Shown here: positions 1 to 64,000 of the stretch, in pieces | Numbering within the stretch: the first letter of the stretch is position 1 | Layout of the letters: every line of letters starts with the position of its first letter | Origin: Oceanicoccus sagamiensis | GTDB lineage: Bacteria > Pseudomonadota > Gammaproteobacteria > Pseudomonadales > Dasaniaceae | Reading direction: 5' to 3' | Assembly: GCF_002117105.1 (NCBI RefSeq) | Contig: NZ_CP019343.1 | Coordinates: forward strand, 2,666,001-2,730,000 | Length of the DNA stretch: 64,000 nt | Position numbers and translations under genes: made by a program | The notes under the pieces: generated by a model | Databases searched by the model: none | Told to the model about the DNA's origin: nothing | What the model saw: only the letters and a program-made list of their open reading frames with translations

Positions 1-379
1 GTGGGGTTTTCCTCCTTCAAGTGTCTTAATAGTGAGGCCTCTGGGTTAACCAAACTTTGTACATACAACCGCTTGAGTTTGAAGATATAGTGTTTTGGTC
101 AAAAAACACACAGGGTTAAAGCTCACTTTAAGCTTTTGGGCGTGATATTTAGGTGCATTGGTGCTGTTTTGTGTGAAATACTGCTCATATCAAGGCCTTA
201 GTCTTGTTATATTCTGTTTAGGAACCATATTAGTATTATGCAGTCTTAATCTGTTCAGTGGCCTAGAGCGTATGCTTTGTAACTAATTGGCGAAAACTAA
301 GTGTAAGTAACTATTGCATGCATTGTGCTAAGTGGTTACAGTGCCGTCCCTAATTAGTAATACTGCGCTGTCAGAACTA
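1..379. other. Gene-free stretch at window start
   Basis: I find no convincing coding frame, RNA gene or strong repeat here. The stretch is AT-rich and punctuated by stops in all frames. It precedes a recognisable promoter and lies inside what is probably an integrated island ending at about 2450. Confidence 0.4.
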
Positions 380-408
380 TTGACAATGCTAATTTGTACA
401 ACTATTGT
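380..408 (+). promoter_or_regulatory. Sigma70-like promoter of a small transcription unit
   Basis: A perfect -35 hexamer TTGACA (380-385) is followed by a 17-bp spacer and the -10-like hexamer TATTGT (403-408, 4 of 6 matches). Transcription would start near 415, just ahead of an inverted repeat and a tiny ORF that ends before a terminator. The promoter call rests on sequence alone. Confidence 0.5.
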
Positions 409-438
409 TGGGTTGTTAGTAACTAATCACCCAATAAT
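404..438 (+). repeat. Inverted repeat in the 5' leader of the micro-ORF
   Basis: Arms ATTGTTGGGT (404-413) and ACCCAATAAT (429-438) pair at nine of ten positions around a 15-nt loop. The element starts within the -10 region, so it could be an operator or, in part, a leader hairpin of the short transcript. Which of these applies cannot be told from sequence. Confidence 0.4.
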
Positions 439-467
439 AATAAATCATGACAACAGTGGAGTAATAT

Positions 468-539
468 ATGACCAACATAGCTTTTAGTAATAGTAATTTA
501 GCTTTGAGTTTTATTTCTGGGAAGGTCACGTCTGTCTAG
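468..539 (+). CDS. Possible 23-residue micro-ORF
   Basis: An ATG at 468 lies six bases after a good ribosome-binding sequence (GTGGAG, 456-461) and opens a 23-codon frame ending in TAG at 537-539. The predicted peptide is polar at the start (MTNIAFSNSN), has a short hydrophobic middle (LALSFIS) and ends GKVTSV. It is preceded by a promoter-like sequence (380-408) and followed by a terminator (563-587), so the unit is about 170 nt long. It could be a small protein, a leader peptide or simply a small RNA. I recognise no family. Its position inside a tRNA-linked island argues that it is accessory. Confidence 0.35.
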   Translation: MTNIAFSNSNLALSFISGKVTSV

Positions 540-562
540 TTTTAAATATCTTCTAATAATAG

Positions 563-587
563 AGCCCGGCAAGTCCGGGCTTTATTT
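563..587 (+). terminator. Rho-independent terminator
   Basis: A 7-bp GC stem AGCCCGG/CCGGGCT (563-569, 575-581) with a 5-nt loop is followed by TTATTTT. It closes the small unit starting near 415. Its left flank is also A/T-rich, so it may serve the convergent minus-strand gene ending at 598 as well. Confidence 0.7.
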
Positions 588-597
588 TGGCTGTAAT

Positions 598-1746
598 TTA
601 CTCAGTATCTTCAGTTGCAATCCATCGACAAGACATAAGTATTCCTGGCATCATCCATCCTTTTTTGTGCAGTGTTCTCTCGTTATCCGCTTGTGGCGGT
701 TCTAAATTATTTTTATTGGATACGTGGAAGAACTCGAACTTCCACTTTTCTGGGAGTGTTACTTGAACAGTGGCGCCATGGGTCGGTTGCTTGATATTAA
801 ACATATAGTCATTATCGTCCAGATATGACTCTTCCTCTGTAATGATTTCTGTCATGGCCCTATTAATGGGGATGTCATACTTCATTATAATTTGAATATC
901 CCCGCCTCCGAGGTGAGTTGCTGTTATGTTGTCATTGTTAGACCTAATAACTAGAGGGTCTTGAGATACAATTGAAAAAACACCTTCGGTAGAGCATATA
1001 GGCGTGCCATTGACTGATATGGTTATTATTAAGCTTTCCAGATCTTCATATTTGGCAGTTGTTGTATATTCGAAGGGATAGTTTGTTTCTGGGTCCATTG
1101 ATAAGTCAGAACGGTACTGGCTATCTAAAGCTATAGTGTGTAATGAGAATTTAGTGCGTTCTTTCCACTTTACCCTGTCGCCATCTTTGACGATGTTGAT
1201 TTTCTGGAAGTGGGCTGAGCGGTGAGGCTTTCGAGGATCAAGGAACGACATTACCCCTTCTTCTAAAAAATTATAAAAACCATCAGCTCTTGTGCAGTGG
1301 GTGCCATATACATTTTCTAAAATTACAGGGAGCCTGCTTTTTATTGATTCATGGTTATTAAGAATAATGGCTTGGTCCAGACTGTTTTCTCTCATTTCAT
1401 GTGTTAGGGTTTGCTGGAAATCGACTATAGTTTGTTGGGCCTCTTCGGTGCTTGACTCTATAGCTTCAACATATTCGGTAAATATTGGTTGTATATGATC
1501 AGACCAAAAGTCCTCCGCCCAGCTATTTAAGATAAATATGACCATGGAGAGGGCAATTGAGGTTACACCTGTTAATAGTATTTCTGAGCTGTAGCTTAAT
1601 AAAAACTTACCGAGTGCCCCGTTAGGATCGATGCCCACCGCCTTGATTAAGGGGAGCGCTAGAAACCATATGGCCAGAGCTCCAGTGCCTATCCAAAAGT
1701 ATGTTTTAGATTTGATTAAGACTTTAACTGCAATATTCCTTGCCAT
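598..1746 (-). CDS. Unrecognised two-helix membrane protein (island gene)
   Basis: This 382-residue protein begins with two hydrophobic segments (about residues 15-36 and 50-73). A hydrophilic, probably helical linker rich in E, Q and T follows (about 75-125), then a long domain with beta-strand-like patterning to the C-terminus. There is no signal peptidase site and no catalytic motif that I recognise, so the large C-terminal part is probably anchored to the inner membrane. It stands alone: no partner is adjacent, and the gene is flanked by a terminator on one side and about 650 bases without genes on the other. It lies inside the stretch ending at the tRNA-Arg fragment, so it is probably island cargo. 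Membrane-anchored effectors of defence systems can look like this, but I see no diagnostic domain and assign no function. Confidence 0.75.
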   Translation of the reverse strand: MARNIAVKVLIKSKTYFWIGTGALAIWFLALPLIKAVGIDPNGALGKFLLSYSSEILLTGVTSIALSMVIFILNSWAEDFWSDHIQPIFTEYVEAIESSTEEAQQTIVDFQQTLTHEMRENSLDQAIILNNHESIKSRLPVILENVYGTHCTRADGFYNFLEEGVMSFLDPRKPHRSAHFQKINIVKDGDRVKWKERTKFSLHTIALDSQYRSDLSMDPETNYPFEYTTTAKYEDLESLIITISVNGTPICSTEGVFSIVSQDPLVIRSNNDNITATHLGGGDIQIIMKYDIPINRAMTEIITEEESYLDDNDYMFNIKQPTHGATVQVTLPEKWKFEFFHVSNKNNLEPPQADNERTLHKKGWMMPGILMSCRWIATEDTE

Positions 1747-2405
1747 GTTATCTCCAAAGTTGTTATTAATGTTTCTTTACGCTAAAAATAATCCGCTCAA
1801 CGATAGCGGTAGGCTCATTGAGTTAGTCTATTAATCCATTCAGTTTAGGTCCAGGATTCATGTACTAGATATAGCGCGATCCAATGCTGGCTGTATTGTA
1901 GCAAGCTTACTTTTTATTTTTATTTCTATTAACTTTACCTGAGTTTTTATTGACTTGCTATCACGTTAGTAGTTGCTGTTAGTACTAATAGCAAGGGTGT
2001 AGTTTAATTATTCAGCCTGTGTAGTGCGGCGCTTTTGTTCAAAGTCCTTCCAATAATAAAAACCGAGAGATCAGGTGATTATATTAGTGATTCTCACGAT
2101 GAACTCAGTTTTCATGCTTTAGCTTTCCCACTCGTGAAAACTCACGAAAATTCTCTTTCACTAAAATAGTATCCATCGCAATAGCATGATCTGCCATGAG
2201 TGTATGGTTATGAACGACCGGGCCCTACTGATTCAAACTCTTTTTCAATCAAGGAAGAGTGCTCATATGCTTTACATATTTAGATACAATCAAGGTGAGA
2301 AATGAGTGACCCTACGGTGATTTACCCTGCTTTACAGTGACAATTGCAATGGACGCCACAGATATAATTGTTTAAAAATCAATAAGTTAAATTTCACGTT
2401 CGATT
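1747..2405. other. Gene-free stretch at the island edge
   Basis: No ORF of convincing length is present. One 12-codon frame at 2302-2340 (peptide MSDPTVIYPALQ) is preceded by a good ribosome-binding sequence (AAGGTGAG, about 2292-2299). It may be the cut-off start of a gene lost at the attachment site. The stretch is AT-rich and lies directly against the tRNA-Arg fragment that starts at 2406. Confidence 0.4.
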
Positions 2406-2450
2406 CTACGAACCGAGCGGTCGAAGGTTCGAATCCTTCCGAGCGCGCCA
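2406..2450 (+). mobile_element. 3' half of tRNA-Arg(ACG): island attachment-site scar
   Basis: The 45 bases read as the anticodon loop CTACGAA (anticodon ACG), the anticodon 3' strand CCGAG, a CGGTC variable region, the T arm GAAGG-TTCGAAT-CCTTC, the acceptor 3' strand CGAGCGC, G and CCA. The 5' half is absent: upstream bases do not form the CTCGG strand, D arm or acceptor partner. A tRNA 3' half without its 5' half is the standard product of tyrosine-recombinase integration into a tRNA gene. Given its orientation, the intact tRNA-Arg should lie left of the window and the inserted element should occupy the sequence to the left, including 1-2405. It should not be annotated as a functional tRNA. 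Confidence 0.8.
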
Positions 2451-2510
2451 TACAAAAAAAGCCCCGTCCGAAAGGTCGGGGCTTTTTTTGTATGGCGCGC
2501 TCGGAAGGAT
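2433..2510. repeat. 78-nt near-perfect palindrome of tRNA end plus terminator
   Basis: The arms (2433-2469 and 2474-2510) are inverted copies with a single T-T mismatch and a GAAA loop. Each arm contains the last 18 bases of the tRNA fragment, then TACAAAAAAA and GCCCCG. The inner part (2454-2490) is a strong bidirectional rho-independent terminator, presumably the original terminator of the tRNA. The duplicated, inverted tRNA end on the right arm is unusual. Confidence 0.85.
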
Positions 2511-2534
2511 ATGTTTTCTAAACGGTTCGACAAA
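2458..2534. repeat. 77-bp direct repeat, copy 1
   Basis: This is identical to 2647-2723. It contains the terminator hairpin, the inverted tRNA-Arg 3' end (2493-2510), and the tail ATGTTTTCTAAACGGTTCG followed by ACAAA. Several hairpins follow: AAACGC/GCGTTT, GCCC/GGGC, GCCCC/GGGGC and ATTACAGCC/GGCTGTAAT (the last at 2577-2598). Confidence 0.85.
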
Positions 2535-2646
2535 CGCAAAGCGTTTGGACCGCCCAAAGGGCGCCCCGAAGGGGGCATTACAGCCCTTAGGCTGTAATGA
2601 GTCTATCCTTCACTCTCAGAGGAATCAGACCAAGTAAGAATTCGAG

Positions 2647-2723
2647 AAAGCCCCGTCCGAAAGGTCGGGGCTTTTTTTGTATGGCGCGCTCGGAAGGATA
2701 TGTTTTCTAAACGGTTCGACAAA
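2647..2723. repeat. 77-bp direct repeat, copy 2
   Basis: This is an exact second copy of 2458-2534. Beyond it the two units diverge in sequence but keep hairpins at equivalent places: AAAATGC/GCATTTT here against AAACGC/GCGTTT in unit 1, and AATTCAAGC/GCTTTAATT here against ATTACAGCC/GGCTGTAAT. Changes on both sides of a stem point to selection for the fold, or to independent palindromic growth. Confidence 0.85.
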
Positions 2724-2806
2724 ATGCGTAAGCATTTTGGACGAGGAGCCAAGCGACGAAGCCTCGAAGAGGGAATTCAAGCCCTTAAGCTTTAATTATC
2801 ACAAAA

Positions 2807-3043
2807 TCACTGAAGTAAGTCGTGCATAAATTGTTCACCATCAACGCCTTCGCCTCTGTCTAATAGCTTTTCTCCTACTGCGAGTTTTTTCCTCAGTAAG
2901 TCAATCTGGGCTTCCTGTTGTTCAAGTAACTTGAGGCCTGCTCGAACAACTTCACTGGTAGATTCAAACCGTCCTGCTTTAATCTTACTTTGTACAAATG
3001 TTAAGAGATGATCATCCAGAGTGATGCTTGTAATTCTAGACAT
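2807..3043 (-). CDS. Orphan ParD-type ribbon-helix-helix antitoxin
   Basis: The protein has 78 residues. The N-terminal part (about 1-45), with strand SRITSITLDDHLL and helix GRFESTSEVVRAGLKLLE, matches the ribbon-helix-helix DNA-binding fold of the ParD/CopG antitoxin group. The charged C-terminal half would normally wrap around a ParE toxin. Such proteins repress their own operon and neutralise ParE, a gyrase-targeting toxin. Start choice is supported by GGAG eight bases upstream. A parE gene would be expected to overlap or directly follow the stop, but here the hairpin/tRNA-repeat array begins right after it, so the toxin seems lost or cut away. The family assignment is good; activity as an orphan regulator is inference. 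Confidence 0.8.
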   Translation of the reverse strand: MSRITSITLDDHLLTFVQSKIKAGRFESTSEVVRAGLKLLEQQEAQIDLLRKKLAVGEKLLDRGEGVDGEQFMHDLLQ

Positions 3044-3168
3044 GTGGTTTGCTCCAAAAAATGGGCTTCAATATTGATCAATACATTATTAATCTATCTT
3101 TAGGAAAAGAAAATCTAATTCTATCGTGCCGGATTAATGCCGTATCGAGTAATGACTTGTTGAGCCAT

Positions 3169-3203
3169 AAAAAAAGCCCCGACCGCAAGGCCGGGGCTTT
3201 TTA
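3169..3203. terminator. Bidirectional rho-independent terminator
   Basis: A-tract, then GCCCCGACC, loop GCAA, GGCCGGGGC and a T-tract. It lies between the DUF3313-like lipoprotein gene (minus, ending at 3241) and the parD promoter region. Its most likely job is to end the minus-strand lipoprotein transcript. Confidence 0.75.
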
Positions 3204-3240
3204 TGCTGACGTTATTGAAGGTTTTCCAATAACCGCAGCC

Positions 3241-3930
3241 TTACTTTTCCATCATATCCTTAGTTCTCTGACCCCACTCGGTACTCCAGGTCTGGATCAG
3301 GGCGGTCATCGATTCTACAGAGACTTCTGAGCCTGCTTCATATTCTGAAACGGCCTTTCTCACGGCAAGACCCACCACTTCATTGGAGACACTGTCGGTC
3401 AGCTTGGTTTCGATGGAGAACACAATAACCTGTCCACGGGTGTCAGTGGCAACTCTAACGCCAGCAATAATGGCGGCGACCGGTATGACTTCATAGGCAG
3501 CCATGCCTTCGTTCTCCTGATTAAAGCCGGTAATGGCCGGTTGTACTCTGGCGACACCCGGACCTGGCTGGTCTACCACGTCAACCACTTCGGCGATCGA
3601 TGCCTTGAAGCTGTCAGTAAATGTCTTGGTCATTAAGTCTAATTGGGCTTTTTGTTCGTCAGTAAAACCTGATGCATCGGCTTCAGGGTAAAAAGTGACC
3701 GGTTCAATCAGGTACTTGTTATATTTACCGGCTTTCATATCATCATTCAGCCAGCGCAGTAGTTCACCACCATCAGTATCTACAGCCTCTAATTGGCTGT
3801 AGTCGCTCAGGTAACCGGATTGATCGATGGCTTCAATATTATCTTGTGTGCTTGCGCAGGCGCCTAATAGGGCGGCTATGGCCAATGGCGTCACCAGGCG
3901 GGTGATCCGTTTTTTGGTTGTTTCTAGCAT
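3241..3930 (-). CDS. DUF3313-like outer-membrane lipoprotein
   Basis: This 229-residue protein starts with a basic N-terminus and hydrophobic core ending in the lipobox LGAC (Cys near residue 25), so it should be lipidated; the next residue (Ala) does not suggest inner-membrane retention. The mature part resembles DUF3313 lipoproteins: the LIEPVTFYPEA and AQLDLMTKTFTDSF segments and a conserved middle with PAITG and AAIIAGVRVATDTRGQ. Their function is unknown. It is a single-gene unit with a good ribosome-binding site (AAGGA, seven bases before the ATG) and its own terminator at 3169-3203. Family assignment is moderately confident, location strongly supported. Confidence 0.75.
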   Translation of the reverse strand: MLETTKKRITRLVTPLAIAALLGACASTQDNIEAIDQSGYLSDYSQLEAVDTDGGELLRWLNDDMKAGKYNKYLIEPVTFYPEADASGFTDEQKAQLDLMTKTFTDSFKASIAEVVDVVDQPGPGVARVQPAITGFNQENEGMAAYEVIPVAAIIAGVRVATDTRGQVIVFSIETKLTDSVSNEVVGLAVRKAVSEYEAGSEVSVESMTALIQTWSTEWGQRTKDMMEK

Positions 3931-4177
3931 GATTTTATCCTTAATTATTGAGGGAGCTATTCTAAGGTCGAAAATTGTATTTATTGAAGCCCACTATAGC
4001 TGATAAGGCTGGCTGCTATCAATACGGCTTTTAATCCGCTAAACCGGGGTGATCGTACAATCGAGCAAAGCTAGCATATCGTTATTTACCTGCTATCCTC
4101 TATCATTAGAAGGATTATGGGCGCTGGCTCATCATGTATAAAGATAGATAATTCTGGAAATAAAAGGGGTAAGACAA

Positions 4178-5203
4178 ATGACCAAAAAAATAGGGGCCGC
4201 TTTATTGGCCGGACTCATGGCATCTCAGGTTTCTGCATATGATTTGATTCCACGTTCAGAAGGTTGGAATGGCTTTATTAATGTTGGCTTGGGTGCCGGT
4301 GAAGTAAAGACCAATATGATCTCAAGTATTGGTGGTGGCAATGTTGATTTAAGCGATGAGAAGCTAGATAGCCGTTTTGACGGCCCTGAGTCCAAAGATG
4401 TGGGGCTGCCTGCTTTTGCGTATGAGTTAAGCTATGTGTTCAATGATTCCAATACTCAGGTATTTTTGGGTAACCTGTTAGAAGATTTTGTTCGCTTCGA
4501 TACCACTACCCGTTTTGGTATTCGTCATAATGTGAATAAAGTGGGTATTTTTGGCCTTTCGGCACTGTCTTCGCCAACGGTGATGGGCATCAAAGTCTGG
4601 AGTGATCCATACGCTGAAGGTGTTAAGCGTAAAGATACCGACCGTGATACCTCAGGTGCTCGTTTGTCCTGGGAAGGTGTTCTGGGTAGCAATCTTGAAT
4701 TGCGTGCCTCAGCTCGTGAAATCGAAATTGATAATGAAAACAGCGGTAGTACCCTTGCGCTTACCCCTGATCAGCTAGCCCTGCTCAATCGTGAGGGTGA
4801 TATCAATAAGTTTGACGTTCGTTACACCTTTGGCTCAAAAGAAAGCAGCGCCTTTTTAGTGCAGGCTGCTTTTGTTGAGTTCGATCTGGATGGTGAAGCG
4901 ATGGCCTATGATGGCTATGAGCTCAGTGCAACCTGGTTGTTAAATATGGGCAACGGCAGCCGGCTGGTTACCAACGTTGTTTATGGCGACTTTGAGCACG
5001 ATGAAGTAAACCCAATTTATGGCGCTACCGATGAAAATGAGCGTCTTGGGGCTTCTGTTACCTACTTTAAGTCAGGTATCTTTGGTTTGGAGAAGCACTG
5101 GACGATGAATGCCACAGCAGGTTTCTATGAAGACGATCATGATATCGACTTTTATGATTCAGAGCTGACGATTATTAGTGTGGGTATGTTGCGCACCTTC
5201 TAA
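4178..5203 (+). CDS. Outer-membrane beta-barrel protein, DUF2860-like
   Basis: The 341-residue protein has a clear signal peptide (MTKKIGAALLAGLMASQVSA, cleavage near residue 20). The rest consists of alternating amphipathic strands ending ISVGMLRTF, with the C-terminal Phe expected of Bam-assembled barrels. The mature start (YDLIPRSEGWNGFINVGLG) and overall length agree with DUF2860 proteins, a family of uncharacterised outer-membrane barrels in marine gammaproteobacteria. The ribosome-binding site is AAGGGG about eight bases upstream. The gene is monocistronic, closed by a terminator at 5225-5258. A barrel is well supported, the family is my recognition, and substrate or pore activity is unknown. 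Confidence 0.75.
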   Translation: MTKKIGAALLAGLMASQVSAYDLIPRSEGWNGFINVGLGAGEVKTNMISSIGGGNVDLSDEKLDSRFDGPESKDVGLPAFAYELSYVFNDSNTQVFLGNLLEDFVRFDTTTRFGIRHNVNKVGIFGLSALSSPTVMGIKVWSDPYAEGVKRKDTDRDTSGARLSWEGVLGSNLELRASAREIEIDNENSGSTLALTPDQLALLNREGDINKFDVRYTFGSKESSAFLVQAAFVEFDLDGEAMAYDGYELSATWLLNMGNGSRLVTNVVYGDFEHDEVNPIYGATDENERLGASVTYFKSGIFGLEKHWTMNATAGFYEDDHDIDFYDSELTIISVGMLRTF

Positions 5204-5224
5204 TTAGCAGCGAGCTACTGTTGA

Positions 5225-5258
5225 AATGGCATCTACCCAGTAGGTGCCATTTTTTTTG
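5225..5258 (+). terminator. Rho-independent terminator
   Basis: A 12-bp stem AATGGCATCTAC/GTAGGTGCCATT with a 3-nt loop is followed by eight T residues. It lies 21 bases after the stop of the outer-membrane protein gene. Confidence 0.85.
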
Positions 5259-5355
5259 TCTTCAGCTTTCAAGATACTATTGAATACTGGGGTTTAACAC
5301 TCTAACCTAAGCTTTATAACTCCAACTAAGACAATGACTTTATCAAGGAAAGACT

Positions 5356-5898
5356 ATGCGCCAGGGCTTTCGTTATTTTAATCCCCTTTATCTTTATCCC
5401 ATGATGTTACTTGTTTTGTCAGCTTGCACAGGGCCTGGCAATAATAACTCGATGCAAGCTCAAGCGAATGCTATGACTGCCTGCGAAAAAATTGACCGCT
5501 TGGTGACAGCCTACGATCAGGGCTTCAAGGGCGTGCAGGGTAGAAATATCAGCGATCGCTATATGATGATCTGGGATGCCAAGGTCAATGCCGTGGGTGA
5601 CAATTGTGAGGTTTGGCAAACTGGCGCCGCCAAAACCAGCTATGTCTGTACCCGTATCGCTCCCAGCAAGGACGTAGCCGAGCAGTGGTATGAGCGTGAC
5701 TTTAACAGTATTGATGCCTGTATGGATGGCTGGGTTCGAGAAGACCTGCCGCGCCAGGATGGGCCGGGTCGGCGCACAGTGTGGAGCCAGCCTGGGGTAA
5801 ATCCGCAGGTGTCAGCCCATGTATTTCCTACCCGTGGTGCTTTTAAGGAGCACTGGACCTTGTATTACTTTGTCGGTGACCGCGACGACCGCTTTTAG
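5356..5898 (+). CDS. Putative lipoprotein of unknown function
   Basis: The 180-residue protein has an N-terminal hydrophobic stretch ending in LSAC (Cys at about residue 24), a plausible lipobox. The mature part carries three or more further cysteines (ACEKID, DNCEVW, YVCTR, DACMDGW), which may form disulfides in the periplasm, and the aromatic-rich end EHWTLYYFVGDRDDRF. I recognise no domain. The start is supported by AAGGAAAG seven bases upstream. It seems to be a single gene: a hairpin without a T-tract (5947-5972) lies between it and the BLUF gene. Confidence 0.65.
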   Translation: MRQGFRYFNPLYLYPMMLLVLSACTGPGNNNSMQAQANAMTACEKIDRLVTAYDQGFKGVQGRNISDRYMMIWDAKVNAVGDNCEVWQTGAAKTSYVCTRIAPSKDVAEQWYERDFNSIDACMDGWVREDLPRQDGPGRRTVWSQPGVNPQVSAHVFPTRGAFKEHWTLYYFVGDRDDRF

Positions 5899-5946
5899 GT
5901 TTCCCTCGCTTTCTATAGAAAGGCCAGCTATAGAAAAAGACCAGCT

Positions 5947-5972
5947 AAAGGGCGGGGTATAAAACGCCCTTT
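5947..5972 (+). terminator. Hairpin after lipoprotein gene, weak terminator
   Basis: An 8-bp stem AAAGGGCG/CGCCCTTT around a 10-nt loop, followed by CCTATAAT rather than a T-tract. It may slow or end transcription between the lipoprotein gene and the BLUF gene, but it is not a canonical terminator. Confidence 0.4.
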
Positions 5973-6047
5973 CCTATAATCTCCCCACCAAATCCAGAAA
6001 GACCAGGGCAGCGTACACACCTTATATAAGTATTATATGAGGTAGTT

Positions 6048-6485
6048 ATGTATCGTCTAGTTTATAAAAGCCGGAGTGCCGGTGTTATCGATTGGGATAC
6101 CGTCGAAGCGATTATGCACTCCAGTGAGGCCAATAATGATCACAATGAGATCAGTGGCACTCTACTGGCTTCCAGAACGCATTTTCTGCAAATTATTGAA
6201 GGCAAGTACGAGGATGTTAATGATACCTTTATGCGTATCTGCCACGATAAAAGGCATACTCGAATACAGCTGATCGCCTTTCACCCCGTCGATGCCAGAC
6301 TTTTTGATGGTTGGAATATGAAAGGTATTGGCGTGTTTGATTTCAATCAAGATATCGAACAAACGATGATAGAAAAATATGGCACTGAAGAGCAGGGGGT
6401 AAAATTCCCTTTGGAAGAGTGGATGGTACTGGCGATGGTTCAGGATATTAGCCTTTATCTGAATATTCCTGAATGGAAGCAGTAG
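6048..6485 (+). CDS. Short BLUF-domain blue-light sensor
   Basis: The 145-residue protein is almost only a BLUF domain (about residues 1-95), the FAD-binding blue-light sensor fold. The residues needed for the photocycle are present: Tyr6 (RLVYKS), Asn29/Asn30 (SEANN), Gln48 (FLQIIEG) and Trp89-Asn-Met91 (DGWNM). The C-terminal tail of about 50 residues is helical and has no enzymatic output domain, so it is a short BLUF protein that must signal through a partner. Start is backed by GAGG close to the ATG. It precedes a DUF3081-like gene and a frameshifted NAD(P)-binding gene on the same strand; a shared operon is plausible but unproved. The photochemical role follows from the family. Confidence 0.92.
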   Translation: MYRLVYKSRSAGVIDWDTVEAIMHSSEANNDHNEISGTLLASRTHFLQIIEGKYEDVNDTFMRICHDKRHTRIQLIAFHPVDARLFDGWNMKGIGVFDFNQDIEQTMIEKYGTEEQGVKFPLEEWMVLAMVQDISLYLNIPEWKQ

Positions 6486-6520
6486 CCTGATCCATGACTG
6501 AAGCTGTCACTATGTGAGTA

Positions 6521-6781
6521 ATGACAATGGATAAAATAGAGATTAGAGTGGCTTTATCCGTGTTTGATAAAGTGATGACAAATGGTGAGCGTCAAGGCGA
6601 GGCTTTTTTTCTTGATGGGGTCTATGCGATGCCTTCCTTTGATGGCTACACCGTCACCTTAAGTGATGACAAAGTGAATTTGTCGATTCAATTCCACAAT
6701 CGATTTAATGTGGAATACGATACCAAAAAATCGCTCAACGAATTTATGCTGAAGCTTGATCGTATTGAACAGGCTTATTGA
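6521..6781 (+). CDS. Small DUF3081-like protein
   Basis: This 86-residue soluble protein has the pattern of DUF3081: RVALSVFDKVMTNGER near the start, then FFLDGVYAMPSFDGYTVTLSDD, FHNRFNVEYD and a closing helix LNEFMLKLDRIE. No function is known for this family. A second possible ATG lies two codons in (6527). The gene lies 35 bases after the BLUF gene, and its stop lies just before the ribosome-binding site of the next gene, so co-transcription, and a role as BLUF partner, are possible. Family recognition is moderate. Confidence 0.7.
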   Translation: MTMDKIEIRVALSVFDKVMTNGERQGEAFFLDGVYAMPSFDGYTVTLSDDKVNLSIQFHNRFNVEYDTKKSLNEFMLKLDRIEQAY

Positions 6782-6798
6782 AACAGGAGCGCTTATCC

Positions 6799-7556
6799 AT
6801 GGTCGATACCGATGCACCTATTATTGTCTATGGCGGTAATGGCTTTGTTGGCTCAGCGATTTGCGAGCTAGTGGTGGAGCAGGGGATACCTTGTATTAGC
6901 GTATCTCGCCGTGGTCTCGCTCCCACACATCTCAAACCGTTAGGCGCTCTCTGGGCGGATGCTGTACGCTGGTTGCAGGGGGATGCACTGGCGCCGGATA
7001 TCACCTTATTACAAGGGGCAAGGGCAATTATTAGCCTGGTCGGTTCGCCGCCCTTGCCCACCTTTAGTCAGTCTGCGTTTGACCACCAGTTGATGATGAA
7101 TGGTACCAGTCAGGTGCGGGTGATTCAGGCGGCCAAAGAGGCCGGGGTTAATCGCCTGGTTATGATGGGGGCGGATATTCCTGCGTTATTACAAACAGAC
7201 TCTTTTGCTTACTATTTGGGTAAAAAACAAACCCTGACCGCAGCGAAAACCTTTGCAGCGTCATCGAAAAACCGTCAAGCGGCTGTACTGCAGCCAGCTG
7301 GAATTTATGGTACTCGTTATACCCCGGTGGTAGGGCATTGCCCTTATCGTGGTTTATGTCACCGCTGTCAGCTTTGCAGCAGCGCTTGCCCTTGTCGGTG
7401 CAGAATATCTTGCCGGCGGCTTTTGTCGATGTAACACAAGTGGCTGAGGCAGCGGTGGTTTGTGCGACCACCGCTGAGGTATTTGAGGGGACTGAACAGG
7501 GCTTTTTGCGGGTGAGCAATAAGCAATTACTGACAGGCTTAGCTGGGCTTGGTTAA
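6799..7556 (+). pseudogene. Frameshifted NAD(P)-binding epimerase-like gene
   Basis: The first frame encodes an atypical SDR/NAD(P)H-binding protein: IIVYGGNGFVGSAICE (Rossmann glycine motif GGNGFVG), a VSRR segment, IISLVGSPP, and QPAGIYGTRYT about 175 residues in. The reading frame then turns into Cys-rich nonsense. The expected continuation (PGGRALPLSWFMSPLSALQQ, then NILPAAFVDVTQVAEAA and a normal C-terminus) sits in another frame, joined at 7322-7325. One extra C in the run ACCCCGG restores about 253 residues. ATG 6799 is preferred because AGGAG lies nine bases upstream. The deletion may be real decay or a homopolymer error. Relatives resemble complex I NDUFA9-like reductases. It follows the BLUF and DUF3081-like genes closely. 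Confidence 0.75.
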
Positions 7557-7562
7557 CTTCGC

Positions 7563-8342
7563 CTAGTTAACTTCCACCTTGACCGGAATCCAATGGTTCT
7601 GGATTGCATTAATCTTGCCTTCTTCCTTTAACTGTCCCAGCGCTTTATTTAAATCACTGAGCAACCGGGTGTTGCCTTTTTTTACCGCCCAGGCCAGTTG
7701 CTCATTGGTGAGCGAACGGTATAGCGGCATCAGGTCACTGTACTCACTGGTTTGGCCTATTTTCCAACTAGTGGGAGCGTCGTGGATATAATAATCAATC
7801 TCACCCGAGCGTAAGGCAGCAAAGGCCTTTTGGGGGTCGGCATAGGTTTTAATAATGGACTTGCCCAGAAATTCTTTGGCATAGGTTTCACCGGTGGTGC
7901 CGGGCTCTACACCGACTGTACGGCCTTCGTCAAAAATAGCAGCGGGGAAGCTCAGACTGCTGATTTTCTTCATGGCAATAATCGCCATCTGTCCAATTTC
8001 AAGATAGGCATCACTAAAGTCGACCACCTGTTGACGCTCTTGCGTTACGCTCATCCCCGACATAATCACATCAATCTCACCGGATTGCAGGGCCGGGATT
8101 AGGGCTTCAAAGTCCATTTCTTTAAATTCAATCTCCCGGGATAAGACCTTGCCGACTTCGATCGCGGTCATCGGATCAATACCGACCAGCTTATCGCTCT
8201 CTTTAAAGACCAGTGGGCGGTAGTAAGGGTTTACCCCAACCACCAGTGGCTCGGCTAATGCGGTGAATGAGTAAAGCGCGGTACTGATCAGAATAAGGGC
8301 GAGAGTAGAAACCTGGCGAAGCAGAGTAGACAGTTTGTTCAT
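7563..8342 (-). CDS. Periplasmic amino-acid-type solute-binding protein (SBP family 3)
   Basis: From the ATG at 8342 the protein has 259 residues, with a signal peptide (MNKLSTLLRQ, hydrophobic stretch, cleavage after FTALA). The mature chain is a family-3 extracellular solute-binding protein: EPLVVGVNPYYRPLVF, LVGIDPMTAIEVGKVL, ALIPALQSGEIDVIMSGMSVTQER, then VGVEPGTTGE and ALRSGEIDYYIHD. Such proteins bind amino acids or related polar solutes for ABC importers, or act as sensors. No permease or ATPase gene is adjacent, so it either serves a distant transporter or is a stand-alone sensor. A longer frame (to 8417) would put 25 atypical residues before the signal peptide, so I prefer the shorter start. 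Confidence 0.85.
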   Translation of the reverse strand: MNKLSTLLRQVSTLALILISTALYSFTALAEPLVVGVNPYYRPLVFKESDKLVGIDPMTAIEVGKVLSREIEFKEMDFEALIPALQSGEIDVIMSGMSVTQERQQVVDFSDAYLEIGQMAIIAMKKISSLSFPAAIFDEGRTVGVEPGTTGETYAKEFLGKSIIKTYADPQKAFAALRSGEIDYYIHDAPTSWKIGQTSEYSDLMPLYRSLTNEQLAWAVKKGNTRLLSDLNKALGQLKEEGKINAIQNHWIPVKVEVN

Positions 8343-8437
8343 AACGGGCAGGCCTTTGCTAAGAAGCGGAATTGTTATAGTGTGTATTATTATAGCGTTA
8401 TGGCGTGATGCTAACACAAAGAACTGGCGAAAAGATA

Positions 8438-9097
8438 ATGGCTCTATCGATAAAACCCTGGATTAAGTGGTCACTGTTGCTGCCGCTTTTTTTTACTGCA
8501 GCGGCCTTTAGCGGCGAGGATAAAAACCGTCAGACCCATGATAAAAACCGTCATACCTATGTGTTTGAGTGTGAGGATGGCGAGTCTTTTGTGGCCGATA
8601 TCCAGGGCACCCGTGCATGGGTGTTTTTAACACAGGGGACCGTTGAGCTTAAGCAGCAGCCAGATGGCACTTTTGCCGGGGACCCTTATCGCTTGCAGCT
8701 GCAAGGCTCGGCTGCTCAGTGGGTCAATCAGCACCAGCAAAGCATTAGCTGCCGCAATAATCGCCAGCAGGCCATTTGGGAGGCAGCAAAGTTGGCGGGG
8801 GTTGATTATCGCGCGGTTGGCAACGAGCCCGGCTGGGTTGTGGAAATTGCCGCTGACCAGGTGCGCTATCAAGGGGATTACGGTCAGACGCTATGGGTGT
8901 TTGATACGCCGCCGCCCCAGATTGAGCAAACGCTACGTCAAACCGTTTACCTGTTGGCCAATGAGCAGCAGCAAGTCACCTTCACGATTCAAGCTAAGCC
9001 CTGTATGGATTCGATGAGTGGTGTGCGCTATGAAACCACCGCGATTGTGCAATTACCCGGTAAAACCCTCAAGGGCTGTGGCAGGGCATTGCATTAG
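8438..9097 (+). CDS. MliC-like plus COG3650-like periplasmic protein
   Basis: From ATG 8438 the protein has about 219 residues. A signal peptide (MALSIKPWIKWSLLLPLFFTAAAFS) is followed by a MliC-like segment (about 38-95: YVFECEDGESFVADI, AWVFLTQGTVELKQQPDGTF and RLQLQGSAAQW), the fold of C-type lysozyme inhibitors. The C-terminal half carries the COG3650 pattern RAVGNEPGWVVEI followed by CMDSMSGVRYETTA and GCGRALH. Cysteines are placed to form disulfides. Such proteins sit in the envelope; lysozyme inhibition is inferred from the first domain only. The gene is divergent from the solute-binding protein gene, with a 95-bp shared promoter region. Confidence 0.7.
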   Translation: MALSIKPWIKWSLLLPLFFTAAAFSGEDKNRQTHDKNRHTYVFECEDGESFVADIQGTRAWVFLTQGTVELKQQPDGTFAGDPYRLQLQGSAAQWVNQHQQSISCRNNRQQAIWEAAKLAGVDYRAVGNEPGWVVEIAADQVRYQGDYGQTLWVFDTPPPQIEQTLRQTVYLLANEQQQVTFTIQAKPCMDSMSGVRYETTAIVQLPGKTLKGCGRALH

Positions 9098-9283
9098 AGT
9101 TTAGTGGATAAGTAGGCATTCATTGCCATCGGTGGCTATACTCAATCGACGTGGCAGTGATCCATTACCGCAAACGAACAGAATAATTGATAACAACTAT
9201 AAACGTTTAACACCAAACCTTTAGCAGCAAACGTTTAACACCCAGTCATTGCCAAATGACTCAGTCTAAAAAAGGGAACAATC

Positions 9284-10390
9284 ATGATACAGGTCAATGC
9301 TGATAAACAGTTTATTGCAAGAGCCGTTGAAGCGAGTATTAAAATCGCCGCCATCTTTGTGATGGCCAGCTGGTGCTTCGATATCCTTAACCCCTTTGTC
9401 ACGCCCATTGTCTGGGCGGGCATTATTGCTATTGCCCTTAAGCCGGTGAGTGATTGGGTGGAAAACAAATTGGGTGGCAAGCGTACCTGGGCGGCCACGA
9501 TTGTGACCTTGCTGGTGTTGGCGATAGTGATAACACCAGCGATCAAAGCTGGCGATGGCATGATCGAGGGTGTACGTGATTTGTCGAGCCGATTAGAGTC
9601 CGGCGAGATTGATGTTTCCCCACCAAACCCTAAAGTAAAAGACTGGCCACTGGTCGGTGACCAGGTGCATGAAGTCTGGACCGATGCGTCCGAAAACCTG
9701 CAAGGCACGGCGGAGGCTTATAAAGATGAAATTGCCTCAGCCAGTAAAGCGATTGCCAGCAAGGTCGCCGGTTTTGGTGTTTCAATTCTTATGTTTATTT
9801 TTTCCACCATTATCGCTGGTTTTTTTCTGGCTGGTGCGGACGGTGTAGAGAAATTTATTCACCAGCTAGCCAGACGTTTGGCGGGCGAGGCGGGCAATGA
9901 GTTTGCCAAGTTGTCCAGCGTTACTGTGCGCAATGTTACTCAGGGTATTTTGGGGGTGGCGCTGTTGCAGGCTACTCTGGCCGGTATTGGCTTTATGGTG
10001 ATTGGTTTACCGGCGGTACCGGTTTTAGCCTTATTAGTACTGATTATGAGTATTATCCAGGTTAACCCCATTTTATTGTTACTGCCTTTGGCGATCTATG
10101 TCTTTTCTTTTGCCTCGCCGGTAGCGGCGGTGGTCTATCTGGTTTGGAGTATCGTTGTGGGCCTGATGGATAATGTCTTAAAGCCTTTGATTATGGGTAA
10201 GGGTTCTACCGTACCGATGATGGTGGTCTTCCTCGGCGCTATCGGCGGCTTTATGACACTGGGCATTGTTGGCTTATTTGTCGGTGCGGTGGTGGTGGTG
10301 CTGGGTTATGAATTATTTATGGCCTGGTTAAACAACGATTTTGTTGAAGTGGTTGAAGAGAAAGCAGACGCAGAAGCTAAGCAGTCATAA
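9284..10390 (+). CDS. AI-2E/PerM-family transporter
   Basis: The 368-residue inner-membrane protein has the PerM/AI-2E layout: a pair of N-terminal helices (FVMASWCFDILNPFVTPIVWAGIIAIAL), another helix near 80, a long extra-membrane segment (about 95-165), then several hydrophobic helices. The conserved signatures VGLMDNVLKPLIMGKG and FLGAIGGFMTLGIVGLFVGAV are near the C-terminus. Members export small molecules such as autoinducer-2 or move ions, but the substrate varies. The start is supported by GGGAAC upstream. It lies 14 bases before a HlyD-type gene and should be co-transcribed with it and the DUF2955 gene. Confidence 0.88.
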   Translation: MIQVNADKQFIARAVEASIKIAAIFVMASWCFDILNPFVTPIVWAGIIAIALKPVSDWVENKLGGKRTWAATIVTLLVLAIVITPAIKAGDGMIEGVRDLSSRLESGEIDVSPPNPKVKDWPLVGDQVHEVWTDASENLQGTAEAYKDEIASASKAIASKVAGFGVSILMFIFSTIIAGFFLAGADGVEKFIHQLARRLAGEAGNEFAKLSSVTVRNVTQGILGVALLQATLAGIGFMVIGLPAVPVLALLVLIMSIIQVNPILLLLPLAIYVFSFASPVAAVVYLVWSIVVGLMDNVLKPLIMGKGSTVPMMVVFLGAIGGFMTLGIVGLFVGAVVVVLGYELFMAWLNNDFVEVVEEKADAEAKQS

Positions 10391-10404
10391 AAGGTTTAAA
10401 GACT

Positions 10405-11505
10405 ATGGAAAACGCCGGTGATACCGCGGTAGACGAACAGCCCAAAGACAGTCCTATTCGGAAAATTACTCTGCGGATTTTATCCGTTGCGGTTGTTTTC
10501 TTTCTCTGGTCGGTGATTAGTGATCGCTATACGCCTTATACCACCGAAGCTCGGGTAAGGGGCTATGTGGTTCCCATTGCGCCGCAGGTTGCCGGTGAGA
10601 TTGTGGAGATCAATGTCTCGGATAATGAGATTGTTGAAGACGGCCATATCTTACTAAAGCTGGACCCAACCCAATATCAGTTGGCGGTTAATAAGGCACA
10701 GGCTGATTTGGAAAATGCCGGGCAGGATTTAGGCGCGGGAATGGCTTCAGTGACGGCGGCAGAAACCGGTTTGGCCAATGCTCGCACCGAATATAACTTT
10801 GTCCAGCGCCAATCGCAGCGTGCTTTATCTCTGGAAGAGAAAGGCGTGATCTCCAAAATCGAAGCGGATAAAGTACGTACCGCACTGGAAAAGGCGACGC
10901 TGGGTATCAAAAATGCTGAAGCCAAACTAGTCGAAGAAAAAGAAAAGCTCGGTATTCAGGGTGATGAAAACCCTCGTATCCGTGCCGCATTAGCGGCGTT
11001 GCAAAAAGCACAATTAGACCTTAACCGCACTACGATTTATGCCCCCTCATTAGGTGGGGTCAGTAATCTGTCTATTGATATCGGCCACTACGCCTCAGTG
11101 GGCCAGCCCGTGATGACCTTTATTTCTACCAATGCCGTTTGGGTAGAAGCGTATATGCGTGAAAATTGTCTGGAAAATATCAAAAAGGGCAATGAGGTAG
11201 AGATGGTATTGGATGCTGCGCCGGGCCGGGTGTTTAAGGGTACGATTATTGGTGCAGGCTATGGTGTTGACTGGGGTAAAACCGCCAAAGCGGGCCAGTT
11301 GCCCAGCGTTTCTTCTCCGAAAGGCTGGCTAAGAGACCCGCAGCGCTTCCCGGTATTGGTTCAGTTTAGTGATGAAAGCTCCAAAGGGATGCGCCGTATT
11401 GGCGGCCAGGCAGATGTGGTGGTCTATACCGAAGAGGGCTTTATTATGAATGCTCTGGGCTCATTGCTAATACGCTTGATGAGCATACTGTCCTACCTCC
11501 ACTAA
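10405..11505 (+). CDS. HlyD-family membrane fusion protein
   Basis: The 366-residue periplasmic adaptor has a single N-terminal membrane helix (about 22-40). A biotinyl-lipoyl-like half motif follows (ARVRGYVVPIAPQVAGEIVEINVSDNEIVEDGHILLKLD), then a long coiled-coil hairpin (about 90-200), the second lipoyl half (TTIYAPSLGGVSNLSIDIGHYASVGQPVMTF) and a beta-barrel domain. This is the EmrA/AaeA architecture of adaptors linking an inner-membrane pump to an outer-membrane channel. It sits between the AI-2E transporter gene (14 bases away) and a DUF2955 permease-like gene (12 bases away). No outer-membrane channel gene is next to it. Confidence 0.9.
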   Translation: MENAGDTAVDEQPKDSPIRKITLRILSVAVVFFLWSVISDRYTPYTTEARVRGYVVPIAPQVAGEIVEINVSDNEIVEDGHILLKLDPTQYQLAVNKAQADLENAGQDLGAGMASVTAAETGLANARTEYNFVQRQSQRALSLEEKGVISKIEADKVRTALEKATLGIKNAEAKLVEEKEKLGIQGDENPRIRAALAALQKAQLDLNRTTIYAPSLGGVSNLSIDIGHYASVGQPVMTFISTNAVWVEAYMRENCLENIKKGNEVEMVLDAAPGRVFKGTIIGAGYGVDWGKTAKAGQLPSVSSPKGWLRDPQRFPVLVQFSDESSKGMRRIGGQADVVVYTEEGFIMNALGSLLIRLMSILSYLH

Positions 11506-11517
11506 AGCGCCGATAAC

Positions 11518-12552
11518 ATGCTCGCTAATTGGACCACACAAGAGATCAATACCTTAAGGCTGGCTTTGGCGGTAACGGCCGGTGTGATGCTGGCCTTTTT
11601 AATAGCCTGGCCGGCGGCATTTATCTGTCCGATTTTTATTTCCGGTTTGCTGAGTGCCGAAGGCCCAATGATGGATGGGCGCAAAGGGGTAACCTTTCTG
11701 GCGGTGGTGGTATTGATGTTGTGGTTAGGGCAGGGTATTAGTGAGTTTTTAATTCTCTATCCAGTCACTTGTACACTGGTCATTATCTGGCTGCTATTTA
11801 TTGGCCAATTTGCTGGCTTAAGCGGCGTTTCACCGATGTTAATTGTGTTGCTATACCTATCGGTTTTAATGTTACCGCTAATGGGTATGAGCCCAGTCCC
11901 GATTGTTGATAGTTTTGTGGGTGGTTTATTCTTTTCTATTCTGCTGGCCTTGGTGATGGCCTGGGGTGCTTATGCCCTGATTCCGGAGCGTGAAACTCTG
12001 GTGGCCGCTGAGAAAAATAAAGTTGAGCAGAGCAAGGATGAATTATATGCCATGGCCATGGCGAGAACACTGTTAGTGGTGCCTTTGTTTTTAGTTTTTT
12101 ACCTGTTTGAAATGACCGGTCAATTATTGGTTTTATTGTTTGTTGCTCTGTTAATTCAAATGCCATCTGCCGCCGTTGGTGCCAAGGGCGCTTTGGCCAT
12201 GATTGTGGCCAATACGGTCGGTGGTTTAGCCGCGTTGGTGATTTACAATGTTCTCGTGGTGGCGCCATCGCCTGTTATGTTGGGGCTGATGGTATTTGCC
12301 GTTAGCCTATGGTTTGGCGAAAGAGTCTTTTCTGGCTCCCCCACAGCGTCACTCTATGGCACAGGTTTAAGCACAGTCATTGTATTGTTGGGTTCCACCA
12401 CCGGCGCTTTTGGGGATGAGGCTGGCGATAAACTCTATACCCGATTGCTACAGATACTGGCGGCCGGTTTATATATTATTGCGGCTTTAAGCCTATTGAC
12501 GGATAAGGGCGGGCAGTCAGAACCCTTACCGGCTAAAGCGGCGAGCCACTAA
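11518..12552 (+). CDS. DUF2955 (FUSC/AaeB-like) inner-membrane protein
   Basis: The 344-residue protein is strongly hydrophobic, with two groups of about five helices separated by a cytoplasmic linker (about residues 155-180, ERETLVAAEKNKVEQSKDE). This duplicated arrangement and its place after a HlyD adaptor fit DUF2955, related to the FUSC/AaeB aromatic-acid exporters. The likely job is export of an aromatic or amphiphilic compound with the HlyD protein. The substrate cannot be read from sequence. No terminator is evident after it. Confidence 0.8.
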   Translation: MLANWTTQEINTLRLALAVTAGVMLAFLIAWPAAFICPIFISGLLSAEGPMMDGRKGVTFLAVVVLMLWLGQGISEFLILYPVTCTLVIIWLLFIGQFAGLSGVSPMLIVLLYLSVLMLPLMGMSPVPIVDSFVGGLFFSILLALVMAWGAYALIPERETLVAAEKNKVEQSKDELYAMAMARTLLVVPLFLVFYLFEMTGQLLVLLFVALLIQMPSAAVGAKGALAMIVANTVGGLAALVIYNVLVVAPSPVMLGLMVFAVSLWFGERVFSGSPTASLYGTGLSTVIVLLGSTTGAFGDEAGDKLYTRLLQILAAGLYIIAALSLLTDKGGQSEPLPAKAASH

Positions 12553-12666
12553 TACTGCTTTGGCAAGACAGAGTAATATTTTCTGTGCTACATTGACTTT
12601 AAGAGTAGATCGAAAGGATATATCAGTACCTGTAACAAACTTATTCAATAATAAAGAGGAATTACT

Positions 12667-13116
12667 ATGAAGAAATTAGCTATTAATAGTCTGCTAGCGG
12701 GCCTGTTCCTGGTGATGGTTGGTTGTGGTTCCACACCGACCTGGGAAGGTATGTCTGAAACAGAAATTGCCCAATGGCGTGCTATTGGCTTTGATGCTGC
12801 CCAAGCTCAGAATTGGTCCAGAGATGGCTTTAGCCCTGAAAAGGCTGGAGAGTGGAAAGCCGCCGGCTTTGACCGTGAAGGGGCAACGCGGTGGATGAAG
12901 GAGTCTTATTCTGCTGACGAAGCCAAGCGCTGGAAAGGTGCTGACTTTAGTTTGGATGATGCCAATGATGCCAGAGCGAAAGGTTTGACGCCGGTACGTT
13001 CTGCGGAGCCAGCAGAGGCTGAAGCGCCAGCAGCTGCACCCGCTCCAGCAGCAGCTGCTCCAGAAGCACCAGCCGCCGCTGAAGCGCCTGCAGCAGAGGC
13101 CACAGAACCTATGTAA
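12667..13116 (+). CDS. Lipoprotein with five 13-residue Trp repeats and an Ala/Pro tail
   Basis: The 149-residue protein has a signal peptide ending in the lipobox VGCG. A regular array follows (about 37-101): WRAIGFDAAQAQN, WSRDGFSPEKAGE, WKAAGFDREGATR, WMKESYSADEAKR and WKGADFSLDDAND, each exactly 13 residues with W at 1, F/Y at 6, S/D at 7 and A at 11. The remainder is a low-complexity Ala/Pro/Glu tail (EAPAAAPAPAAAAPEAP and similar), probably an extended spacer. A helical-repeat binding module tethered to a membrane is a reasonable reading; no function is known to me. The gene is monocistronic, with AAGAGGAAT before the ATG and a terminator at 13150-13177. Confidence 0.75.
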   Translation: MKKLAINSLLAGLFLVMVGCGSTPTWEGMSETEIAQWRAIGFDAAQAQNWSRDGFSPEKAGEWKAAGFDREGATRWMKESYSADEAKRWKGADFSLDDANDARAKGLTPVRSAEPAEAEAPAAAPAPAAAAPEAPAAAEAPAAEATEPM

Positions 13117-13149
13117 ATGGCCTATGTAAAACGGCTAATACTTATAGTT

Positions 13150-13177
13150 AAAAAGGCGCCACCGGCGCCTTTTTTTT
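13150..13177. terminator. Bidirectional rho-independent terminator
   Basis: AAAAAGGCGCC, loop ACC, GGCGCC and a T-tract. It serves the repeat lipoprotein gene on the plus strand and the SDR gene ending at 13176 on the minus strand. Confidence 0.85.
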
Positions 13178-13939
13178 AAACAGCTGTCCACCCACCATCA
13201 ACTTTTAAACTTTCCCCTGTCACCATATTTGAGGCGCCACTCGCCAGATAAAGTACGGCGGCAGCCACATCTTGTACTTTCCCAATACGGTTAAGTGGGA
13301 TATTGCCTAGCACTTCTGCTTTAAACGCTGCTTCGGCTAGCATCGGTTGGGTGAGTGGAGTTTCAATATAGGTGGGGGCAACAGCATTAACCCTCACGTT
13401 ATGGGGGGCAAGCTCAACCGCCATGGCCTTATTCAAGCCTTCAATGGCGTGCTTGCTCATACAGTAAACGGTGCGATTGGCGGCACCGATATGCCCCATT
13501 TGAGAGGACAGATGAATAATGGAGCCCGCCCCTTGTTTGACCATAATACTAGCGGCCGCCTGCGCGACTAAAAAAGCAGTGCGAACATTGAGTGCCAGAA
13601 TATTATCCAGAGTTTGGCTGTCGACTTCCGTAAAGGGTTGGGGTTTATTGGTGCCGACATTGTTAACCAATATATCCAATTGCTCTAGTGTTGATAACCG
13701 CTGCATAAAACCATCGCTACTTACATCCTCCACCCAACATTGAATGTGTTGCGGGTACTCTGCCTGTAGAGAGTCCAGGTCGCTGGCAGTTCTGGCAACG
13801 GCGATAACATGGGCTCCCGCCTCAGCGAGTAGCGCAGCACTGGCACGGCCAATGCCTTTACCGGCCCCGTTATCAGGGCCACCTTACCGGTCAGGGCAAA
13901 GGTATCTACTATCGTCTGCTTGGGCTTGTGGTCTGTCAT
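13176..13939 (-). pseudogene. Frameshifted short-chain dehydrogenase/reductase
   Basis: Read from ATG 13939, the start (TFALTGKVALITG) is that of a classical SDR. The glycine-rich motif then continues in another frame (AGKGIGRASAALLAEAGAHV), and the rest is intact there: LDILVNNVGTNKP (NNAG-type motif), IIHLSSQMG, the catalytic YCMSKHAIEGLNKAMAVELAP (YxxxK), VNAVAPTYIETPLT and the terminal VDGGW. One missing G in the run at 13865-13868 explains the break; restoring it gives about 254 residues. It is the second G/C-run deletion in the window. It would have been an NAD(P)-dependent oxidoreductase of unknown substrate. Decay and sequencing error are both possible. Confidence 0.78.
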
Positions 13940-14087
13940 TGCAATTACCTGTTGGCATGGTTGGTGGTAGCAGCGGTGAATCATAACAGCTCACGCTGCC
14001 CTGCATAGGGCTAAGCGTATATACTAACGCTATCCGTGCCAGAGCATTAATGCTACAGAGATGAATAGAGAGAAATAGAGGGGAATA

Positions 14088-14579
14088 ATGAGTAGTATCA
14101 GCTTAATTGGTATGCCCGGAGCCGGTAAAAGTACCATTGGTGTGCAACTGGCCAAAGCTACCGCCAGGGATTTTATCGATACCGATTTATTAATCCAGTT
14201 GCGTGAGCAGAAGCCCTTGCAGCAGATTATGGATGAAACTGACTATCTCAATCTGCGCCGTATTGAGGCAGAGGTATTGGCTGATCTGGCCTATGATCAT
14301 CATATTATTGCCACCGGTGGCAGTGCGGTTTATAGCGAGGCCGGTATGGCGGTGCTAAAACAGCTGGGGCCCGTGGTCTTTCTGGATGTGCCTTTACAAG
14401 AGCTAAGGGCCAGAATTAATAATTATGAAAACCGGGGGGTTGCTCGCCACCCTGAGCAAAGCTTTGCTGACTTATTTGCCGAGCGCAATGTTCTTTATCA
14501 CCAATATGCCGACCATGTGATTCGTTGTGAGGGTAAAACCCAGCACGAGATCGTTACGCTTATTGCCGAGCTTGGATAG
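14088..14579 (+). CDS. Shikimate-kinase-like protein
   Basis: The 163-residue P-loop kinase has the Walker A motif GMPGAGKST (8-16), the substrate-side DTD (31-33), LRRIEAEVL (56-64), the motif ATGGSAVYS (75-83) and the lid arginines in NRGVARHPEQSF (about 115-126). This matches shikimate kinase (AroK/AroL), which phosphorylates shikimate in the chorismate pathway. It differs in having GGS where true shikimate kinases have GGG. The usual neighbour aroB is absent, and it is followed, nearly overlapping, by a phosphopantetheinyl transferase gene. It could be a second shikimate kinase or a related small-molecule kinase. Confidence 0.75.
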   Translation: MSSISLIGMPGAGKSTIGVQLAKATARDFIDTDLLIQLREQKPLQQIMDETDYLNLRRIEAEVLADLAYDHHIIATGGSAVYSEAGMAVLKQLGPVVFLDVPLQELRARINNYENRGVARHPEQSFADLFAERNVLYHQYADHVIRCEGKTQHEIVTLIAELG

Positions 14580-14583
14580 TACT

Positions 14584-15327
14584 TTGACACAGCCACTAAC
14601 ATTGCAGGATAACGAGGTTCATATTTGGCGGACGGACATTGCCCAGGTGCCCCGGACATTATTGCCACGCTATTACCAACTGATGTCGGCGCAGGAGCAG
14701 GTGCGTAATCAGCGCTATCGCACAGAGGCTCTGCGCGATGGCGATGCGATTACCCGAGCCTTGGCCAGAACCGTATTGTCACGTTATGCGGATATTCAAC
14801 CAGCCCAGTGGTCCTTTACTAAAGGCAAGCACGGTAAGCCTGAAGTTAATAACCCGGGTATTGACCTGCGTTTTAATCTTAGCCATACCTCTCAGGTAGT
14901 GGCCTGTGTGGTGACACGCCAGCATGATATCGGTTTGGATATTGAGCATATTGAGCGTAACAATAATGTACTGGCAATTGCCGATCGCTATTTTTCCCCG
15001 TCGGAGTTGACAGACTTATTTTCACTACCTGCCGACCAGCAAAAAGATCGTTTTTTTGATTATTGGACCTTAAAAGAAGCCTATATGAAAGCAGATGGTC
15101 GCGGTATAAGTTTAGGCTTGGGGAATTTCAGTTTTACTATTTCCGATGCAGCAACAATTTCAGTCAGTTTTTCAGAAAAAATTAAGCAGGATGCTGCTGC
15201 CTGGCAGTTTCAGTTATTTCACCCGGATAACCGTCATCGTATGGCCGTGGCCATTAATACAAGCCCTGGCAATTCGGGGCAAATAGCAGTAAGCCATTTC
15301 GAAACCATTCCATTGCAAATGCCATAA
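14584..15327 (+). CDS. 4'-phosphopantetheinyl transferase (Sfp/HetI type)
   Basis: The protein has about 247 residues from a TTG at 14584, which avoids a long overlap with the kinase gene; a GTG at 14527 would add 19 atypical residues. Sfp-type signatures are present: FNLSHTSQVVACVV, the Mg-binding GLDIEHIE (about 117-124) and FFDYWTLKEAYMKADGRGISLGL (about 158-179). These enzymes transfer phosphopantetheine from CoA to carrier proteins of fatty-acid, polyketide or peptide synthases. No synthase genes are present here, so it may serve primary metabolism or a distant cluster. The call is strong; the exact start is not. Confidence 0.88.
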   Translation: MTQPLTLQDNEVHIWRTDIAQVPRTLLPRYYQLMSAQEQVRNQRYRTEALRDGDAITRALARTVLSRYADIQPAQWSFTKGKHGKPEVNNPGIDLRFNLSHTSQVVACVVTRQHDIGLDIEHIERNNNVLAIADRYFSPSELTDLFSLPADQQKDRFFDYWTLKEAYMKADGRGISLGLGNFSFTISDAATISVSFSEKIKQDAAAWQFQLFHPDNRHRMAVAINTSPGNSGQIAVSHFETIPLQMP

Positions 15328-15329
15328 AA

Positions 15330-15358
15330 ATTACATAGAACCATCATGCCGCTGTCAT
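15330..15358 (+). promoter_or_regulatory. Pho-box-like repeats upstream of the beta-helix gene
   Basis: Three 7-mers spaced exactly 11 bp apart: ATTACAT (15330), CCATCAT (15341) and CTGTCAT (15352, a perfect PhoB half site). They match the CTGTCAT consensus at 4, 5 and 7 positions. PhoB boxes are built of such 11-bp direct repeats in place of a -35 element. The set ends 46 bases before the ATG of the beta-helix gene and is weaker than the one at 16962. Confidence 0.45.
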
Positions 15359-15404
15359 GTTAGCTTTCTAAGGTGGGCCCTCAATAACTATTAGGGGCTT
15401 AACC

Positions 15405-16634
15405 ATGAAAAATAAACTGATTTATCTCTGTTTGATCGCAGCAACGGCATCAAGTCATGCTTTAGCATCCAGCGTTGTACACGATGAAGACTCACTGCTT
15501 GCTGCCATTGAGTCAGCCAATAATAACCCTGCTATCAAACGTATTGTCTTTAAGCGCAATGCCACTATTAGCTTAACGGCACCCGTTATTTATAACGGTA
15601 AACAGCGCCTTAGCCTGCATGGCAATGGCGCCACTATTGATGGTAGTGGTGCTGGCTATTTTGTACTGGATGATGATCTTACTGCGGTGACCGAAGATGG
15701 TAGTTTGGTTTTTAATACCGCTGGTGATATCACTATTCGTCGTTTAACGGTTGCGAACAGTGCAACACGGGGCATCGTTGTTAATATTCCTGAAGATGCT
15801 AGCGGTGCTGATATTCGAGTAACACTGGATGGTGTAAAAGTAACTGACTCAGCACTGTTTGGCCTGCATATCGACGACAATAGCGATGCATTTGATGATG
15901 GCGATGCTGGTTCAGAGATCGGTATTGACTTGACTATTCGTCACTCTTCTTTTGTTGGTAATGGTACCGGTGCTATTGATTTTGATGGGGTACGTGTTGA
16001 TGAACGCGGTGAAGGCGATATTAATGCCATGATTATTAATAGCCATATCGACGCCAATGGCGGTGATGGTATCGAGCTGGATGAAGCGGGTACAGGTGAT
16101 GTCGACGCTACTATGATTCGCGTCACGATTAATGATAACGGTTTCTATAACGAAGAAGATCTTGATGACGGTTTTGATATTGATGAAGCCGGTGACGGTG
16201 ATATCGATGTTAGCCTGTTTAATGTAAAAGCCAGCAATAACCAGGATGAAGGTCTTGATTTTGATGAGGCTGGCGACGGTGATATCCAGTTTAAAGGCCG
16301 TTATGTTAAAGCCAATAATAATACGGATGAAGGTATCAAGCTGGATGAAGAGGATGGCGGTAATATTACTGTCAAAATGTCAGCGGTCGAATCATCAGGC
16401 AATGGTGATGATGGTATGCAATTGACAGAGCTGGGCAGTGGTTTTATTGCAGCCAGATTGCACCGTGTTAGTGCAGTGGATAATGCCAAGTACGGTATCA
16501 AAATGGAACAGTGGGTTGAGGAAGATGAAGTAGCGACTGTTGAAACTGCTGGCATTCTTAAGGCTCGCAAGGTAAATACCGCGAATAATGGTAGTGGCGA
16601 TGATATTGAACTAAATAATATTATCCAAAAATAA
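15405..16634 (+). CDS. Secreted acidic right-handed beta-helix protein
   Basis: The 409-residue protein has a signal peptide (MKNKLIYLCLIAATASSHALA). The rest is a parallel beta-helix: regular hydrophobic turns with repeated motifs of about 33 residues such as NGGDGIELDEAGTGDV, LDDGFDIDEAGDGDI, QDEGLDFDEAGDGDI and TDEGIKLDEEDGGNI. The many Asp/Gly/Asn residues on one face suggest calcium binding. The fold is that of polysaccharide lyases and surface adhesins, but I see no catalytic signature. Its upstream region carries PhoB-like repeats and the next gene is a TonB-dependent receptor, so it is probably part of a phosphate-starvation surface system. The protein may leave the cell through the type II system encoded at 29594-41304; that is inference. 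Confidence 0.75.
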   Translation: MKNKLIYLCLIAATASSHALASSVVHDEDSLLAAIESANNNPAIKRIVFKRNATISLTAPVIYNGKQRLSLHGNGATIDGSGAGYFVLDDDLTAVTEDGSLVFNTAGDITIRRLTVANSATRGIVVNIPEDASGADIRVTLDGVKVTDSALFGLHIDDNSDAFDDGDAGSEIGIDLTIRHSSFVGNGTGAIDFDGVRVDERGEGDINAMIINSHIDANGGDGIELDEAGTGDVDATMIRVTINDNGFYNEEDLDDGFDIDEAGDGDIDVSLFNVKASNNQDEGLDFDEAGDGDIQFKGRYVKANNNTDEGIKLDEEDGGNITVKMSAVESSGNGDDGMQLTELGSGFIAARLHRVSAVDNAKYGIKMEQWVEEDEVATVETAGILKARKVNTANNGSGDDIELNNIIQK

Positions 16635-16678
16635 GCGGTAAATAATTTATTCTTCAAGGTATTTGTTCTCGAGTTAAC

Positions 16679-16701
16679 CCCGCTAATAGCGGGTTTTTTT
16701 T
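16679..16701 (+). terminator. Rho-independent terminator
   Basis: Stem CCCGCT/AGCGGG with an AAT loop followed by eight T residues, 45 bases after the beta-helix gene stop. Confidence 0.85.
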
Positions 16702-16961
16702 ATTCTTTTAATCGTTAGAAAAATAACCCCCCCCTTACTGTTACTGATTGAAGCTCTGCTACTAGCTTGTCATATCCCTGCAATAAAAACTTCATTTTCA
16801 TGCCATCTCACTGAAATATTCCCTCGCTTTAATAACACCATAACGATTGTTCTTGCTGGAATCGAATAGCGATTTGTTCTGAGACAAGGCGAATGCATCC
16901 AGTTGGCAGGATGAAAAAAAATAACTGTCAGCATCGGTATCAGGGTTTTAAACGAAAAGGT
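16702..16961. other. Gene-free stretch before the TonB receptor
   Basis: No ORF is apparent. A run of eight C residues lies at 16727-16734. Together with the Pho-box-like repeats and leader the gap is about 400 bases, long for this window, and leaves room for further regulation of the receptor gene. I see no recognisable riboswitch or small-RNA structure. Confidence 0.4.
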
Positions 16962-16990
16962 TTGTCATTTATTGGTCATCATATTGTCAT
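16962..16990 (+). promoter_or_regulatory. Pho-box-like triple repeat upstream of the TonB receptor
   Basis: TTGTCAT (16962), TGGTCAT (16973) and TTGTCAT (16984) are spaced exactly 11 bp apart, each differing from the PhoB half-site consensus CTGTCAT at one or two positions. The group ends 46 bases before the receptor's ATG, the same distance as the repeats before the beta-helix gene. PhoB activates transcription under phosphate limitation by binding such tandem repeats. This is a sequence-based prediction. Confidence 0.65.
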
Positions 16991-17036
16991 CAGGCAACTT
17001 GGTGATTAGCTAGCTTAAGCGTAAATAGGGGTTTTA

Positions 17037-19880
17037 ATGAAAAAGTTGTTGTTCACCAGATTGGCCAGTATTGCGGTATTCACGGCCGGGATTACAGCCC
17101 ATGCCGCCAACGAGTTGGCCATCCAGGCTAATATTTCTCAATCCGATCAGCGGGCCTATTCGATTCGGGTCGACGGTAACACGCAATCGCTGCCGGGCAA
17201 TAGCGTGGTCACCTTTGATTTGAGTGAAGGTAGTCACAACGTGCAGTTGTTGGCAGAGGGTGATGAAGTACATGCCTTTACATTTAACAGCAAACAGAAT
17301 CAATTGACGGATATTGTTATCGAAGTCAACGCTGATGGTGCCACTGAGACTATCCGCTCTTTGCCGGCCAGTGATATGGATAACAGTATCATTAATGCGG
17401 GGACTCTGGTTCGCGGTAAGGCCGAGCCTGCAGCTGCCCGTGCCAGCAACGCAAATATTGAAGAAGTAACGGTGGTGGCCAAGGTTTCCGTGTCATCACT
17501 GGAGGAGACCGAGCGTTACTCCTCCAATGTGATCGACACCATGGGTGAAGAAGAAATGGAGCGCTCCGGTGATACCAATGTGGCACTGGCGATGTCGCGG
17601 ATTGTGGGTGTCACTATTCAAGAAGGAAAATATGCCAACGTTCGAGGTCTGGATGGCCGCTATATCTCCAGTACTTTAAATGGCTTGTTAATGCCAAGTA
17701 CGGATCCCATGCGCCGTGATGTGCAATTGGATTTATTCCCGGCAAATATTATCGGTGCTATCGAAATTCAAAAATCCTACTCAGCAGATCTGTTAGGCAG
17801 CACTACCGGCGGCAGTGTCAAAATGAAAACCAAAGGTTTGCCCGATGAAAAAACCACCGAGATTGCCCTCGGTATGGGCTATAACTTCGACGTTACCGGC
17901 GATGATATTCTTAGCTACCGTGGCAGTGATGGTGACTGGGCAGGTTATGACAGTGGCTTGCGTGATATCCCCAGCAATGTGGTTAATGCGACGGATGGTG
18001 GTCGTTCACTAACGATCTGCGATCCCTCCGTTGACCCGGTGCGCTGTACTGCGCCACTGACAGCCGCCTCATACGGTGTGCAATTCCAGGATGACTATAA
18101 CCTCAGTCAGAAAACAGCCCATCCGGATGTGGCGGCTTCCATTTCCCATGGCAATATCGTCGAGCATAGCTTCGGTGAAATCGGTTACTACGGTACGGTG
18201 GGTTACAAATACACTACCAAGGATCGCTTGGATGCCGAGTTAAATGACCCCTCAGCCACCGTAGGTGAATATGCCCGCAGTACCCAGAACACCAACGTTA
18301 ATGCCTATTTTATTACCGGCTATCAATTTGATGGTGGCGATGAAATTTTAAGTAAAACCATTTACCTGCATAACACCGACGATATTGCTCGCCGTGAAGT
18401 TGGTACCGACAACGAAGACAACGGCATTGAGCGCGTGGTACTGGAATGGGTAGAGCGTGAGTTTATTGCCCAACACTTTAGCGGCGACCATGCGTTTGCG
18501 GTGGGTGACCAGGATCATATTCTCGATTGGAATGCCGGCTACTCGGTCACGGACCGCTACGAGCCCGACCGTCGCACTTATTCTTACCTTAATGGTGTGC
18601 TGGCAACATCGGCCTTTGAGCGCCGTTGGTCAGAGCTGGACGAAGACAGTGTGGATTTATCGGTTGATTATAAAATCCCCTTTACCATTGGCGATGATGT
18701 TTATGCAGAATTCAAGATTGGCGCACTGTATTCCGATCGCTCCCGTGAAGTGGAATTAATCCGCTTTGGTGTGCAGCGCGGTGATAATGCCGATGAGATT
18801 TCTTTTGCCGATACCGAAAACCTCGAAGACGTGCTGTCTTACTACAACTATGTGTTAGATCGGGTAAGGCTGGGTACCAATACCACCGATACCGATTCCT
18901 ACGATGCGGATGAAGATGTTAATGCCGCCTATGCCTCGGCACTGTTTGAGTTTGGTGAAGACCTGACAGTATTAGCCGGTGTACGCCAGGAAGAGTTTAC
19001 CCAGGACTTGACCTATCCCAATGAAGATACCGCTTCCAACTCCCTGGAATCGGATGAGACCCTGCCGTCACTGGCGCTTACTTACCGCTTCGACAGCCAG
19101 TTCCAGTTGCGCGCTGGCTACAGTAATACCGTCTCTTACCCCGGTATTATCGAGCGTTCTGAATCACTGTCTTATGACCCGGATACCGATGACCCGATCT
19201 TTGGTAATCCTGATTTGGAAGTCAGCACCATCGATAATTTCGATCTGCGTTTAGAGTATTACATCACTGACCTCGAAACGATTTCGCTGGCCCTGTTCTA
19301 CAAGGATATTGATAGCCCGATTGAGCGCGCTGTACCAGACGCCTCCGGTTCAGCGGCTGACGGTATCACTTACCGCAATGCAGAGTCTGCGGAACTGGAA
19401 GGGGTAGAGCTGGATTTTACCAAGTACCTGATTGATACCGGTGACACACTGGCTTTTATTTCTGGCAACGTCTCTTATATCGATTCAGAAGTGGAGTTAG
19501 ATGAGGATTCGATTCGCCTTGAAGGTGAAGACTCCATTGGTCGCGAACTGCAAGGCCAGTCGCCCTGGTTGGCCAATTTACAGTTCGGTTTTGATGACTA
19601 TCAGGATCAACAAAAATTTACCTTGCTGGTTAATTTCTTTGACGATCGTATTTACCGGGTAACACGCGGCGGCAATAACGGACCCGAATATGAAAAAGGG
19701 CGAGTCTCGGTAGATTTTACTTATGAGAAAACCTTTGAGCGTCTGGAAGACAGTGTGGTGCTGAAACTAAAACTTAAAAATATTCTGGATGAAGAATTTG
19801 AAAAAGAAAGAAATGGGCAGGTGATTGAGTCTTATACCGAAGGTACATCTTTATCACTGGGTTTAAGTTACGAATTTTAA
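17037..19880 (+). CDS. TonB-dependent outer-membrane receptor
   Basis: The 947-residue protein has a signal peptide (MKKLLFTRLASIAVFTAGITAHA) and an N-terminal periplasmic domain of about 90 residues unlike the usual carboxypeptidase-D type. A TonB-box-like EEVTVVAKV (about 142-150) is followed by a plug domain (VALAMSRIVGVTIQEGKYANVRGLDGRYISSTLNGLLMP, GSTTGGSVKMKTK) and a 22-strand-type barrel ending GLSYEF with C-terminal Phe. Such receptors use proton-motive force through TonB to import large or scarce ligands. The preceding PhoB-like repeats and the lipoprotein gene 39 bases downstream suggest uptake of a phosphorus-containing ligand. The receptor class is certain, the ligand is inference. 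Confidence 0.92.
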   Translation: MKKLLFTRLASIAVFTAGITAHAANELAIQANISQSDQRAYSIRVDGNTQSLPGNSVVTFDLSEGSHNVQLLAEGDEVHAFTFNSKQNQLTDIVIEVNADGATETIRSLPASDMDNSIINAGTLVRGKAEPAAARASNANIEEVTVVAKVSVSSLEETERYSSNVIDTMGEEEMERSGDTNVALAMSRIVGVTIQEGKYANVRGLDGRYISSTLNGLLMPSTDPMRRDVQLDLFPANIIGAIEIQKSYSADLLGSTTGGSVKMKTKGLPDEKTTEIALGMGYNFDVTGDDILSYRGSDGDWAGYDSGLRDIPSNVVNATDGGRSLTICDPSVDPVRCTAPLTAASYGVQFQDDYNLSQKTAHPDVAASISHGNIVEHSFGEIGYYGTVGYKYTTKDRLDAELNDPSATVGEYARSTQNTNVNAYFITGYQFDGGDEILSKTIYLHNTDDIARREVGTDNEDNGIERVVLEWVEREFIAQHFSGDHAFAVGDQDHILDWNAGYSVTDRYEPDRRTYSYLNGVLATSAFERRWSELDEDSVDLSVDYKIPFTIGDDVYAEFKIGALYSDRSREVELIRFGVQRGDNADEISFADTENLEDVLSYYNYVLDRVRLGTNTTDTDSYDADEDVNAAYASALFEFGEDLTVLAGVRQEEFTQDLTYPNEDTASNSLESDETLPSLALTYRFDSQFQLRAGYSNTVSYPGIIERSESLSYDPDTDDPIFGNPDLEVSTIDNFDLRLEYYITDLETISLALFYKDIDSPIERAVPDASGSAADGITYRNAESAELEGVELDFTKYLIDTGDTLAFISGNVSYIDSEVELDEDSIRLEGEDSIGRELQGQSPWLANLQFGFDDYQDQQKFTLLVNFFDDRIYRVTRGGNNGPEYEKGRVSVDFTYEKTFERLEDSVVLKLKLKNILDEEFEKERNGQVIESYTEGTSLSLGLSYEF

Positions 19881-19919
19881 TAACTGATTAAATTGATAAA
19901 CAAAACTAGGAAGAAAACT

Positions 19920-22805
19920 ATGTTACAGAAAAAACTGTTTTTAGCGATAGCAGTTGCCAGCGTAACCCTGTTAACAGGTTGTAGCGACGGTGACGAAGGG
20001 GACGATGTCAGTATTGTCATCGAAAGTGAAGGGGGTGTCGACGGTGTGGGTGGTGATGAACCAGCAGATCCCGGCTTAAGTGGTGATTGTGCCAGCTTGA
20101 CGGCAGCCTCTTTTGTAAGCTGTGATGCCAATACCGGTAACGCCACTTTATCCGGCACGATTGATCAGGATTACACCCTGACCAGTGACCGTGAATGGCG
20201 CCTTGATGGAACGGTTTCTGTCGGTAGCGGCAATGTCACTGTTGCTGATGCTACCGCGGTACAGGCTATTAAAGATGCCGGTGTTACCTTAACGATTGAG
20301 CCGGGCACCAATGTTCGTGCGTTTGATACCGGTTCATTGTTAGTGACCCGCGGTTCAATGCTGCTTGCCGACGGCACAGCCTCAGCCCCCATCACTTTCA
20401 GCAGCGTTGCCGATTCAGACTTTGACGGTTACGGCGAGTGGGGTGGCGTGATTATCCAGGGCTTCGCTCCGCAATATGGCCAGGGTGGCACCGGCGCCTG
20501 TTTTGGTGCTGGCGAGGTCTGTAATATCGAAGGCGAAGGCGGTACTGAAGTGTCGGTTTATGGCGGTAATGAAGCCGATGATAATAGCGGTATTATCCGT
20601 TATGTACGTATTGCCGAGGGCGGCCTGATCGCTGGCCCTGACAATGAAATCAACGGCCTAACACTACAGGGCGTAGGTCACGGTACCGTGATTGAATATG
20701 TCCAGGTGCACAATAATCTGGACGATGGTGTTGAATGGTTTGGTGGTACGGTTAATGCCAGATATCTGGTATTGACCGGCAACGACGATGACGACATTGA
20801 TTTTGATGAAGGCTATCAGGGCAATATCCAGTACGCCATTATCCAGAAAGACCCTAACAAAGACACGCCTACGGGTAGCAACGATCCTCGTGGTATTGAA
20901 GCCAACTCCAGCGATGGCGACTATACGCCGGAAACTGAAGCGGTGCTGGCCAATATTACCGTTGTCGGTAGTGCGGTGAATAATGACCCTGACTCCAGCA
21001 AAGGCGAGCAGCCCGGTATGCGTTTACGCGGTGCTTTAACGGTCAGTATCTATAACAGCTCAGTGGATGGTTTTGATACCGGCTGTATTCGTATCGACGA
21101 TGCCGATACCGATGAAAATGCAGCCACGGGTGATGCCGATGGTCTGGAAGCTTTTTCCAATGTCACTCTGGTTAATGTGATTGGTGATTGTGAAGACGGC
21201 TTCTATGATAAGCGCGCTGCTGACACAGAAAGCAATATTGCTTCAACCGGCTTAAGCTACAGTTCTAGCTATGCTATCAATGAAGCGGCGGCTCAATTAA
21301 GCGAAGCGCCTGCCATTAATGCCGTCAATAATGGTTCAGGTTTTGCCTTTGACCAAACTGACTATGTGGGTGCGGTTGATCCCAATGCCTCCAGTGCCTG
21401 GTGGTTGGGCTGGATTATCGAAGGTTCATTAGTGGATGCGGCAATGCCTGCAGCAGCCGACTTTGTGAGCTGCGATAACAGCACTAACATCTGTACAGTC
21501 ACCGGTACTATCGATGAAGACTATCGCTTTATCAACGGCTACGAATGGCGTTTGGATGGTGAAGTGTTAGTGGGCACCGGTAATATCGCTATCGCCTCAC
21601 AGGCAGAGAAAGATGCGGTGATTGCTAACGGTGTTACCTTGACGATTGAGCCTGGCGTTGAAGTTCGCGCGTTTGATGACGGTTCATTGCTGGTGACTCG
21701 CGGTTCCAAACTGATTGCCGACGGTACGGCAGCAAGCCCAATTACTTTTAGCAGTGTCTCTGATGAAGATTACGACGGTGAAGGTGAATGGGGCGGTGTG
21801 ATCGTTCAGGGCTTTGCACCCCAGTATGGAGCCGGTGGTACCGGTGCCTGTTTTGGTGCCGGTGAAACCTGGTGTAACGTTGAAGGCGAAGGCGGTACGG
21901 TTGTAGGTCGTTTCGGCGGCAGCGATGCTGACGACAACAGCGGTATTATTCGCTATGTGCGTATTGCTGAAGGCGGCCTGGTGGCCGGTCCTAACAACGA
22001 AATCAACGGTCTTACCTTACAAGGTGTTGGTCACGGTACTGTAGTCGAGTATGTCCATGTTCATAATAATCTGGACGATGGTGTTGAGTGGTTCGGCGGT
22101 ACCGTTAATGCTCGTTACCTAGTGTTGACCAATAACGATGATGACGATATCGATTACGATGAAGGCTATCAGGGTAATATCCAATACGCCATTATTCGTA
22201 AAAACCCAAGCAAGTCTTCACCAACTGGCAGCAATGACCCCCGCGGTATCGAAGCTAACTCCAGTGATGCTGACTTTGTTCCAGAAACTGAGGCCGTATT
22301 GGCGAATATTCTGGTACTGGGCAGCGACGTTAACAACGATGCCACATCCTCCAAAGGTGAGCAGCCCGGTATGCGTCTGCGCGGTGCCTTAACCACATCG
22401 ATTTACAATACAGCGGTGAAAGATTTTGATACCGGCTGTATTCGTATCGATGATGCCGATACCGACGACAATGCAGCCACCGGCGATGCCGATGGTCTTG
22501 AAGCCTTCTCCACTGTCACCCTGGTTAATGTGATTGGCGATTGTGAAGATGGTTTCTACGACAAGCGTATGGCAGATACCGAAACCGGTACGATTGGCGA
22601 TACCAGCTTTACGGTAGGTATTGATTCTGCCTACGCCATCGGCGGTAGTGTGGGTGAGCTAAGCTCGGCACCAACCATTACGGCAGTCGATAACGGTTCA
22701 GGCTTTAGCTTTGAAGAAACTGACTTTATCGGTGCGGTTGAACCCGGTACTGAAGAAGCCGATGCCTGGTGGTCCGGCTGGATTATTGAAGGAGCGTTAG
22801 ACTAA
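19920..22805 (+). CDS. Large lipoprotein of two tandem homologous halves
   Basis: ATG 19920 (AGGAAG seven bases upstream) gives 961 residues, beginning with a signal peptide ending in the lipobox LTGC. The mature part consists of two homologous halves of about 440 residues (20106-21430 and 21451-22802). Both contain FVSCD, EWRLDG, LTIEPG, FGAGE, NSGIIRYVRIAEGGL, HNNLDDGVEWFGGTVNARY, DDDDIDFDEGYQGNIQYAII, GSNDPRGIEANSSD and the terminal GWIIEG. Each half looks like a right-handed beta-helix with acidic, probably calcium-binding turns. It follows the receptor gene by 39 bases and is probably co-transcribed, so it may be a surface partner in ligand capture, like SusD for SusC in layout but not in fold. 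No enzymatic motif is recognised. Confidence 0.82.
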   Translation: MLQKKLFLAIAVASVTLLTGCSDGDEGDDVSIVIESEGGVDGVGGDEPADPGLSGDCASLTAASFVSCDANTGNATLSGTIDQDYTLTSDREWRLDGTVSVGSGNVTVADATAVQAIKDAGVTLTIEPGTNVRAFDTGSLLVTRGSMLLADGTASAPITFSSVADSDFDGYGEWGGVIIQGFAPQYGQGGTGACFGAGEVCNIEGEGGTEVSVYGGNEADDNSGIIRYVRIAEGGLIAGPDNEINGLTLQGVGHGTVIEYVQVHNNLDDGVEWFGGTVNARYLVLTGNDDDDIDFDEGYQGNIQYAIIQKDPNKDTPTGSNDPRGIEANSSDGDYTPETEAVLANITVVGSAVNNDPDSSKGEQPGMRLRGALTVSIYNSSVDGFDTGCIRIDDADTDENAATGDADGLEAFSNVTLVNVIGDCEDGFYDKRAADTESNIASTGLSYSSSYAINEAAAQLSEAPAINAVNNGSGFAFDQTDYVGAVDPNASSAWWLGWIIEGSLVDAAMPAAADFVSCDNSTNICTVTGTIDEDYRFINGYEWRLDGEVLVGTGNIAIASQAEKDAVIANGVTLTIEPGVEVRAFDDGSLLVTRGSKLIADGTAASPITFSSVSDEDYDGEGEWGGVIVQGFAPQYGAGGTGACFGAGETWCNVEGEGGTVVGRFGGSDADDNSGIIRYVRIAEGGLVAGPNNEINGLTLQGVGHGTVVEYVHVHNNLDDGVEWFGGTVNARYLVLTNNDDDDIDYDEGYQGNIQYAIIRKNPSKSSPTGSNDPRGIEANSSDADFVPETEAVLANILVLGSDVNNDATSSKGEQPGMRLRGALTTSIYNTAVKDFDTGCIRIDDADTDDNAATGDADGLEAFSTVTLVNVIGDCEDGFYDKRMADTETGTIGDTSFTVGIDSAYAIGGSVGELSSAPTITAVDNGSGFSFEETDFIGAVEPGTEEADAWWSGWIIEGALD

Positions 22806-22845
22806 GCCATTGATGGCATCTTGCTGAGGTATCCCCAACCTCACT

Positions 22846-22880
22846 AAAGGCCGCACCCTCCCAAGTGCGGCCTTTTTTTT
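22846..22880 (+). terminator. Rho-independent terminator of the receptor/lipoprotein unit
   Basis: Stem GGCCGCAC/GTGCGGCC with an 8-nt loop followed by a run of eight T residues, about 40 bases after the lipoprotein stop. Confidence 0.88.
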
Positions 22881-22893
22881 ATGGAGGGCAGAT

Positions 22894-22927
22894 AAAAAAA
22901 TACCCGGCACTGGCCGGGTATTTTTTT
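22894..22927. terminator. Bidirectional rho-independent terminator
   Basis: A-tract, stem TACCCGG/CCGGGTA and T-tract. It lies between two convergent genes and is well placed to end the minus-strand gene at 22950. Confidence 0.85.
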
Positions 22928-22949
22928 GTTGCTAAGGTAAAGCGCGTGA

Positions 22950-23336
22950 TTAAATAAAAGCACCCACCAACTGCCAGGAGGTTTTGCCATCCTGGGTTTT
23001 AATATAGTGGTATTGCACCACAGAGCCCTCAGAAAGGTTTTCAATCAATGAGCCTTTGGGTTGTTTAAACTCCAGAGTGCCATCAATAATACAGCGGGAC
23101 TCTGGTTTATAAGGCTGCGCCTTATAAAAGTCTATCCGCACAATATTGCTGCCATCACTGGCTTTATCGGCAACCACTTTACCTTCCAGTAAACAATCCT
23201 GGAAAATAGTGCTGTGTTCGGTGGCTTGCAAAGCCGGGTTCAATGAGACTAGCCCGGCAAATATGCCAGCCATGGCCAGCGACTTGGTGGCCGGCATTTT
23301 TTGCAAAAAAAATCGAGATGTCATACTTATTTTCAT
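22950..23336 (-). CDS. Small secreted protein of unknown function
   Basis: The 128-residue protein has an N-terminal export signal (basic start to about residue 16, hydrophobic SLAMAGIFAGLVSLNPALQA). The mature domain of about 88 residues has two cysteines (FQDCLLEGK and SRCIIDG) that could form a disulfide. Its beta-rich pattern ends VVQYHYIKTQDGKTSWQLVGAFI. No family recognised. The gene has its own terminator and about 290 bases of non-coding sequence upstream. A shorter start at the second Met (about residue 5) is possible. Confidence 0.65.
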   Translation of the reverse strand: MKISMTSRFFLQKMPATKSLAMAGIFAGLVSLNPALQATEHSTIFQDCLLEGKVVADKASDGSNIVRIDFYKAQPYKPESRCIIDGTLEFKQPKGSLIENLSEGSVVQYHYIKTQDGKTSWQLVGAFI

Positions 23337-23629
23337 AAAGGACGCCCTAAAGGTTTAATACTATCAATGTGATGGAATACTCAGGCGTGAGCGTTGTTTT
23401 ATCATTATAAAATGCTGAATACCCACTGCAGAATAATACTAGGTGAGACCTCTGGCTATGACTAGAGCTGCTCCTTTAAACATTGATGAATTTTTTATGA
23501 CAAGCCCCTGGCATGGCTGGTCTGGGGCGCAGGATATTGGCTGTTAACAGGGGGTTGCCTTAAATTCAGTGAGTATTGGGCAAAGACTTGTTAGGATAAA
23601 GCTTCCAATGCTCGCAATGGAGGTCAATC

Positions 23630-24328
23630 GTGGAAACCTATGAGACGTTATTAGCAACTCTGGCATTAACCATGGGGGCATCCTGGGCCAGTGGTATTAA
23701 CCTTTATGCAGCCTTATTGGTGCTGGGTATAGGCGGAGCTACCGGCAATATCACCCTGCCTGCCGAGTTACATATTTTGCAGGACCCTATGGTTATCGGG
23801 GCCGCGGGTGTGATGTATGCAGTAGAGTTTTTTGCCGATAAAACGCCCGGTGTGGATACCGGCTGGGATACGATACATACCTTTGTCAGGATACCGGCCG
23901 GCGCCCTGTTAGCGGCGGGAGCGGTAGGGGATGTCAGCCCGGCCATGGAAATAGCCGCAGGTATTATGGGCGGTGGCCTGGCAGCCACGTCGCATTTCAC
24001 CAAGGCAGGCTCGCGGCTACTAATTAATACTTCACCGGAGCCGGTCAGTAACTGGGCGGCCTCTTTTACCGAAGATATTTTGGTGATTGGCGGTTTATGG
24101 GCGGCCTTAAATCATCCGGTCCTGTTTTTGATCTTGCTGGCTGTTTTTATCGCCATGGTGATTTGGCTGTTACCAAAAATTTGGCAACTGGTAAAAATGC
24201 TGGCGCAAAAAGTGGGGCAGTTTTTAGGTTGGGTAGAAAAACCGGTGGAGCAAACTCCGCCCGGCCAAGATATTTTTTCTGGTAAGGCTTTAGGGGCGGG
24301 GCTGGCTAGTAAGGGCGAGCAAAAATAA
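23630..24328 (+). CDS. DUF4126 family membrane protein
   Basis: The 232-residue protein matches DUF4126: LALTMGASWASGINLYAALLVLGI near the start, a central VMYAVEFFADKTPGVDTGWDTIHTFVRIPAGALLAAGA, and SRLLINTSPEPVSNWAASFTEDILVIGGLWAALNHP. About five hydrophobic segments place it in the inner membrane, with a short cytoplasmic tail. The function of the family is unknown. It begins with GTG at 23630 after GGAGG about eight bases upstream. It is convergent with dusC, ten bases apart, with no clear terminator between. Confidence 0.85.
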   Translation: METYETLLATLALTMGASWASGINLYAALLVLGIGGATGNITLPAELHILQDPMVIGAAGVMYAVEFFADKTPGVDTGWDTIHTFVRIPAGALLAAGAVGDVSPAMEIAAGIMGGGLAATSHFTKAGSRLLINTSPEPVSNWAASFTEDILVIGGLWAALNHPVLFLILLAVFIAMVIWLLPKIWQLVKMLAQKVGQFLGWVEKPVEQTPPGQDIFSGKALGAGLASKGEQK

Positions 24329-24337
24329 CCGGGGTCA

Positions 24338-25306
24338 TTAGATGGCCTTGCTATATTCGGTTTTATGTAAGGCTATTGCGGCCGCAATATCTTCAGGCCA
24401 CTTTAAGCGTTTAACCTGCTCAAATAATACTGCGGCCTGTGGGTATTGGCGGCGCAAATAGCCCAGCCATTGTTTCACTCGATTACCCACATATTTGCGT
24501 TCATACATCGCTTCGGTCACTACGCAAAACTGCACCAGCAACTCAACGACCATCAGCCAATCCATAACCCTAACGTGTTGCTCTAGTTGCGTGGCATTAA
24601 TTTGCCGGGCTAAATCCGGACAGGCGAGAATACCCCGGCCCAGCATAATATCCTGGCAGCCACTTTCTTTAATACACTGGTGATAATCCGCCACTGACCA
24701 GATTTCACCGTTGGCAATAATGGGAATAGGGCTATTGGCATAGATATCAGCAATGGCATCCCAATAGGCCGGGGGTTTATAGCCATCCTCTTTGGTGCGG
24801 GCATGAATCGTCAGCTCACTGGCATTGGCGGCAAAAATCGCCTGAGTTACGTCTTCTAATAAGCTGCGGTCATTAAAGCCCAGGCGAATTTTAACGGTGA
24901 CCGGGGTTGATGCCGGTACTGCTTTTCTAACGGCATCCACAATCGCAAAGACCCGGTCGGGTTCTTGCAATAAGACCGAGCCACCATCGCTGCGATTAAC
25001 CTGTTTGGCGGGGCAGCCAAAATTGATATCAATACCCGGTGCCCCCAGTTGCGCCGCTCGCTCAGCGTTGATGGCCATAGGCTCAGGCTGGCCACCTAAC
25101 AGCTGCACATAAACCGGCACCCCCGATGGGGTTAGCCCCTGTTTATGTAATTCCGGGCATAGGCGATAAAACGTCTTCGGCGGCAGCAGCGTCGTGGTCA
25201 CCCGCACAAACTCAGTGACGCAGCGGTCAATGCCGCCAACCTGAGTCAACATGGTGCGCATAGTGTGGTCCACTACGCCTTCCATGGGGGCTAAAAAAAT
25301 TCGCAT
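24338..25306 (-). CDS. dusC: tRNA-dihydrouridine(16) synthase DusC
   Basis: The 322-residue FMN enzyme reduces uridine to dihydrouridine in the D loop of tRNA. Conserved motifs are APMEGVVDHTMR at the start, the catalytic-cysteine motif INFGCPAKQVNRSDGGS (about 94-110), VTVKIRLGF, LTIHARTKEDGY, IPIIANGEIW and MLGRGILACP. The short length and the C-terminal helical domain (QWLGYLRRQYPQA) fit DusC, the U16-specific member, better than DusA or DusB. It is monocistronic. The Dus family is certain, the C subtype likely. Confidence 0.9.
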   Translation of the reverse strand: MRIFLAPMEGVVDHTMRTMLTQVGGIDRCVTEFVRVTTTLLPPKTFYRLCPELHKQGLTPSGVPVYVQLLGGQPEPMAINAERAAQLGAPGIDINFGCPAKQVNRSDGGSVLLQEPDRVFAIVDAVRKAVPASTPVTVKIRLGFNDRSLLEDVTQAIFAANASELTIHARTKEDGYKPPAYWDAIADIYANSPIPIIANGEIWSVADYHQCIKESGCQDIMLGRGILACPDLARQINATQLEQHVRVMDWLMVVELLVQFCVVTEAMYERKYVGNRVKQWLGYLRRQYPQAAVLFEQVKRLKWPEDIAAAIALHKTEYSKAI

Positions 25307-25649
25307 ATTAACGGGGTCTCATTAAGGTTGGCGCAGGATTATACGTCGCTGGGCTTATTTGGCGAGTGCCTGGTAAATTTACTACAACATGAGCAATAGC
25401 AAAAAGCTGGCAAAAAGCCCTAGCCGTGGCGCAAAAATGGCCATAATAGCCCTATCCTCTGGTGTGGGATTATAGCGTGCTATAGCCGCATAACTTACTG
25501 ATTATAAAGGCTTTGTAGTTTTATTACTTTTGCATATACAGAGCGCTGCTTATTGCCTAACCGCGGGATAACCTGTAAATTAGCCGTCCATTTTGGCCGC
25601 CTTTGCCGGTGGTGTTGACCTTTTTTACTCATTATTGGTGGATCGAACC
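25307..25649. other. Intergenic region between dusC and oadG
   Basis: This 343-base divergent spacer should hold the promoters of dusC (minus) and the oad operon (plus). I see no strong consensus promoter, riboswitch fold or small ORF. The frame that runs into oadG from 25593 looks like an unused upstream extension. Confidence 0.4.
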
Positions 25650-25892
25650 ATGCAGGACCTGCTGTTACAACAAGGTGTTGAGTTAATGCTTTATGGTATG
25701 GGGACGGTATTTACCTTTCTGGTGCTATTGATTGTGGCCACGACGCTTATGTCTGCGGTGTTGCAGCGTTTTGTTACGCCCGAGCCAGCGCCAGCAGTTG
25801 CTACTAAGCCAGTGGCTCCCGCGGCCAATGATGAACAGTTAGTTGCGGTCATTAGCGCAGCTATCCATAAGTACCGCTCTAAAAATAAGTGA
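25650..25892 (+). CDS. oadG: Oxaloacetate decarboxylase gamma chain
   Basis: The 80-residue protein from ATG 25650 (GGTGGA upstream) has one N-terminal membrane helix (GVELMLYGMGTVFTFLVLLIVATTLMSAV) followed by a Pro/Ala-rich linker and the end LVAVISAAIHKYRSKNK. This is the size and layout of OadG, which anchors the alpha subunit to the membrane and binds the zinc/structural site of the sodium-pumping decarboxylase. It is first in oadGAB, 39 bases before oadA. An upstream extension to 25593 lacks support. Confidence 0.9.
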   Translation: MQDLLLQQGVELMLYGMGTVFTFLVLLIVATTLMSAVLQRFVTPEPAPAVATKPVAPAANDEQLVAVISAAIHKYRSKNK

Positions 25893-25931
25893 ACGTATTA
25901 AACAACAACCCCCACATTAAGGTTATTGGCA

Positions 25932-27728
25932 ATGAGTGACAATAAAAAACCCTTGGGCATTACTGATGTAGTGCTGCGTGATGCGCATCAATCCCTGTTT
26001 GCAACCCGTCTGCGTTTGGATGATATGTTGCCTATTGCTGAGAAACTGGATCAGGTCGGTTTCTGGTCGCTGGAATCCTGGGGTGGCGCTACCTTTGATG
26101 CCTGTATTCGTTACTTGGGCGAAGACCCTTGGGAGCGTATCCGTGAACTGAAAAAAGCGATGCCCAATACGCCCCAGCAAATGCTCTTTCGCGGCCAGAA
26201 TATTTTAGGTTACCGCCATTATGCGGATGATGTGGTCGAGCGTTTTGTGGAACGCGCTGCGGTCAATGGGGTGGATGTTTTCCGCGTCTTTGATGCGATG
26301 AATGACCCTCGCAATTTGGAAACCGCTATCAAGGCTGTGCGTAAAGTGGGCAAACATGCTCAGGGTACTATCTCCTATACCTTAAGCCCGGTTCACGATA
26401 TTGATTTATGGGTTAATTTATCCAGGCAGATTGAATCTATGGGGGCGGACTCTATTGCCATTAAAGATATGGCCGGACTGTTAAAGCCCTATGTCGCCTA
26501 TGAACTGGTTAGCCGCCTGAAAAAAGAATTGAGTATCCCGGTGCATATGCAATGTCACGCTACCACCGGTTTATCCACCGCAACTGCGCTTAAAGCAATT
26601 GAGGCGGGTATTGATAATGTCGATACCTCTATCTCATCGATGAGTATGACTTACGGCCATTCACCGACCGAATCCGTTGTGGCGATGCTGGAAGGCACCG
26701 ACCGTGATACCGGTTTGGATATTACCCTGCTGGAAGAAATTGCCGCCTACTTCCGTGACGTGCGGAAAAAATATGCCAGGTTTGAAGGTTCCCTGCGCGG
26801 TGTAGACTCTCGTATCTTAGTGGCGCAGGTGCCCGGTGGCATGCTGACCAATATGGAAAGCCAGCTAAAAGATCAGGGTGCTGCCGATAAGCTGGATGAG
26901 GTATTGGCTGAGATTCCTAAAGTGCGTAAAGATCTGGGTTATATCGCTCTGGTAACACCCACCTCACAAATCGTCGGTACTCAAGCGGTGATGAACGTGA
27001 TGTTTGGTGAGCGCTATAAGTCCATCTCCAAAGAAACCGCCGGTGTATTAAAAGGCGAATATGGCTCGACCCCGGCGCCGGTTAACGCCGAATTACAAGC
27101 CCGTGTACTAGATGGTGCTGAAGCCATTAGCTGCCGCCCGGCGGATTTAATTGCAGCCGAGGTCGATAAGCTAACCGGTGACTTGCAGTCCATTGCCAAA
27201 GAAAAGGGCATTAAGCTGGCCAGCGGTGATAATGAAATTGATGATGTACTGACCTATGCCCTGTTCCCTGAAATTGGCCTTAAGTTTTTAGAAAACCGCG
27301 GCAACCCCGATGCCTTTGAGCCGGTGCCAACCGGTGAAGAACTCGCTCCTGCTTCGGCACCGGCTGCGGCAGGTGAAGCTGAAGTTTATACCGTCGCCGT
27401 TGGTGGTCAGAGTTATGTGGTACAGGTGGCTGAAGGTGGAGATATTTCCAATATCGCGCCAGTGGCTGCTGCCGCTCCCGCTGCTCCTGCCGCAGCACCT
27501 GTTGCTGCGGGCTCTGGTGAGCCGGTTATTGCTCCTCTGGCCGGGAATATCTTTAAGGTCAATGTCAGCGCCGGTGACCATGTACAGCAGGGTGATGTGA
27601 TTATTATTCTGGAAGCGATGAAGATGGAGACCGAAGTCCGCGCCGCAACATCTGGCACCGTTGCCAGTGTGAGTGTCAAAGAGGGAGACTCTGTCTCCGT
27701 TGGCGATGTTTTGTTGAATATCGCGTAA
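25932..27728 (+). CDS. oadA: Oxaloacetate decarboxylase alpha chain (biotin carrier)
   Basis: The chain has about 598 residues from ATG 25932 (AAGG nine bases upstream). The N-terminal carboxyltransferase barrel ([18 protein letters not shown], with metal-binding D and HxH-type residues in [14 protein letters not shown]) is followed by the conserved PYCD-like region. An Ala/Pro-rich hinge (about 505-525) leads to a C-terminal biotinyl domain with the biotinylated lysine in EAMKMET. It decarboxylates oxaloacetate to pyruvate and passes carboxybiotin to OadB, which couples the reaction to sodium export. It sits between oadG and oadB with 16 bases to the latter. Confidence 0.95.
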
Positions 27729-27744
27729 CGGGGAATAGAGCTCA

Positions 27745-29049
27745 ATGGATAAGTTATTAGCCCTCTGGTACGACTCGGGTATTTATCAAATGCAGTTCGG
27801 CCAGTTTGTCATGATTCTGGTTGGCCTGGTGCTGTTGTATCTGGCAATCAATAAAAAGTTTGAGCCCTTATTGCTGGTGCCGATAGGCTTTGGCGGTATT
27901 CTGGCGAATATTCCCGGCGCTGGCCTGGCGTTTTCCGCCGTCGAAAATGCCCTCTATTCTCCCGACCCTGAAGTCCTGCAGGCTATGGCCAATGCCTTGC
28001 AGCTAACCGCCTGGGAGACCGGCAAAGATATTTTCCTGGCCTATGAGGCTTCCTCAGCCAGCTTGCATGTTGCCGCCAACCAAACCGCCGCCGATCTGGG
28101 TTTTGGCAATGGTATGTTATACAACTTCTATAACGTCGCGATTGCCAGTGGGGTAGCCCCGTTGGTGATTTTTATGGGCGTAGGCTCCATGACCGACTTT
28201 GGCCCATTGCTGGCCAATCCCAAAACCCTGCTATTAGGGGCGGCTGCCCAGTTTGGTATTTTTGCGACCGTATTGGGCGCGGTAGGCTTGACGGCTCTGG
28301 GGCTGATGGACTTCTCTCTGGCGGATGCTGCCGCTATCGGGATTATCGGTGGTGCTGATGGCCCAACGGCCATCTATGTGGCCAGTTTATTGGCGCCGGA
28401 TTTGCTCGGTGCTATTGCGGTGGCAGCCTATTCCTATATGGCGCTGGTGCCTATGATCCAGCCTCCGATTATGAAAGCGCTGACCACCGAAGAGGAGCGC
28501 AAGATCGAAATGGTGCAATTGCGCCCCATCTCTAAAGTCGAGAAGATCTGCTTCCCCTTAGTGCTATTGATTCTGGTGGCTTTGGTATTGCCCTCGGCGG
28601 CTCCCCTATTAGGGATGTTCTGTTTGGGTAACCTGATGCGTGAGTGTGGCGTGGTAGACCGGTTAAGCGATACCACGCAAAATGCCTTAATCAATATCAC
28701 CACTATCTTTCTGGGCCTATCGGTCGGTTCCAAATTAAGTGCCGATAAATTCCTCGACCTTAATACTCTGGGTATTTTGCTATTGGGCGTTGTGGCCTTT
28801 GGCATTGGTACTGCCTGTGGGGTATTGATGGCCAAGCTGATGAATAAACTGTCCAGTACACCTATCAACCCCCTGATTGGTTCGGCGGGGGTCTCTGCGG
28901 TGCCAATGGCTGCCAGAGTGTCCAATAAAGTCGGGTTGGATGCTAATCCGCAAAACTTCCTGTTAATGCATGCTATGGGCCCCAATGTGGCGGGGGTTAT
29001 TGGTTCGGCGGTTGCTGCCGGGGTGATGATCAGTTTGGTCGGTGGCTAG
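27745..29049 (+). CDS. oadB: Oxaloacetate decarboxylase beta chain (sodium pump)
   Basis: The 434-residue polytopic inner-membrane protein matches the OadB/MmdB/GcdB family: about nine hydrophobic segments, [19 protein letters not shown] with the sodium-coupling Asp, [38 protein letters not shown], and the C-terminal [16 protein letters not shown] and [14 protein letters not shown]. It decarboxylates carboxybiotin on OadA and exports sodium ions. It is the last gene of oadGAB. No clear terminator follows. Confidence 0.96.
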
Positions 29050-29068
29050 AGTGTCAGTGGCTGGGGAG

Positions 29069-29278
29069 TTAGTGCTTGTCGGGGCTGCTTAGGTTGCTCC
29101 GGCTAAAGTAATTATTGGACGCATAGAAGTCTCCCGCACTGCTGCGTTCCTGATCTCGACGTTCATCCGTTTTACGCCTGCGCTTATGGCTCAAGTCCAA
29201 TCTTGGGTTTTGACGTTGCTCACTGCCCTTGCGGCGATCCAGGCCAGTACGTCTATTAAAGAAAAATCGGTTACTCAT
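29069..29278 (-). CDS. Small arginine-rich protein
   Basis: The ATG at 29278 gives a 69-residue protein with the basic pattern FNRRTGLDRRKGSEQR, then LSHKRRRKTDERRDQE and the tail DFYASNNYFSRSN. Similar short RR/DRR-motif proteins of unknown role occur in gammaproteobacteria. Upstream there is no strong ribosome-binding site, and a longer frame (to 29362) looks spurious. It lies between oadB and gspC, on the other strand. Nucleic-acid or phospholipid binding is possible from charge alone. Reality of the gene is uncertain. Confidence 0.5.
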   Translation of the reverse strand: MSNRFFFNRRTGLDRRKGSEQRQNPRLDLSHKRRRKTDERRDQERSSAGDFYASNNYFSRSNLSSPDKH

Positions 29279-29593
29279 GGCTATTTGTAGCTGATTACAG
29301 CTTATCTTTCCTCGGTATTTTGCGGTGTTTGTACTATCTTTACAGTGCAAGCTCACTGTCATCTGTCAGTCATATGACCATGCTAATGTTGAGCCCTGCC
29401 GGTAGTGTAGGCAGGGTTGGGTGAGCGCACTTTTTACAAGGGGTAGCAGCAATTCTAGGCCATGATGCAAAGTTTTCCAGTCTGTTGTGAATATGCCACA
29501 GACTTAGCGGCCAATGTTGCTGTGATTAGGGTTCCTATCACCTTGTAAGCCCCATATAATGGCTCGCTAACGATAAAAAATTGAGGTGGTAGA

Positions 29594-30553
29594 TTGACAG
29601 CAGAGCAGGTGACGGCGCGGGTTGCGATGATAGTGCAACAATTGACAGAAGTGGCAAAATCTCTACCTGTGCAATCCGTGAATAAAGCCGTTTGTGGTGT
29701 GCTTATTGTTTGGCTACTCATTACCTTAGGTCAGTTGACCACGGTGTTTATAGCCAGTGACACCATGCCTGTTGAGGCCGCTGACCCGGCAGAGCCTGCT
29801 ACCTTAAAACCCGCCAGTAAAACCGATATCAGCCAGTTGCAGTCCATTAATCTATTTGGTGTCGCAGGCGCAGTGCCGCTGGCACCGGTTGAGTCGGTAC
29901 CGGTAGCCGATGAGATGGCATTAAATGCCACCAAAACCAAGTTAAAGCTCAGTTTAGAAGGCATTGTTTACACCCCTGATGACGATGAGTCTCTGGCGGT
30001 GATTGTTTACCAAAATAAGCAGGACCAATACTATATCGGCGATAAGCTGCCAGTGGGCAACAAAGTTACCCTGGCCCGGGTTATGGCTGACCATGTCATC
30101 CTGGATAACAGTGGCCGCTATGAGTCCCTATGGCTTTACGATGATGAGAAAAAAGCCGCTGGAAAGGGGGCTGCTGCGGTTAGCAGGCCGGCCAGCAAGG
30201 CCGTCACTGACAAGCGTAATAATAACGATGCCACCAAACTGGCAACAGGCTACCGTGACCGACTGTATAAAAACCCCAGTTCACTGGCGGAAGTATTGCG
30301 TATTTCACCAGCACAAAAAAATGGTCAAATGCTGGGCTATCGTGTGAGTGCCGGGCGTGATCGCAAACAGTTCGCAGCTTTGGGTTTTAAAGCCAATGAT
30401 ATTGTAACCAGTATTAATGGCATTGAATTAGATGAACCTTCCAAGGCATTGCAAATCTATAAATTAATGCGTACAGCCAAAGAGGCCACCTTTGTGGTTG
30501 ATCGCAATGGTAGCCCTGTTGAGGTGTTGGTTTCTTTGGGTGAAGATCAGTAA
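29594..30553 (+). CDS. gspC: Type II secretion protein GspC
   Basis: The 319-residue inner-membrane protein starts at TTG 29594 (GAGGTGG a few bases upstream). It has one membrane helix (about 37-58, VCGVLIVWLLITLGQLTTVFI), a periplasmic HR domain (about 80-190: LQSINLFGVAG, KLKLSLEGIVYTPDDDESLAVI, YYIGDKLP) and a C-terminal PDZ domain (about 245-319: GYRVSAGRDRKQFAALGFKANDIVTSINGIEL). GspC links the inner-membrane platform to the secretin GspD and helps select substrates. It is the first gene of the gspC-N operon. Confidence 0.93.
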   Translation: MTAEQVTARVAMIVQQLTEVAKSLPVQSVNKAVCGVLIVWLLITLGQLTTVFIASDTMPVEAADPAEPATLKPASKTDISQLQSINLFGVAGAVPLAPVESVPVADEMALNATKTKLKLSLEGIVYTPDDDESLAVIVYQNKQDQYYIGDKLPVGNKVTLARVMADHVILDNSGRYESLWLYDDEKKAAGKGAAAVSRPASKAVTDKRNNNDATKLATGYRDRLYKNPSSLAEVLRISPAQKNGQMLGYRVSAGRDRKQFAALGFKANDIVTSINGIELDEPSKALQIYKLMRTAKEATFVVDRNGSPVEVLVSLGEDQ

Positions 30554-30652
30554 TAAATAATAACGTCATTGCTGCGCAGGCAGCGGCCCAAAGGGGGCTT
30601 ACCGATTGGGGTTGGGAATGGCGGAAAAATTTCATAATCAGGTATAGGTTTT

Positions 30653-32737
30653 ATGGTTTTATTTCAATGGGGATTGAAGGCTGCAAGGCGGTCGATAGTG
30701 TTGATGGCTTTAGTCGCGAGTGTCAGCTCCGTCGCCAATGCACAGACGGCCAGCGCTACACAGGCTCAGGGCGAGCAGACCTGGACTGTTAACTTTAAAG
30801 AAACGGATATTCATGAGTTAATTCGCTTTGTTGCCAAGGCATCGAAAAAGACCATCATTATTGACCCCAAAGTTAAAGGCAAGGTTCAGGTTATTTCAGC
30901 GAAACCGGTAACCAGTGCAGAGCTTTATGAATTATTTTTATCCATTCTGGAAGTTCAGGGTTTTGCTGCGGTGGAGTCGGGTAATGTCACGCGGATTATT
31001 CCTGCCAAAGATGCCAGAACAGCTCCTGTCGGTGTTCAAACCGGCAGCGACTTGCCGGTCAGCAGCGCCATTGTGACCCAAGTGATCCAATTACAGAATA
31101 TTTCAGCGGCCAAATTAATTCCGGTGCTGCGCCCATTGGCGCCACAGCAAGCCCATATGGCTGCTTATGCGCCGAGTAATGCGATTATTATTTCTGATAC
31201 CGCTGCCAATATAAATCGCATTAAGTCCGTGATAAATAGTATTGACCTATCGGCAGTACAAAAAACCGATATCGTGCCACTCGAACATGCGTCTGCTGAA
31301 GAAGTGGTGCGTATGTTAGAGCAGTTAAAAAAATCAGAGGCGGCCAAAGGCAAGGCTGAAACTAAAAAATTAGTCTTGGTGGCTGATAAGCGTACCAACA
31401 GTGTACTAGTCACCGGCGATGAGCTGGAACGCCAGCGGGTCAAGCTATTAATTGAATATTTGGATACCCCTTTAGCCCAAAGTGGTAATGTCAAAGTTGT
31501 CTATCTTGAGTATGCGGTGGCCAAAGACCTGGCTGGTGTGCTGACTAAAGTTGTGCAAAATATGGAGCGGATGAACCAGCAGAATGATGTCAGCAAGGGC
31601 AATAAAAAAGCCACGGCGACCATTGAAGCTGATGAAGGTACTAATTCATTAATTGTAACGGCTGAAGCCGATATCATGCAGTCCTTGTTATCGGTGGTCA
31701 AGCGCTTGGATATTCGCCGAGCGCAGGTATTGGTTGAAGCGATTATTGTTGAAATGACTGATGATGATGGTCGTGATCTGGGTATCGAATGGCTATTCCT
31801 TAACGATAGCGGTGCTTACGGTTCATCCAGTAACCAGGGCTTGGGTGGTGCGATCGCTTCCGCCGCTTTTGAAACCGATGAAAACGGTGACCCGGTTGAT
31901 TCCCGTGCCGGTATTGCAGAAGTGTTAGGCGGTGCTGCGGGACAGGTGCTTGGTATCGGCCAGCTTGATGATGATCTGAGCTTTAATGTGGTGATCAATG
32001 CCTTGCAGGGTAACCGCGAGGCCAATATCCTATCGACACCCTCATTGTTAACGCTGGATAACGAAGAGGCGTCTATCACCGTCGGTGAAAATATTCCCTT
32101 TGTGACAGGCTCTTATACGTCTACCGGTAATTCTTCTAATCCCGATAGTCCTTTCCAAACCGTTGAGCGGGAAAATGTCGGGATTACGTTAAAAATTACC
32201 CCCCAGATTAATGAGGGCGATTCTCTGGTGCTGGCCATTTCTCAGGAAGTATCCAACGTGATCGAAGGCAGCGCTACGCTAAATAGCAATGTGATTACCA
32301 GTGAGCGAAAAATTGATACCAAAGTATTGGCCGACAACGGCCAGATTATTGTGCTCGGTGGTTTGATTGAAGATGATGTCACTGAGCAGGTACAAAAAGT
32401 GCCCGTGCTGGGTGATATGCCGATTATCGGTGCTTTGTTTAGAAGTACCTCTACCCGTGTGGGTAAAAAGCATTTGCTGATTTTTATTCGCCCCACCATT
32501 GTTCGTGATAAGCGCACGATGGATGAAGCAACCGGCCAGAAGTATAGCTTGATTCGCCAGCAACAATTATTGGAAATCGAAGAAGGCGTTGACCTTGTCG
32601 ATGACTCAGCTCTACCATTATTACCGCAGTGGCGGGAACAGTTAGAAGAACTGCAAGATATTCAGGATCAAAAAGCTGAAGATGCAGAAGCTGAACCAGC
32701 GACAGAATCAGAACAAGCAGAGGCGCAAGCGCAATGA
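30653..32737 (+). CDS. gspD: Type II secretion secretin GspD
   Basis: The 694-residue outer-membrane secretin has a signal peptide ending in VANAQ. N0-N3 ring domains follow (about 45-370: WTVNFKETDIHELIRFVAK, VVYLEYAVAKDLAGVL, ATIEADEGTNSLIVTA), then the secretin domain (LDIRRAQVLVEAIIVEM, LSTPSLLTLDNEEASITVGENIPFVTG, VPVLGDMPIIGALFRS, HLLIFIRPTIV). The last 60 or so residues form an acidic Glu/Ala tail. Twelve to fifteen copies form the outer-membrane channel. No gspS pilotin gene is in the window. It lies 100 bases after gspC. Confidence 0.96.
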   Translation: MVLFQWGLKAARRSIVLMALVASVSSVANAQTASATQAQGEQTWTVNFKETDIHELIRFVAKASKKTIIIDPKVKGKVQVISAKPVTSAELYELFLSILEVQGFAAVESGNVTRIIPAKDARTAPVGVQTGSDLPVSSAIVTQVIQLQNISAAKLIPVLRPLAPQQAHMAAYAPSNAIIISDTAANINRIKSVINSIDLSAVQKTDIVPLEHASAEEVVRMLEQLKKSEAAKGKAETKKLVLVADKRTNSVLVTGDELERQRVKLLIEYLDTPLAQSGNVKVVYLEYAVAKDLAGVLTKVVQNMERMNQQNDVSKGNKKATATIEADEGTNSLIVTAEADIMQSLLSVVKRLDIRRAQVLVEAIIVEMTDDDGRDLGIEWLFLNDSGAYGSSSNQGLGGAIASAAFETDENGDPVDSRAGIAEVLGGAAGQVLGIGQLDDDLSFNVVINALQGNREANILSTPSLLTLDNEEASITVGENIPFVTGSYTSTGNSSNPDSPFQTVERENVGITLKITPQINEGDSLVLAISQEVSNVIEGSATLNSNVITSERKIDTKVLADNGQIIVLGGLIEDDVTEQVQKVPVLGDMPIIGALFRSTSTRVGKKHLLIFIRPTIVRDKRTMDEATGQKYSLIRQQQLLEIEEGVDLVDDSALPLLPQWREQLEELQDIQDQKAEDAEAEPATESEQAEAQAQ

Positions 32738-32768
32738 TTAAAGCCGATGCATACTACGATGGTCGTTT

Positions 32769-34310
32769 ATGATGGATGATGTTGAAGCCATTATCCAGGA
32801 TGGAGCGCTAACCACAGAGGAGCTTGAGCCGATAGCTGGTGGCCGCATTCAACAGCTGCCGTTTACCTTTGCGCAAGCCCACGGTGTGCTGTTGCAGTAT
32901 GAGAATGATAAGCCCCATATTCTTTATCGCAGCGGTTTAAAAGTCGCTACCTTATTGGAGCTGCGTCGAGCGCTGGGTGAACCCTTTACCCATGCCGAAT
33001 TAGCCGACCAGGTTTTTCAAACCCGGCTCACCCGCGCTTACCAAAAAGATAATAACGAAGCCGTTCAGGTTGCCGAGGATATGGGGGCCGATATTGATCT
33101 TACTCGGCTGGCCGATGAAATTCCCGACACAGCTGACTTAATGGATGCTGATGATGATGCGCCGGTTATTCGGTTGATTAATGCGGTTTTATCCCAGGCT
33201 GTACGTGAACAGGCTTCGGATATTCATATTGAAACCTTTGAAGATCGGCTTACCGTACGTTTTCGTATCGACGGTATTCTGACTGAAGTGCTTTCGCCAA
33301 AACGTATGTTGGCGCCGCTATTGGTATCGCGGTTAAAGGTGATGGCGAAACTGGATATTGCTGAAAAGCGTGTACCGCAGGATGGTCGTATCTCTATTCG
33401 TTTAGCGGGCCATGCGGTGGATATTCGTGTGTCTACCATTCCCTCGGCCCATGGTGAGCGAGTGGTACTGCGACTGTTAGATAAGCAGGCCGGGCAGTTG
33501 CACCTTGATCAATTGAATATGAACGAGCAGGCCCACGAAGGCTATACCAAAGCACTGCATACGCCCCACGGTATTATTTTAGTGACCGGCCCAACGGGTT
33601 CCGGTAAAACCACAACGCTCTATGCGGGCTTGACCCATATTAATCAAAGCAGCCGTAATATTTTAACTATTGAAGACCCGGTGGAATATTTACTGCCAGG
33701 TATTGGCCAGACGCAAGTGAATTCCAAAGTTGATATGACATTTGCGAGAGGCTTGCGTGCCATCTTACGGCAGGATCCCGACGTGGTGATGGTGGGAGAG
33801 ATTCGTGATACCGAAACGGCAGAAATTGCAGTGCAAGCGAGTTTAACGGGCCACTTGGTTTTATCCACGTTGCACACCAATACCGCAGTGGGCGCAATAA
33901 CTCGCTTGCAAGATATGGGGGTTGAACCGTTCTTACTCTCCTCAAGTATTATTGGTGTTTTAGCCCAGCGCTTGGTGAGGGTGTTATGCGAACACTGTAA
34001 AGAGGGTCATCCTGCCAGTGAGGGCGAGCTAGCTGTGTTAGGCATCAGCAACCCTACGGAAGACATCACTATTTACCGTGCCACGGGTTGTGATCACTGT
34101 AACCAGGGCGGCTACAAAGGTCGTACCGGTATTTATGAAATGATTGAGATCGATGATGAGTTACGCACCATGATTCATGAGGGGGCTGGTGAACAGGAAA
34201 TGCTGACAGAGGCGCGCAAACGTGCCGGTGGTATTTTAGATGATGGCCGGCGCCGGATTTTGGCGGGTGAAACCACGATTGAAGAGGTGTTGCGGGTAAC
34301 CGCAGCCTAA
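32769..34310 (+). CDS. gspE: Type II secretion ATPase GspE
   Basis: The 513-residue hexameric cytoplasmic ATPase powers pseudopilus assembly. It shows an N-terminal domain that binds GspL, Walker A GPTGSGKT (274-281), an Asp box (ILTIEDPVEY), Walker B (VVMVGEIRDTETA) and a His box (LTGHLVLSTLHTNTA). A tetracysteine zinc motif (CEHC, then CDHC) is near residues 400-440. Length and motifs are those of a typical full-length GspE. It lies 31 bases after gspD. Confidence 0.97.
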   Translation: MMDDVEAIIQDGALTTEELEPIAGGRIQQLPFTFAQAHGVLLQYENDKPHILYRSGLKVATLLELRRALGEPFTHAELADQVFQTRLTRAYQKDNNEAVQVAEDMGADIDLTRLADEIPDTADLMDADDDAPVIRLINAVLSQAVREQASDIHIETFEDRLTVRFRIDGILTEVLSPKRMLAPLLVSRLKVMAKLDIAEKRVPQDGRISIRLAGHAVDIRVSTIPSAHGERVVLRLLDKQAGQLHLDQLNMNEQAHEGYTKALHTPHGIILVTGPTGSGKTTTLYAGLTHINQSSRNILTIEDPVEYLLPGIGQTQVNSKVDMTFARGLRAILRQDPDVVMVGEIRDTETAEIAVQASLTGHLVLSTLHTNTAVGAITRLQDMGVEPFLLSSSIIGVLAQRLVRVLCEHCKEGHPASEGELAVLGISNPTEDITIYRATGCDHCNQGGYKGRTGIYEMIEIDDELRTMIHEGAGEQEMLTEARKRAGGILDDGRRRILAGETTIEEVLRVTAA

Positions 34311-34323
34311 GGCTGGTAAAGCG

Positions 34324-35550
34324 ATGTCGGCATTCAGTTATAAAGCGTTAGACAGCAATGGCAAAATGGTCAAAGGGGTTATTGAGGGAGACTCAGAACG
34401 CCAGGTCAGAAGCCAGCTGCGCTTGCAGCAATTAAAACCGGTTGCTGTTGCCGAGTCCGCAGAAAAAATTACCAAGCCTCGCAAAGGTTTTAATCTGGAG
34501 GGTTTATTTAAGCCCCGTATCAGTCAGGCCGATTTATGTTTGATTACCCGGCAAATGGCTACGCTGGTCCAATCCAATATGCCTTTGGATGAAGTGTTGA
34601 CGGCTACAGCGCAGCAAGCAAGAAAACCCCGTATTAAAAGTTTGATGTTGCAGGTGCGTGCCCGTGTTCTGGAAGGTCATAGTCTGGCCTATGCACTGGG
34701 CGATTTCCCGCAGATATTTAATGAGATGTATTGCTCCATGGTTAAAGCGGGTGAAACAGCAGGCTTTTTAGGCACCGTACTTGAGCAGTTAGCCGACTAT
34801 ACAGAAAACAGTCAGCATACGGCGCAGAAATTAAAAGGGGCTATGATCTACCCGATTATTCTTACCTTGTTATCGGTAGCGGTTATCGGTGTGCTGATGA
34901 TTTTTGTGGTGCCTGATCTGGTCGGCATGTTTAATCATACCAAACAGGAATTGCCTGCCTTAACCAAAATGGTTATCGCCACCAGTGATTTTTTTGCGGA
35001 AAAATGGTGGACACTTATTGTTGGCTTGGTGTTGGTGCTGGTCGGCTGGCAGCAACTATTAAAAAGCCCGGAGCGTCGTAAAGTGTGGCATCAACTGGTG
35101 CTAAAGCTGCCGTTTATTTCCGGCTTTGTGGTGGCGATGGATACCGCTCGTTTTGCCTCGACATTAAGTATATTAACCAGCAGTGGTGTGCCGCTGTTAG
35201 ATGGTTTGCGGATAGCGGGAGAAGTCCTGACCAACTTGCGTTTGCGAGAAGCGAGCAAAGAAGTCGCCATTACCGTGCAGGAAGGTGGCAGTTTGCACCG
35301 TGCACTGGATCAGGCGGAAGTGTTCCCACCCATGATGGTGCATATGGTTGCCAGTGGTGAAGCCAGTGGTGAATTGGAAAATATGTTGGCGCGCTCGGCT
35401 TTAACCCAGCAGCGTGAGTTAGATATGAGCCTGGATAATTTAATGGGCGTGTTTGAACCGATGATGATTCTGGTAATGGCAGCGGTGGTCTGCACGATTG
35501 TGTTTTCCATCTTAATGCCCATTATCCAAATGAATAATTTAGTGGCTTAG
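34324..35550 (+). CDS. gspF: Type II secretion inner-membrane platform protein GspF
   Basis: The 408-residue platform protein has two homologous cytoplasmic domains, each with ARxxxTLxxSGVPL-type segments (ITRQMATLVQSNMPLDEVL and DTARFASTLSILTSSGVPLLDGL). Three transmembrane helices lie near 170-190, 220-240 and 375-400, and the end is FEPMMILVMAAVVCTIVFSILMPIIQMNNLV. It forms the core that connects GspE, GspL and the pseudopilins. It lies 13 bases after gspE. Confidence 0.96.
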   Translation: MSAFSYKALDSNGKMVKGVIEGDSERQVRSQLRLQQLKPVAVAESAEKITKPRKGFNLEGLFKPRISQADLCLITRQMATLVQSNMPLDEVLTATAQQARKPRIKSLMLQVRARVLEGHSLAYALGDFPQIFNEMYCSMVKAGETAGFLGTVLEQLADYTENSQHTAQKLKGAMIYPIILTLLSVAVIGVLMIFVVPDLVGMFNHTKQELPALTKMVIATSDFFAEKWWTLIVGLVLVLVGWQQLLKSPERRKVWHQLVLKLPFISGFVVAMDTARFASTLSILTSSGVPLLDGLRIAGEVLTNLRLREASKEVAITVQEGGSLHRALDQAEVFPPMMVHMVASGEASGELENMLARSALTQQRELDMSLDNLMGVFEPMMILVMAAVVCTIVFSILMPIIQMNNLVA

Positions 35551-35583
35551 TACTGAGCTTTAACAAATTGATAGGAACCAGTG

Positions 35584-36042
35584 ATGAAGAAACAGTATCG
35601 TAAACAAGCAGGCTTTAGTTTAATCGAAATAATGGTGGTCTTGGTTATTATCGGTTTATTAGTCAGCATCGTTGCCCCCAATGTATTAGATCAGGCCGAT
35701 GATGCTCGGGTACAAAAAGTACAGGCAGACTTTAGCGCTATTGATACCGCCCTTAGCATGTATCGCTTGAATAATTTTACTTACCCAACCAGTGAGCAGG
35801 GTTTAGAAGCACTGGTAGAAAAGCCAACTATTGATCCTATCCCCAGTAATTGGAAAAAAGGTGGCTACCTGAAAGACCTGCCGCTGGATCCCTGGGGTCG
35901 CCCTTATTTATATTTAAGCCCCGCGGAATTTAGCGAAGATGATTATGACCTCTATAGCCTGGGTGCCGATGGCGTGACCGGTGGTGAAGATCAAAATGCT
36001 GATATCGGCAGCTGGATGAAAAAAGGCGGTGAAGACGAGTAA
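35584..36042 (+). CDS. gspG: Major pseudopilin GspG
   Basis: The protein has about 152 residues from ATG 35584 (AGGA upstream). The prepilin signature is QAGFSLIEIMVVLVIIGLLVSIV, cut after Gly and methylated at Phe by the prepilin peptidase GspO, which is not in this window. The pseudopilin domain has TYPTSEQGLEALVEKP, GGYLKDLPLDPWGRPYLY and the calcium-binding loop DGVTGGEDQNADIGSW. It is the main pilus subunit of the secretion piston and overlaps the start of gspH by 14 bases. Confidence 0.96.
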   Translation: MKKQYRKQAGFSLIEIMVVLVIIGLLVSIVAPNVLDQADDARVQKVQADFSAIDTALSMYRLNNFTYPTSEQGLEALVEKPTIDPIPSNWKKGGYLKDLPLDPWGRPYLYLSPAEFSEDDYDLYSLGADGVTGGEDQNADIGSWMKKGGEDE

Positions 36043-36703
36043 GTTGACTAACGCTTATGCTCGGCAGATATCGGCCCGCGGTTTTAGTCTGATCGAGTTG
36101 CTGGTTGTTCTGTTAATTATTGGCCTGGGTTTTAGCTTTGCCAATTTTAATGTGGGAGGCAATGACAGCTATCGCTTATTAGCCGAGGCAAAGCAATTTG
36201 CCAATAGCTCGGCGCTGATTGCTGAAGAGGCAATTCTGAGTAATCAGCAGTGGGGAGTGGATATTTACCGCCAGCCCAGCGATGACAATGATGGCTATAA
36301 TTTGGAGCAGTTTGGTTACCGCTGGTTGGTTCGGAATAAAGAGGGCGATTGGGAGTTAGCCAATAGCAGTAATGATAAAGTCGACTTTTTATTTTCACCG
36401 GGTATTGGTGTCAGGCTGGAGCTTGAGGGCTCTGCAGAAGAGGTGGAAATTTTATTTAAGCGGGTAGTAAAAGAACGCACTAGTGTCTTTGATCAGCAGG
36501 AAAGTATCACCGAGCAACTCAGCGATACTGAAGAGGAACAGCAAGAGCCTTTGCTACCCGCTTTATGGTTGTTATCCAGTGGTGAAATCAGCGCCTTTAG
36601 TATGGTGTTATATGATGCTACAAACCCGGACAACCAGGTTGAAATCAAGGGTGATGAACTGGGTCGAATTACCGTAGTGACAGGATTAGAGGATGAAGAA
36701 TAA
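36029..36703 (+). CDS. gspH: Minor pseudopilin GspH
   Basis: The 224-residue minor pseudopilin begins with GTG 36029. It has the prepilin signal ARGFSLIELLVVLLIIGLGFSFA and a longer, acidic soluble domain typical of GspH. The end (PDNQVEIKGDELGRITV) carries the usual C-terminal strand. GspH sits in the pseudopilus near its tip. It overlaps gspG and is overlapped by gspI by 11 bases, suggesting translational coupling. Confidence 0.9.
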   Translation: MKTSKLTNAYARQISARGFSLIELLVVLLIIGLGFSFANFNVGGNDSYRLLAEAKQFANSSALIAEEAILSNQQWGVDIYRQPSDDNDGYNLEQFGYRWLVRNKEGDWELANSSNDKVDFLFSPGIGVRLELEGSAEEVEILFKRVVKERTSVFDQQESITEQLSDTEEEQQEPLLPALWLLSSGEISAFSMVLYDATNPDNQVEIKGDELGRITVVTGLEDEE

Positions 36704-37109
36704 AGCCTCGGGCAAGCCACAGCATCGACAATCAGGTTTTACCCTGGTTGAAGTTATGGTTGCGCTGATGATTGTAGCGGTGGCTATTTCATCGCTGCTA
36801 TTTCAAATGATGAGTACCATTAACAATACCGCTTATCTACGTGAGCAAACCATTGCCCATTGGGTCGCTTTAAATCAGCTAGAACTGGTTTATCTGGAAA
36901 ACAGAAATAGCAACCAGCTACTAAGCAGCGAACGCTCAGGGACAGAAGAGATGGCGGGTAAAGAGTGGTTCTGGCGTATTAAGCCGGTCAAAACCGATAA
37001 TGCTGACTTTGCCCAGTTGGTGGTCTCTGTTTATGCCGACGAGGATGACCAGGAGTCATCGATTGTTAGCGTCACCGGTTTAATCGACCGTTTTCATCGG
37101 CCGCTATGA
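36693..37109 (+). CDS. gspI: Minor pseudopilin GspI
   Basis: The 138-residue minor pseudopilin has the prepilin motif QSGFTLVEVMVALMIVAVAISSL, then REQTIAHWVALNQLE and EWFWRIKPVKT, characteristic of GspI. It forms the tip complex with GspJ and GspK. It overlaps gspH by 11 bases and gspJ by 4 bases. Confidence 0.93.
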   Translation: MKNKASGKPQHRQSGFTLVEVMVALMIVAVAISSLLFQMMSTINNTAYLREQTIAHWVALNQLELVYLENRNSNQLLSSERSGTEEMAGKEWFWRIKPVKTDNADFAQLVVSVYADEDDQESSIVSVTGLIDRFHRPL

Positions 37110-37744
37110 AGACGGTTTTGAATCGCAATACGCAGGCTTTTGGCTTCACGTTAATTGAAGTGATGCTAGCGATGTTGATTACCGCCTTTGTGGCGATGCT
37201 GGCTTATAGTGGCTTAAGCACCTCGATTATTGCTGCGGAAGGTCATGAAGAACAGGCGCAACAGATTGCTGCTATTCAGTTGCCACTGACCGTATTAGAA
37301 CGAGATATTCGCAATGCGGTCGCGCGGTCGATTAACAATGAATACGATGATGTTGAGGGCGCGATGGTCGGGGGCACTTTTAGTGATTACCCCCTAACGT
37401 TAACCCGCAGGGGGTGGCATAACCCTCGAGGCCTGGCACGTGGTGAATTGCAGCGTGTTCGATATATGCTTGAGGATAATGAACTTTGGCGAGAGAGTTG
37501 GTCGGTGCTGGATCGCAATTCTGAGTACGACGGCCAGCAGCGCACCCTATTATTAAAAGGGGTGGATAATCTGGAGATCGCCTTTTTAAATGCCGGTTCC
37601 GCCGGCGCCTCTTCCAGTTCCTTAGGGGGGGAGTGGGTCGACAGCTGGGAGGATAATGAACGTTTACCTCTGGCGATTGATATAAAATTTGAGTTAGAGA
37701 ATTTTGGTGAGGTGAGACGTGTCTTCAGTATCACATCACCTTGA
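37106..37744 (+). CDS. gspJ: Minor pseudopilin GspJ
   Basis: The 212-residue minor pseudopilin has the signal AFGFTLIEVMLAMLITAFVAML, then QLPLTVLERDIRNAVAR and GWHNPRGLARGELQRVRYMLEDNELWRESW, features of GspJ. It is part of the pseudopilus tip. A 7-G run at about 37625-37631 lies in the coding sequence without breaking the frame. It overlaps gspI by four bases and gspK by 26. Confidence 0.93.
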   Translation: MKTVLNRNTQAFGFTLIEVMLAMLITAFVAMLAYSGLSTSIIAAEGHEEQAQQIAAIQLPLTVLERDIRNAVARSINNEYDDVEGAMVGGTFSDYPLTLTRRGWHNPRGLARGELQRVRYMLEDNELWRESWSVLDRNSEYDGQQRTLLLKGVDNLEIAFLNAGSAGASSSSLGGEWVDSWEDNERLPLAIDIKFELENFGEVRRVFSITSP

Positions 37745-38789
37745 GAATCAGCCTCTGGCTAAACAGCAGGGGGCCGCGTTAATTCTCGCGCTAGTGGTAT
37801 TGGTTATGGTGACCTTATTGGCCACCACCCTGAAAAGCGATTTTCTGGTCACCCTGAAACGGGTAGAAAATCAATTGCTTGGTAAACAGGCTTTTGCCTA
37901 TATGTCTGGTGCGGAAGGTATTGCCAGAGAAGTGTTGCAGACTGATTTGTCGACGGGCCCTAATAAGGACCACCGCAGTGAAGGCTGGTTATTCAACACG
38001 ATTGAGTACCCCACTGAATGGGGCGCGATAGCAGGTACAGTCTGTGATTTACAGGGGCGGTTTAATCTCAATAGTTTATTGGGTAATCCGGTTAAAGGCG
38101 CTCGTTTTAGTCCTGGCCAGGAAATATTTATTCGCTTATTACAGAGCTTGGAATTAGACGCTCCTATTGACCAGTCACAGGCAGAATCTATCACCAGTGC
38201 TGTCTCCGACTGGATTGACCCGGACAGCGATAGCCGGCCAGAGGGGGGGGCAGAAAATGGTTATTATGCGGATTTGGACGTTCCCTATAAGGCGGCTAAC
38301 AGGCCCTTTCATAGTGTTTCTGAGTTGCGTTGGATAAAAGGTATAACGCCAGAACTCTATCGGGCACTGCAGCCTTATGTGGTGGCTTTAGACAGCGGTG
38401 CACAGCTGAATGTGAATACGGTTGATCTGGTTGTTATGCGGGCGATTAATGCTACCGGTGTGCGCCAGCCTTTATCCGTCTCGGAAGCTGAATCTTTAAT
38501 AGAACAGCGGGACGGTGATATTACGGCTGAACTGAGCCAGCAGAATACCGGCTATGACTCGGTGGATGATTTTAAGGCCAGACATACAGTGTCCCCGCTG
38601 GATAGCAGTGATTTAACAGTGAAGAGTAACTATTTTTTATTAAAAATAGATACCATCTTTTTAGATAGAGAGTTTACTTTGTACAGCGTATTACATCGCA
38701 GTGACAGCGGTGTGATTAAAACGATCGCCAGAGGCCAGTCGGGCTTTGGTGAATGTGTCGCTAATCAAAATAGCGAAACAGAACAATAA
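37719..38789 (+). CDS. gspK: Minor pseudopilin GspK
   Basis: The 356-residue GspK has an atypical prepilin signal (KQQGAALILALVVLVMVTLLATTL) without the usual Glu5, as in the family, followed by the two-domain tip protein: GRFNLNSLLGN, AVSDWIDPDSDSRPEGGAENGYY and LNVNTVDLVVMRAI. It caps the pseudopilus. A run of eight G residues at about 38243-38250, within the codons for EGGA, is a slippage-prone tract. The GTG start gives an overlap with gspJ. Confidence 0.93.
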   Translation: MSSVSHHLENQPLAKQQGAALILALVVLVMVTLLATTLKSDFLVTLKRVENQLLGKQAFAYMSGAEGIAREVLQTDLSTGPNKDHRSEGWLFNTIEYPTEWGAIAGTVCDLQGRFNLNSLLGNPVKGARFSPGQEIFIRLLQSLELDAPIDQSQAESITSAVSDWIDPDSDSRPEGGAENGYYADLDVPYKAANRPFHSVSELRWIKGITPELYRALQPYVVALDSGAQLNVNTVDLVVMRAINATGVRQPLSVSEAESLIEQRDGDITAELSQQNTGYDSVDDFKARHTVSPLDSSDLTVKSNYFLLKIDTIFLDREFTLYSVLHRSDSGVIKTIARGQSGFGECVANQNSETEQ

Positions 38790-38819
38790 TTGACGATTGA
38801 TAACAGGCGAGAGCAAAAC

Positions 38820-40037
38820 GTGACCTCGACAATAGTAATAAAACAATGCGGCATCGATAACTACGAGTGGCTGGCTGCTGGCAAAGCGGCGCTACCGGCA
38901 CCACAGCTAGTGGTCGGTGACGGCGAACGCCTGGCAGCACAATGCGCACAGGCTGGTCGTGTCGTGTTGTTAGCCCGCGCGGAAAATATCGCCTTAAAAA
39001 CCATGCCTTTTGAAAAGCATGAGCGAAAATTATTACGCCAGACTATTCCCTATGCTTTAGAAGATGATTGCGTCAATGATATTGAAGAGCAGCATATTGC
39101 CTTAGGGGATATCACCGCCAACACGGTTGCCCTTGCTATGATTAAGCGGGAGCAACTGGATCAGTATTTAGCAAAGGCCCTGCCGCCGGAGGTTGACGTT
39201 CATCAGTTGGTGTCTGAATTGTTATTGATTCCGCTGCATGAGAATCGTTGGAGTATTATGGTCGACGATGATCGTTGGCTGGTGCGTTCGGCAGACTATG
39301 ACGGTTTTGCTCTGGAGGCCGATGTGGCACCCTTTGCCTTGCAATTAATGTTGGATGAGGCTGAGCAATTACCCGATCAGATCAGTATTTACTGTGACCA
39401 GGAGCAACAGTCCGCCATCAATGCCAAGCTGCCTGAGTTATTGCGAGGCATTGCCGATTGGCAATATAAAGATTACTGGTCCGTTTTGGCTGAAGGCTTA
39501 AGCCAGCAAGCAGCCAAGCCCACACTGATTAATTTATTACAGGGCGATTATGCCCCCAGCCTGCCCTGGAAGAAATGGTGGCAAACCTGGAAGGTGGCGG
39601 CCCTGTTATTAATCACTGCCGTCGTTTTTCAGTTGGTAGTCACCTACACTCAGCTATCTGTCTTGGAAAAAAATAATCTGGCCCTCAGGGCAGAGATAGA
39701 ACAAGCCTATCGTTCAGCCGTGCCCCGTGGAGCAGTGATGGACCCTGAACGTCAATTGCGCCGTAAAGTCGGTGCGATGAAAGGGGCTTCCGGTGAGGGC
39801 TTTGTTTCAATGCTCAGTCAAATTGGCCCAGTGCTAAATGCCGTGAATGGCTTAAGTTTGCAAAGCTTAAACTATAACGAAAAACAGTCTGAAGTACGGA
39901 TGACTATTCTCGCGCCCCGGTTTAATGATGTGGAAACTGCGCGAGCCAACCTGGAAAAACTGGGTTTAAAAGCCGAGTTAACCGGCAGTAATGCCGAGGG
40001 TGACAAAACCCGTGCCAGATTAAGAGTAAGAGGTTAA
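38820..40037 (+). CDS. gspL: Type II secretion protein GspL
   Basis: The protein has about 405 residues from GTG 38820, favoured over a TTG at 38790 because AGGCGAG lies nine bases upstream. An N-terminal actin-like cytoplasmic domain that binds GspE (about 1-230) is followed by one membrane helix (WKVAALLLITAVVFQLVVTY, about 260) and a periplasmic ferredoxin-like domain with LSQIGPVLNAVNGLSLQSLNYNE. GspL connects the ATPase to the inner-membrane platform with GspM. It lies 30 bases after gspK. Confidence 0.92.
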   Translation: MTSTIVIKQCGIDNYEWLAAGKAALPAPQLVVGDGERLAAQCAQAGRVVLLARAENIALKTMPFEKHERKLLRQTIPYALEDDCVNDIEEQHIALGDITANTVALAMIKREQLDQYLAKALPPEVDVHQLVSELLLIPLHENRWSIMVDDDRWLVRSADYDGFALEADVAPFALQLMLDEAEQLPDQISIYCDQEQQSAINAKLPELLRGIADWQYKDYWSVLAEGLSQQAAKPTLINLLQGDYAPSLPWKKWWQTWKVAALLLITAVVFQLVVTYTQLSVLEKNNLALRAEIEQAYRSAVPRGAVMDPERQLRRKVGAMKGASGEGFVSMLSQIGPVLNAVNGLSLQSLNYNEKQSEVRMTILAPRFNDVETARANLEKLGLKAELTGSNAEGDKTRARLRVRG

Positions 40038-40041
40038 GGCG

Positions 40042-40518
40042 ATGCAGCAATGGTTCAATAATTTACGTCGGCAAGAGCAGTTGATCTTATTGTTTGGCTC
40101 TTTTGTGGTGTTGGCTTACTTATTGTTTGTGGTGATTCTATCGCCAATGTCAGATTCAGTGAGCAGTCTGCAACAACAAAATACGCAGGCCGCGGAAAGT
40201 TTGGTGGCGGTGAAGGCGTTGGCTAAAGAATATAAATCACTGCAAAAATCTGGCGCGGGAAAAAGCGGCGCCAAACAAAATCTCACACGCTTAATTGATG
40301 CAACTGTTAAAAGTAATCAGTTAACCATGAGCCGCTTCCAGCCTTCTTCATCCGGTGATGTACAGGTGCGGTTTGAGAATGCGGTATTTAACGATATTGT
40401 TGCCTGGATTAGCCTGCTGGAAAATGATCATGGTGTAATGGTGAAGGACCTTTCCATTAATAACGGTGCGGCAACCGGTTTAGTGAATGTCTCTGTGCGT
40501 TTGCGGCAAGGTGCTTAA
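40042..40518 (+). CDS. gspM: Type II secretion protein GspM
   Basis: The 158-residue inner-membrane protein has one helix near the N-terminus (QLILLFGSFVVLAYLLFVVIL, about 12-32), a short coiled coil (QQQNTQAAESLVAVKALAKEY) and a ferredoxin-like periplasmic domain. The size and the position after gspL agree with GspM, which stabilises GspL. It lies five bases after gspL and three before gspN. Confidence 0.9.
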   Translation: MQQWFNNLRRQEQLILLFGSFVVLAYLLFVVILSPMSDSVSSLQQQNTQAAESLVAVKALAKEYKSLQKSGAGKSGAKQNLTRLIDATVKSNQLTMSRFQPSSSGDVQVRFENAVFNDIVAWISLLENDHGVMVKDLSINNGAATGLVNVSVRLRQGA

Positions 40519-40521
40519 ACG

Positions 40522-41304
40522 GTGAAAGCGATATTAGTAGCCATTGTCCTGCTCGTGCTGGTCGGTGTTGTGGCGATAGCTAACGCGCCCGCTTCACTCG
40601 TGCCAATGGCATTGGCGGAAGCAGAAAAGCGCCAGCTGCTAGCGCCTAATGCGCCGGCTATTAGTCTGGTCAATCTAGAGGGCACCGTGTGGGACGGGCA
40701 GGCTAATGAAACTGTGATCACTGTGGCGGGTGAGCCCTTACATCTTGGAGTACTTCGTTGGCAGTTAGACCCTTTATCCCTGCTGGATAGTAGCCCGGTT
40801 ATTCATGTGCAAACCCAAGCTTCTGAACACGCAGTGCAAGCGACAGTGATTGCTAAGGCCAACGGTGATATAAGGATTAATGATATTGAAGGGCGAATGC
40901 CTATTAGTTTGCTGGAGCCCTGGCTACCGATGTTGGTCAAAGGCGATATTAGTTTTGTGTTTGATCATATTACCGTTAACCCCAAACAATTACTGGCTAT
41001 TGATGGTGTCGTCAATGTGGAATATGTTGATTGGTTAGGCGGTGATTATGCTATGCCCTTAGGCAGCTATATGGCGCAAATTTCATTACAGGATAATAAT
41101 ATTCATATGGATATTAATGATTTTAGTGCCAGCCTGGGGATGAATGGTTTATTAACGGTTAATCCACTCAGCGGTGCTTATCAATTTGATGCCACTTTGC
41201 AGGCAAGGCCTGGCTTGGCTCCGGAGGTTGCCGAATCCATTGCCTGGTTTGGCAAGCGCAATAATCAGGGCGATATTATCTTAAAGCAGCGGGGCCGGTT
41301 TTAA
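40522..41304 (+). CDS. gspN: Type II secretion protein GspN
   Basis: The 260-residue protein has an N-terminal membrane anchor (MKAILVAIVLLVLVGVVAIANAPASLV). The periplasmic domain has LEGTVWDGQANETVI, LGVLRWQLDPLSLL and ITLKQRGRF-type ending, typical of GspN. The role of GspN is not settled; it is dispensable in some species. It closes the gsp operon and is immediately followed by apbE. The GTG start is as in many close relatives. Confidence 0.88.
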   Translation: MKAILVAIVLLVLVGVVAIANAPASLVPMALAEAEKRQLLAPNAPAISLVNLEGTVWDGQANETVITVAGEPLHLGVLRWQLDPLSLLDSSPVIHVQTQASEHAVQATVIAKANGDIRINDIEGRMPISLLEPWLPMLVKGDISFVFDHITVNPKQLLAIDGVVNVEYVDWLGGDYAMPLGSYMAQISLQDNNIHMDINDFSASLGMNGLLTVNPLSGAYQFDATLQARPGLAPEVAESIAWFGKRNNQGDIILKQRGRF

Positions 41305-41306
41305 AC

Positions 41307-42293
41307 GTGCTTGCGCCTATCGCTAGCTCGGTTCTGTTTAGCGTTTTATTGTTACTATTCAATAACAGTGCCTATGCGCAATGGCATAATCTGGCCGAAG
41401 ATATCATGGGTACCCGTGTCAGTGTAGAGCTCTGGCATAAGGATCAGCTACAGGCGGATCAAGCCATGGCAGCGGTGATGGCGGTGATGCATCAAGTCAA
41501 TGCCAGTATGAGTCCCTATCTTGAAAGCAGCGAGTTGTATCAACTCAATGCCCACGCTGCACAAACGCCTGTAGTGGTTTCAGCAGACCTTTTTTCACTG
41601 CTACAAAAGTCTCTGTATTATTCTAAAATCAGTGACGGAAAATTTGATATCAGCTTTGCCTCCGTTGGGCGGTTTTATAATTACCGCAAGTCGCTTGCCC
41701 CCAGTGAGCGTGAACGACTGGATAATTTACCCGCTATTAACTATCGACAAATACAACTTAATTCAGCCCAGTCCAGCGTTCGCTTTTTACATCCGCAGCT
41801 TAAAATTGATTTGGGGGGCATTGCCAAGGGTTATGCCGTCGATCGTGCCATTGCGCTCTTAGAGCAGCGTGGTATAGCTTCTGCTATTGTCAGTGCCGGT
41901 GGCGATAGTCGTATTCTGGGTGACCGTCGCGGTACTCCCTGGGTGATGGGGATTCGTCACCCCCGCAAAGCAGAGCAGTATGCTGTTCGTATCCCCTTGA
42001 TCAATTCAGCGATTTCTACCTCGGGTGATTATGAGCGTTTTTTTATCAAAGACGAACAACGGGTGCATCATATTATTAACCCCGCCACAGGCAAGTCAGT
42101 CTCCAGTGTGCAAAGTGTGAGTATTTTAGCGCCATTGGCGGTCGATAGTGATGCCTTGTCCACCACGGTGTTTGTTTTAGGTATTGAGCAGGGTTTGGCT
42201 TTGGTCAATAACATGCCGGGGATTGATGCGATTATTATCGCAGCGGACGGGCGTTTACATTATTCTGATGAACTATTACGTGCGCAACCATAA
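41307..42293 (+). CDS. apbE: FAD:protein FMN transferase ApbE
   Basis: The 328-residue protein has a signal peptide ending near SAYAQ and the ApbE fold: IMGTRVSVEL, KFDISFASVGRF, the flavin/metal motif DLGGIAKGYAVDRA (168-181), HHIINPATGK (254-263) and SDALSTTVFVLG (281-292). ApbE attaches FMN to Thr/Ser of periplasmic flavoproteins such as NqrC or RnfG. No obvious target gene is next to it, although it follows gspN by two bases and may share the gsp transcript. Whether it modifies anything related to secretion is unknown. Confidence 0.93.
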   Translation: MLAPIASSVLFSVLLLLFNNSAYAQWHNLAEDIMGTRVSVELWHKDQLQADQAMAAVMAVMHQVNASMSPYLESSELYQLNAHAAQTPVVVSADLFSLLQKSLYYSKISDGKFDISFASVGRFYNYRKSLAPSERERLDNLPAINYRQIQLNSAQSSVRFLHPQLKIDLGGIAKGYAVDRAIALLEQRGIASAIVSAGGDSRILGDRRGTPWVMGIRHPRKAEQYAVRIPLINSAISTSGDYERFFIKDEQRVHHIINPATGKSVSSVQSVSILAPLAVDSDALSTTVFVLGIEQGLALVNNMPGIDAIIIAADGRLHYSDELLRAQP

Positions 42294-42327
42294 CGATAGA
42301 GTTTATCAGAGCTCAGTGGAGTGTTTT

Positions 42328-42702
42328 ATGAATAAAGGTATAACCATAATCGCGATAATCGGCCTGCTATTATCCAGCCAGCTCTTTGCCCAAGACCCTA
42401 ATGAGATGGTAGAGCGTTTGGAAAAAGCTCAGGCCTGTATGAATGAAGTTGACCGCACGGAATTTAAACGTATTGAGAGTGCACTTAATGCCTTGCAAAC
42501 CGAGCTGAAACAACTATGCGATCAGGGTAAGCCTGATCAGGCGCAGAAAAAAGCTCAGGCTTTTGCGCAAGAGTTAAAAGGTTCTATGGTGATTGAACAA
42601 GTCAAAGAGTGCGCAGAAATTCTGGAGGATATGATGCCAGAGATGGCTGTGCTCAATATGCCTGAGGATTTTGGCGATATTGATATTTGCGGACAGCAAT
42701 AG
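42328..42702 (+). CDS. Small secreted helical protein
   Basis: ATG 42328 (GTGGAG about six bases upstream) gives 124 residues; a longer upstream frame would place the signal peptide internally. It has a signal peptide MNKGITIIAIIGLLLSSQLFA and a mature part that is mostly helical (MVERLEKAQACMNEVD, FKRIESALNALQTELKQLC, AQKKAQAFAQELKG) with four cysteines, suggesting disulfides. I do not recognise a family. It lies between apbE and the WHy lipoprotein gene. Confidence 0.75.
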   Translation: MNKGITIIAIIGLLLSSQLFAQDPNEMVERLEKAQACMNEVDRTEFKRIESALNALQTELKQLCDQGKPDQAQKKAQAFAQELKGSMVIEQVKECAEILEDMMPEMAVLNMPEDFGDIDICGQQ

Positions 42703-42717
42703 ATGGGAGCCCAAGCT

Positions 42718-43194
42718 ATGTTTAAGTCGATCAGACAAGGCCTGTTGTTATTACTGGTATTGATCAGCAGCGGTTGCACACTACTGTCTCCTTCTTTTGA
42801 AGACCCGGTAGTGACGGTGTCATCTTTTCGCGTTGTCCCCTCTGACAGTATTAGCCCCAAGTTTGAAATTGGTTTACATATTGTTAACCCCAATAATGTT
42901 GCGCTGGAGCTTGAAGGGGTTGCCTATACCGCCAGCATAGAAGGCAGTCAGGTCTTGGCGGGGGCGAGTAATACGCTACCGGTGATTCCTGCCTACGGTG
43001 AAGGTGATGTTGTGCTCAATGCCAGTGCCGACTTATTCGGAAGTTTTAGGGTGATCACCCAATTAATGAATAAGAAAACTCGGGGTTTAAATTACGAGTT
43101 GGAGGTAAAGCTGGATATTGGTACTTTAATGCCGGCGATTAGAATTGAAAAACAAGGACAGATTGATCTTGGTGGTAAACAGCGGGCCCAGTGA
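42718..43194 (+). CDS. LEA14-like (WHy domain) lipoprotein
   Basis: The ATG at 42718 is preceded by GGGAG eight bases upstream. The 158-residue protein has a signal peptide ending in the lipobox SSGC and a WHy/LEA-2 domain (about 35-150): VTVSSFRVVPSDSISPKFEIGLHIVNPNNVALELEGVAYTASI. In bacteria such lipoproteins are linked to stress or envelope roles, but the function is not well defined. The gene begins 15 bases after the previous stop, so both are probably co-transcribed. Confidence 0.82.
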   Translation: MFKSIRQGLLLLLVLISSGCTLLSPSFEDPVVTVSSFRVVPSDSISPKFEIGLHIVNPNNVALELEGVAYTASIEGSQVLAGASNTLPVIPAYGEGDVVLNASADLFGSFRVITQLMNKKTRGLNYELEVKLDIGTLMPAIRIEKQGQIDLGGKQRAQ

Positions 43195-44244
43195 TTAACA
43201 GCGCTTAGCCATCAGTTCGGTCAATGACTGCCAAACCTGTTCGGGTAAAAAAGAGTCCATACAATCAGACATCTCACTGTCGGCGCCATCCTTGGTGCAA
43301 CGTCTGCCATAGCAGGGGGCACAGCTAAAAGCTTCACTACTGGCAATAATATGCTGTTGGTTTAAACCGGTAGCGCCAATTAACTGGTCGCTGGTGGGGC
43401 CGTAGAAACTGACCGAAGGTAAACCTAACATCCCCGCTAAGTGGCAAAGCCCGGTATCACAGGTGACGACACCGGCAGCCTTATTCATAATGCCGCCAAC
43501 ATGGGATAGGGATAATTTTGGCAGTGCGGTGGCATTGCTATGTTGCTGTGCCAGCCGCTGCGCTCTGGCTAGTTCTTCATCATTGCCGCAGGGTAGTAGT
43601 ACTTTATAACCGGCTTCTGCCGCCTGCTTAATCAGCGCATGCCAATGGGGCTCGGGCCAAAGCTTGGTGGTCCAGCTGGCATTGTGAACAAAAAATAGAA
43701 AACGTTCGGGCAGTTCAATATCCGGTAATTGCAGCAGGCTGCGGTCAATACCGTAATCCGGAGCAGTTTGTGGTAAATCGTAGCCAATTGCTTCAGAAAA
43801 TAACAGCCGTTGCCTGGCGATGGCATGTTGATCCTTGTCGGCATCATGGGGGTAGCGGTAGGCCCATGATGCAGGCGCTTCACTAATGCTTTGCTTGCTG
43901 AGGCCGTGAATTTTCCCGCGGCGCAAACCAGAAATAACAGCGCTTTTAATATTGTTTTGCGCATCTAAAATCACATCATAATCAGAATGATTGAGTTGAC
44001 GATAGAATTTGCTGAGTTGTCCACCAAAAATAGATTGCCCAAGTTGTTTCTTCCAGCGCCGGTGAGCACTGCATATGATTTGATTAACGGCGGGATGCCA
44101 GCTGGGGACTTCGGCAAAGGCCTCATCTACCACCCAGTCAAATTGAATGCCGGGAATGGCATGGGTGGCATCGGTAAGGGCGGGCAGGGCGTGCATTAAA
44201 TCGCCCATGGATGTTAGCTTGATTAATAAAACCCGTTTGCTCAT
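43195..44244 (-). CDS. waaC: LPS heptosyltransferase I (WaaC/RfaC)
   Basis: The 349-residue GT9-family enzyme adds the first heptose to Kdo in the LPS inner core. It begins RVLLIKLTSMGDLMHALPALTDA, with the conserved GD and H. It carries WVVDEAF, the acceptor-side YDVILDAQNNIKSAVIS, FVHNASWTTKLWPEPHW and a UDP/ADP-binding C-terminus with TCDTGLCHLAGMLGLPSVSFYGPT. The class is certain; heptosyltransferase I is the best subtype from KLTSMGD and length. It is convergent with the WHy lipoprotein gene, ending one base after its stop. Confidence 0.9.
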   Translation of the reverse strand: MSKRVLLIKLTSMGDLMHALPALTDATHAIPGIQFDWVVDEAFAEVPSWHPAVNQIICSAHRRWKKQLGQSIFGGQLSKFYRQLNHSDYDVILDAQNNIKSAVISGLRRGKIHGLSKQSISEAPASWAYRYPHDADKDQHAIARQRLLFSEAIGYDLPQTAPDYGIDRSLLQLPDIELPERFLFFVHNASWTTKLWPEPHWHALIKQAAEAGYKVLLPCGNDEELARAQRLAQQHSNATALPKLSLSHVGGIMNKAAGVVTCDTGLCHLAGMLGLPSVSFYGPTSDQLIGATGLNQQHIIASSEAFSCAPCYGRRCTKDGADSEMSDCMDSFLPEQVWQSLTELMAKRC

Positions 44245-44263
44245 TGACCATTGATACCGTTAT

Positions 44264-44287
44264 AAAAAAGGGGACTGAAAGTCCCCT
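44264..44287 (-). terminator. Rho-independent terminator of the 2OG oxygenase gene
   Basis: On the minus strand AGGGGACT, loop TTC, AGTCCCC and a run of T residues. It lies 27 bases after the stop of the 2OG oxygenase gene and before the waaC start. Confidence 0.75.
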
Positions 44288-44313
44288 GTAGATGCGCGCA
44301 GTATAACCTGATC

Positions 44314-44937
44314 TTAGCCCTTACTGAATAACTTCTTCAGCTTGGCGGTAAAGCCATGACGGTTATGGTGTTTTTTAACGGCGGCATCATCGGCCACAAA
44401 GTTGATTTGGATCGAGCGACGGCTGCCTTCAAAGGGCGGGTAGCCATGCCAGCAGTTATCGGTGACCCGAAAGGCGAACATGGTGCCGGCATTGGGCACG
44501 ACTTCGGCGTGCATATCCTCCATATCGTTGCTATTTAACACTCTAAGCTTGCCAGTCTCAGCGGTCCAGTCCTCATTAAAATAGATCAGGATGGTGGCAA
44601 TTTTGGAGACCGAGTCGGTATGGACGCGGCCGTCTTTGGCTCGAGATATCCCCCTTAGGGTAACGATCATCGGCAAGGTGTTAAGGTCCAGTCCCAACTT
44701 ATCGGTGATTTGCTGGCGAAACTCTGGTCCGTTGAGCTCTTCAATCAGGGCGGTAAAGTTCGGGCCTGATTCCAGATCATCCAGGGTATAGCTGCCGCCG
44801 CCGGTAATGGCTGGAAAATCGTGCATCACCTGCGCCACTTTGTCGCTGTTCAGGGATTGCTCAAGGACGAAAAAGGGGTAGGGCTGTGCGTTGACTTCGG
44901 TATTTTTAAGGGCTTCTATATTAAGTAGCTCTGCCAT
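44314..44937 (-). CDS. 2-oxoglutarate/Fe(II)-dependent oxygenase
   Basis: The 207-residue protein has the double-stranded beta-helix iron site: His106 and Asp108 in RVHTDS, the distal His164 in NCWHGYPPFEG, and Arg173/Arg174 (GSRRSIQINF) for 2-oxoglutarate. It resembles the prolyl-4-hydroxylase-like/2OG-FeII_Oxy group acting on peptides or small molecules; the substrate is unknown. The N-terminal HALF (PFFVLEQSLNSDKVAQVMHDFP) fits the family. It has its own terminator, and REP-type repeats lie upstream, between it and the P450 gene. Confidence 0.85.
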   Translation of the reverse strand: MAELLNIEALKNTEVNAQPYPFFVLEQSLNSDKVAQVMHDFPAITGGGSYTLDDLESGPNFTALIEELNGPEFRQQITDKLGLDLNTLPMIVTLRGISRAKDGRVHTDSVSKIATILIYFNEDWTAETGKLRVLNSNDMEDMHAEVVPNAGTMFAFRVTDNCWHGYPPFEGSRRSIQINFVADDAAVKKHHNRHGFTAKLKKLFSKG

Positions 44938-45069
44938 AGTGGGGTCTCTGCTGATGCGCGGGCTAAAAGCAGATTATTCACTTGTTGGCGGGAGGGTGCA
45001 AGGTGAGTCGCGAATTTAATCAGCCGTGACACTCTCGGCGTCACGCCTGCACTGTCTTTCAAAGAACCC

Positions 45070-45139
45070 GTAGGGTGGATTATAATCCACCGGTTATGGC
45101 GGTTTCTGGCTGGGCTTGGTGGATTATAATCCACCCTAC
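45070..45139. repeat. REP-type paired palindromes (element A)
   Basis: Two copies of the 18-bp palindrome GGTGGATTATAATCCACC lie in inverted arrangement, each extended outward by GTAG/CTAC, separated by about 26 bases. The outer 22-bp arms are exact inverted copies. A second such pair occurs at 62059-62132 in this window. Paired REP elements of this kind are moved by RAYT (TnpA-REP) transposases; none is in the window. Confidence 0.85.
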
Positions 45140-45232
45140 AAGGCTTGAATGACTGCGAGAACTTGAAGAGTGAGCCCTCAAGATCCGGCACCGCCATACC
45201 TATAGCCATCTGGGATATTTATCTCAGGCAGC

Positions 45233-45325
45233 AATGCGCAAAGGCGGGAATCCAGACTGGATGGTGCAGTTATTTCCACTGCAACAGAAATTTACAGTAC
45301 TGGATTCCCGCTTTCGCAGGAATGA
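45233..45325. repeat. dRS3/REP-like inverted repeat
   Basis: GCGGGAATCCAG (45244-45255) is matched in inverse by CTGGATTCCCGC (45300-45311). The outer flanks (TGCGCAAAG on the left, CTTTCGCAGGAATGAC on the right) extend the fold imperfectly. The ATTCCCGC...GGAAT core is a common dispersed repeat type in many bacteria. Confidence 0.6.
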
Positions 45326-45368
45326 CATGGCAGTGTTGTGGCGGGGCCGATGGTCAGGTCGCCGGTAT

Positions 45369-46625
45369 TTATCGCTCGATAATGATATTCAGGTTTTCTA
45401 TGCCGCGTAATAAAATGCTGGGCATATATTCCACATCCTGAGGCTCAGTGACCATTTTAAAGTTGCTGCTGTTATCAAACAGTTTTTCCCAGGCAATAAT
45501 CATTTCCAGCTTGGATAAATGCTGGCCAATACAGACGTGGGAACCAAAACCGAAAGCGATATGACGCTTGGCATTGCTGCGCTTAACATCAAATTCCAGT
45601 GGCTCTTCAAACATGCTCTCATCATGGTTTGAAGAGAAGTACTTCAGCAGTACCATACTGTTAGCCGGGATGGTGACGCCACCAATGGTGTAATCGGATT
45701 TGGTCACACGCCACATATTGGAGGTGGGCGAAGCAACTCGAAGTGATTCTTCAACCAGAGCAGGGATCAGTGAGCGGTCTTCACGGATCATTTGCTGCTG
45801 TTCAGGGTTTAAGCATAACTGACGCATACCTTCAGCCAGTGTTGCCGTGGTGGTTTCATTACCGGCCACCATAAACTGGGTACAGTGAGAAAGCTGCTCT
45901 TCAATGGTCAGTGGGCGACCTTCGTAAGTGGCGTGGGCCACCAGGTTAATCAGGTCATCACGGGGGTTGTTGCGGCGCTCTTCAAGGGCGTTGGCAAACC
46001 AGTCGTATTCGTCTTTTAAACCATCTAAAGCGGCTAACAAGGTAGGCTTGTCGGCAACCTGTGATAGAACGGTGACATTATCAACGGTCCATTTAAAAGC
46101 CAGGTCGCGCATTTCTAATGGCATACCCAATACATGCATAATCACAGAGAGTGGCAGTGGGCGGGTAAAGCCTTCTACAAACTCAAAGCTCTCGCCATAG
46201 GGAAGGCCAGCAACCAGTTTATCGGCTAACTCTTCTATCCAGGGGCGGTATTGGGCAACATTTTTGGCCAGGAAAAAGCTTTTTAGTTCATCGCGGTAAG
46301 TGTTATGAACAGGGTCATCAACGGTGAGTAGCGTACCTTTACCCAGATCGTAGGTACGGCTCATAGCTTCTACAACATCATCATCCAGCTTTTCATCAGA
46401 ACCTAAAGCCAGTGCAAAGTCGTTTGAGAACACTTCAGGAGCTTTGTGCGCCTCACGCACCAGATCGTAAGTGGCTACAATCCAAACGCCGGAAGTCGGG
46501 TCTTGAAAGACAGGGGCGTCTTCACGCAGGGTCTTATCGAAGTGGTACGGACACTTTAGGGTGTCGTTGTCGAACAGGGGCATATCCGCCAGAGCTCGAT
46601 TGTCTTTCATGGTTGGTGCAGTCAC
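45369..46625 (-). CDS. Cytochrome P450
   Basis: The 418-residue soluble bacterial P450 starts at GTG 46625 (GGAG nine bases upstream). The I-helix reads FMVAGNETTT (251-260), with Glu where most bacterial P450s have Asp before the conserved Thr. The K-helix ExxR is at 293-296 (ESLR), and the haem loop is FGFGSHVCIGQHLSKLE with Cys365. It needs a ferredoxin and reductase for NAD(P)H-driven mono-oxygenation, and neither is encoded nearby. The substrate is unknown; steroids, fatty acids or terpenoids are common for such stand-alone marine P450s. It is a single gene flanked by REP elements. Confidence 0.95.
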   Translation of the reverse strand: MTAPTMKDNRALADMPLFDNDTLKCPYHFDKTLREDAPVFQDPTSGVWIVATYDLVREAHKAPEVFSNDFALALGSDEKLDDDVVEAMSRTYDLGKGTLLTVDDPVHNTYRDELKSFFLAKNVAQYRPWIEELADKLVAGLPYGESFEFVEGFTRPLPLSVIMHVLGMPLEMRDLAFKWTVDNVTVLSQVADKPTLLAALDGLKDEYDWFANALEERRNNPRDDLINLVAHATYEGRPLTIEEQLSHCTQFMVAGNETTTATLAEGMRQLCLNPEQQQMIREDRSLIPALVEESLRVASPTSNMWRVTKSDYTIGGVTIPANSMVLLKYFSSNHDESMFEEPLEFDVKRSNAKRHIAFGFGSHVCIGQHLSKLEMIIAWEKLFDNSSNFKMVTEPQDVEYMPSILLRGIENLNIIIER

Positions 46626-46777
46626 GATGGGTCTCCATTTTTTGTATTGTCGGAGTAAATTCTTAAGAATAAAAACAGTCAGACGTGACTGTAATTTAAA
46701 ATTGGCTCGGCTTCAAGTCAATTAAGGCGTGATTTTTTGGCTAAAAGGGCATTTTTAAGTCTTTATTTAGCGGATAT

Positions 46778-46807
46778 AAAAAAGCCCCGATCAAGATCGA
46801 GGCTTTT
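46778..46807. terminator. Bidirectional rho-independent terminator
   Basis: A-tract, GCCCCGATC, AA loop, GATCGAGGC and T-tract. It ends the minus-strand PEP-CTERM gene 21 bases after its stop. Confidence 0.8.
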
Positions 46808-46827
46808 AAAGAGGTGGGCTTGGTCGC

Positions 46828-47406
46828 TTAGCCTTTTCTTCTTGCTGCACCTAATCCAAGAAGGCCAAGGCCTAGTAGCGCTATTGAGCCGGGTTCTGGC
46901 ACAGGGGTTGAGTTAGGATCAACGCCGGTAGTGTCAATAAGCTCATAGTGGCTGATGACAGTAAATGTTTGGCTGGATAAATCAATTGGCGAACAGCTAT
47001 TAGTGTCACAGCCAGTCAAGTTAGCCAGATCTACTACCAAAAACTCTAGAGAAGCTTCATTTTTGTAAACGTAGTGGTCATCAGCACCGTTTAATTGGCC
47101 TTGGCCAAATTTTAGTGAGAAGAAGGCTGGGGCATCGTCTTCTTTCTTAACAACCCAGGTCGTTGAGTCTTCAACTTGTTGCCAACCCGTGTTGTTATCT
47201 ACTTTTACAAAGGAAGTGGGATCAAAAGCCAGACCATTATTGGTCAATACGGCTTCAAATTCATTTTGTTCTGCAGTTTCACCATTGGCAGAGAAGCTGC
47301 CGAGGAATGTATCTACACTGCCTACTTCAGACATTAAATAGGCATTTGCCTGCATGCTAAGGGCCATTATTGTGCCGACTAAGGCTATTTTTATCATTGT
47401 TTTCAT
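46828..47406 (-). CDS. PEP-CTERM sorting-domain protein
   Basis: The 192-residue protein has a signal peptide (MKTMIKIALVGTIMALSMQANA) and a beta-rich body (about 25-160). It ends in a canonical PEP-CTERM tail: VPEPGSIALLGLGLLGLGAARRKG, i.e. the VPEP motif, a hydrophobic helix and a basic end. Such proteins are processed by an EpsH-type exosortase and delivered to the outer surface or matrix; the exosortase gene is not in this window. The body has a NNTGWQQV segment but no domain I can name. It is a single gene with a terminator. Confidence 0.88.
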   Translation of the reverse strand: MKTMIKIALVGTIMALSMQANAYLMSEVGSVDTFLGSFSANGETAEQNEFEAVLTNNGLAFDPTSFVKVDNNTGWQQVEDSTTWVVKKEDDAPAFFSLKFGQGQLNGADDHYVYKNEASLEFLVVDLANLTGCDTNSCSPIDLSSQTFTVISHYELIDTTGVDPNSTPVPEPGSIALLGLGLLGLGAARRKG

Positions 47407-47592
47407 TGTTTTCTACCGTTCCATATCTTTAGTTGTTGTCCTGAGATATGAAAATGCAAAATACGTTCCATTAATTAAATAGCTATAGAAAACAGAGGTT
47501 TATTAATTTTCAGATTTATCGTCTTATTGAAAATGTAAACTTTTCCGACGTGGCTGGGAGGGCCAACAACAAGCATAGGAAGCTAATAAGGA

Positions 47593-48117
47593 TTACAGGC
47601 CGCTTAATTCTCTTAAATAACGGAATAGCTTCCTGCTAGCAGCAGGTGGCTTTTTATTCTTTAGCTCTTTATTGGCTTGCATGACTATTTGGCGTAAATG
47701 CTGACGGTCAGCATCGGGAAAACGCTCCATCACTTCCTCAATCGATTTGTGTCCGCTGGCAATTAAGTGGTCACGCCACTTTTCCAGTTCATGAAACTCT
47801 CTGGCTTCTTCCTTGCGGCCATCCTGCAATTTTTGATAGGCGGTGGCCATCGCTTCAGTATCCACTTTACGCATCAACTTGCCGATATATTGCATTTGTC
47901 GGCGCAGGCCTTCACGGTGCTTAATTCTACGGGCGGTATGAATGGCTTCTGCCAGGGTTTCATCTTCAATGGGGATGGTGTCCAACTGTCCTTTGCTGAG
48001 CTTAACAATAGCCTCGCCCAGTGCCTGTAGCTCCAGCATATCCCGCTTCATTTCTGAGCGGCTTACATAGATGATTTCTTCTTCATCGTTGTCATCAAAG
48101 TTATCTTGGTCGTTCAT
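47593..48117 (-). CDS. darP: Ribosome-associated protein DarP (YjgA)
   Basis: ATG 48117 gives 174 residues, matching the DUF615/YjgA family, with a highly acidic start (NDQDNFDDNDEEEIIYVSRSEMKRDML) and a helical body (IKHREGLRRQMQYIGKLMRKVDTEA and the C-terminal SRKLFRYLRELS). DarP binds the 50S subunit and helps late assembly. A longer frame to 48180 overlaps mgtE and looks artificial. It lies 11 bases downstream of the mgtE stop and is probably co-transcribed with it. Confidence 0.92.
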   Translation of the reverse strand: MNDQDNFDDNDEEEIIYVSRSEMKRDMLELQALGEAIVKLSKGQLDTIPIEDETLAEAIHTARRIKHREGLRRQMQYIGKLMRKVDTEAMATAYQKLQDGRKEEAREFHELEKWRDHLIASGHKSIEEVMERFPDADRQHLRQIVMQANKELKNKKPPAASRKLFRYLRELSGL

Positions 48118-48127
48118 GGTGTACTCA

Positions 48128-49486
48128 TTACATATAGAAAAAAGTGGCCAGGCCGAGGAAGGACATAAAGCCAACCACATCGGTGACGGTGGTCAGTACC
48201 ACGCCGCCGGCCAGCGCGGGGTCGATATTTAAGCGGCGCAGGGCGATGGGGATAACCGCACCTGCCAGCCCTGCGGTGACTAAGTTGATGACCATAGCGC
48301 CGGCGATAATCATACCGATCAAGGTATCATCAAACCAGAGTGTGACGGCGACAGCGACAATCATGGACCAGCACAGGCCGTTAATAATCCCCACCAGAAA
48401 TTCTTTGTTAATCAGCCAGCCACTGTTATTGCTACCGACCTGGCCCAGCGCCATACCGCGGATAACCACTGTGAGAGTCTGGGTACCGGCAATGCCGCCC
48501 ATACTGGCGACAATCGGCATTAAGATAGCCAGAGCAACGACTTTATCGATAGTGCCTTCAAACATATTGATCACGGAGGAGGCTAAAAAGGCAGTCAGCA
48601 GATTGATTCCTAGCCACATGGCTCGGCGGGGGGCGGTCTGCAAGACGGGTGCAAAGGTATCTTCATCTTCATCCAGACCGGCGAGACTCATTAGCGAGTG
48701 GTCCGCATCTTCACGGATAACATCTACCACATCATCGATGGTGATACGGCCAATCAGTTTACCTTGCTCATCAATAACCGGGGCAGATACCCAGTCGTTG
48801 CGCTCAAACAGTGTGGCGACTTCGCCGTCATCCATGCTGGCGGGTATCGCATCAACATCGGTGACCATAATTTCGCGAACGGTAATATTGGGGTCTGAGA
48901 CCAGCACTTTTCTCAAGGGTAATTGGCCGATATATTCATCGCGGCGATTGACCACGATTAAATTATCGGTCATTTCAGGCAGTTCTTCGTGGCGGCGTAA
49001 ATAACGCAACACCACTTCCAGAGGTGTCTTTGCCCGCACCGTTATGGCGTCGGTATTCATCATCCCGCCCGCGGTATCCTCAGGGTAAGACAAGACATGC
49101 TCAACCCGTTGCCGGTCCTGCTTATCCATCAGTTGCAGAACTTCCCGAATAACCCTGTCAGGCAGTTGCTGCAAAATATCGGCCACATCGTCGGCCTCAA
49201 GACCTTCGGTAATGGTCAGCAGTTCTTCGCTATCCATATTGCGCAGAAATTGGCTTTCAATTTCATCGTTGAGATAGGGCAGGATTTCACCTTCGCGCTC
49301 AATATCGATTAAGCGCCAAATCACGGCACGGGTTTTAGGCGGAGATGATTCAATCACATGGGCCACATCCGGTGCGGGCAGGCTATTGAGCATGCGTCGC
49401 ACCTGGATAAAGGCACCACTTTCCAGCGCTTGGTTGAGCTGGTCGAGGTGGTCCAGGCTATGAATAGTATCTGCTGTTGCTGGCAT
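48128..49486 (-). CDS. mgtE: Magnesium transporter MgtE
   Basis: The 452-residue protein has the MgtE layout: an N-terminal superhelical domain (about 1-130) with VIRLVD-type helices, a pair of CBS domains (about 135-260: DTAGGMMNTDAITVRAKTPLEVVLRYLRR and VREIMVTDVDAIPASM), then five membrane helices (about 285-452) with NLLTAFLASSVINMFE and PIVASMGGIAGTQTLTVVIRG. The CBS and N domains sense cytoplasmic magnesium and gate the channel. It heads the minus-strand unit with darP. Confidence 0.95.
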   Translation of the reverse strand: MPATADTIHSLDHLDQLNQALESGAFIQVRRMLNSLPAPDVAHVIESSPPKTRAVIWRLIDIEREGEILPYLNDEIESQFLRNMDSEELLTITEGLEADDVADILQQLPDRVIREVLQLMDKQDRQRVEHVLSYPEDTAGGMMNTDAITVRAKTPLEVVLRYLRRHEELPEMTDNLIVVNRRDEYIGQLPLRKVLVSDPNITVREIMVTDVDAIPASMDDGEVATLFERNDWVSAPVIDEQGKLIGRITIDDVVDVIREDADHSLMSLAGLDEDEDTFAPVLQTAPRRAMWLGINLLTAFLASSVINMFEGTIDKVVALAILMPIVASMGGIAGTQTLTVVIRGMALGQVGSNNSGWLINKEFLVGIINGLCWSMIVAVAVTLWFDDTLIGMIIAGAMVINLVTAGLAGAVIPIALRRLNIDPALAGGVVLTTVTDVVGFMSFLGLATFFYM

Positions 49487-49601
49487 TGTTGCTCCGCCGA
49501 GGATAGAAACGCTATTGGCAGTTTAGGTGAACGGCGTCAATTATCCAGAAAAGCAGGGAAATCAACAAGATAACACAGTGAATTAGTACGGAGTGGGCGG
49601 C

Positions 49602-49871
49602 TTATTCGCCTTCGTCAAAGCGATTATTAATCAGGGTGGAGATAGCATCCAGCGCTTTCTGCTCATCGTTGCCATCAAATTCCAGATCAAGCTCGGTGCC
49701 TTTGCTGGCCGCTAGCATCATCACTGACATAATACTTTTGCCATCGACCATCTTGCCATCTTTGCCGGCTTTAATATCGCAGCCAAAGGCTGAGGCGGTG
49801 GTGACAAACTTGGAGGCGGCTCTGGCATGCAGCCCCAGTTTATTAATAATAGTGATGGTTGTTTTTATCAT
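49602..49871 (-). CDS. ptsO: Nitrogen-branch HPr protein (NPr)
   Basis: The 89-residue phosphocarrier has active-site His15 in LGLHARAA and the regulatory-site Ser46 in GKSIMSVMMLAASKG. It accepts phosphate from EI-Ntr and passes it to PtsN. It is the last gene of the rpoN-linked block, 22 bases after rapZ. Symbol npr is also used. Confidence 0.93.
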   Translation of the reverse strand: MIKTTITIINKLGLHARAASKFVTTASAFGCDIKAGKDGKMVDGKSIMSVMMLAASKGTELDLEFDGNDEQKALDAISTLINNRFDEGE

Positions 49872-49893
49872 AGTGTTAGAGTGAATACTGTCG

Positions 49894-50763
49894 CTATTTA
49901 GCGGTTAAACGGTCCAATTCGCGGTGGCGGATTTGAACGTTGTTATAGTGTTGCTCAAAATGCCGGCCCAGTCGTTCAGCCATATATACTGAGCGATGTT
50001 GACCGCCGGTGCAACCAATGCCCACGGTAATATAGCTGCGGTTATTATGTTCAAATAGCGGCAGCCATTTGATCAGGTAATCTTTAATATCGCTATACAT
50101 CTCATTAACATCGTCTTCTTTATTCAGAAAATCTATCACCGGTTGGTTTTGCCCGGTCAGGGCGCGCAGTGAAGGGTCCCAGTGTGGGTTGGGCAGAATA
50201 CGAATGTCGTAAACAATATCGGCATCGACGGGAACGCCCTGTTTAAAACCGAAGGACTGGAACAGGATGGAAATACCGTCACTGTCTTTTTCTACTAGCC
50301 GGGATTTAATCAGTGTACGCAGTTCATGCAGACTCATGCTGCTGGTATCGATGGTCAGGGTGGCGATATCGGCGATGGGTTCCAGTAGCTTGCGCTCGTT
50401 AATAATCGCCTCGGTCAATGCCGTATGTTTATTGCTTAAAGGATGACGGCGGCGAGTTTCACTAAAGCGAACAATCAGTTTTTCGCTATCGGCATCTAAA
50501 AATAAGATGTCGATATCAAGGTCGTCGGGCTTGTTATAAACCAGGTCCACCAGATTAGATAAATCCTGGCTGGCATTGCGGGCGTCAACACAGATGGCGA
50601 CTTTGTTGTGTTCCTGAGCGCTACTACTTTGCAGGTGGCCTACCGTTTGCGGGATTAACGCCACGGGCAGGTTGTCGATGCAGTAATAACCTTCATCTTC
50701 TAATAGGTTGAGGGCGGTACTTTTACCGGAGCCGGAGCGTCCGCTGATAATCACTAGCTTCAT
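49894..50763 (-). CDS. rapZ: RNase adapter protein RapZ
   Basis: The 289-residue protein begins with a Walker A motif (SGRSGSGKSTAL, 7-18) and carries LFLDADSEKLIVRFSETRRRHPL. The C-terminal domain has RSYITVGIGCTGGQHRSVYMAE, the conserved RapZ (YvcJ-type) region. It binds glucosamine-6-phosphate and targets the GlmZ small RNA in E. coli; in other gammaproteobacteria the role may differ. It lies in the standard rpoN-hpf-ptsN-rapZ-npr order. Confidence 0.95.
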   Translation of the reverse strand: MKLVIISGRSGSGKSTALNLLEDEGYYCIDNLPVALIPQTVGHLQSSSAQEHNKVAICVDARNASQDLSNLVDLVYNKPDDLDIDILFLDADSEKLIVRFSETRRRHPLSNKHTALTEAIINERKLLEPIADIATLTIDTSSMSLHELRTLIKSRLVEKDSDGISILFQSFGFKQGVPVDADIVYDIRILPNPHWDPSLRALTGQNQPVIDFLNKEDDVNEMYSDIKDYLIKWLPLFEHNNRSYITVGIGCTGGQHRSVYMAERLGRHFEQHYNNVQIRHRELDRLTAK

Positions 50764-50844
50764 TGGCCAAACCTTGGCTGTTGATAGAATTGGTTTTACT
50801 GTTTATACGTGCTGGCCTGCGTTGTTGATCAGATTCATTGAGGC

Positions 50845-51294
50845 TTAATGAGCAATGGCCAGTTGGTAAAGGCCTTCATTGCTGTTAGCTGTGCGCAGTT
50901 GCTGGCAAAAAGACGCGTCGCTAAACAGCTCTGCCAGTGTGGCTAAGACATTAAGATGCTCGTCATGTGCCTGTTCAGGCACCAGCAGCACAAACAGTAA
51001 ATCAACCGGTTGACCATCAATGGCATCAAAATCCACCGCGTCATCCAGCTTAATCAGGGTGCCGATAATTTGCTGGCATTGGGTTATCCGGCAATGGGGG
51101 ATGGCAATGCCATTGCCCAGACCGGTACTGCCGAGTTTTTCTCGGGCCACTAAATTATCAAATAATTGATTGGGGTTAAAGTCGGACAAGTCCTGGCAGA
51201 TAAATTGCGAAATATTTTCTAATACACGTTTCTTACTGCTGCCCGGTGCACCGCAAAGGGTGCGGCCGGGACTTAGGATACTATCGAGTTTCAT
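50845..51294 (-). CDS. ptsN: Nitrogen-regulatory PTS IIA protein PtsN
   Basis: The 149-residue EIIA-Ntr has the phosphorylated His67 in GNGIAIPHCRI and the conserved RVLENISQFI helix near the start. It takes phosphate from NPr and regulates potassium transport and nitrogen metabolism, not sugar import. It lies between hpf and rapZ. Confidence 0.94.
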   Translation of the reverse strand: MKLDSILSPGRTLCGAPGSSKKRVLENISQFICQDLSDFNPNQLFDNLVAREKLGSTGLGNGIAIPHCRITQCQQIIGTLIKLDDAVDFDAIDGQPVDLLFVLLVPEQAHDEHLNVLATLAELFSDASFCQQLRTANSNEGLYQLAIAH

Positions 51295-51358
51295 GGTTTA
51301 CAGTGATTTACCCTTATTCTTCTTAGCTTAATACTAAAGAGTCAGGACTGTGTCAGCA

Positions 51359-51667
51359 TTAGCGAGACGCAGCCCCTTGCTTGCGGTTGGTATTTTTTTC
51401 TTTGTGTTTAATCAACTGCCGGTCGAGCTTGTCGGTCATTTGATCAATGGCGGCATACATATCTTCTGACTCGCAGGCAGCAAATAAATCGGCACCGGCA
51501 ACATGCACTGAGGCCTCTGCCTTTTGGATCAATTTTTCTACGGTGAGCGTGACATCGGTTTTGGTGATGTTGTCAAAATGACGCTGAAGCTTGGAGAGTT
51601 TGGTGTTGACGTATTCGCGGAGTGCGGGGGTGACTTCTACGTGGTGTCCACTAACATTAATTTGCAT
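51359..51667 (-). CDS. hpf: Short ribosome hibernation-promoting factor
   Basis: The 102-residue protein has the HPF/YfiA fold: MQINVSGHHVEVTPALREYVNTKLSKL, then KTDVTLTVEKLIQKAEASVHVAGADLFAA and a basic tail (KHKEKNTNRKQGAASR). It binds the decoding centre of the 30S subunit in stationary phase. The short form, without a dimerisation domain, is normal for gammaproteobacteria. It lies 120 bases after rpoN. Confidence 0.94.
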   Translation of the reverse strand: MQINVSGHHVEVTPALREYVNTKLSKLQRHFDNITKTDVTLTVEKLIQKAEASVHVAGADLFAACESEDMYAAIDQMTDKLDRQLIKHKEKNTNRKQGAASR

Positions 51668-51787
51668 AAGCTGCTCCTTTCAGTTGTGGTATTTAAGTTA
51701 CTCTTTGAGGTTCAATCTGTCGAGTGTAAAAATCAATTTGGCAGCAGATTTTTATGGGATTGGCCGCAAATGTTACAAACCATGGAT

Positions 51788-53302
51788 TCAGACTAGCCGT
51801 TTTCGCTCATTCGATGGGGGAATCATCAGCGACTCGCGGTACTTGGCGATGGTGCGTCTGGCGACCTTAATCCCCTGATCACCCAGCTCGACAGTAATTT
51901 TGCTATCGCTTAAGGGCTTTTTGGGGTTTTCTGCGGCAATCAGTTTCTTGATCAGGGCGCGGATAGCGGTGGATGAGCACTCGCCACCGGAGTCTGTGCT
52001 CACATGGCTGGAGAAGAAGTACTTCAGCTCAAAGATACCCCTGGGGGTATGCATATACTTCTGTGTGGTTACTCGGGATATGGTGGACTCATGCATTTCA
52101 ACCGCTTCGGCAATATCGTGTAAAACCAGGGGTTTCATGGCCTCTTCGCCGTACTCCAAAAAGCCGCGTTGGTGTTCTACGATTTTGGTGGCTACTTTCA
52201 TCAGCGTTTCATTACGGCTTTGCAGGCTTTTCAAAAACCAGCGGGCTTCTTGCAGGTTGTCCCGCAAAAAGGTGTTGTCATCGCTATTGTCGGCGCGTTT
52301 GACCAGCGAGGCGTAGTCGCTGTTAATACGTAATTTGGGGGAGATATCGGGGTTAAGCTCCACCGTCCAGCGGCCTTTGATCTTTTTCACATAGACATCC
52401 GGGACGATGTATTCCGTGGTGTCTGGAGAAATCATCTCCCCTGGATTAGGGTTCAGGCTTTGAATCAGGCTAAGCACTTCCCGCAGGTCTGGCTCTTTTA
52501 GCTTGCTGCGGCGCATCAGCTGGGCGTAATCACGGTTACCCAGCAGCGATAGGTGGCGGTCAATCACGTTCTTGGCTTCTTTGAGCCAGGGGGTATCAGC
52601 GGATAGCTGATTCAGTTGAATCATCAGGCACTCTTGCAAATCCATGGCAGCAACACCCGGAGGGTCAAACTGCTGAATGCCGTGCAGTACCGCGACGATC
52701 TCATCAAGCTCGATATCGGGGTTATCTTTGTTAAAGCTGGTATGCAGTTGTTCTGGCGATTGGGTCAGGCGGCCATTGGCGTCTACGGCATCGATAATGG
52801 CCATGCCAATACTGCGGTCCACATCGGACATACGGGTCAGGTTAAGCTGCCATAACAGATGATCTTGCAGGGACTCGGTAATACTGTTGCGGGAATCAAA
52901 ATCAAAGTCTTCGCTGGATGAAGCCTGGGATGAGCTGGGGGTGGCGGCCGGTGCGCTGGATTGGTAAACGTCGTCCCACTGGGTATCGACTGGCAGGTCT
53001 TCTGGAATATTGTCCTGCCAATCGCTATCAGCGGCAGGCCCTTCCACTTCGGCAGTTTCAGTCTTCTTCTCGGTATTGTCGCTAAAATCGACTTCTTCGG
53101 TTTTGACCTGTTCCTGGTCACTATCGCTTTTTCGTTCGGTATCTTGTTCTTCATTGACGTCAAGCATTGGGTTACTTTCCAGTGCTTGCTGGATCTCTTG
53201 TTGCAGGTCGAGCGTAGAGAGTTGCAGTAATTTAATCGCCTGTTGTAGCTGAGGCGTCATCGTCAGTTGTTGACCGATTTTAAGCTGTAGCGATTGTTTC
53301 AT
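51788..53302 (-). CDS. rpoN: RNA polymerase sigma-54 factor
   Basis: The 504-residue sigma factor has region I ([41 protein letters not shown], a Gln/Leu-rich activator-interaction domain), an acidic linker (about 50-115), the core-binding domain and the C-terminal DNA-binding part with the HTH ([17 protein letters not shown]) and the RpoN box [10 protein letters not shown]. It directs transcription of nitrogen, motility and other genes with enhancer-binding activators. It follows lptB after a 215-base gap that may hold an internal promoter. Confidence 0.97.
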
Positions 53303-53517
53303 AGGCTATCGTATTACCCATACTGCATATCTCTTGCCACGAATATAGCGCTTGTTGGTACAGCGGTGCCGCTTCGAGATATGGGTTACTTAGTGTCTTA
53401 CGTGATTGAAAAATAACAAATATTTAGAAATATTACTTGTTAAACTTAAGGATAGTGTAGCGGTGGTTTTTGCTACTAGCAATACTTATACCGATTTTGC
53501 GAAAAACTCCCATTTTT

Positions 53518-54243
53518 TTACAATACAAATTGGTGTCCAAGGTAAATATCCCGCACCTTTTTGTTATTTAACACCGTTTCGGCATCGCCTTCAGAGATAA
53601 TATGGCCTTCCCCTACAATATAGGCCTTCTCACAGATATCCAGCGTCTCACGGACATTGTGGTCAGTAATCAATACGCCAATCCCCAAGGTTTTCAGGTG
53701 AGTGATAATTTGTTTGATATCGCCAACAGAGATGGGGTCTACCCCGGCAAAGGGTTCATCCAGCAGGATAAAGGAGGGCTCAGTGGCCAGTGCGCGGGCA
53801 ATCTCTACCCGGCGCCGTTCGCCCCCCGATAGCGCCATACCGAGGCTGTCGCGGATATGGGTGATATGAAACTCCTGTAGCAGGCTCTCCAGTTTATCGC
53901 TGCGCTGCTGTTTGCTGAGTTCGCTGCGCGTCTCCAGAATGGCACTGATATTGTCAGCCACCGTCAGTTTGCGAAATATCGAGGCTTCCTGAGGTAAATA
54001 GCCTATACCCTCACGGGCCCTGCCATGCATGGATAGGCCGGTCAGGTCGTTACCATTGAGCTGAATATTGCCTTTATCGGCTGTGACGATGCCGACAATC
54101 ATATAAAAACAGGTGGTTTTACCGGCACCGTTAGGCCCCAGCAAACCGACAATCTGGCCGCTGTGGACTTCCAGTGAAACGTCTTTGACCACTTGGCGAC
54201 CTTTATAGGCTTTGGCCAGGTTGTTGGCTGTCAGTACAGACAT
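53518..54243 (-). CDS. lptB: LPS export ABC ATPase LptB
   Basis: The 241-residue ATPase has Walker [10 protein letters not shown] (36-44), the Q loop (LPQEAS), the signature [15 protein letters not shown], Walker [14 protein letters not shown] and the switch His (ITDHN). With LptF/G it drives LPS extraction from the inner membrane. It is downstream of lptA by eight bases in the lptC-lptA-lptB order. Confidence 0.97.
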
Positions 54244-54251
54244 GGTCTTCC

Positions 54252-54833
54252 TTATGGTTGCTTTGAATTGTTATTCTCAGTCGTGGGGCTGGCTTCGGTG
54301 TCGCTACTGGTTTCAGGGATCAGTACCATCTGCACACGGCTGGACTCATCTTTTCCGCCCTGTGCCTTAACTTGCTCCGAGGCGATATTATATTCGATTT
54401 TCTGGCCGGTGACGGTAGTGCCATTTTGCTCAATGGATGCATTATCGCTCAAAATCACCGTGTCCTGTTTTAAACGATAATCCAGTTTATTGGCATCGGC
54501 CTTAATGGGGGCTTTGGCGGGGTCAGACTGTTGTTCAAAGTGGGCTGGCTTGCCCAGGGCGACAATCGATATCACTTTTCTGTTTTTGCTGCGGACGACG
54601 ATATGGTCGCCAGAAATTTTTAGTGAGCCCTGAGTCATCAGTACATTGCCAAAATACTCGGTGATTTCACCGTCTGTGTTGGTCTTCTGGCTGGCTCGGT
54701 CAGACTGGATATTGATCGGCAGTTTACTGTCTTCAGGCAGAGCCATTGACGTTTGATGTAACAAAGCCAGCACAAGTGTAGCCAGGGTGTAGCTTAATCT
54801 ATGGCGCATTTTCGGGTACCGCTGTAGGTTCAT
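54252..54833 (-). CDS. lptA: LPS periplasmic bridge protein LptA
   Basis: The 193-residue protein has a signal peptide (to about MALPEDSK) and an OstA-type beta-jellyroll: [42 protein letters not shown] and [14 protein letters not shown]. It forms the periplasmic bridge for LPS between LptC and LptD. The ATG at 54833 has a strong AGGGGAC just upstream and overlaps lptC by 35 bases; ATG 54809 is an alternative. Confidence 0.93.
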
Positions 54834-55389
54834 ATTGTCCCCTGACCTGATCGAGTAGGGCGATATTTTTGCTCGTTAAGTTGGCCTTCATGCCGATGGC
54901 TCTGGTAAAGCCGTTATTGTTACGCAGGGTAACCGGTTTGTCAGTATTAGCCAGCTTGGCATTGGGGTAAATAAAAAGCTGGGGTGTTTTTAACGACGAT
55001 TGTTTGTTCTCGTTAATAATTTCTACACGTTGTTCCAGATCCACTTTATTGCCGCCGTCATACACAGTGCCGGTTAGTGCGTGAATTTCCCAGGTTGCCT
55101 GGCCCGCTTGAAAAACCTGAAAATAAGGCATTTTTAAACTAACAGTATCGGCTTTGGGGTTATGTTCGAGTGTCTCGCTATTCATAATAAAATCTAAGAG
55201 CCCCGCCTCGTCATACTGCCGTGTATGGCTATTAGTCAGGTAAAAGTCTGGCCGTTGTTTGGCTTTGCTGGTGCTGGTAAATGTGGGGGGAGTGCCCGTC
55301 TCGGAATACGCCAATAAAAACACCAGCAACACCAGCCCCGCGATGGCTGCGATAAGAGTATTGATATTTCTGGTGCTAAATAGTTTCAT
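54799..55389 (-). CDS. lptC: LPS export protein LptC
   Basis: The 196-residue protein has one N-terminal membrane helix (TLIAAIAGLVLLVFLLAYSETG) and an OstA-like domain: KQRPDFYLTNSHTRQYDEAGLLDFIMNSETLEHNP, then TGTVYDGGNKVDLEQRVEIINEN. It passes LPS from LptBFG to LptA. The ATG is directly preceded by four tandem heptamers and no Shine-Dalgarno sequence. The usual neighbour kdsC, between kdsD and lptC, is missing. Confidence 0.92.
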   Translation of the reverse strand: MKLFSTRNINTLIAAIAGLVLLVFLLAYSETGTPPTFTSTSKAKQRPDFYLTNSHTRQYDEAGLLDFIMNSETLEHNPKADTVSLKMPYFQVFQAGQATWEIHALTGTVYDGGNKVDLEQRVEIINENKQSSLKTPQLFIYPNAKLANTDKPVTLRNNNGFTRAIGMKANLTSKNIALLDQVRGQYEPTAVPENAP

Positions 55390-55417
55390 CAGTTTTCAGT
55401 TTTCAGTTTTCAGTTTT
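55390..55417 (-). repeat. Heptanucleotide tandem repeat before lptC
   Basis: On the minus strand the unit AAAACTG occurs four times (about 28 bases) between the kdsD stop and the lptC ATG. It occupies the place of the lptC ribosome-binding site and of the lost kdsC gene. Slippage would change the spacing by seven bases and could alter lptC translation. Confidence 0.75.
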
Positions 55418-56396
55418 AAGCAACACCGGCGTTGAGTAAGTCGTGCAGGTGGACTGCGCCAATAGGCTGCTTGTCCTCATCAATAACCGCGAGCACGCTG
55501 ATCTTACCATTATCCATAATTGCCAGCGCTTCGGCGGCTAACATATTGGCGCTGGCGGTTTTACAGTCGGTGGTCATTACGTCGTTGATGGTGGTGTTGT
55601 GAATATCAATATTCTGGTCCAGTGTGCGGCGCAAATCACCATCAGTAAAAATACCCAGCAGGATATTGTCTGTGCCGACAATAGTGGTCATGCCCAGGCC
55701 TTTGCTGGTGACTTCAAGCAGGGCATCACTCAGTTTGGTGCCGCTATTGACCTTGGGTATTAACTGGCCGGTGTGCATGACATCAGACACTTTTAACAAC
55801 AGCCTGCGCCCCAGTGCGCCGCCGGGGTGAGAGAAGGCAAAATCTTCGGCGCTAAAGCCTTTTGCTTCCAGCAGCGCGATAGCCAGCGCATCACCCATCA
55901 CCAGCGAGGCGGTGGTGCTGGAGGTTGGGGCCAGGTCCAGCGGGCAGGCTTCTTCGCTGACTTTAACATTGAGATCCACATCCGCGGATGTTGACAGGGT
56001 GGATTGTGCATTGCCGGTCATGCTAATCAGCGGTGTGCCCATTCTTTTTAGCAGTGGCAGCAGGGTCAGTACCTCGGCGGTATTTCCAGAGTTTGATAGC
56101 GCGAGAACCACATCGTCAGGGGTGATCATACCCATATCACCGTGGCTGGCTTCACCGGGGTGTACAAACATGGCCGGTGTGCCAGTACTGGCCAGTGTGG
56201 CTGCTATTTTGGTGCCAATATGGCCCGACTTGCCCATGCCGGTGACCACGACGCGGCCTTTGCAGGCCAGCATTAATTCGCAGGCCTGGTCAAAACGGTG
56301 GTCGATCCGGTCGATGAGTTCGTTGACGGCATCTCTTTCCATGGTAATGGTGCGCAGGGCAGACTTTCTGAATAGAGATGAGGAAGGTTCAGTCAT
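55416..56396 (-). CDS. kdsD: D-arabinose 5-phosphate isomerase KdsD
   Basis: The 326-residue enzyme has an N-terminal SIS domain (ACKGRVVVTGMGKSGHIGTKIAATLASTGTPAMFVHPGEASHGDMGMI and ALSNSGNTAEVLTLLPLLKRMG) and two CBS domains (about 205-326). It converts ribulose-5-phosphate to arabinose-5-phosphate, the first step to Kdo. It lies between the CaCA antiporter and lptC. KdsC, which normally follows, is not between them. Confidence 0.96.
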   Translation of the reverse strand: MTEPSSSLFRKSALRTITMERDAVNELIDRIDHRFDQACELMLACKGRVVVTGMGKSGHIGTKIAATLASTGTPAMFVHPGEASHGDMGMITPDDVVLALSNSGNTAEVLTLLPLLKRMGTPLISMTGNAQSTLSTSADVDLNVKVSEEACPLDLAPTSSTTASLVMGDALAIALLEAKGFSAEDFAFSHPGGALGRRLLLKVSDVMHTGQLIPKVNSGTKLSDALLEVTSKGLGMTTIVGTDNILLGIFTDGDLRRTLDQNIDIHNTTINDVMTTDCKTASANMLAAEALAIMDNGKISVLAVIDEDKQPIGAVHLHDLLNAGVA

Positions 56397-56450
56397 AACT
56401 CAATAATGCTCTTTTGGTTGATAGCGCAAGGGCTGTGATTATTAAGGGTG

Positions 56451-57467
56451 TCATAAGGGTGCGGCGACCGGAAACAGTAAATAATAATAAGCGAAATAAC
56501 ACAACAACAATAAGGCTCCATCGCCGCGGCCAATCGTCGCTACATGTTTTGCGCTGAGTGCTGGTTCAGCTAAAGTCTGCGCCTGCCTATTATAGCGCCA
56601 TTGGCGCAGCCACATTAAGACTGCCAGTAGCACCGTTAGTGCCGTCATAAAGATATAATCACGGTTAAACACCGCGGTTTCAAGTGTGTCCGGCGCAATC
56701 AGCGCTGGCATAGCCATAACCGCCAGCAGGTTAAATAGATTGGAACCAACCACATTGCCAATGGCGATATCATGGTGGCCTTTAAGGGCGCTGGCAGCGC
56801 TGGCGGCCAGTTCGGGTAAGCTGGTACCAATCGCGACTACCGTTAAGCCAATAATCAATTCACTGACACCGAAAGCCAGGGCAATTTCTCTGGCGCCCCA
56901 GACCAGTAACCTTGAACTCAGCACTAATAGCACCAGCCCCAGAAAGAATAGCCACCAGGCCTTGCTCTGGGTTAATTCAGGAATATGTTCAACATCGGCT
57001 TCATGCTCGGCATCGGGTTGATGGGATTTACTATTAACCAGATAGTAGAAAATACCCGCCAGTATCAGTAAAAAGGCCACGCCGTCCATCAGTCCCAGAT
57101 GGTGGTCATAGAGAAAAAAGATGGCAGCAAAGGTGGCGCCCAGAAGCAGGGGGATTTCTCGCCTAAGCAGTGTTTTGGAGATGGGGATTGGAGAGATTAA
57201 TGCGGTAACCCCCAGCACCAGGCCAATATTAGCCAGATTAGAGCCCAGTGCATTGCCTACTGCCAGACCTCCGGCGTTATCCATGGCCGCATTAATGGCC
57301 ACAATAATCTCAGGTGCGGATGTACCCAGAGCCACAATTGTCAGACCGATCATAATCGGTGCCATGCCCAGATTACGGGCGATACCGGCGGCGCCAGCGA
57401 CAAAGCGGTCGGCGCTCCAGATTAAGCCAATAAAGCCGATGATAATGGCGGAGAGAGTAAGAAGCAT
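56451..57467 (-). CDS. CaCA-family calcium/sodium antiporter (YrbG)
   Basis: The 338-residue inner-membrane protein has two inverted halves of five helices, each with an alpha repeat: GLTIVALGTSAPEIIVAINAA and GNALGSNLANIGLVLG in the first, GLTVVAIGTSLPELAASAASAL and GNVVGSNLFNLLAVM in the second. It matches YrbG-type antiporters, which exchange sodium for calcium or a related cation. It lies upstream of kdsD as in E. coli and is divergent from mlaC. Confidence 0.93.
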   Translation of the reverse strand: MLLTLSAIIIGFIGLIWSADRFVAGAAGIARNLGMAPIMIGLTIVALGTSAPEIIVAINAAMDNAGGLAVGNALGSNLANIGLVLGVTALISPIPISKTLLRREIPLLLGATFAAIFFLYDHHLGLMDGVAFLLILAGIFYYLVNSKSHQPDAEHEADVEHIPELTQSKAWWLFFLGLVLLVLSSRLLVWGAREIALAFGVSELIIGLTVVAIGTSLPELAASAASALKGHHDIAIGNVVGSNLFNLLAVMAMPALIAPDTLETAVFNRDYIFMTALTVLLAVLMWLRQWRYNRQAQTLAEPALSAKHVATIGRGDGALLLLCYFAYYYLLFPVAAPL

Positions 57468-57675
57468 AAGTCGGGGCTTATCGGCTGGTTTATGGGTGGC
57501 AGCATTATATAGAGCTTGAGCAGAAAGGGTATTGTTTCTAGCCGCTGCGATGAACTTAAATCAGCGCTAAGGCTCTGATAAAAGGCATCATTTGGCCAGC
57601 AGGCCTTTTACCAGCGAGCATTTTTAGTTACATTATCGGCATAATTAAATGTCAGGGTAGTCGGGAACGGATTTT

Positions 57676-58401
57676 ATGAAGGTATTACAGACAGTGGCAT
57701 CGATTGCTGCTTATTCCACCAGGGTTTTATTGCTGTCGCTGATGGTGAGTTTGTCGGCCGCTACAGCGATGGCTCAGTCAGTGCCCGCCGCGGCTCAACA
57801 GGCGCCCAGTGCCAATGATGTGGTGCAGGCGACGACAGATCGGGTGATGAAAATTATCACTGACGCTCAGGTCTATTACGAGACTGACCCCAACCGTTTT
57901 TATCTGGAGATTGAAGCGGTACTGGCTGATGTTGTTGACTTCAATAGTTTTGCCCGCGGCGTTATGGGCCCTTATGCCAGTAAAAAGCAGTATATGGCGC
58001 TGAAAACACCAGAGGAAAAAAACGCCTTTAAGGGCCGTATGAAGCGTTTTGCCGATACTTTCAAAGATGGCCTGGTACAAACCTATGCCAAGGGCTTGCT
58101 GGCGTTTAACGGCAATCGAATTGAAGTGCTGCCACCCGCAGAGGGCGCGGCTACAGAGGGCAGTGTCACCGTTATCCAGCATATTTATGGTGAGAGTGAA
58201 AAGCCCTATGTCGTGCAGTATAAAATGCGTAAAAACCGTTCGGGTGAGTGGAAGTTGCGCAATGTAACGATTGAGGCCATTAATTTAGGCAAGGTTTACC
58301 AGAGCCAATTTAGTTCTGCGGCAAAGCAATACAATGGCGATATTGATGCTGTTATCGATAATTGGTCAGTTGACCCTACCTCTAAGGATGCTGATGCTTA
58401 A
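57676..58401 (+). CDS. mlaC: Phospholipid-binding protein MlaC
   Basis: The 241-residue periplasmic protein has a signal peptide (ending near TAMAQS) and the MlaC fold: DPNRFYLEIEAVLADVVDFNSFARGVMGPYASKKQY, FKDGLVQTYAKGLLAF and a C-terminal KVYQSQF...IDAVIDNW helix. It normally ferries phospholipids between MlaA-porin and the MlaFEDB complex. In most gammaproteobacteria mlaFED lies just upstream and mlaB just downstream, but none of them is here. Confidence 0.93.
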   Translation: MKVLQTVASIAAYSTRVLLLSLMVSLSAATAMAQSVPAAAQQAPSANDVVQATTDRVMKIITDAQVYYETDPNRFYLEIEAVLADVVDFNSFARGVMGPYASKKQYMALKTPEEKNAFKGRMKRFADTFKDGLVQTYAKGLLAFNGNRIEVLPPAEGAATEGSVTVIQHIYGESEKPYVVQYKMRKNRSGEWKLRNVTIEAINLGKVYQSQFSSAAKQYNGDIDAVIDNWSVDPTSKDADA

Positions 58402-58565
58402 GTCAATTGCGCTTCACAGAGCAATGACGACTCGCTATTAGCCCCCGTTTTCCGTACAATCGCCGCCTTTTCCGAGTTACCGAGCCTGCTTGTCGCAATC
58501 CCTCGGTAGCTCAATAAATAGTCTGCTAATCTGTCAATAGTCTTATCCGGGCTGTGGAGTTAAAT

Positions 58566-58805
58566 ATGGAACCCGAAAACGTCAAACAACTGCTGCAAGC
58601 ACATCTCGACGATTGCGATATTGAGGTGGCAGGCGATGGCCGTCATTTTGATATTACGGTGGTAGGTGATGTTTTTGAGGGCCTGAATGCGGTCAAAAAA
58701 CAGCAGCTGGTTTATGCTGCGCTAAATCCACAGATTGCTGACGGCAGCATTCACGCCGTTAATATGAAGACGTTTACCCGCGCCGAATGGCAGCAAAATA
58801 ACTAG
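58566..58805 (+). CDS. ibaG: BolA-family protein IbaG
   Basis: The ATG at 58566 is preceded by GTGGAG (six-base spacing), so the earlier GTG belongs to the ribosome-binding site. The 79-residue protein has the BolA fold with VKQLLQAHL, DCDIEVAGDGRHFDITVVGDVF and KKQQLVYAALN. IbaG-type proteins work with monothiol glutaredoxins in iron-sulfur metabolism. It is located directly upstream of murA, as in many gammaproteobacteria. Confidence 0.93.
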   Translation: MEPENVKQLLQAHLDDCDIEVAGDGRHFDITVVGDVFEGLNAVKKQQLVYAALNPQIADGSIHAVNMKTFTRAEWQQNN

Positions 58806-60077
<1,272 letters not shown>

Positions 60078-60110
60078 TTAAAGCACTTAATAGATAGAAA
60101 GAAAAGCACT

Positions 60111-60746
60111 ATGGACCAACAAGTTATTATCGCCCTAACCAAAGGTCGTATTCTCAAAGAGACGCTACCGTTATTGGCGGCGGCCGGTATTGAGCCGATT
60201 GAAGATATTAGTAAAAGTCGCAAGTTGATTTTTGATACCAATCAAGCGGATATCCGTCTTTTGGTGATCCGTGGCTCGGATGTGCCGACCTATGTACAGC
60301 ATGGCGCTGCTGATATGGGCGTGTCCGGCAAAGATATGTTGTTAGAAGCCGGTGGTGCTGATTTATATGAGTCTCTGGATTTAAATATTTCAAAATGCCG
60401 GTTAATGACAGCCGGGCTGGTTGGTAAAGCATTGCCCCAGGGCCGAGTGCGTATCGCTACTAAATTTACCAATGTCGCCAAGCGTTATTGTGCAGAAAAA
60501 GGCATCCAGGCAGATATTATTAAATTATATGGTGCCATGGAGTTGGCGCCGTTAATGGATTTGGCGGATATGATTGTTGATATCGTGGATACCGGCAATA
60601 CCCTAAAAGCTAATGGTATGGAACCACAGGATTTAATTGCCGATATTAGTTCGCGTCTGGTGGTTAATCGTGCCGCGATGAAGCGCAAACATCAGCGTAT
60701 TTCGCAAATTATTGAACAGCTGCGCGCAGCGGTAGAGGCGGCTTAA
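60111..60746 (+). CDS. hisG: ATP phosphoribosyltransferase, short form HisG
   Basis: The 211-residue catalytic subunit begins histidine synthesis: [38 protein letters not shown] and [21 protein letters not shown]. It lacks the C-terminal regulatory ACT-like domain of the long form, so it should need HisZ, not encoded here. It is directly followed by hisD with no gap. Confidence 0.96.
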
Positions 60747-62051
60747 ATGTCTGGCTCCATCACTCGATTGCATGCCAATCAAGCGGATTTTGAACAGCGC
60801 TTAAGCCAGTTGTTGGCTTGGGATGCGGTGTCTGATGAGTCTGTTGTCGGCGTGGTTGATGAAGTGATTGCTGCTGTGAAAGAACGTGGTGATCAAGCGC
60901 TGTTAGACTATACCAATCGCTTTGATCGTACGAATGCCAATGCCATGACTGAACTGGTTATGGATAAAGTGCAAATAGCACAATCCCTGTCGATGATCTC
61001 GGCAGAAGAGCGGGCGGCACTGGAAACAGCGGCCCATCGAATTCGCTCCTACCATGAACACCAAAAGCAAGATTCCTGGTCCTATACCGAAGCGGATGGC
61101 ACCGTGCTGGGGCAGCAAATTACGGCGCTGGAAAAAGTGGGTGTCTATGTCCCCGGCGGTAAAGCAGCTTATCCATCCACGGTATTGATGGATGTGATTC
61201 CCGCTAAAGTGGCGGGTGTTGAACAAATTGTTATGACCAGCCCGACACCCGATGGCGAAATTAATCATATTGTATTGGCCGCAGCGGCGATTGCCGGTGT
61301 AGACCAGGTTATAACTGTTGGCGGTGCGCAGGCGATTGCCGCTTTGGCTTATGGTACTGATACGATTCCACAGGTGGATAAAATTGTTGGGCCGGGCAAT
61401 ATTTTTGTGGCAACGGCCAAGCGTCAGGTCTTTGGCCAGGTTGGTTTGGATATGATTGCCGGGCCTTCAGAAATTTTAGTGATCTGCGATGGGCAAACCG
61501 ACCCTGACTGGATTGCCATGGATTTATTTTCACAGGCCGAGCACGATGAAGATGCTCAGTCTATTTTGGTTTGTCCCGATGCCGACTTTATCGATCAGGT
61601 TGAAGCCAGTATCAAAAAATTACTGCCAACGCTGGAACGGGAAGCGATTGCTTCAGCCTCTCTGTATAACCGCGGTGCTTTAATTCAAGTGGAAGATATG
61701 GCGCAGGCGATTGCCGTGTGTAACCGTATTGCACCGGAGCACTTGGAATTATCCGTTGAAGATCCAGAGGCACTGTTACCGCAGATTAAACATGCAGGCG
61801 CTATCTTTATGGGGCGCTACACCTCGGAAGCATTGGGCGACTATTGTGCTGGCCCCAACCATGTTTTACCGACCTCGGGTACGGTGCGTTTTTCATCGCC
61901 GTTGGGTGTATATGATTTTCAAAAGCGCAGTTCAATTATTCACTGCTCGGAGGAAGGAGCCTCTGAGTTGGGTAAGGTCGCTTCTGTGTTGGCTCGGGGC
62001 GAATCGTTAACAGCTCACGCCCGTTCTGCGGAATACCGTATTAAAAAATAA
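60747..62051 (+). CDS. hisD: Histidinol dehydrogenase HisD
   Basis: The 434-residue zinc enzyme performs the last two steps of histidine synthesis. It has the signature [39 protein letters not shown] and the catalytic PEHLEL, and ends near [12 protein letters not shown]. It follows hisG with no gap. The next gene usually found, hisC, is absent; a REP pair follows instead. Confidence 0.97.
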
Positions 62052-62058
62052 CCTTATC

Positions 62059-62132
62059 CGTAGGGTGGATTATAATCCACTACATCCTGCCTCCTGATCG
62101 TTCAAAATGGGTGGATTATAATCCACCCTACG
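62059..62132. repeat. REP-type paired palindromes (element B)
   Basis: Two GTGGATTATAATCCAC palindromes in inverted orientation, with outer GTAGGG/CCCTAC arms, the same element type as at 45070-45139. It lies between the convergent hisD and protease genes and may act as a transcript end. Confidence 0.82.
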
Positions 62133-62140
62133 GGGCGGTT

Positions 62141-63286
62141 TTATTCTCTGGAGTTTGGTCGGCTGCCCACTACGGCATTCACATTCATGGTTTGACCTTC
62201 CCTGACAATTTCAATAGCGACTTCTTCGCCGGGGCGGGTGGCGGCAATAAGATTCATTCCCGCATGGCCATCACCTACCGGTTGGCCGTTAATACTGGTA
62301 ATAATATCGCCCCCCATTAAACCGCTGTCGTCAGCTGGTCCGTCGCGATAAGTGCCGGTGATAATAACGCCATTGTTAAAGGGCAAGTTATACGATTCTG
62401 CAATCGTGCCGGGTACTGCCTGCACCTCAATACCCAGCCAGCCCCTGATTACTTTTCCATACTGGATAAGGTCGGACATAATTCTTAAGGCCAGATCAGA
62501 AGGCGTGGCCAGGCCAATGCCCTGTGAGCCACCGGAATTACTTTGAATGGCCGTATTAATCCCGAGCAAATGGCCCTGAGCATCAACTAATGCGCCACCT
62601 GAATTACCGGGGTTAATCGCAGCATCGGTTTGAATAAAATTTTCATAGGTGGTCAGCCTTAAACCATAGCGGCCCGTGGCGCTGATAATGCCCTGGGTCA
62701 CGGTGTGGCCAAACCCATAGGGGTTGCCAATAGCCAGTACCACATCGCCGACCATGGCCTGTGACGGATCGCCGATGGTAATAGTTTCGAGATTGTTTAA
62801 GCTGATTTTCAATACCGCTAAATCGGTTTCCGGGTCGGTACCTATCACCGAGGCCAGTGCTTCGCGGCCATCTTGCAGCAGCACTAAAATTTCATCGGCA
62901 TCTTTAATCACATGATTGTTCGTTAGAATATAGCCATTAGGATTAATAATAATGCCGGAGCCCAAACTGCGTTCTACCCGTTCTTTCTGCCGGATATTAT
63001 TTTTCTGTAAAAAGTAACGGAAAAAAGGGTCTCTGTATTTAGGGGGTAGCTCCTGAGTGACTCTCTTGCTGGTATAAATATTTACCACGGCAGGGGCTGC
63101 TTGCTTTACCGCTTGTGAATAAGAATAGGGGCCTTGTGAGCCAGGTGGGGCTGTAATTTGCTGGCTTTGGCCGCTGCCCGGATGATTGTTTAGCCCTAAC
63201 AGGTTGGGGAAGTGGTCCAAAATAATTATAGCGGCTAATAAACCGCATACTACCGGCCAGCGCAAAAATTGGAGCAGCTCTTTCAT
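62141..63286 (-). CDS. DegS/AlgW-type periplasmic serine protease
   Basis: From ATG 63286 the protein has about 381 residues; an upstream ATG at 63337 would add 17. It has one membrane anchor (LLQFLRWPVVCGLLAAIIIL), a trypsin-like domain with catalytic His (TNNHVIKDAD), Asp (DPETDLAVLK) and Ser (INPGNSGGALVD), and one PDZ domain (GWLGIEVQAVPG, GVIITGTYRDGPADDSGLMGGDIITSING). This single-PDZ, anchored form is DegS/AlgW, which senses misfolded outer-membrane proteins and cuts the anti-sigma-E factor. The symbol is left open because the two names differ between taxa. Confidence 0.93.
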   Translation of the reverse strand: MKELLQFLRWPVVCGLLAAIIILDHFPNLLGLNNHPGSGQSQQITAPPGSQGPYSYSQAVKQAAPAVVNIYTSKRVTQELPPKYRDPFFRYFLQKNNIRQKERVERSLGSGIIINPNGYILTNNHVIKDADEILVLLQDGREALASVIGTDPETDLAVLKISLNNLETITIGDPSQAMVGDVVLAIGNPYGFGHTVTQGIISATGRYGLRLTTYENFIQTDAAINPGNSGGALVDAQGHLLGINTAIQSNSGGSQGIGLATPSDLALRIMSDLIQYGKVIRGWLGIEVQAVPGTIAESYNLPFNNGVIITGTYRDGPADDSGLMGGDIITSINGQPVGDGHAGMNLIAATRPGEEVAIEIVREGQTMNVNAVVGSRPNSRE

Positions 63287-63369
63287 CGTTTGGTTAAACC
63301 ACGCTTGAGATTTACTATTGATGCTGTAGCCTACCATGAGTTTTGTTTGAGTACTAAGAGTGAGTCGCT

Positions 63370-64000
63370 ATGCCGGTTAGTTTAAAAGAGCTTTTAAGCT
63401 GTACAAATACGTTATTAAAGCCTGAGGTTTTTAATGATTACTGCCCCAATGGTTTACAGGTACAAGGCAGCGATACGATCCAGACATTGGTTGCCGGTGT
63501 TACCGCCAGTCAGGCGTTGATTGATCGGGCTATAGCCGCCAACGCCGATGCGTTATTGGTTCATCATGGTTTTTTCTGGAAAGGGGAAGACCCTTGTGTG
63601 GTCGGTATCAAATATCGGCGTCTCCAGGCGCTGCTGGATCATAATATTAATTTAATCGCCTACCATTTGCCCCTCGATGCTCATCCGGTGATGGGTAACA
63701 ATGCCCAGTTGGCCAATCTACTGGGTTTAACGGTTACCGGCGGTTTGGAGCCCCATAACCCAAACTCGGTCGGCAATGTCGGGCGTTTAGCCGCGGCTAT
63801 GCCCGCCGCCGATTTTTGTCAGCAAGTGGCCAAAGCGCTGGGCCGTGAACCTTTATTAATCCAGAGTGGTGATCACCCTATTGAGACTATCGGCTGGTGT
63901 ACTGGCGCTGCTCAGGGTTATATCGATCAGGCGGCTATGCAGGGGGTGGATGCTTATCTTTCCGGCGAGGTGTCTGAACCTACGGTACATAGTGCCCGAG
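63370..64000 (+). CDS. Nif3/YbgI-family dinuclear metal protein (partial)
   Basis: The gene opens at ATG 63370 and is cut by the window end after 210 codons of a family usually near 250. Family motifs are SCTNTLLKPEVFNDYCPNGLQVQG, VTASQALIDRAIAANADALLVHHGFFW (metal-binding His pair), LIAYHLPLDAHPVMGNN and GVDAYLSGEVSEP. Nif3-like proteins are hexameric dinuclear-metal proteins of uncertain activity. The gene is divergent from the DegS-type protease gene, an order also seen near hisD/algW in pseudomonads. Confidence 0.93.
   Translation, partial: MPVSLKELLSCTNTLLKPEVFNDYCPNGLQVQGSDTIQTLVAGVTASQALIDRAIAANADALLVHHGFFWKGEDPCVVGIKYRRLQALLDHNINLIAYHLPLDAHPVMGNNAQLANLLGLTVTGGLEPHNPNSVGNVGRLAAAMPAADFCQQVAKALGREPLLIQSGDHPIETIGWCTGAAQGYIDQAAMQGVDAYLSGEVSEPTVHSAR

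Follow-up and report, generated by a model that had tools for sequence, protein, structure and literature searches.

The genes for a TonB-dependent outer-membrane receptor and a large beta-helix lipoprotein stand next to each other in the window (the whole stretch of 64,000 nucleotides analysed here) and probably constitute an ElpS-type unit for acquisition at the outer membrane, under the control of PhoB. The receptor/lipoprotein pair is a conserved unit. Its promoter sequences indicate that both genes are very probably induced by phosphate starvation, and the most likely function of the lipoprotein is to bind, or to process, a ligand containing phosphorus that is then imported with TonB energy. 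The features concerned are collected in Table 1.

Table 1. Features of the locus, with positions in the window
Feature	Position	Strand	Basis
Weaker Pho-like array, four repeats, before the 409-aa gene	15320..15358	+	Pattern scan; best triple 15331-15358
Secreted acidic protein, 409 aa, probable beta-helix	15405..16634	+	PF13229 barely over cut-off
Second, weak Pho-like array of the receptor gene, upstream	~16757..16817	+	Triples with 4-5 mismatches
Strong Pho box, three TGTCAT repeats	16963..16990	+	1 mismatch of 18
TonB-dependent outer-membrane receptor, 947 aa	17037..19880	+	PF00593, PF07715
ElpS-type lipoprotein, 961 aa	19920..22805	+	Lipobox LTGC; two beta-helix units
Probable intrinsic terminator after the lipoprotein gene, GGCCGCAC...GTGCGGCC then T-run	22849..22879	+	Read by eye
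Small secreted protein, recurrent neighbour of the pair	22950..23336	-	Gene-order comparison
Pho-like double repeat before the gspC frame	29357..29373	+	1 mismatch of 12; triple 4 of 18
Type II secretion operon gspC-gspN	29594..41304	+	GspC and GspD over NCBIfam cut-offs

Results

Pho-like arrays at the locus and in the genome

The strong array at the receptor promoter reads TGTCAT-N5-GGTCAT-N5-TGTCAT, with 11-bp spacing, and 46 bases separate its end from the receptor ATG at 17037. The best triple before the 409-aa gene, TTACAT-N5-CATCAT-N5-TGTCAT, has 4 mismatches of 18, as many as the array before phoB in the same genome; it is extended by a fourth repeat (TGCCAT, from 15320) in the same 11-bp register, and it also ends 46 bases before the ATG (15405). 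The initial annotation had noted both groups of repeats, their equal distance from the start codons and the strength of the receptor group, all of which was borne out. Among 1,500 random 500-bp windows, scored on one strand and drawn from a pool that contains the loci themselves, the best match had at most 1 mismatch in 0.07% and at most 4 in 1.5%.

The genome-wide search for Pho boxes that had been suggested as a check was carried out as a pattern scan (4.47 Mb, both strands, up to 3 mismatches). It returned 3 triple sites, against 5 for the reversed control pattern, so that the number of triple sites as such is not enriched. Only two sites in the genome had a single mismatch: that of the receptor promoter and another within the pst operon, the second of these adjoining the only gene that scores over the PhoB cut-off (TIGR02154, 346 versus 296 bits); PhoB is therefore encoded. 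Tandem TGTCAT-type repeats at 11 bp, as expected of the PhoB regulon, are thus present, with the pst and phoB sites serving as positive controls. The two-repeat pattern with up to 2 mismatches gave pure background (299 sites versus 291 for its control); a two-repeat search at this threshold can therefore not find Pho boxes in this genome. The N4 spacing (10-bp period), as a control, gave 279 sites versus 267 for the reversed pattern. The triple scan is itself blind to some true sites, since the best triple of pstS in the same genome has 7 mismatches.

Proteins encoded at the locus

The receptor was confirmed as such by clear receptor and plug domains (Pfam), and a TonB-box-like EEVTVVA was read in the sequence ahead of the plug; on TIGR01782 it scored 202 bits, under the cut-off of 310. 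The lipoprotein gene starts 39 bases after the receptor gene with ATG 19920, which is better placed than the TTG at 19893 that opens the listed frame. The lipobox occupies residues 18-21, and C21 is invariant in 43 sequences. The protein had been described as a large duplicated beta-helix lipoprotein, which agrees with what we found: its two units (approximately residues 62-504 and 512-960) are 74% identical over 449 aligned positions, and the structure model (pLDDT 86.0) consists of two parallel beta-helices. Each unit carries an invariant acidic set, approximately one helix turn apart. A fold search of the model in the PDB returned beta-helix proteins, the best being PL6 alginate lyases and alginate epimerases, with weak scores (TM 0.07-0.19 by query length among the 50 matches listed). 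The likeness is one of fold only, as no Pfam or NCBIfam family, including the PL6 and GH28 enzyme models, matched the lipoprotein at E<=0.1; a SusD domain was likewise not found (Pfam, E<=0.1). At the thresholds used, the PDB held no sequence relatives of the receptor, the lipoprotein or the 409-aa protein.

The 409-aa protein is acidic, as had been stated (pI 4.1), and exceeds the Pfam Beta_helix cut-off by a narrow margin (PF13229, 26.2 bits versus 25.9); its single-sequence model is of low confidence (pLDDT 56). We considered the possibility that it shares ancestry with the lipoprotein and dropped it, no BLAST match being better than E 0.63. The initial annotation had also grouped this protein with the receptor and the lipoprotein in one system and had suggested looking for conserved co-occurrence of the three genes. 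Only the receptor/lipoprotein pair proved to be conserved: for the 409-aa protein, 11 relative loci contained no match better than E 0.18 and 56 relative genomes yielded only a 36-residue remnant, in two of them, and it was dropped as a conserved third partner.

Other genes near the pair were also inspected. A Pho-like triple (4 mismatches) ends 149 bases before the gene for the small secreted protein. This gene adjoins the lipoprotein gene in the window and in seven other loci (L172, L173, L174, L179, L181, L098 and L100), and the receptor gene in L129. The type II secretion operon begins 6.8 kb downstream of the lipoprotein gene, with other genes between, and the Pho-like double repeat lies 220 bases before the gspC frame, which is one of two T2SSC genes in the genome. 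GspE clusters with a Pfam-confirmed T2SSE, and gspF to gspN were assigned by clustering or by reading.

Conservation of the pair and of its promoters

Receptor and lipoprotein genes are adjacent and co-oriented, in either order, in 72 of 79 named loci, these 79 being the best of a larger set. Of the remaining seven, four end with the lipoprotein frame (L122, L130, L138, L147), two have the receptor about 5-6 kb away (L160, L168) and one has both genes in a separate listing (L141). In a sample of the phylum (n = 299), 46 genomes contain the lipoprotein, and among the 30 loci with the best scores, one of which is that of the window, 28 have a receptor frame of the same family in the flank; the two misses concern a flank that ends inside a second match piece (L204) and a contig end (L214). 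These findings uphold the functional pairing of the two proteins that had been postulated.

The promoter comparison scored 74 of 80 loci (the 79 best of the larger set and the window), leaving out three with less than 150 bases upstream (L118, L157, L161), two in which the pair is apart (L160, L168) and one because of its clustering (L141). Pho-like arrays with at most 5 mismatches preceded 35 of 59 mostly proteobacterial units, 24 missing this threshold, compared with 32 of 582 other open reading frames of the same loci (Fisher P = 1e-23, the species being related and not independent samples). Clear boxes precede the unit in the culturable Catenovulum maritimum (L128, 1 mismatch) and Sinimarinibacterium flocculans (L096, 4 mismatches). 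None of 14 Bacteroidota or Verrucomicrobiota units had a PhoB-type array at this threshold. In G003, the closest relative that has the pair (its lipoprotein is 78% identical), no triple box was recognisable (best triple, 7 mismatches). Of the 9 relatives scanned, which include G003, 5 reach at most 5 mismatches.

Phosphate genes were found near the pair in 14 to 21 of the 79 best loci of the larger set, phoB, pst or ppk being the neighbours in part of them. Eight of 13 neighbouring response regulators tested scored over the PhoB cut-off, a count that leaves out L128, L155 and the second regulators of L110 and L136. The idea that every such regulator is PhoB was dropped: among the five under the cut-off, those of L142 and L167 still scored best on PhoB, that of L160 scored best on another regulator model, and the other two are those of L093 and L129. 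PhoR exceeded its cut-off in L110, as did PhoU and PstB in L094, and the kinase of L093 remained under the PhoR cut-off. That every neighbouring ABC protein is PstB was also given up. Pit-like neighbours (L098, L100, L120) were left out of the phosphate genes because that of L098, the one tested, scored higher on a sulfate permease model, under both cut-offs. Taken together, the genome-wide site, the promoters of other species and the phoB, pst and ppk neighbours support the control by phosphate starvation that had been predicted for the unit.

In the same 79 loci, the best of the larger set, sets of DUF3450, ExbB, ExbD, TonB and TPR genes occur near the pair in 12, which would fit active import, and the lipoprotein, receptor and gspC genes are contiguous in 10. 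No glycan enzyme was recognised by reading among the neighbour clusters common to at least 5 loci; family models were applied to the phosphate, secretion and TonB clusters only.

Discussion

We propose that, in phosphate starvation, PhoB would bind the 11-bp-repeat box at 16963-16990 and activate the receptor gene together with the lipoprotein gene 39 bases downstream, presumably on one transcript. The lipoprotein would be sorted to the outer membrane and display its two beta-helix units, probably on the cell surface as reported for Caulobacter ElpS. The most likely role of the acidic set in each unit is either to hold a phosphorus-containing ligand by way of a bound divalent cation or to process this ligand. 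The receptor would import the product with TonB energy and Pst would take over in the periplasm, while the nearby type II secretion operon with its Pho-like site plausibly exports helper hydrolases. Several observations weigh against this proposal: the lack of a recognisable box in G003, the units that miss the array threshold, and the regulators and the L093 kinase that stay under their cut-offs. The same holds for what is reported of Caulobacter (PMC2996285), where cc0171 is constitutive, its deletion did not abolish ElpS production, deletion of elpS did not reduce phosphatase activity and intracellular phosphate did not change upon a shift to poor medium.

We considered the possibility that the lipoprotein, in line with a proposal made for ElpS, activates secreted phosphatases or serves as their scaffold, the receptor being a neighbour with a ligand of its own. 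According to the available part of PMC2996285, overexpression of elpS led to more extracellular alkaline phosphatase activity, although the protein itself showed none, and cells release ElpS in a step that depends on type II secretion. Genes for type II secretion come after the pair in 10 of the 79 best loci and lie 6.8 kb away here. Yet deletion of elpS did not lower phosphatase activity in the same partly available report, and the adjacency of one receptor family in both orders (72 of the 79 best loci) and the TonB-ExbB-ExbD sets (12 of the 79) point to import, so that we hold this explanation to be unlikely. About equally improbable, in our opinion, is a role of the lipoprotein as a beta-helix enzyme acting on carbohydrates or as a glycan binder, the glycan being for instance a phosphorylated or host-wall polysaccharide and Pho control then reflecting where phosphorus is bound. 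PL6 alginate lyases and alginate epimerases as best fold matches, the spacing of the invariant acidic set by approximately one helix turn and the modelling of the Flavobacterium homologues on polygalacturonase (PMC8115612, available part) would agree with such a function. However, the weak TM-scores among the 50 matches listed could come from any parallel beta-helix, the lipoprotein matched no Pfam family at E<=0.1, and reading of the neighbour clusters common to at least 5 loci revealed no glycan enzyme.

The repeats might also be due to chance or serve another regulator, and the pair might take up some other nutrient, for example iron. In favour of this, iron and glycans are frequent substrates of this receptor class, two-repeat matches are no commoner in the genome than background, and the nearest relative has no recognisable box. 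This is contradicted by the promoter enrichment across species, by the pst and phoB control sites and by the linkage to phosphate genes. Furthermore, induction occurred upon phosphate but not iron limitation in both Caulobacter (PMC2996285) and Flavobacterium (PMC8115612), as the available parts of these papers report, and the explanation seems very improbable.

It is possible, if rather doubtful, that the unit is for phosphate what a polysaccharide utilisation locus is for glycans, and common to Pseudomonadota and Bacteroidota. A surface beta-helix lipoprotein would bind calcium at its invariant acidic site, cut or capture an anionic phosphorus polymer and pass the product to a TonB receptor of its own, which some lineages would equip with a dedicated TonB-ExbB-ExbD motor. 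It would work with a Pho-controlled type II secretion system exporting helper hydrolases; in the window, another secreted beta-helix protein under separate Pho control would have been added.

The ElpS family was noted in Caulobacter (2010) and Flavobacterium (2020), and its molecular job is unsettled. In many proteobacteria, the present comparison connects it with a single receptor family and Pho-type promoters, and in some of them also with genes for phoB, pst, ppk, the TonB motor and type II secretion. It also singles out specific invariant residues, and so makes practical a direct test of what phosphorus-starved bacteria take in through this receptor. Because many waters and soils are phosphorus-limited, a common unexplained uptake route is worth settling.

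Comparison with known systems

The initial annotation knew of no described system with this set of genes, which turned out to be wrong: elpS-cc0171 of Caulobacter and PUSIII/PUSIV of Flavobacterium are of the same kind, as far as the available parts of PMC2996285 and PMC8115612 describe them. Beyond these two papers, we found no further study of the receptor/lipoprotein pair in the open-licence literature. PL6 alginate lyases and the epimerase AlgG share the parallel beta-helix, and PL6 alignments span both units, as a matter of fold only; the identity is as low as 8-10%, the TM-scores are low and a family match is lacking. The phosphate-starvation-induced PusCD (PMC8115612, available part) and SusCD likewise combine a TonB transporter with a partner lipoprotein, but the partner here is a beta-helix protein without a SusD domain match. 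In Flavobacterium johnsoniae, the available part of PMC8115612 describes the FI/FII lipoproteins of PUSIII/PUSIV as induced by low phosphate, encoded beside TonB transporters (one in the phoBR operon), 31-36% identical to the Caulobacter protein and modelled as polygalacturonase-like. They belong to another phylum, in which, together with Verrucomicrobiota, the 14 units scanned differ from the window by the lack of a PhoB-type array at <=5 mismatches.

The closest known counterpart is that of Caulobacter crescentus, comprising ElpS (CC_0170), the TonB receptor CC_0171 and the type II secretion genes gspC-N (Le Blastier 2010, PMC2996285, available part). There, ElpS is a surface-exposed outer-membrane lipoprotein made in phosphate starvation, cc0171 is reported to be constitutive, ElpS is still produced upon its deletion, a shift to poor medium did not change intracellular phosphate, and the tandem arrangement with type II secretion genes was shown for Caulobacter and a few other species (same source). 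The putative homology of our lipoprotein to ElpS is drawn from family and gene order, the Caulobacter order of lipoprotein, receptor and gspC recurring in 10 of the 79 best loci. The two loci differ in that the receptor gene comes first here, that the pair is flanked by the genes for the 409-aa beta-helix protein and for a small secreted protein, and that the type II secretion operon is 6.8 kb off and not directly adjoining, which we did not treat as defining because only 10 of the 79 best loci of the larger set have it so. They have in common a lipoprotein with a lipobox adjoining a TonB receptor, control by phosphate starvation, which here is predicted from the promoter sequence, and the association with a type II secretion operon.

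The receptor and lipoprotein genes form a unit

The initial annotation had proposed a Pho-controlled set of three genes, encoding a 409-aa beta-helix protein, a TonB receptor and a beta-helix lipoprotein, in a window that corresponds to G000:C1:2666001-2730000. None of the three proteins scored above the cut-off of an NCBIfam model, and none had a sequence match to a solved structure at the thresholds used.

Features of the window
Feature	Position	Strand	Description
409-aa gene	15405-16634		open frame; Pfam Beta_helix match just above cut-off
409-aa-gene array	15331-15358		best triple, 4 mismatches
Receptor-gene array	16963-16990		TGTCAT-N5-GGTCAT-N5-TGTCAT, 1 mismatch in 18
TonB receptor gene	17037-19880		947 aa; open frame; Pfam receptor barrel and plug
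Lipoprotein gene	19920-22805		961 aa; open frame; no Pfam match
Small secreted gene	22950-23336	-	weak Pho-like triple upstream, 4 mismatches
gsp (type II secretion) operon	29594-41304		one-mismatch double repeat at 29357

Species genomes were scanned with the lipoprotein, and the best 79 loci of at least 487 confirmed relatives were kept. In 72 of these 79, the receptor and lipoprotein genes were adjacent on the same strand, the lipoprotein gene coming first in 47 and the receptor gene in 25. The lipoprotein was present in 46 of 299 genomes sampled from the phylum. Of the 30 best-scoring loci of that sample, the window's own included, 28 had an ORF for a same-family receptor in the flank; in the other two, the flank was short or the contig ended. 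This adjacency, together with the receptor found in the flanks, establishes the pair as a genuine unit. At L175 7843-9555 (genome G056), the lipoprotein occurs in a second, single-unit copy, and no ORF of the receptor family lies in the sequence fetched there.

The proposed co-occurrence thus held for two of the three genes and failed for the 409-aa gene. The latter was ruled out as part of the conserved unit, since its product gave no match better than E 0.18 in 11 relative loci (10 genomes) and, in 56 relative genomes, just a 36-residue stretch in two genomes of the same genus, within a decayed remnant that runs into the beginning of a receptor gene. What is left of the region in these two genomes (L170 1126-1557 in G002; L171 1552-1983 in G006) is a short frame in which the 3' end of the 409-aa gene meets the 5' end of the receptor gene, beside a SFPRRRES-type repeat stretch; the whole locus is apparently decayed.

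Pho-like repeats in the genome

The 11-bp-spaced repeats described initially were confirmed: both arrays end 46 bases before the ATG, of the receptor gene (the strong group, 1 vs 4 mismatches) and of the 409-aa gene. Their spacing and core agree with those of the E. coli PhoB box. In the genome (a single contig of 4.47 Mb), triples with up to 3 mismatches occurred at 3 sites, versus 5 for a reversed control pattern, so that the number of sites is in itself meaningless. Though the pattern was not enriched, both one-mismatch triples of the genome were in telling places, the receptor promoter and the pst operon.

In the pst region, the phosphate genes lie on one strand, with PhoB, PhoR, PstA and PstB above curated cut-offs and PstS above a PstS-family cut-off; its phoB is the single gene of the genome over the PhoB cut-off. 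The 390-aa frame directly after the pst-operon site matched no NCBIfam model. In our reading, a pstC-type gene is broken into two frames here, of which this is the first; the product of the second resembles PstC below cut-off, and a gap separates the two (L218 2990-3868 and 4078-5250, minus strand). As the site ends just 12 bases before the first ATG of the 390-aa frame, the true start may lie further downstream. Among controls in the same genome, phoB had a 4-mismatch array 49 bases upstream and the best array of pstS had 7 mismatches, so either some genuine Pho genes escape the scan or they have no triple. Arrays with 4 mismatches, which by chance occur singly in about 1.5% of 500-bp windows, also precede the 409-aa gene, the small secreted gene and gspC.

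The product of the small secreted gene has a conserved QDCLLEG-type motif, and its gene adjoins the pair, mostly convergently, in several relatives (L098, L100, L129, L172, L173, L174, L179, L181). It is possibly a further member of the unit.

Of 14 one-mismatch doubles listed, a list that may miss reverse-strand sites, only the site upstream of the gsp operon and two overlapping receptor sites were intergenic and followed, on the matching strand, by the start of a gene; the others lay within genes or in a hairpin, or had no gene start beside them. The second gspC of the genome (L183, G000:C1:3669010) had no array below six mismatches in its 3.4-kb stretch; only the window copy has a Pho-like double repeat upstream. 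The order lipoprotein-receptor-gspC was contiguous in 10 of the best 79 loci (of at least 487 relatives), the record titles of which give alphaproteobacteria or genera that belong to them.

Promoters and neighbours of the unit in other species

We scored positions -400 to +200 relative to the first start of the leading gene in each unit; genes of 450 bases or more elsewhere in these loci served as controls, and 6 of 80 loci could not be scored. Arrays with up to 5 mismatches were found in 35/59 mostly proteobacterial units versus 32/582 controls (Fisher 1e-23, a value that overstates independence because the species are related), and with up to 4 mismatches in 20/59 versus 19/582. None of the 14 units of Bacteroidota and Verrucomicrobiota had an array with up to 5 mismatches. 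G003, the nearest relative with the pair, had no clear box before the unit, and 5 of the nine relatives scanned, G003 among them, reached five mismatches; both observations count against control by Pho.

Among the best 79 loci, 21 had a neighbouring cluster of PhoB/PhoR type (14), PstS (7), PhoU (5) or Ppk/Ppx (4). In 7 of the 21 (L093, L114, L128, L129, L142, L160, L167), the regulators or kinases were untested or below PhoB/PhoR cut-offs; removing them leaves 14. Eight of 13 regulators tested reached the curated PhoB model (L102, L104, L110, L115, L124, L136, and L173 and L174 from extra relatives), as did PhoR in L110 and PhoU and PstB in L094 for their models; L115 has a Pfam PhoR domain. 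The L093 kinase, L109 PstS and L155 Ppx fell below curated cut-offs. In L142 and L167 (Bacteroidota), PhoB- and PhoR-type genes adjoin the pair, the regulators being below the curated cut-off.

At least three of the families DUF3450, ExbB, ExbD, TonB and TPR lay near the pair in 12 of the best 79 loci, which fits energy-driven import. In four Colwellia and Litorilituus loci (L113, L116, L119, L122), a gene that we read as being of ammonium-transporter type lies upstream of the lipoprotein gene.

Fold and invariant residues of the lipoprotein

The lipoprotein consists of two units, 74% identical over 449 aligned positions. A model from a 43-sequence alignment was confident (mean pLDDT 86.0). 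Its leading PDB matches are parallel beta-helix proteins, headed by PL6 alginate lyases (E 3e-5) and including AlgG; the model therefore supports this type of fold and, TM-scores being low, no particular enzyme. In unit 1, R144, E206, D221, E243, N245, D268, D269, E272, D290, D291, D294, Q304, E327 and N345 were identical in 43/43 sequences, and their unit 2 counterparts in all 36-37 sequences with a letter there. The offset between D268/D269/E272 and D290/D291/D294 is 22 residues, or roughly one turn of the helix, so that the two groups should stack into an acidic patch.

Comparison with known systems

In the most likely mode of action, the unit is activated by PhoB, a ligand containing phosphorus is held or trimmed at the cell surface by the lipoprotein, and the receptor takes this ligand up; of this proposed working, our results cover the sequence-level steps alone.

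The initial statement that no described system with this set was known is contradicted by reports on Caulobacter and Flavobacterium, and the receptor/lipoprotein set is therefore already described in outline. ElpS of Caulobacter is a phosphate-starvation lipoprotein exposed on the outer membrane; its gene and that of the TonB receptor CC_0171 precede a type II secretion operon, and its release depends on this secretion system (Le Blastier 2010, PMC2996285). According to the same text, elpS and cc0171 co-occur across genomes, both proteins were reported from stalk extracts, cc0171 is expressed constitutively, phosphatase activity rose upon elpS overexpression and did not drop upon deletion, and a transport function could not be demonstrated (PMC2996285). 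According to a 2024 study, the Caulobacter PhoB regulon includes the type II secretion system and several TonB receptors (PMC11208175). The Flavobacterium low-phosphate lipoproteins FI, FII and FIII are described as sharing 31-36% identity with the Caulobacter protein; two of them, FI and FII, reportedly adjoin TonB transporters, and FII lies within the phoBR operon (PMC8115612).

What is new here is the count of the spread, the promoter conservation in proteobacteria, the fidelity of the receptor and the invariant residues. L142 and L167 resemble the Flavobacterium phoBR locus in that genes of PhoB and PhoR type adjoin the pair, and the pair of the window may be homologous to ElpS/CC_0171, judging by family and gene order.
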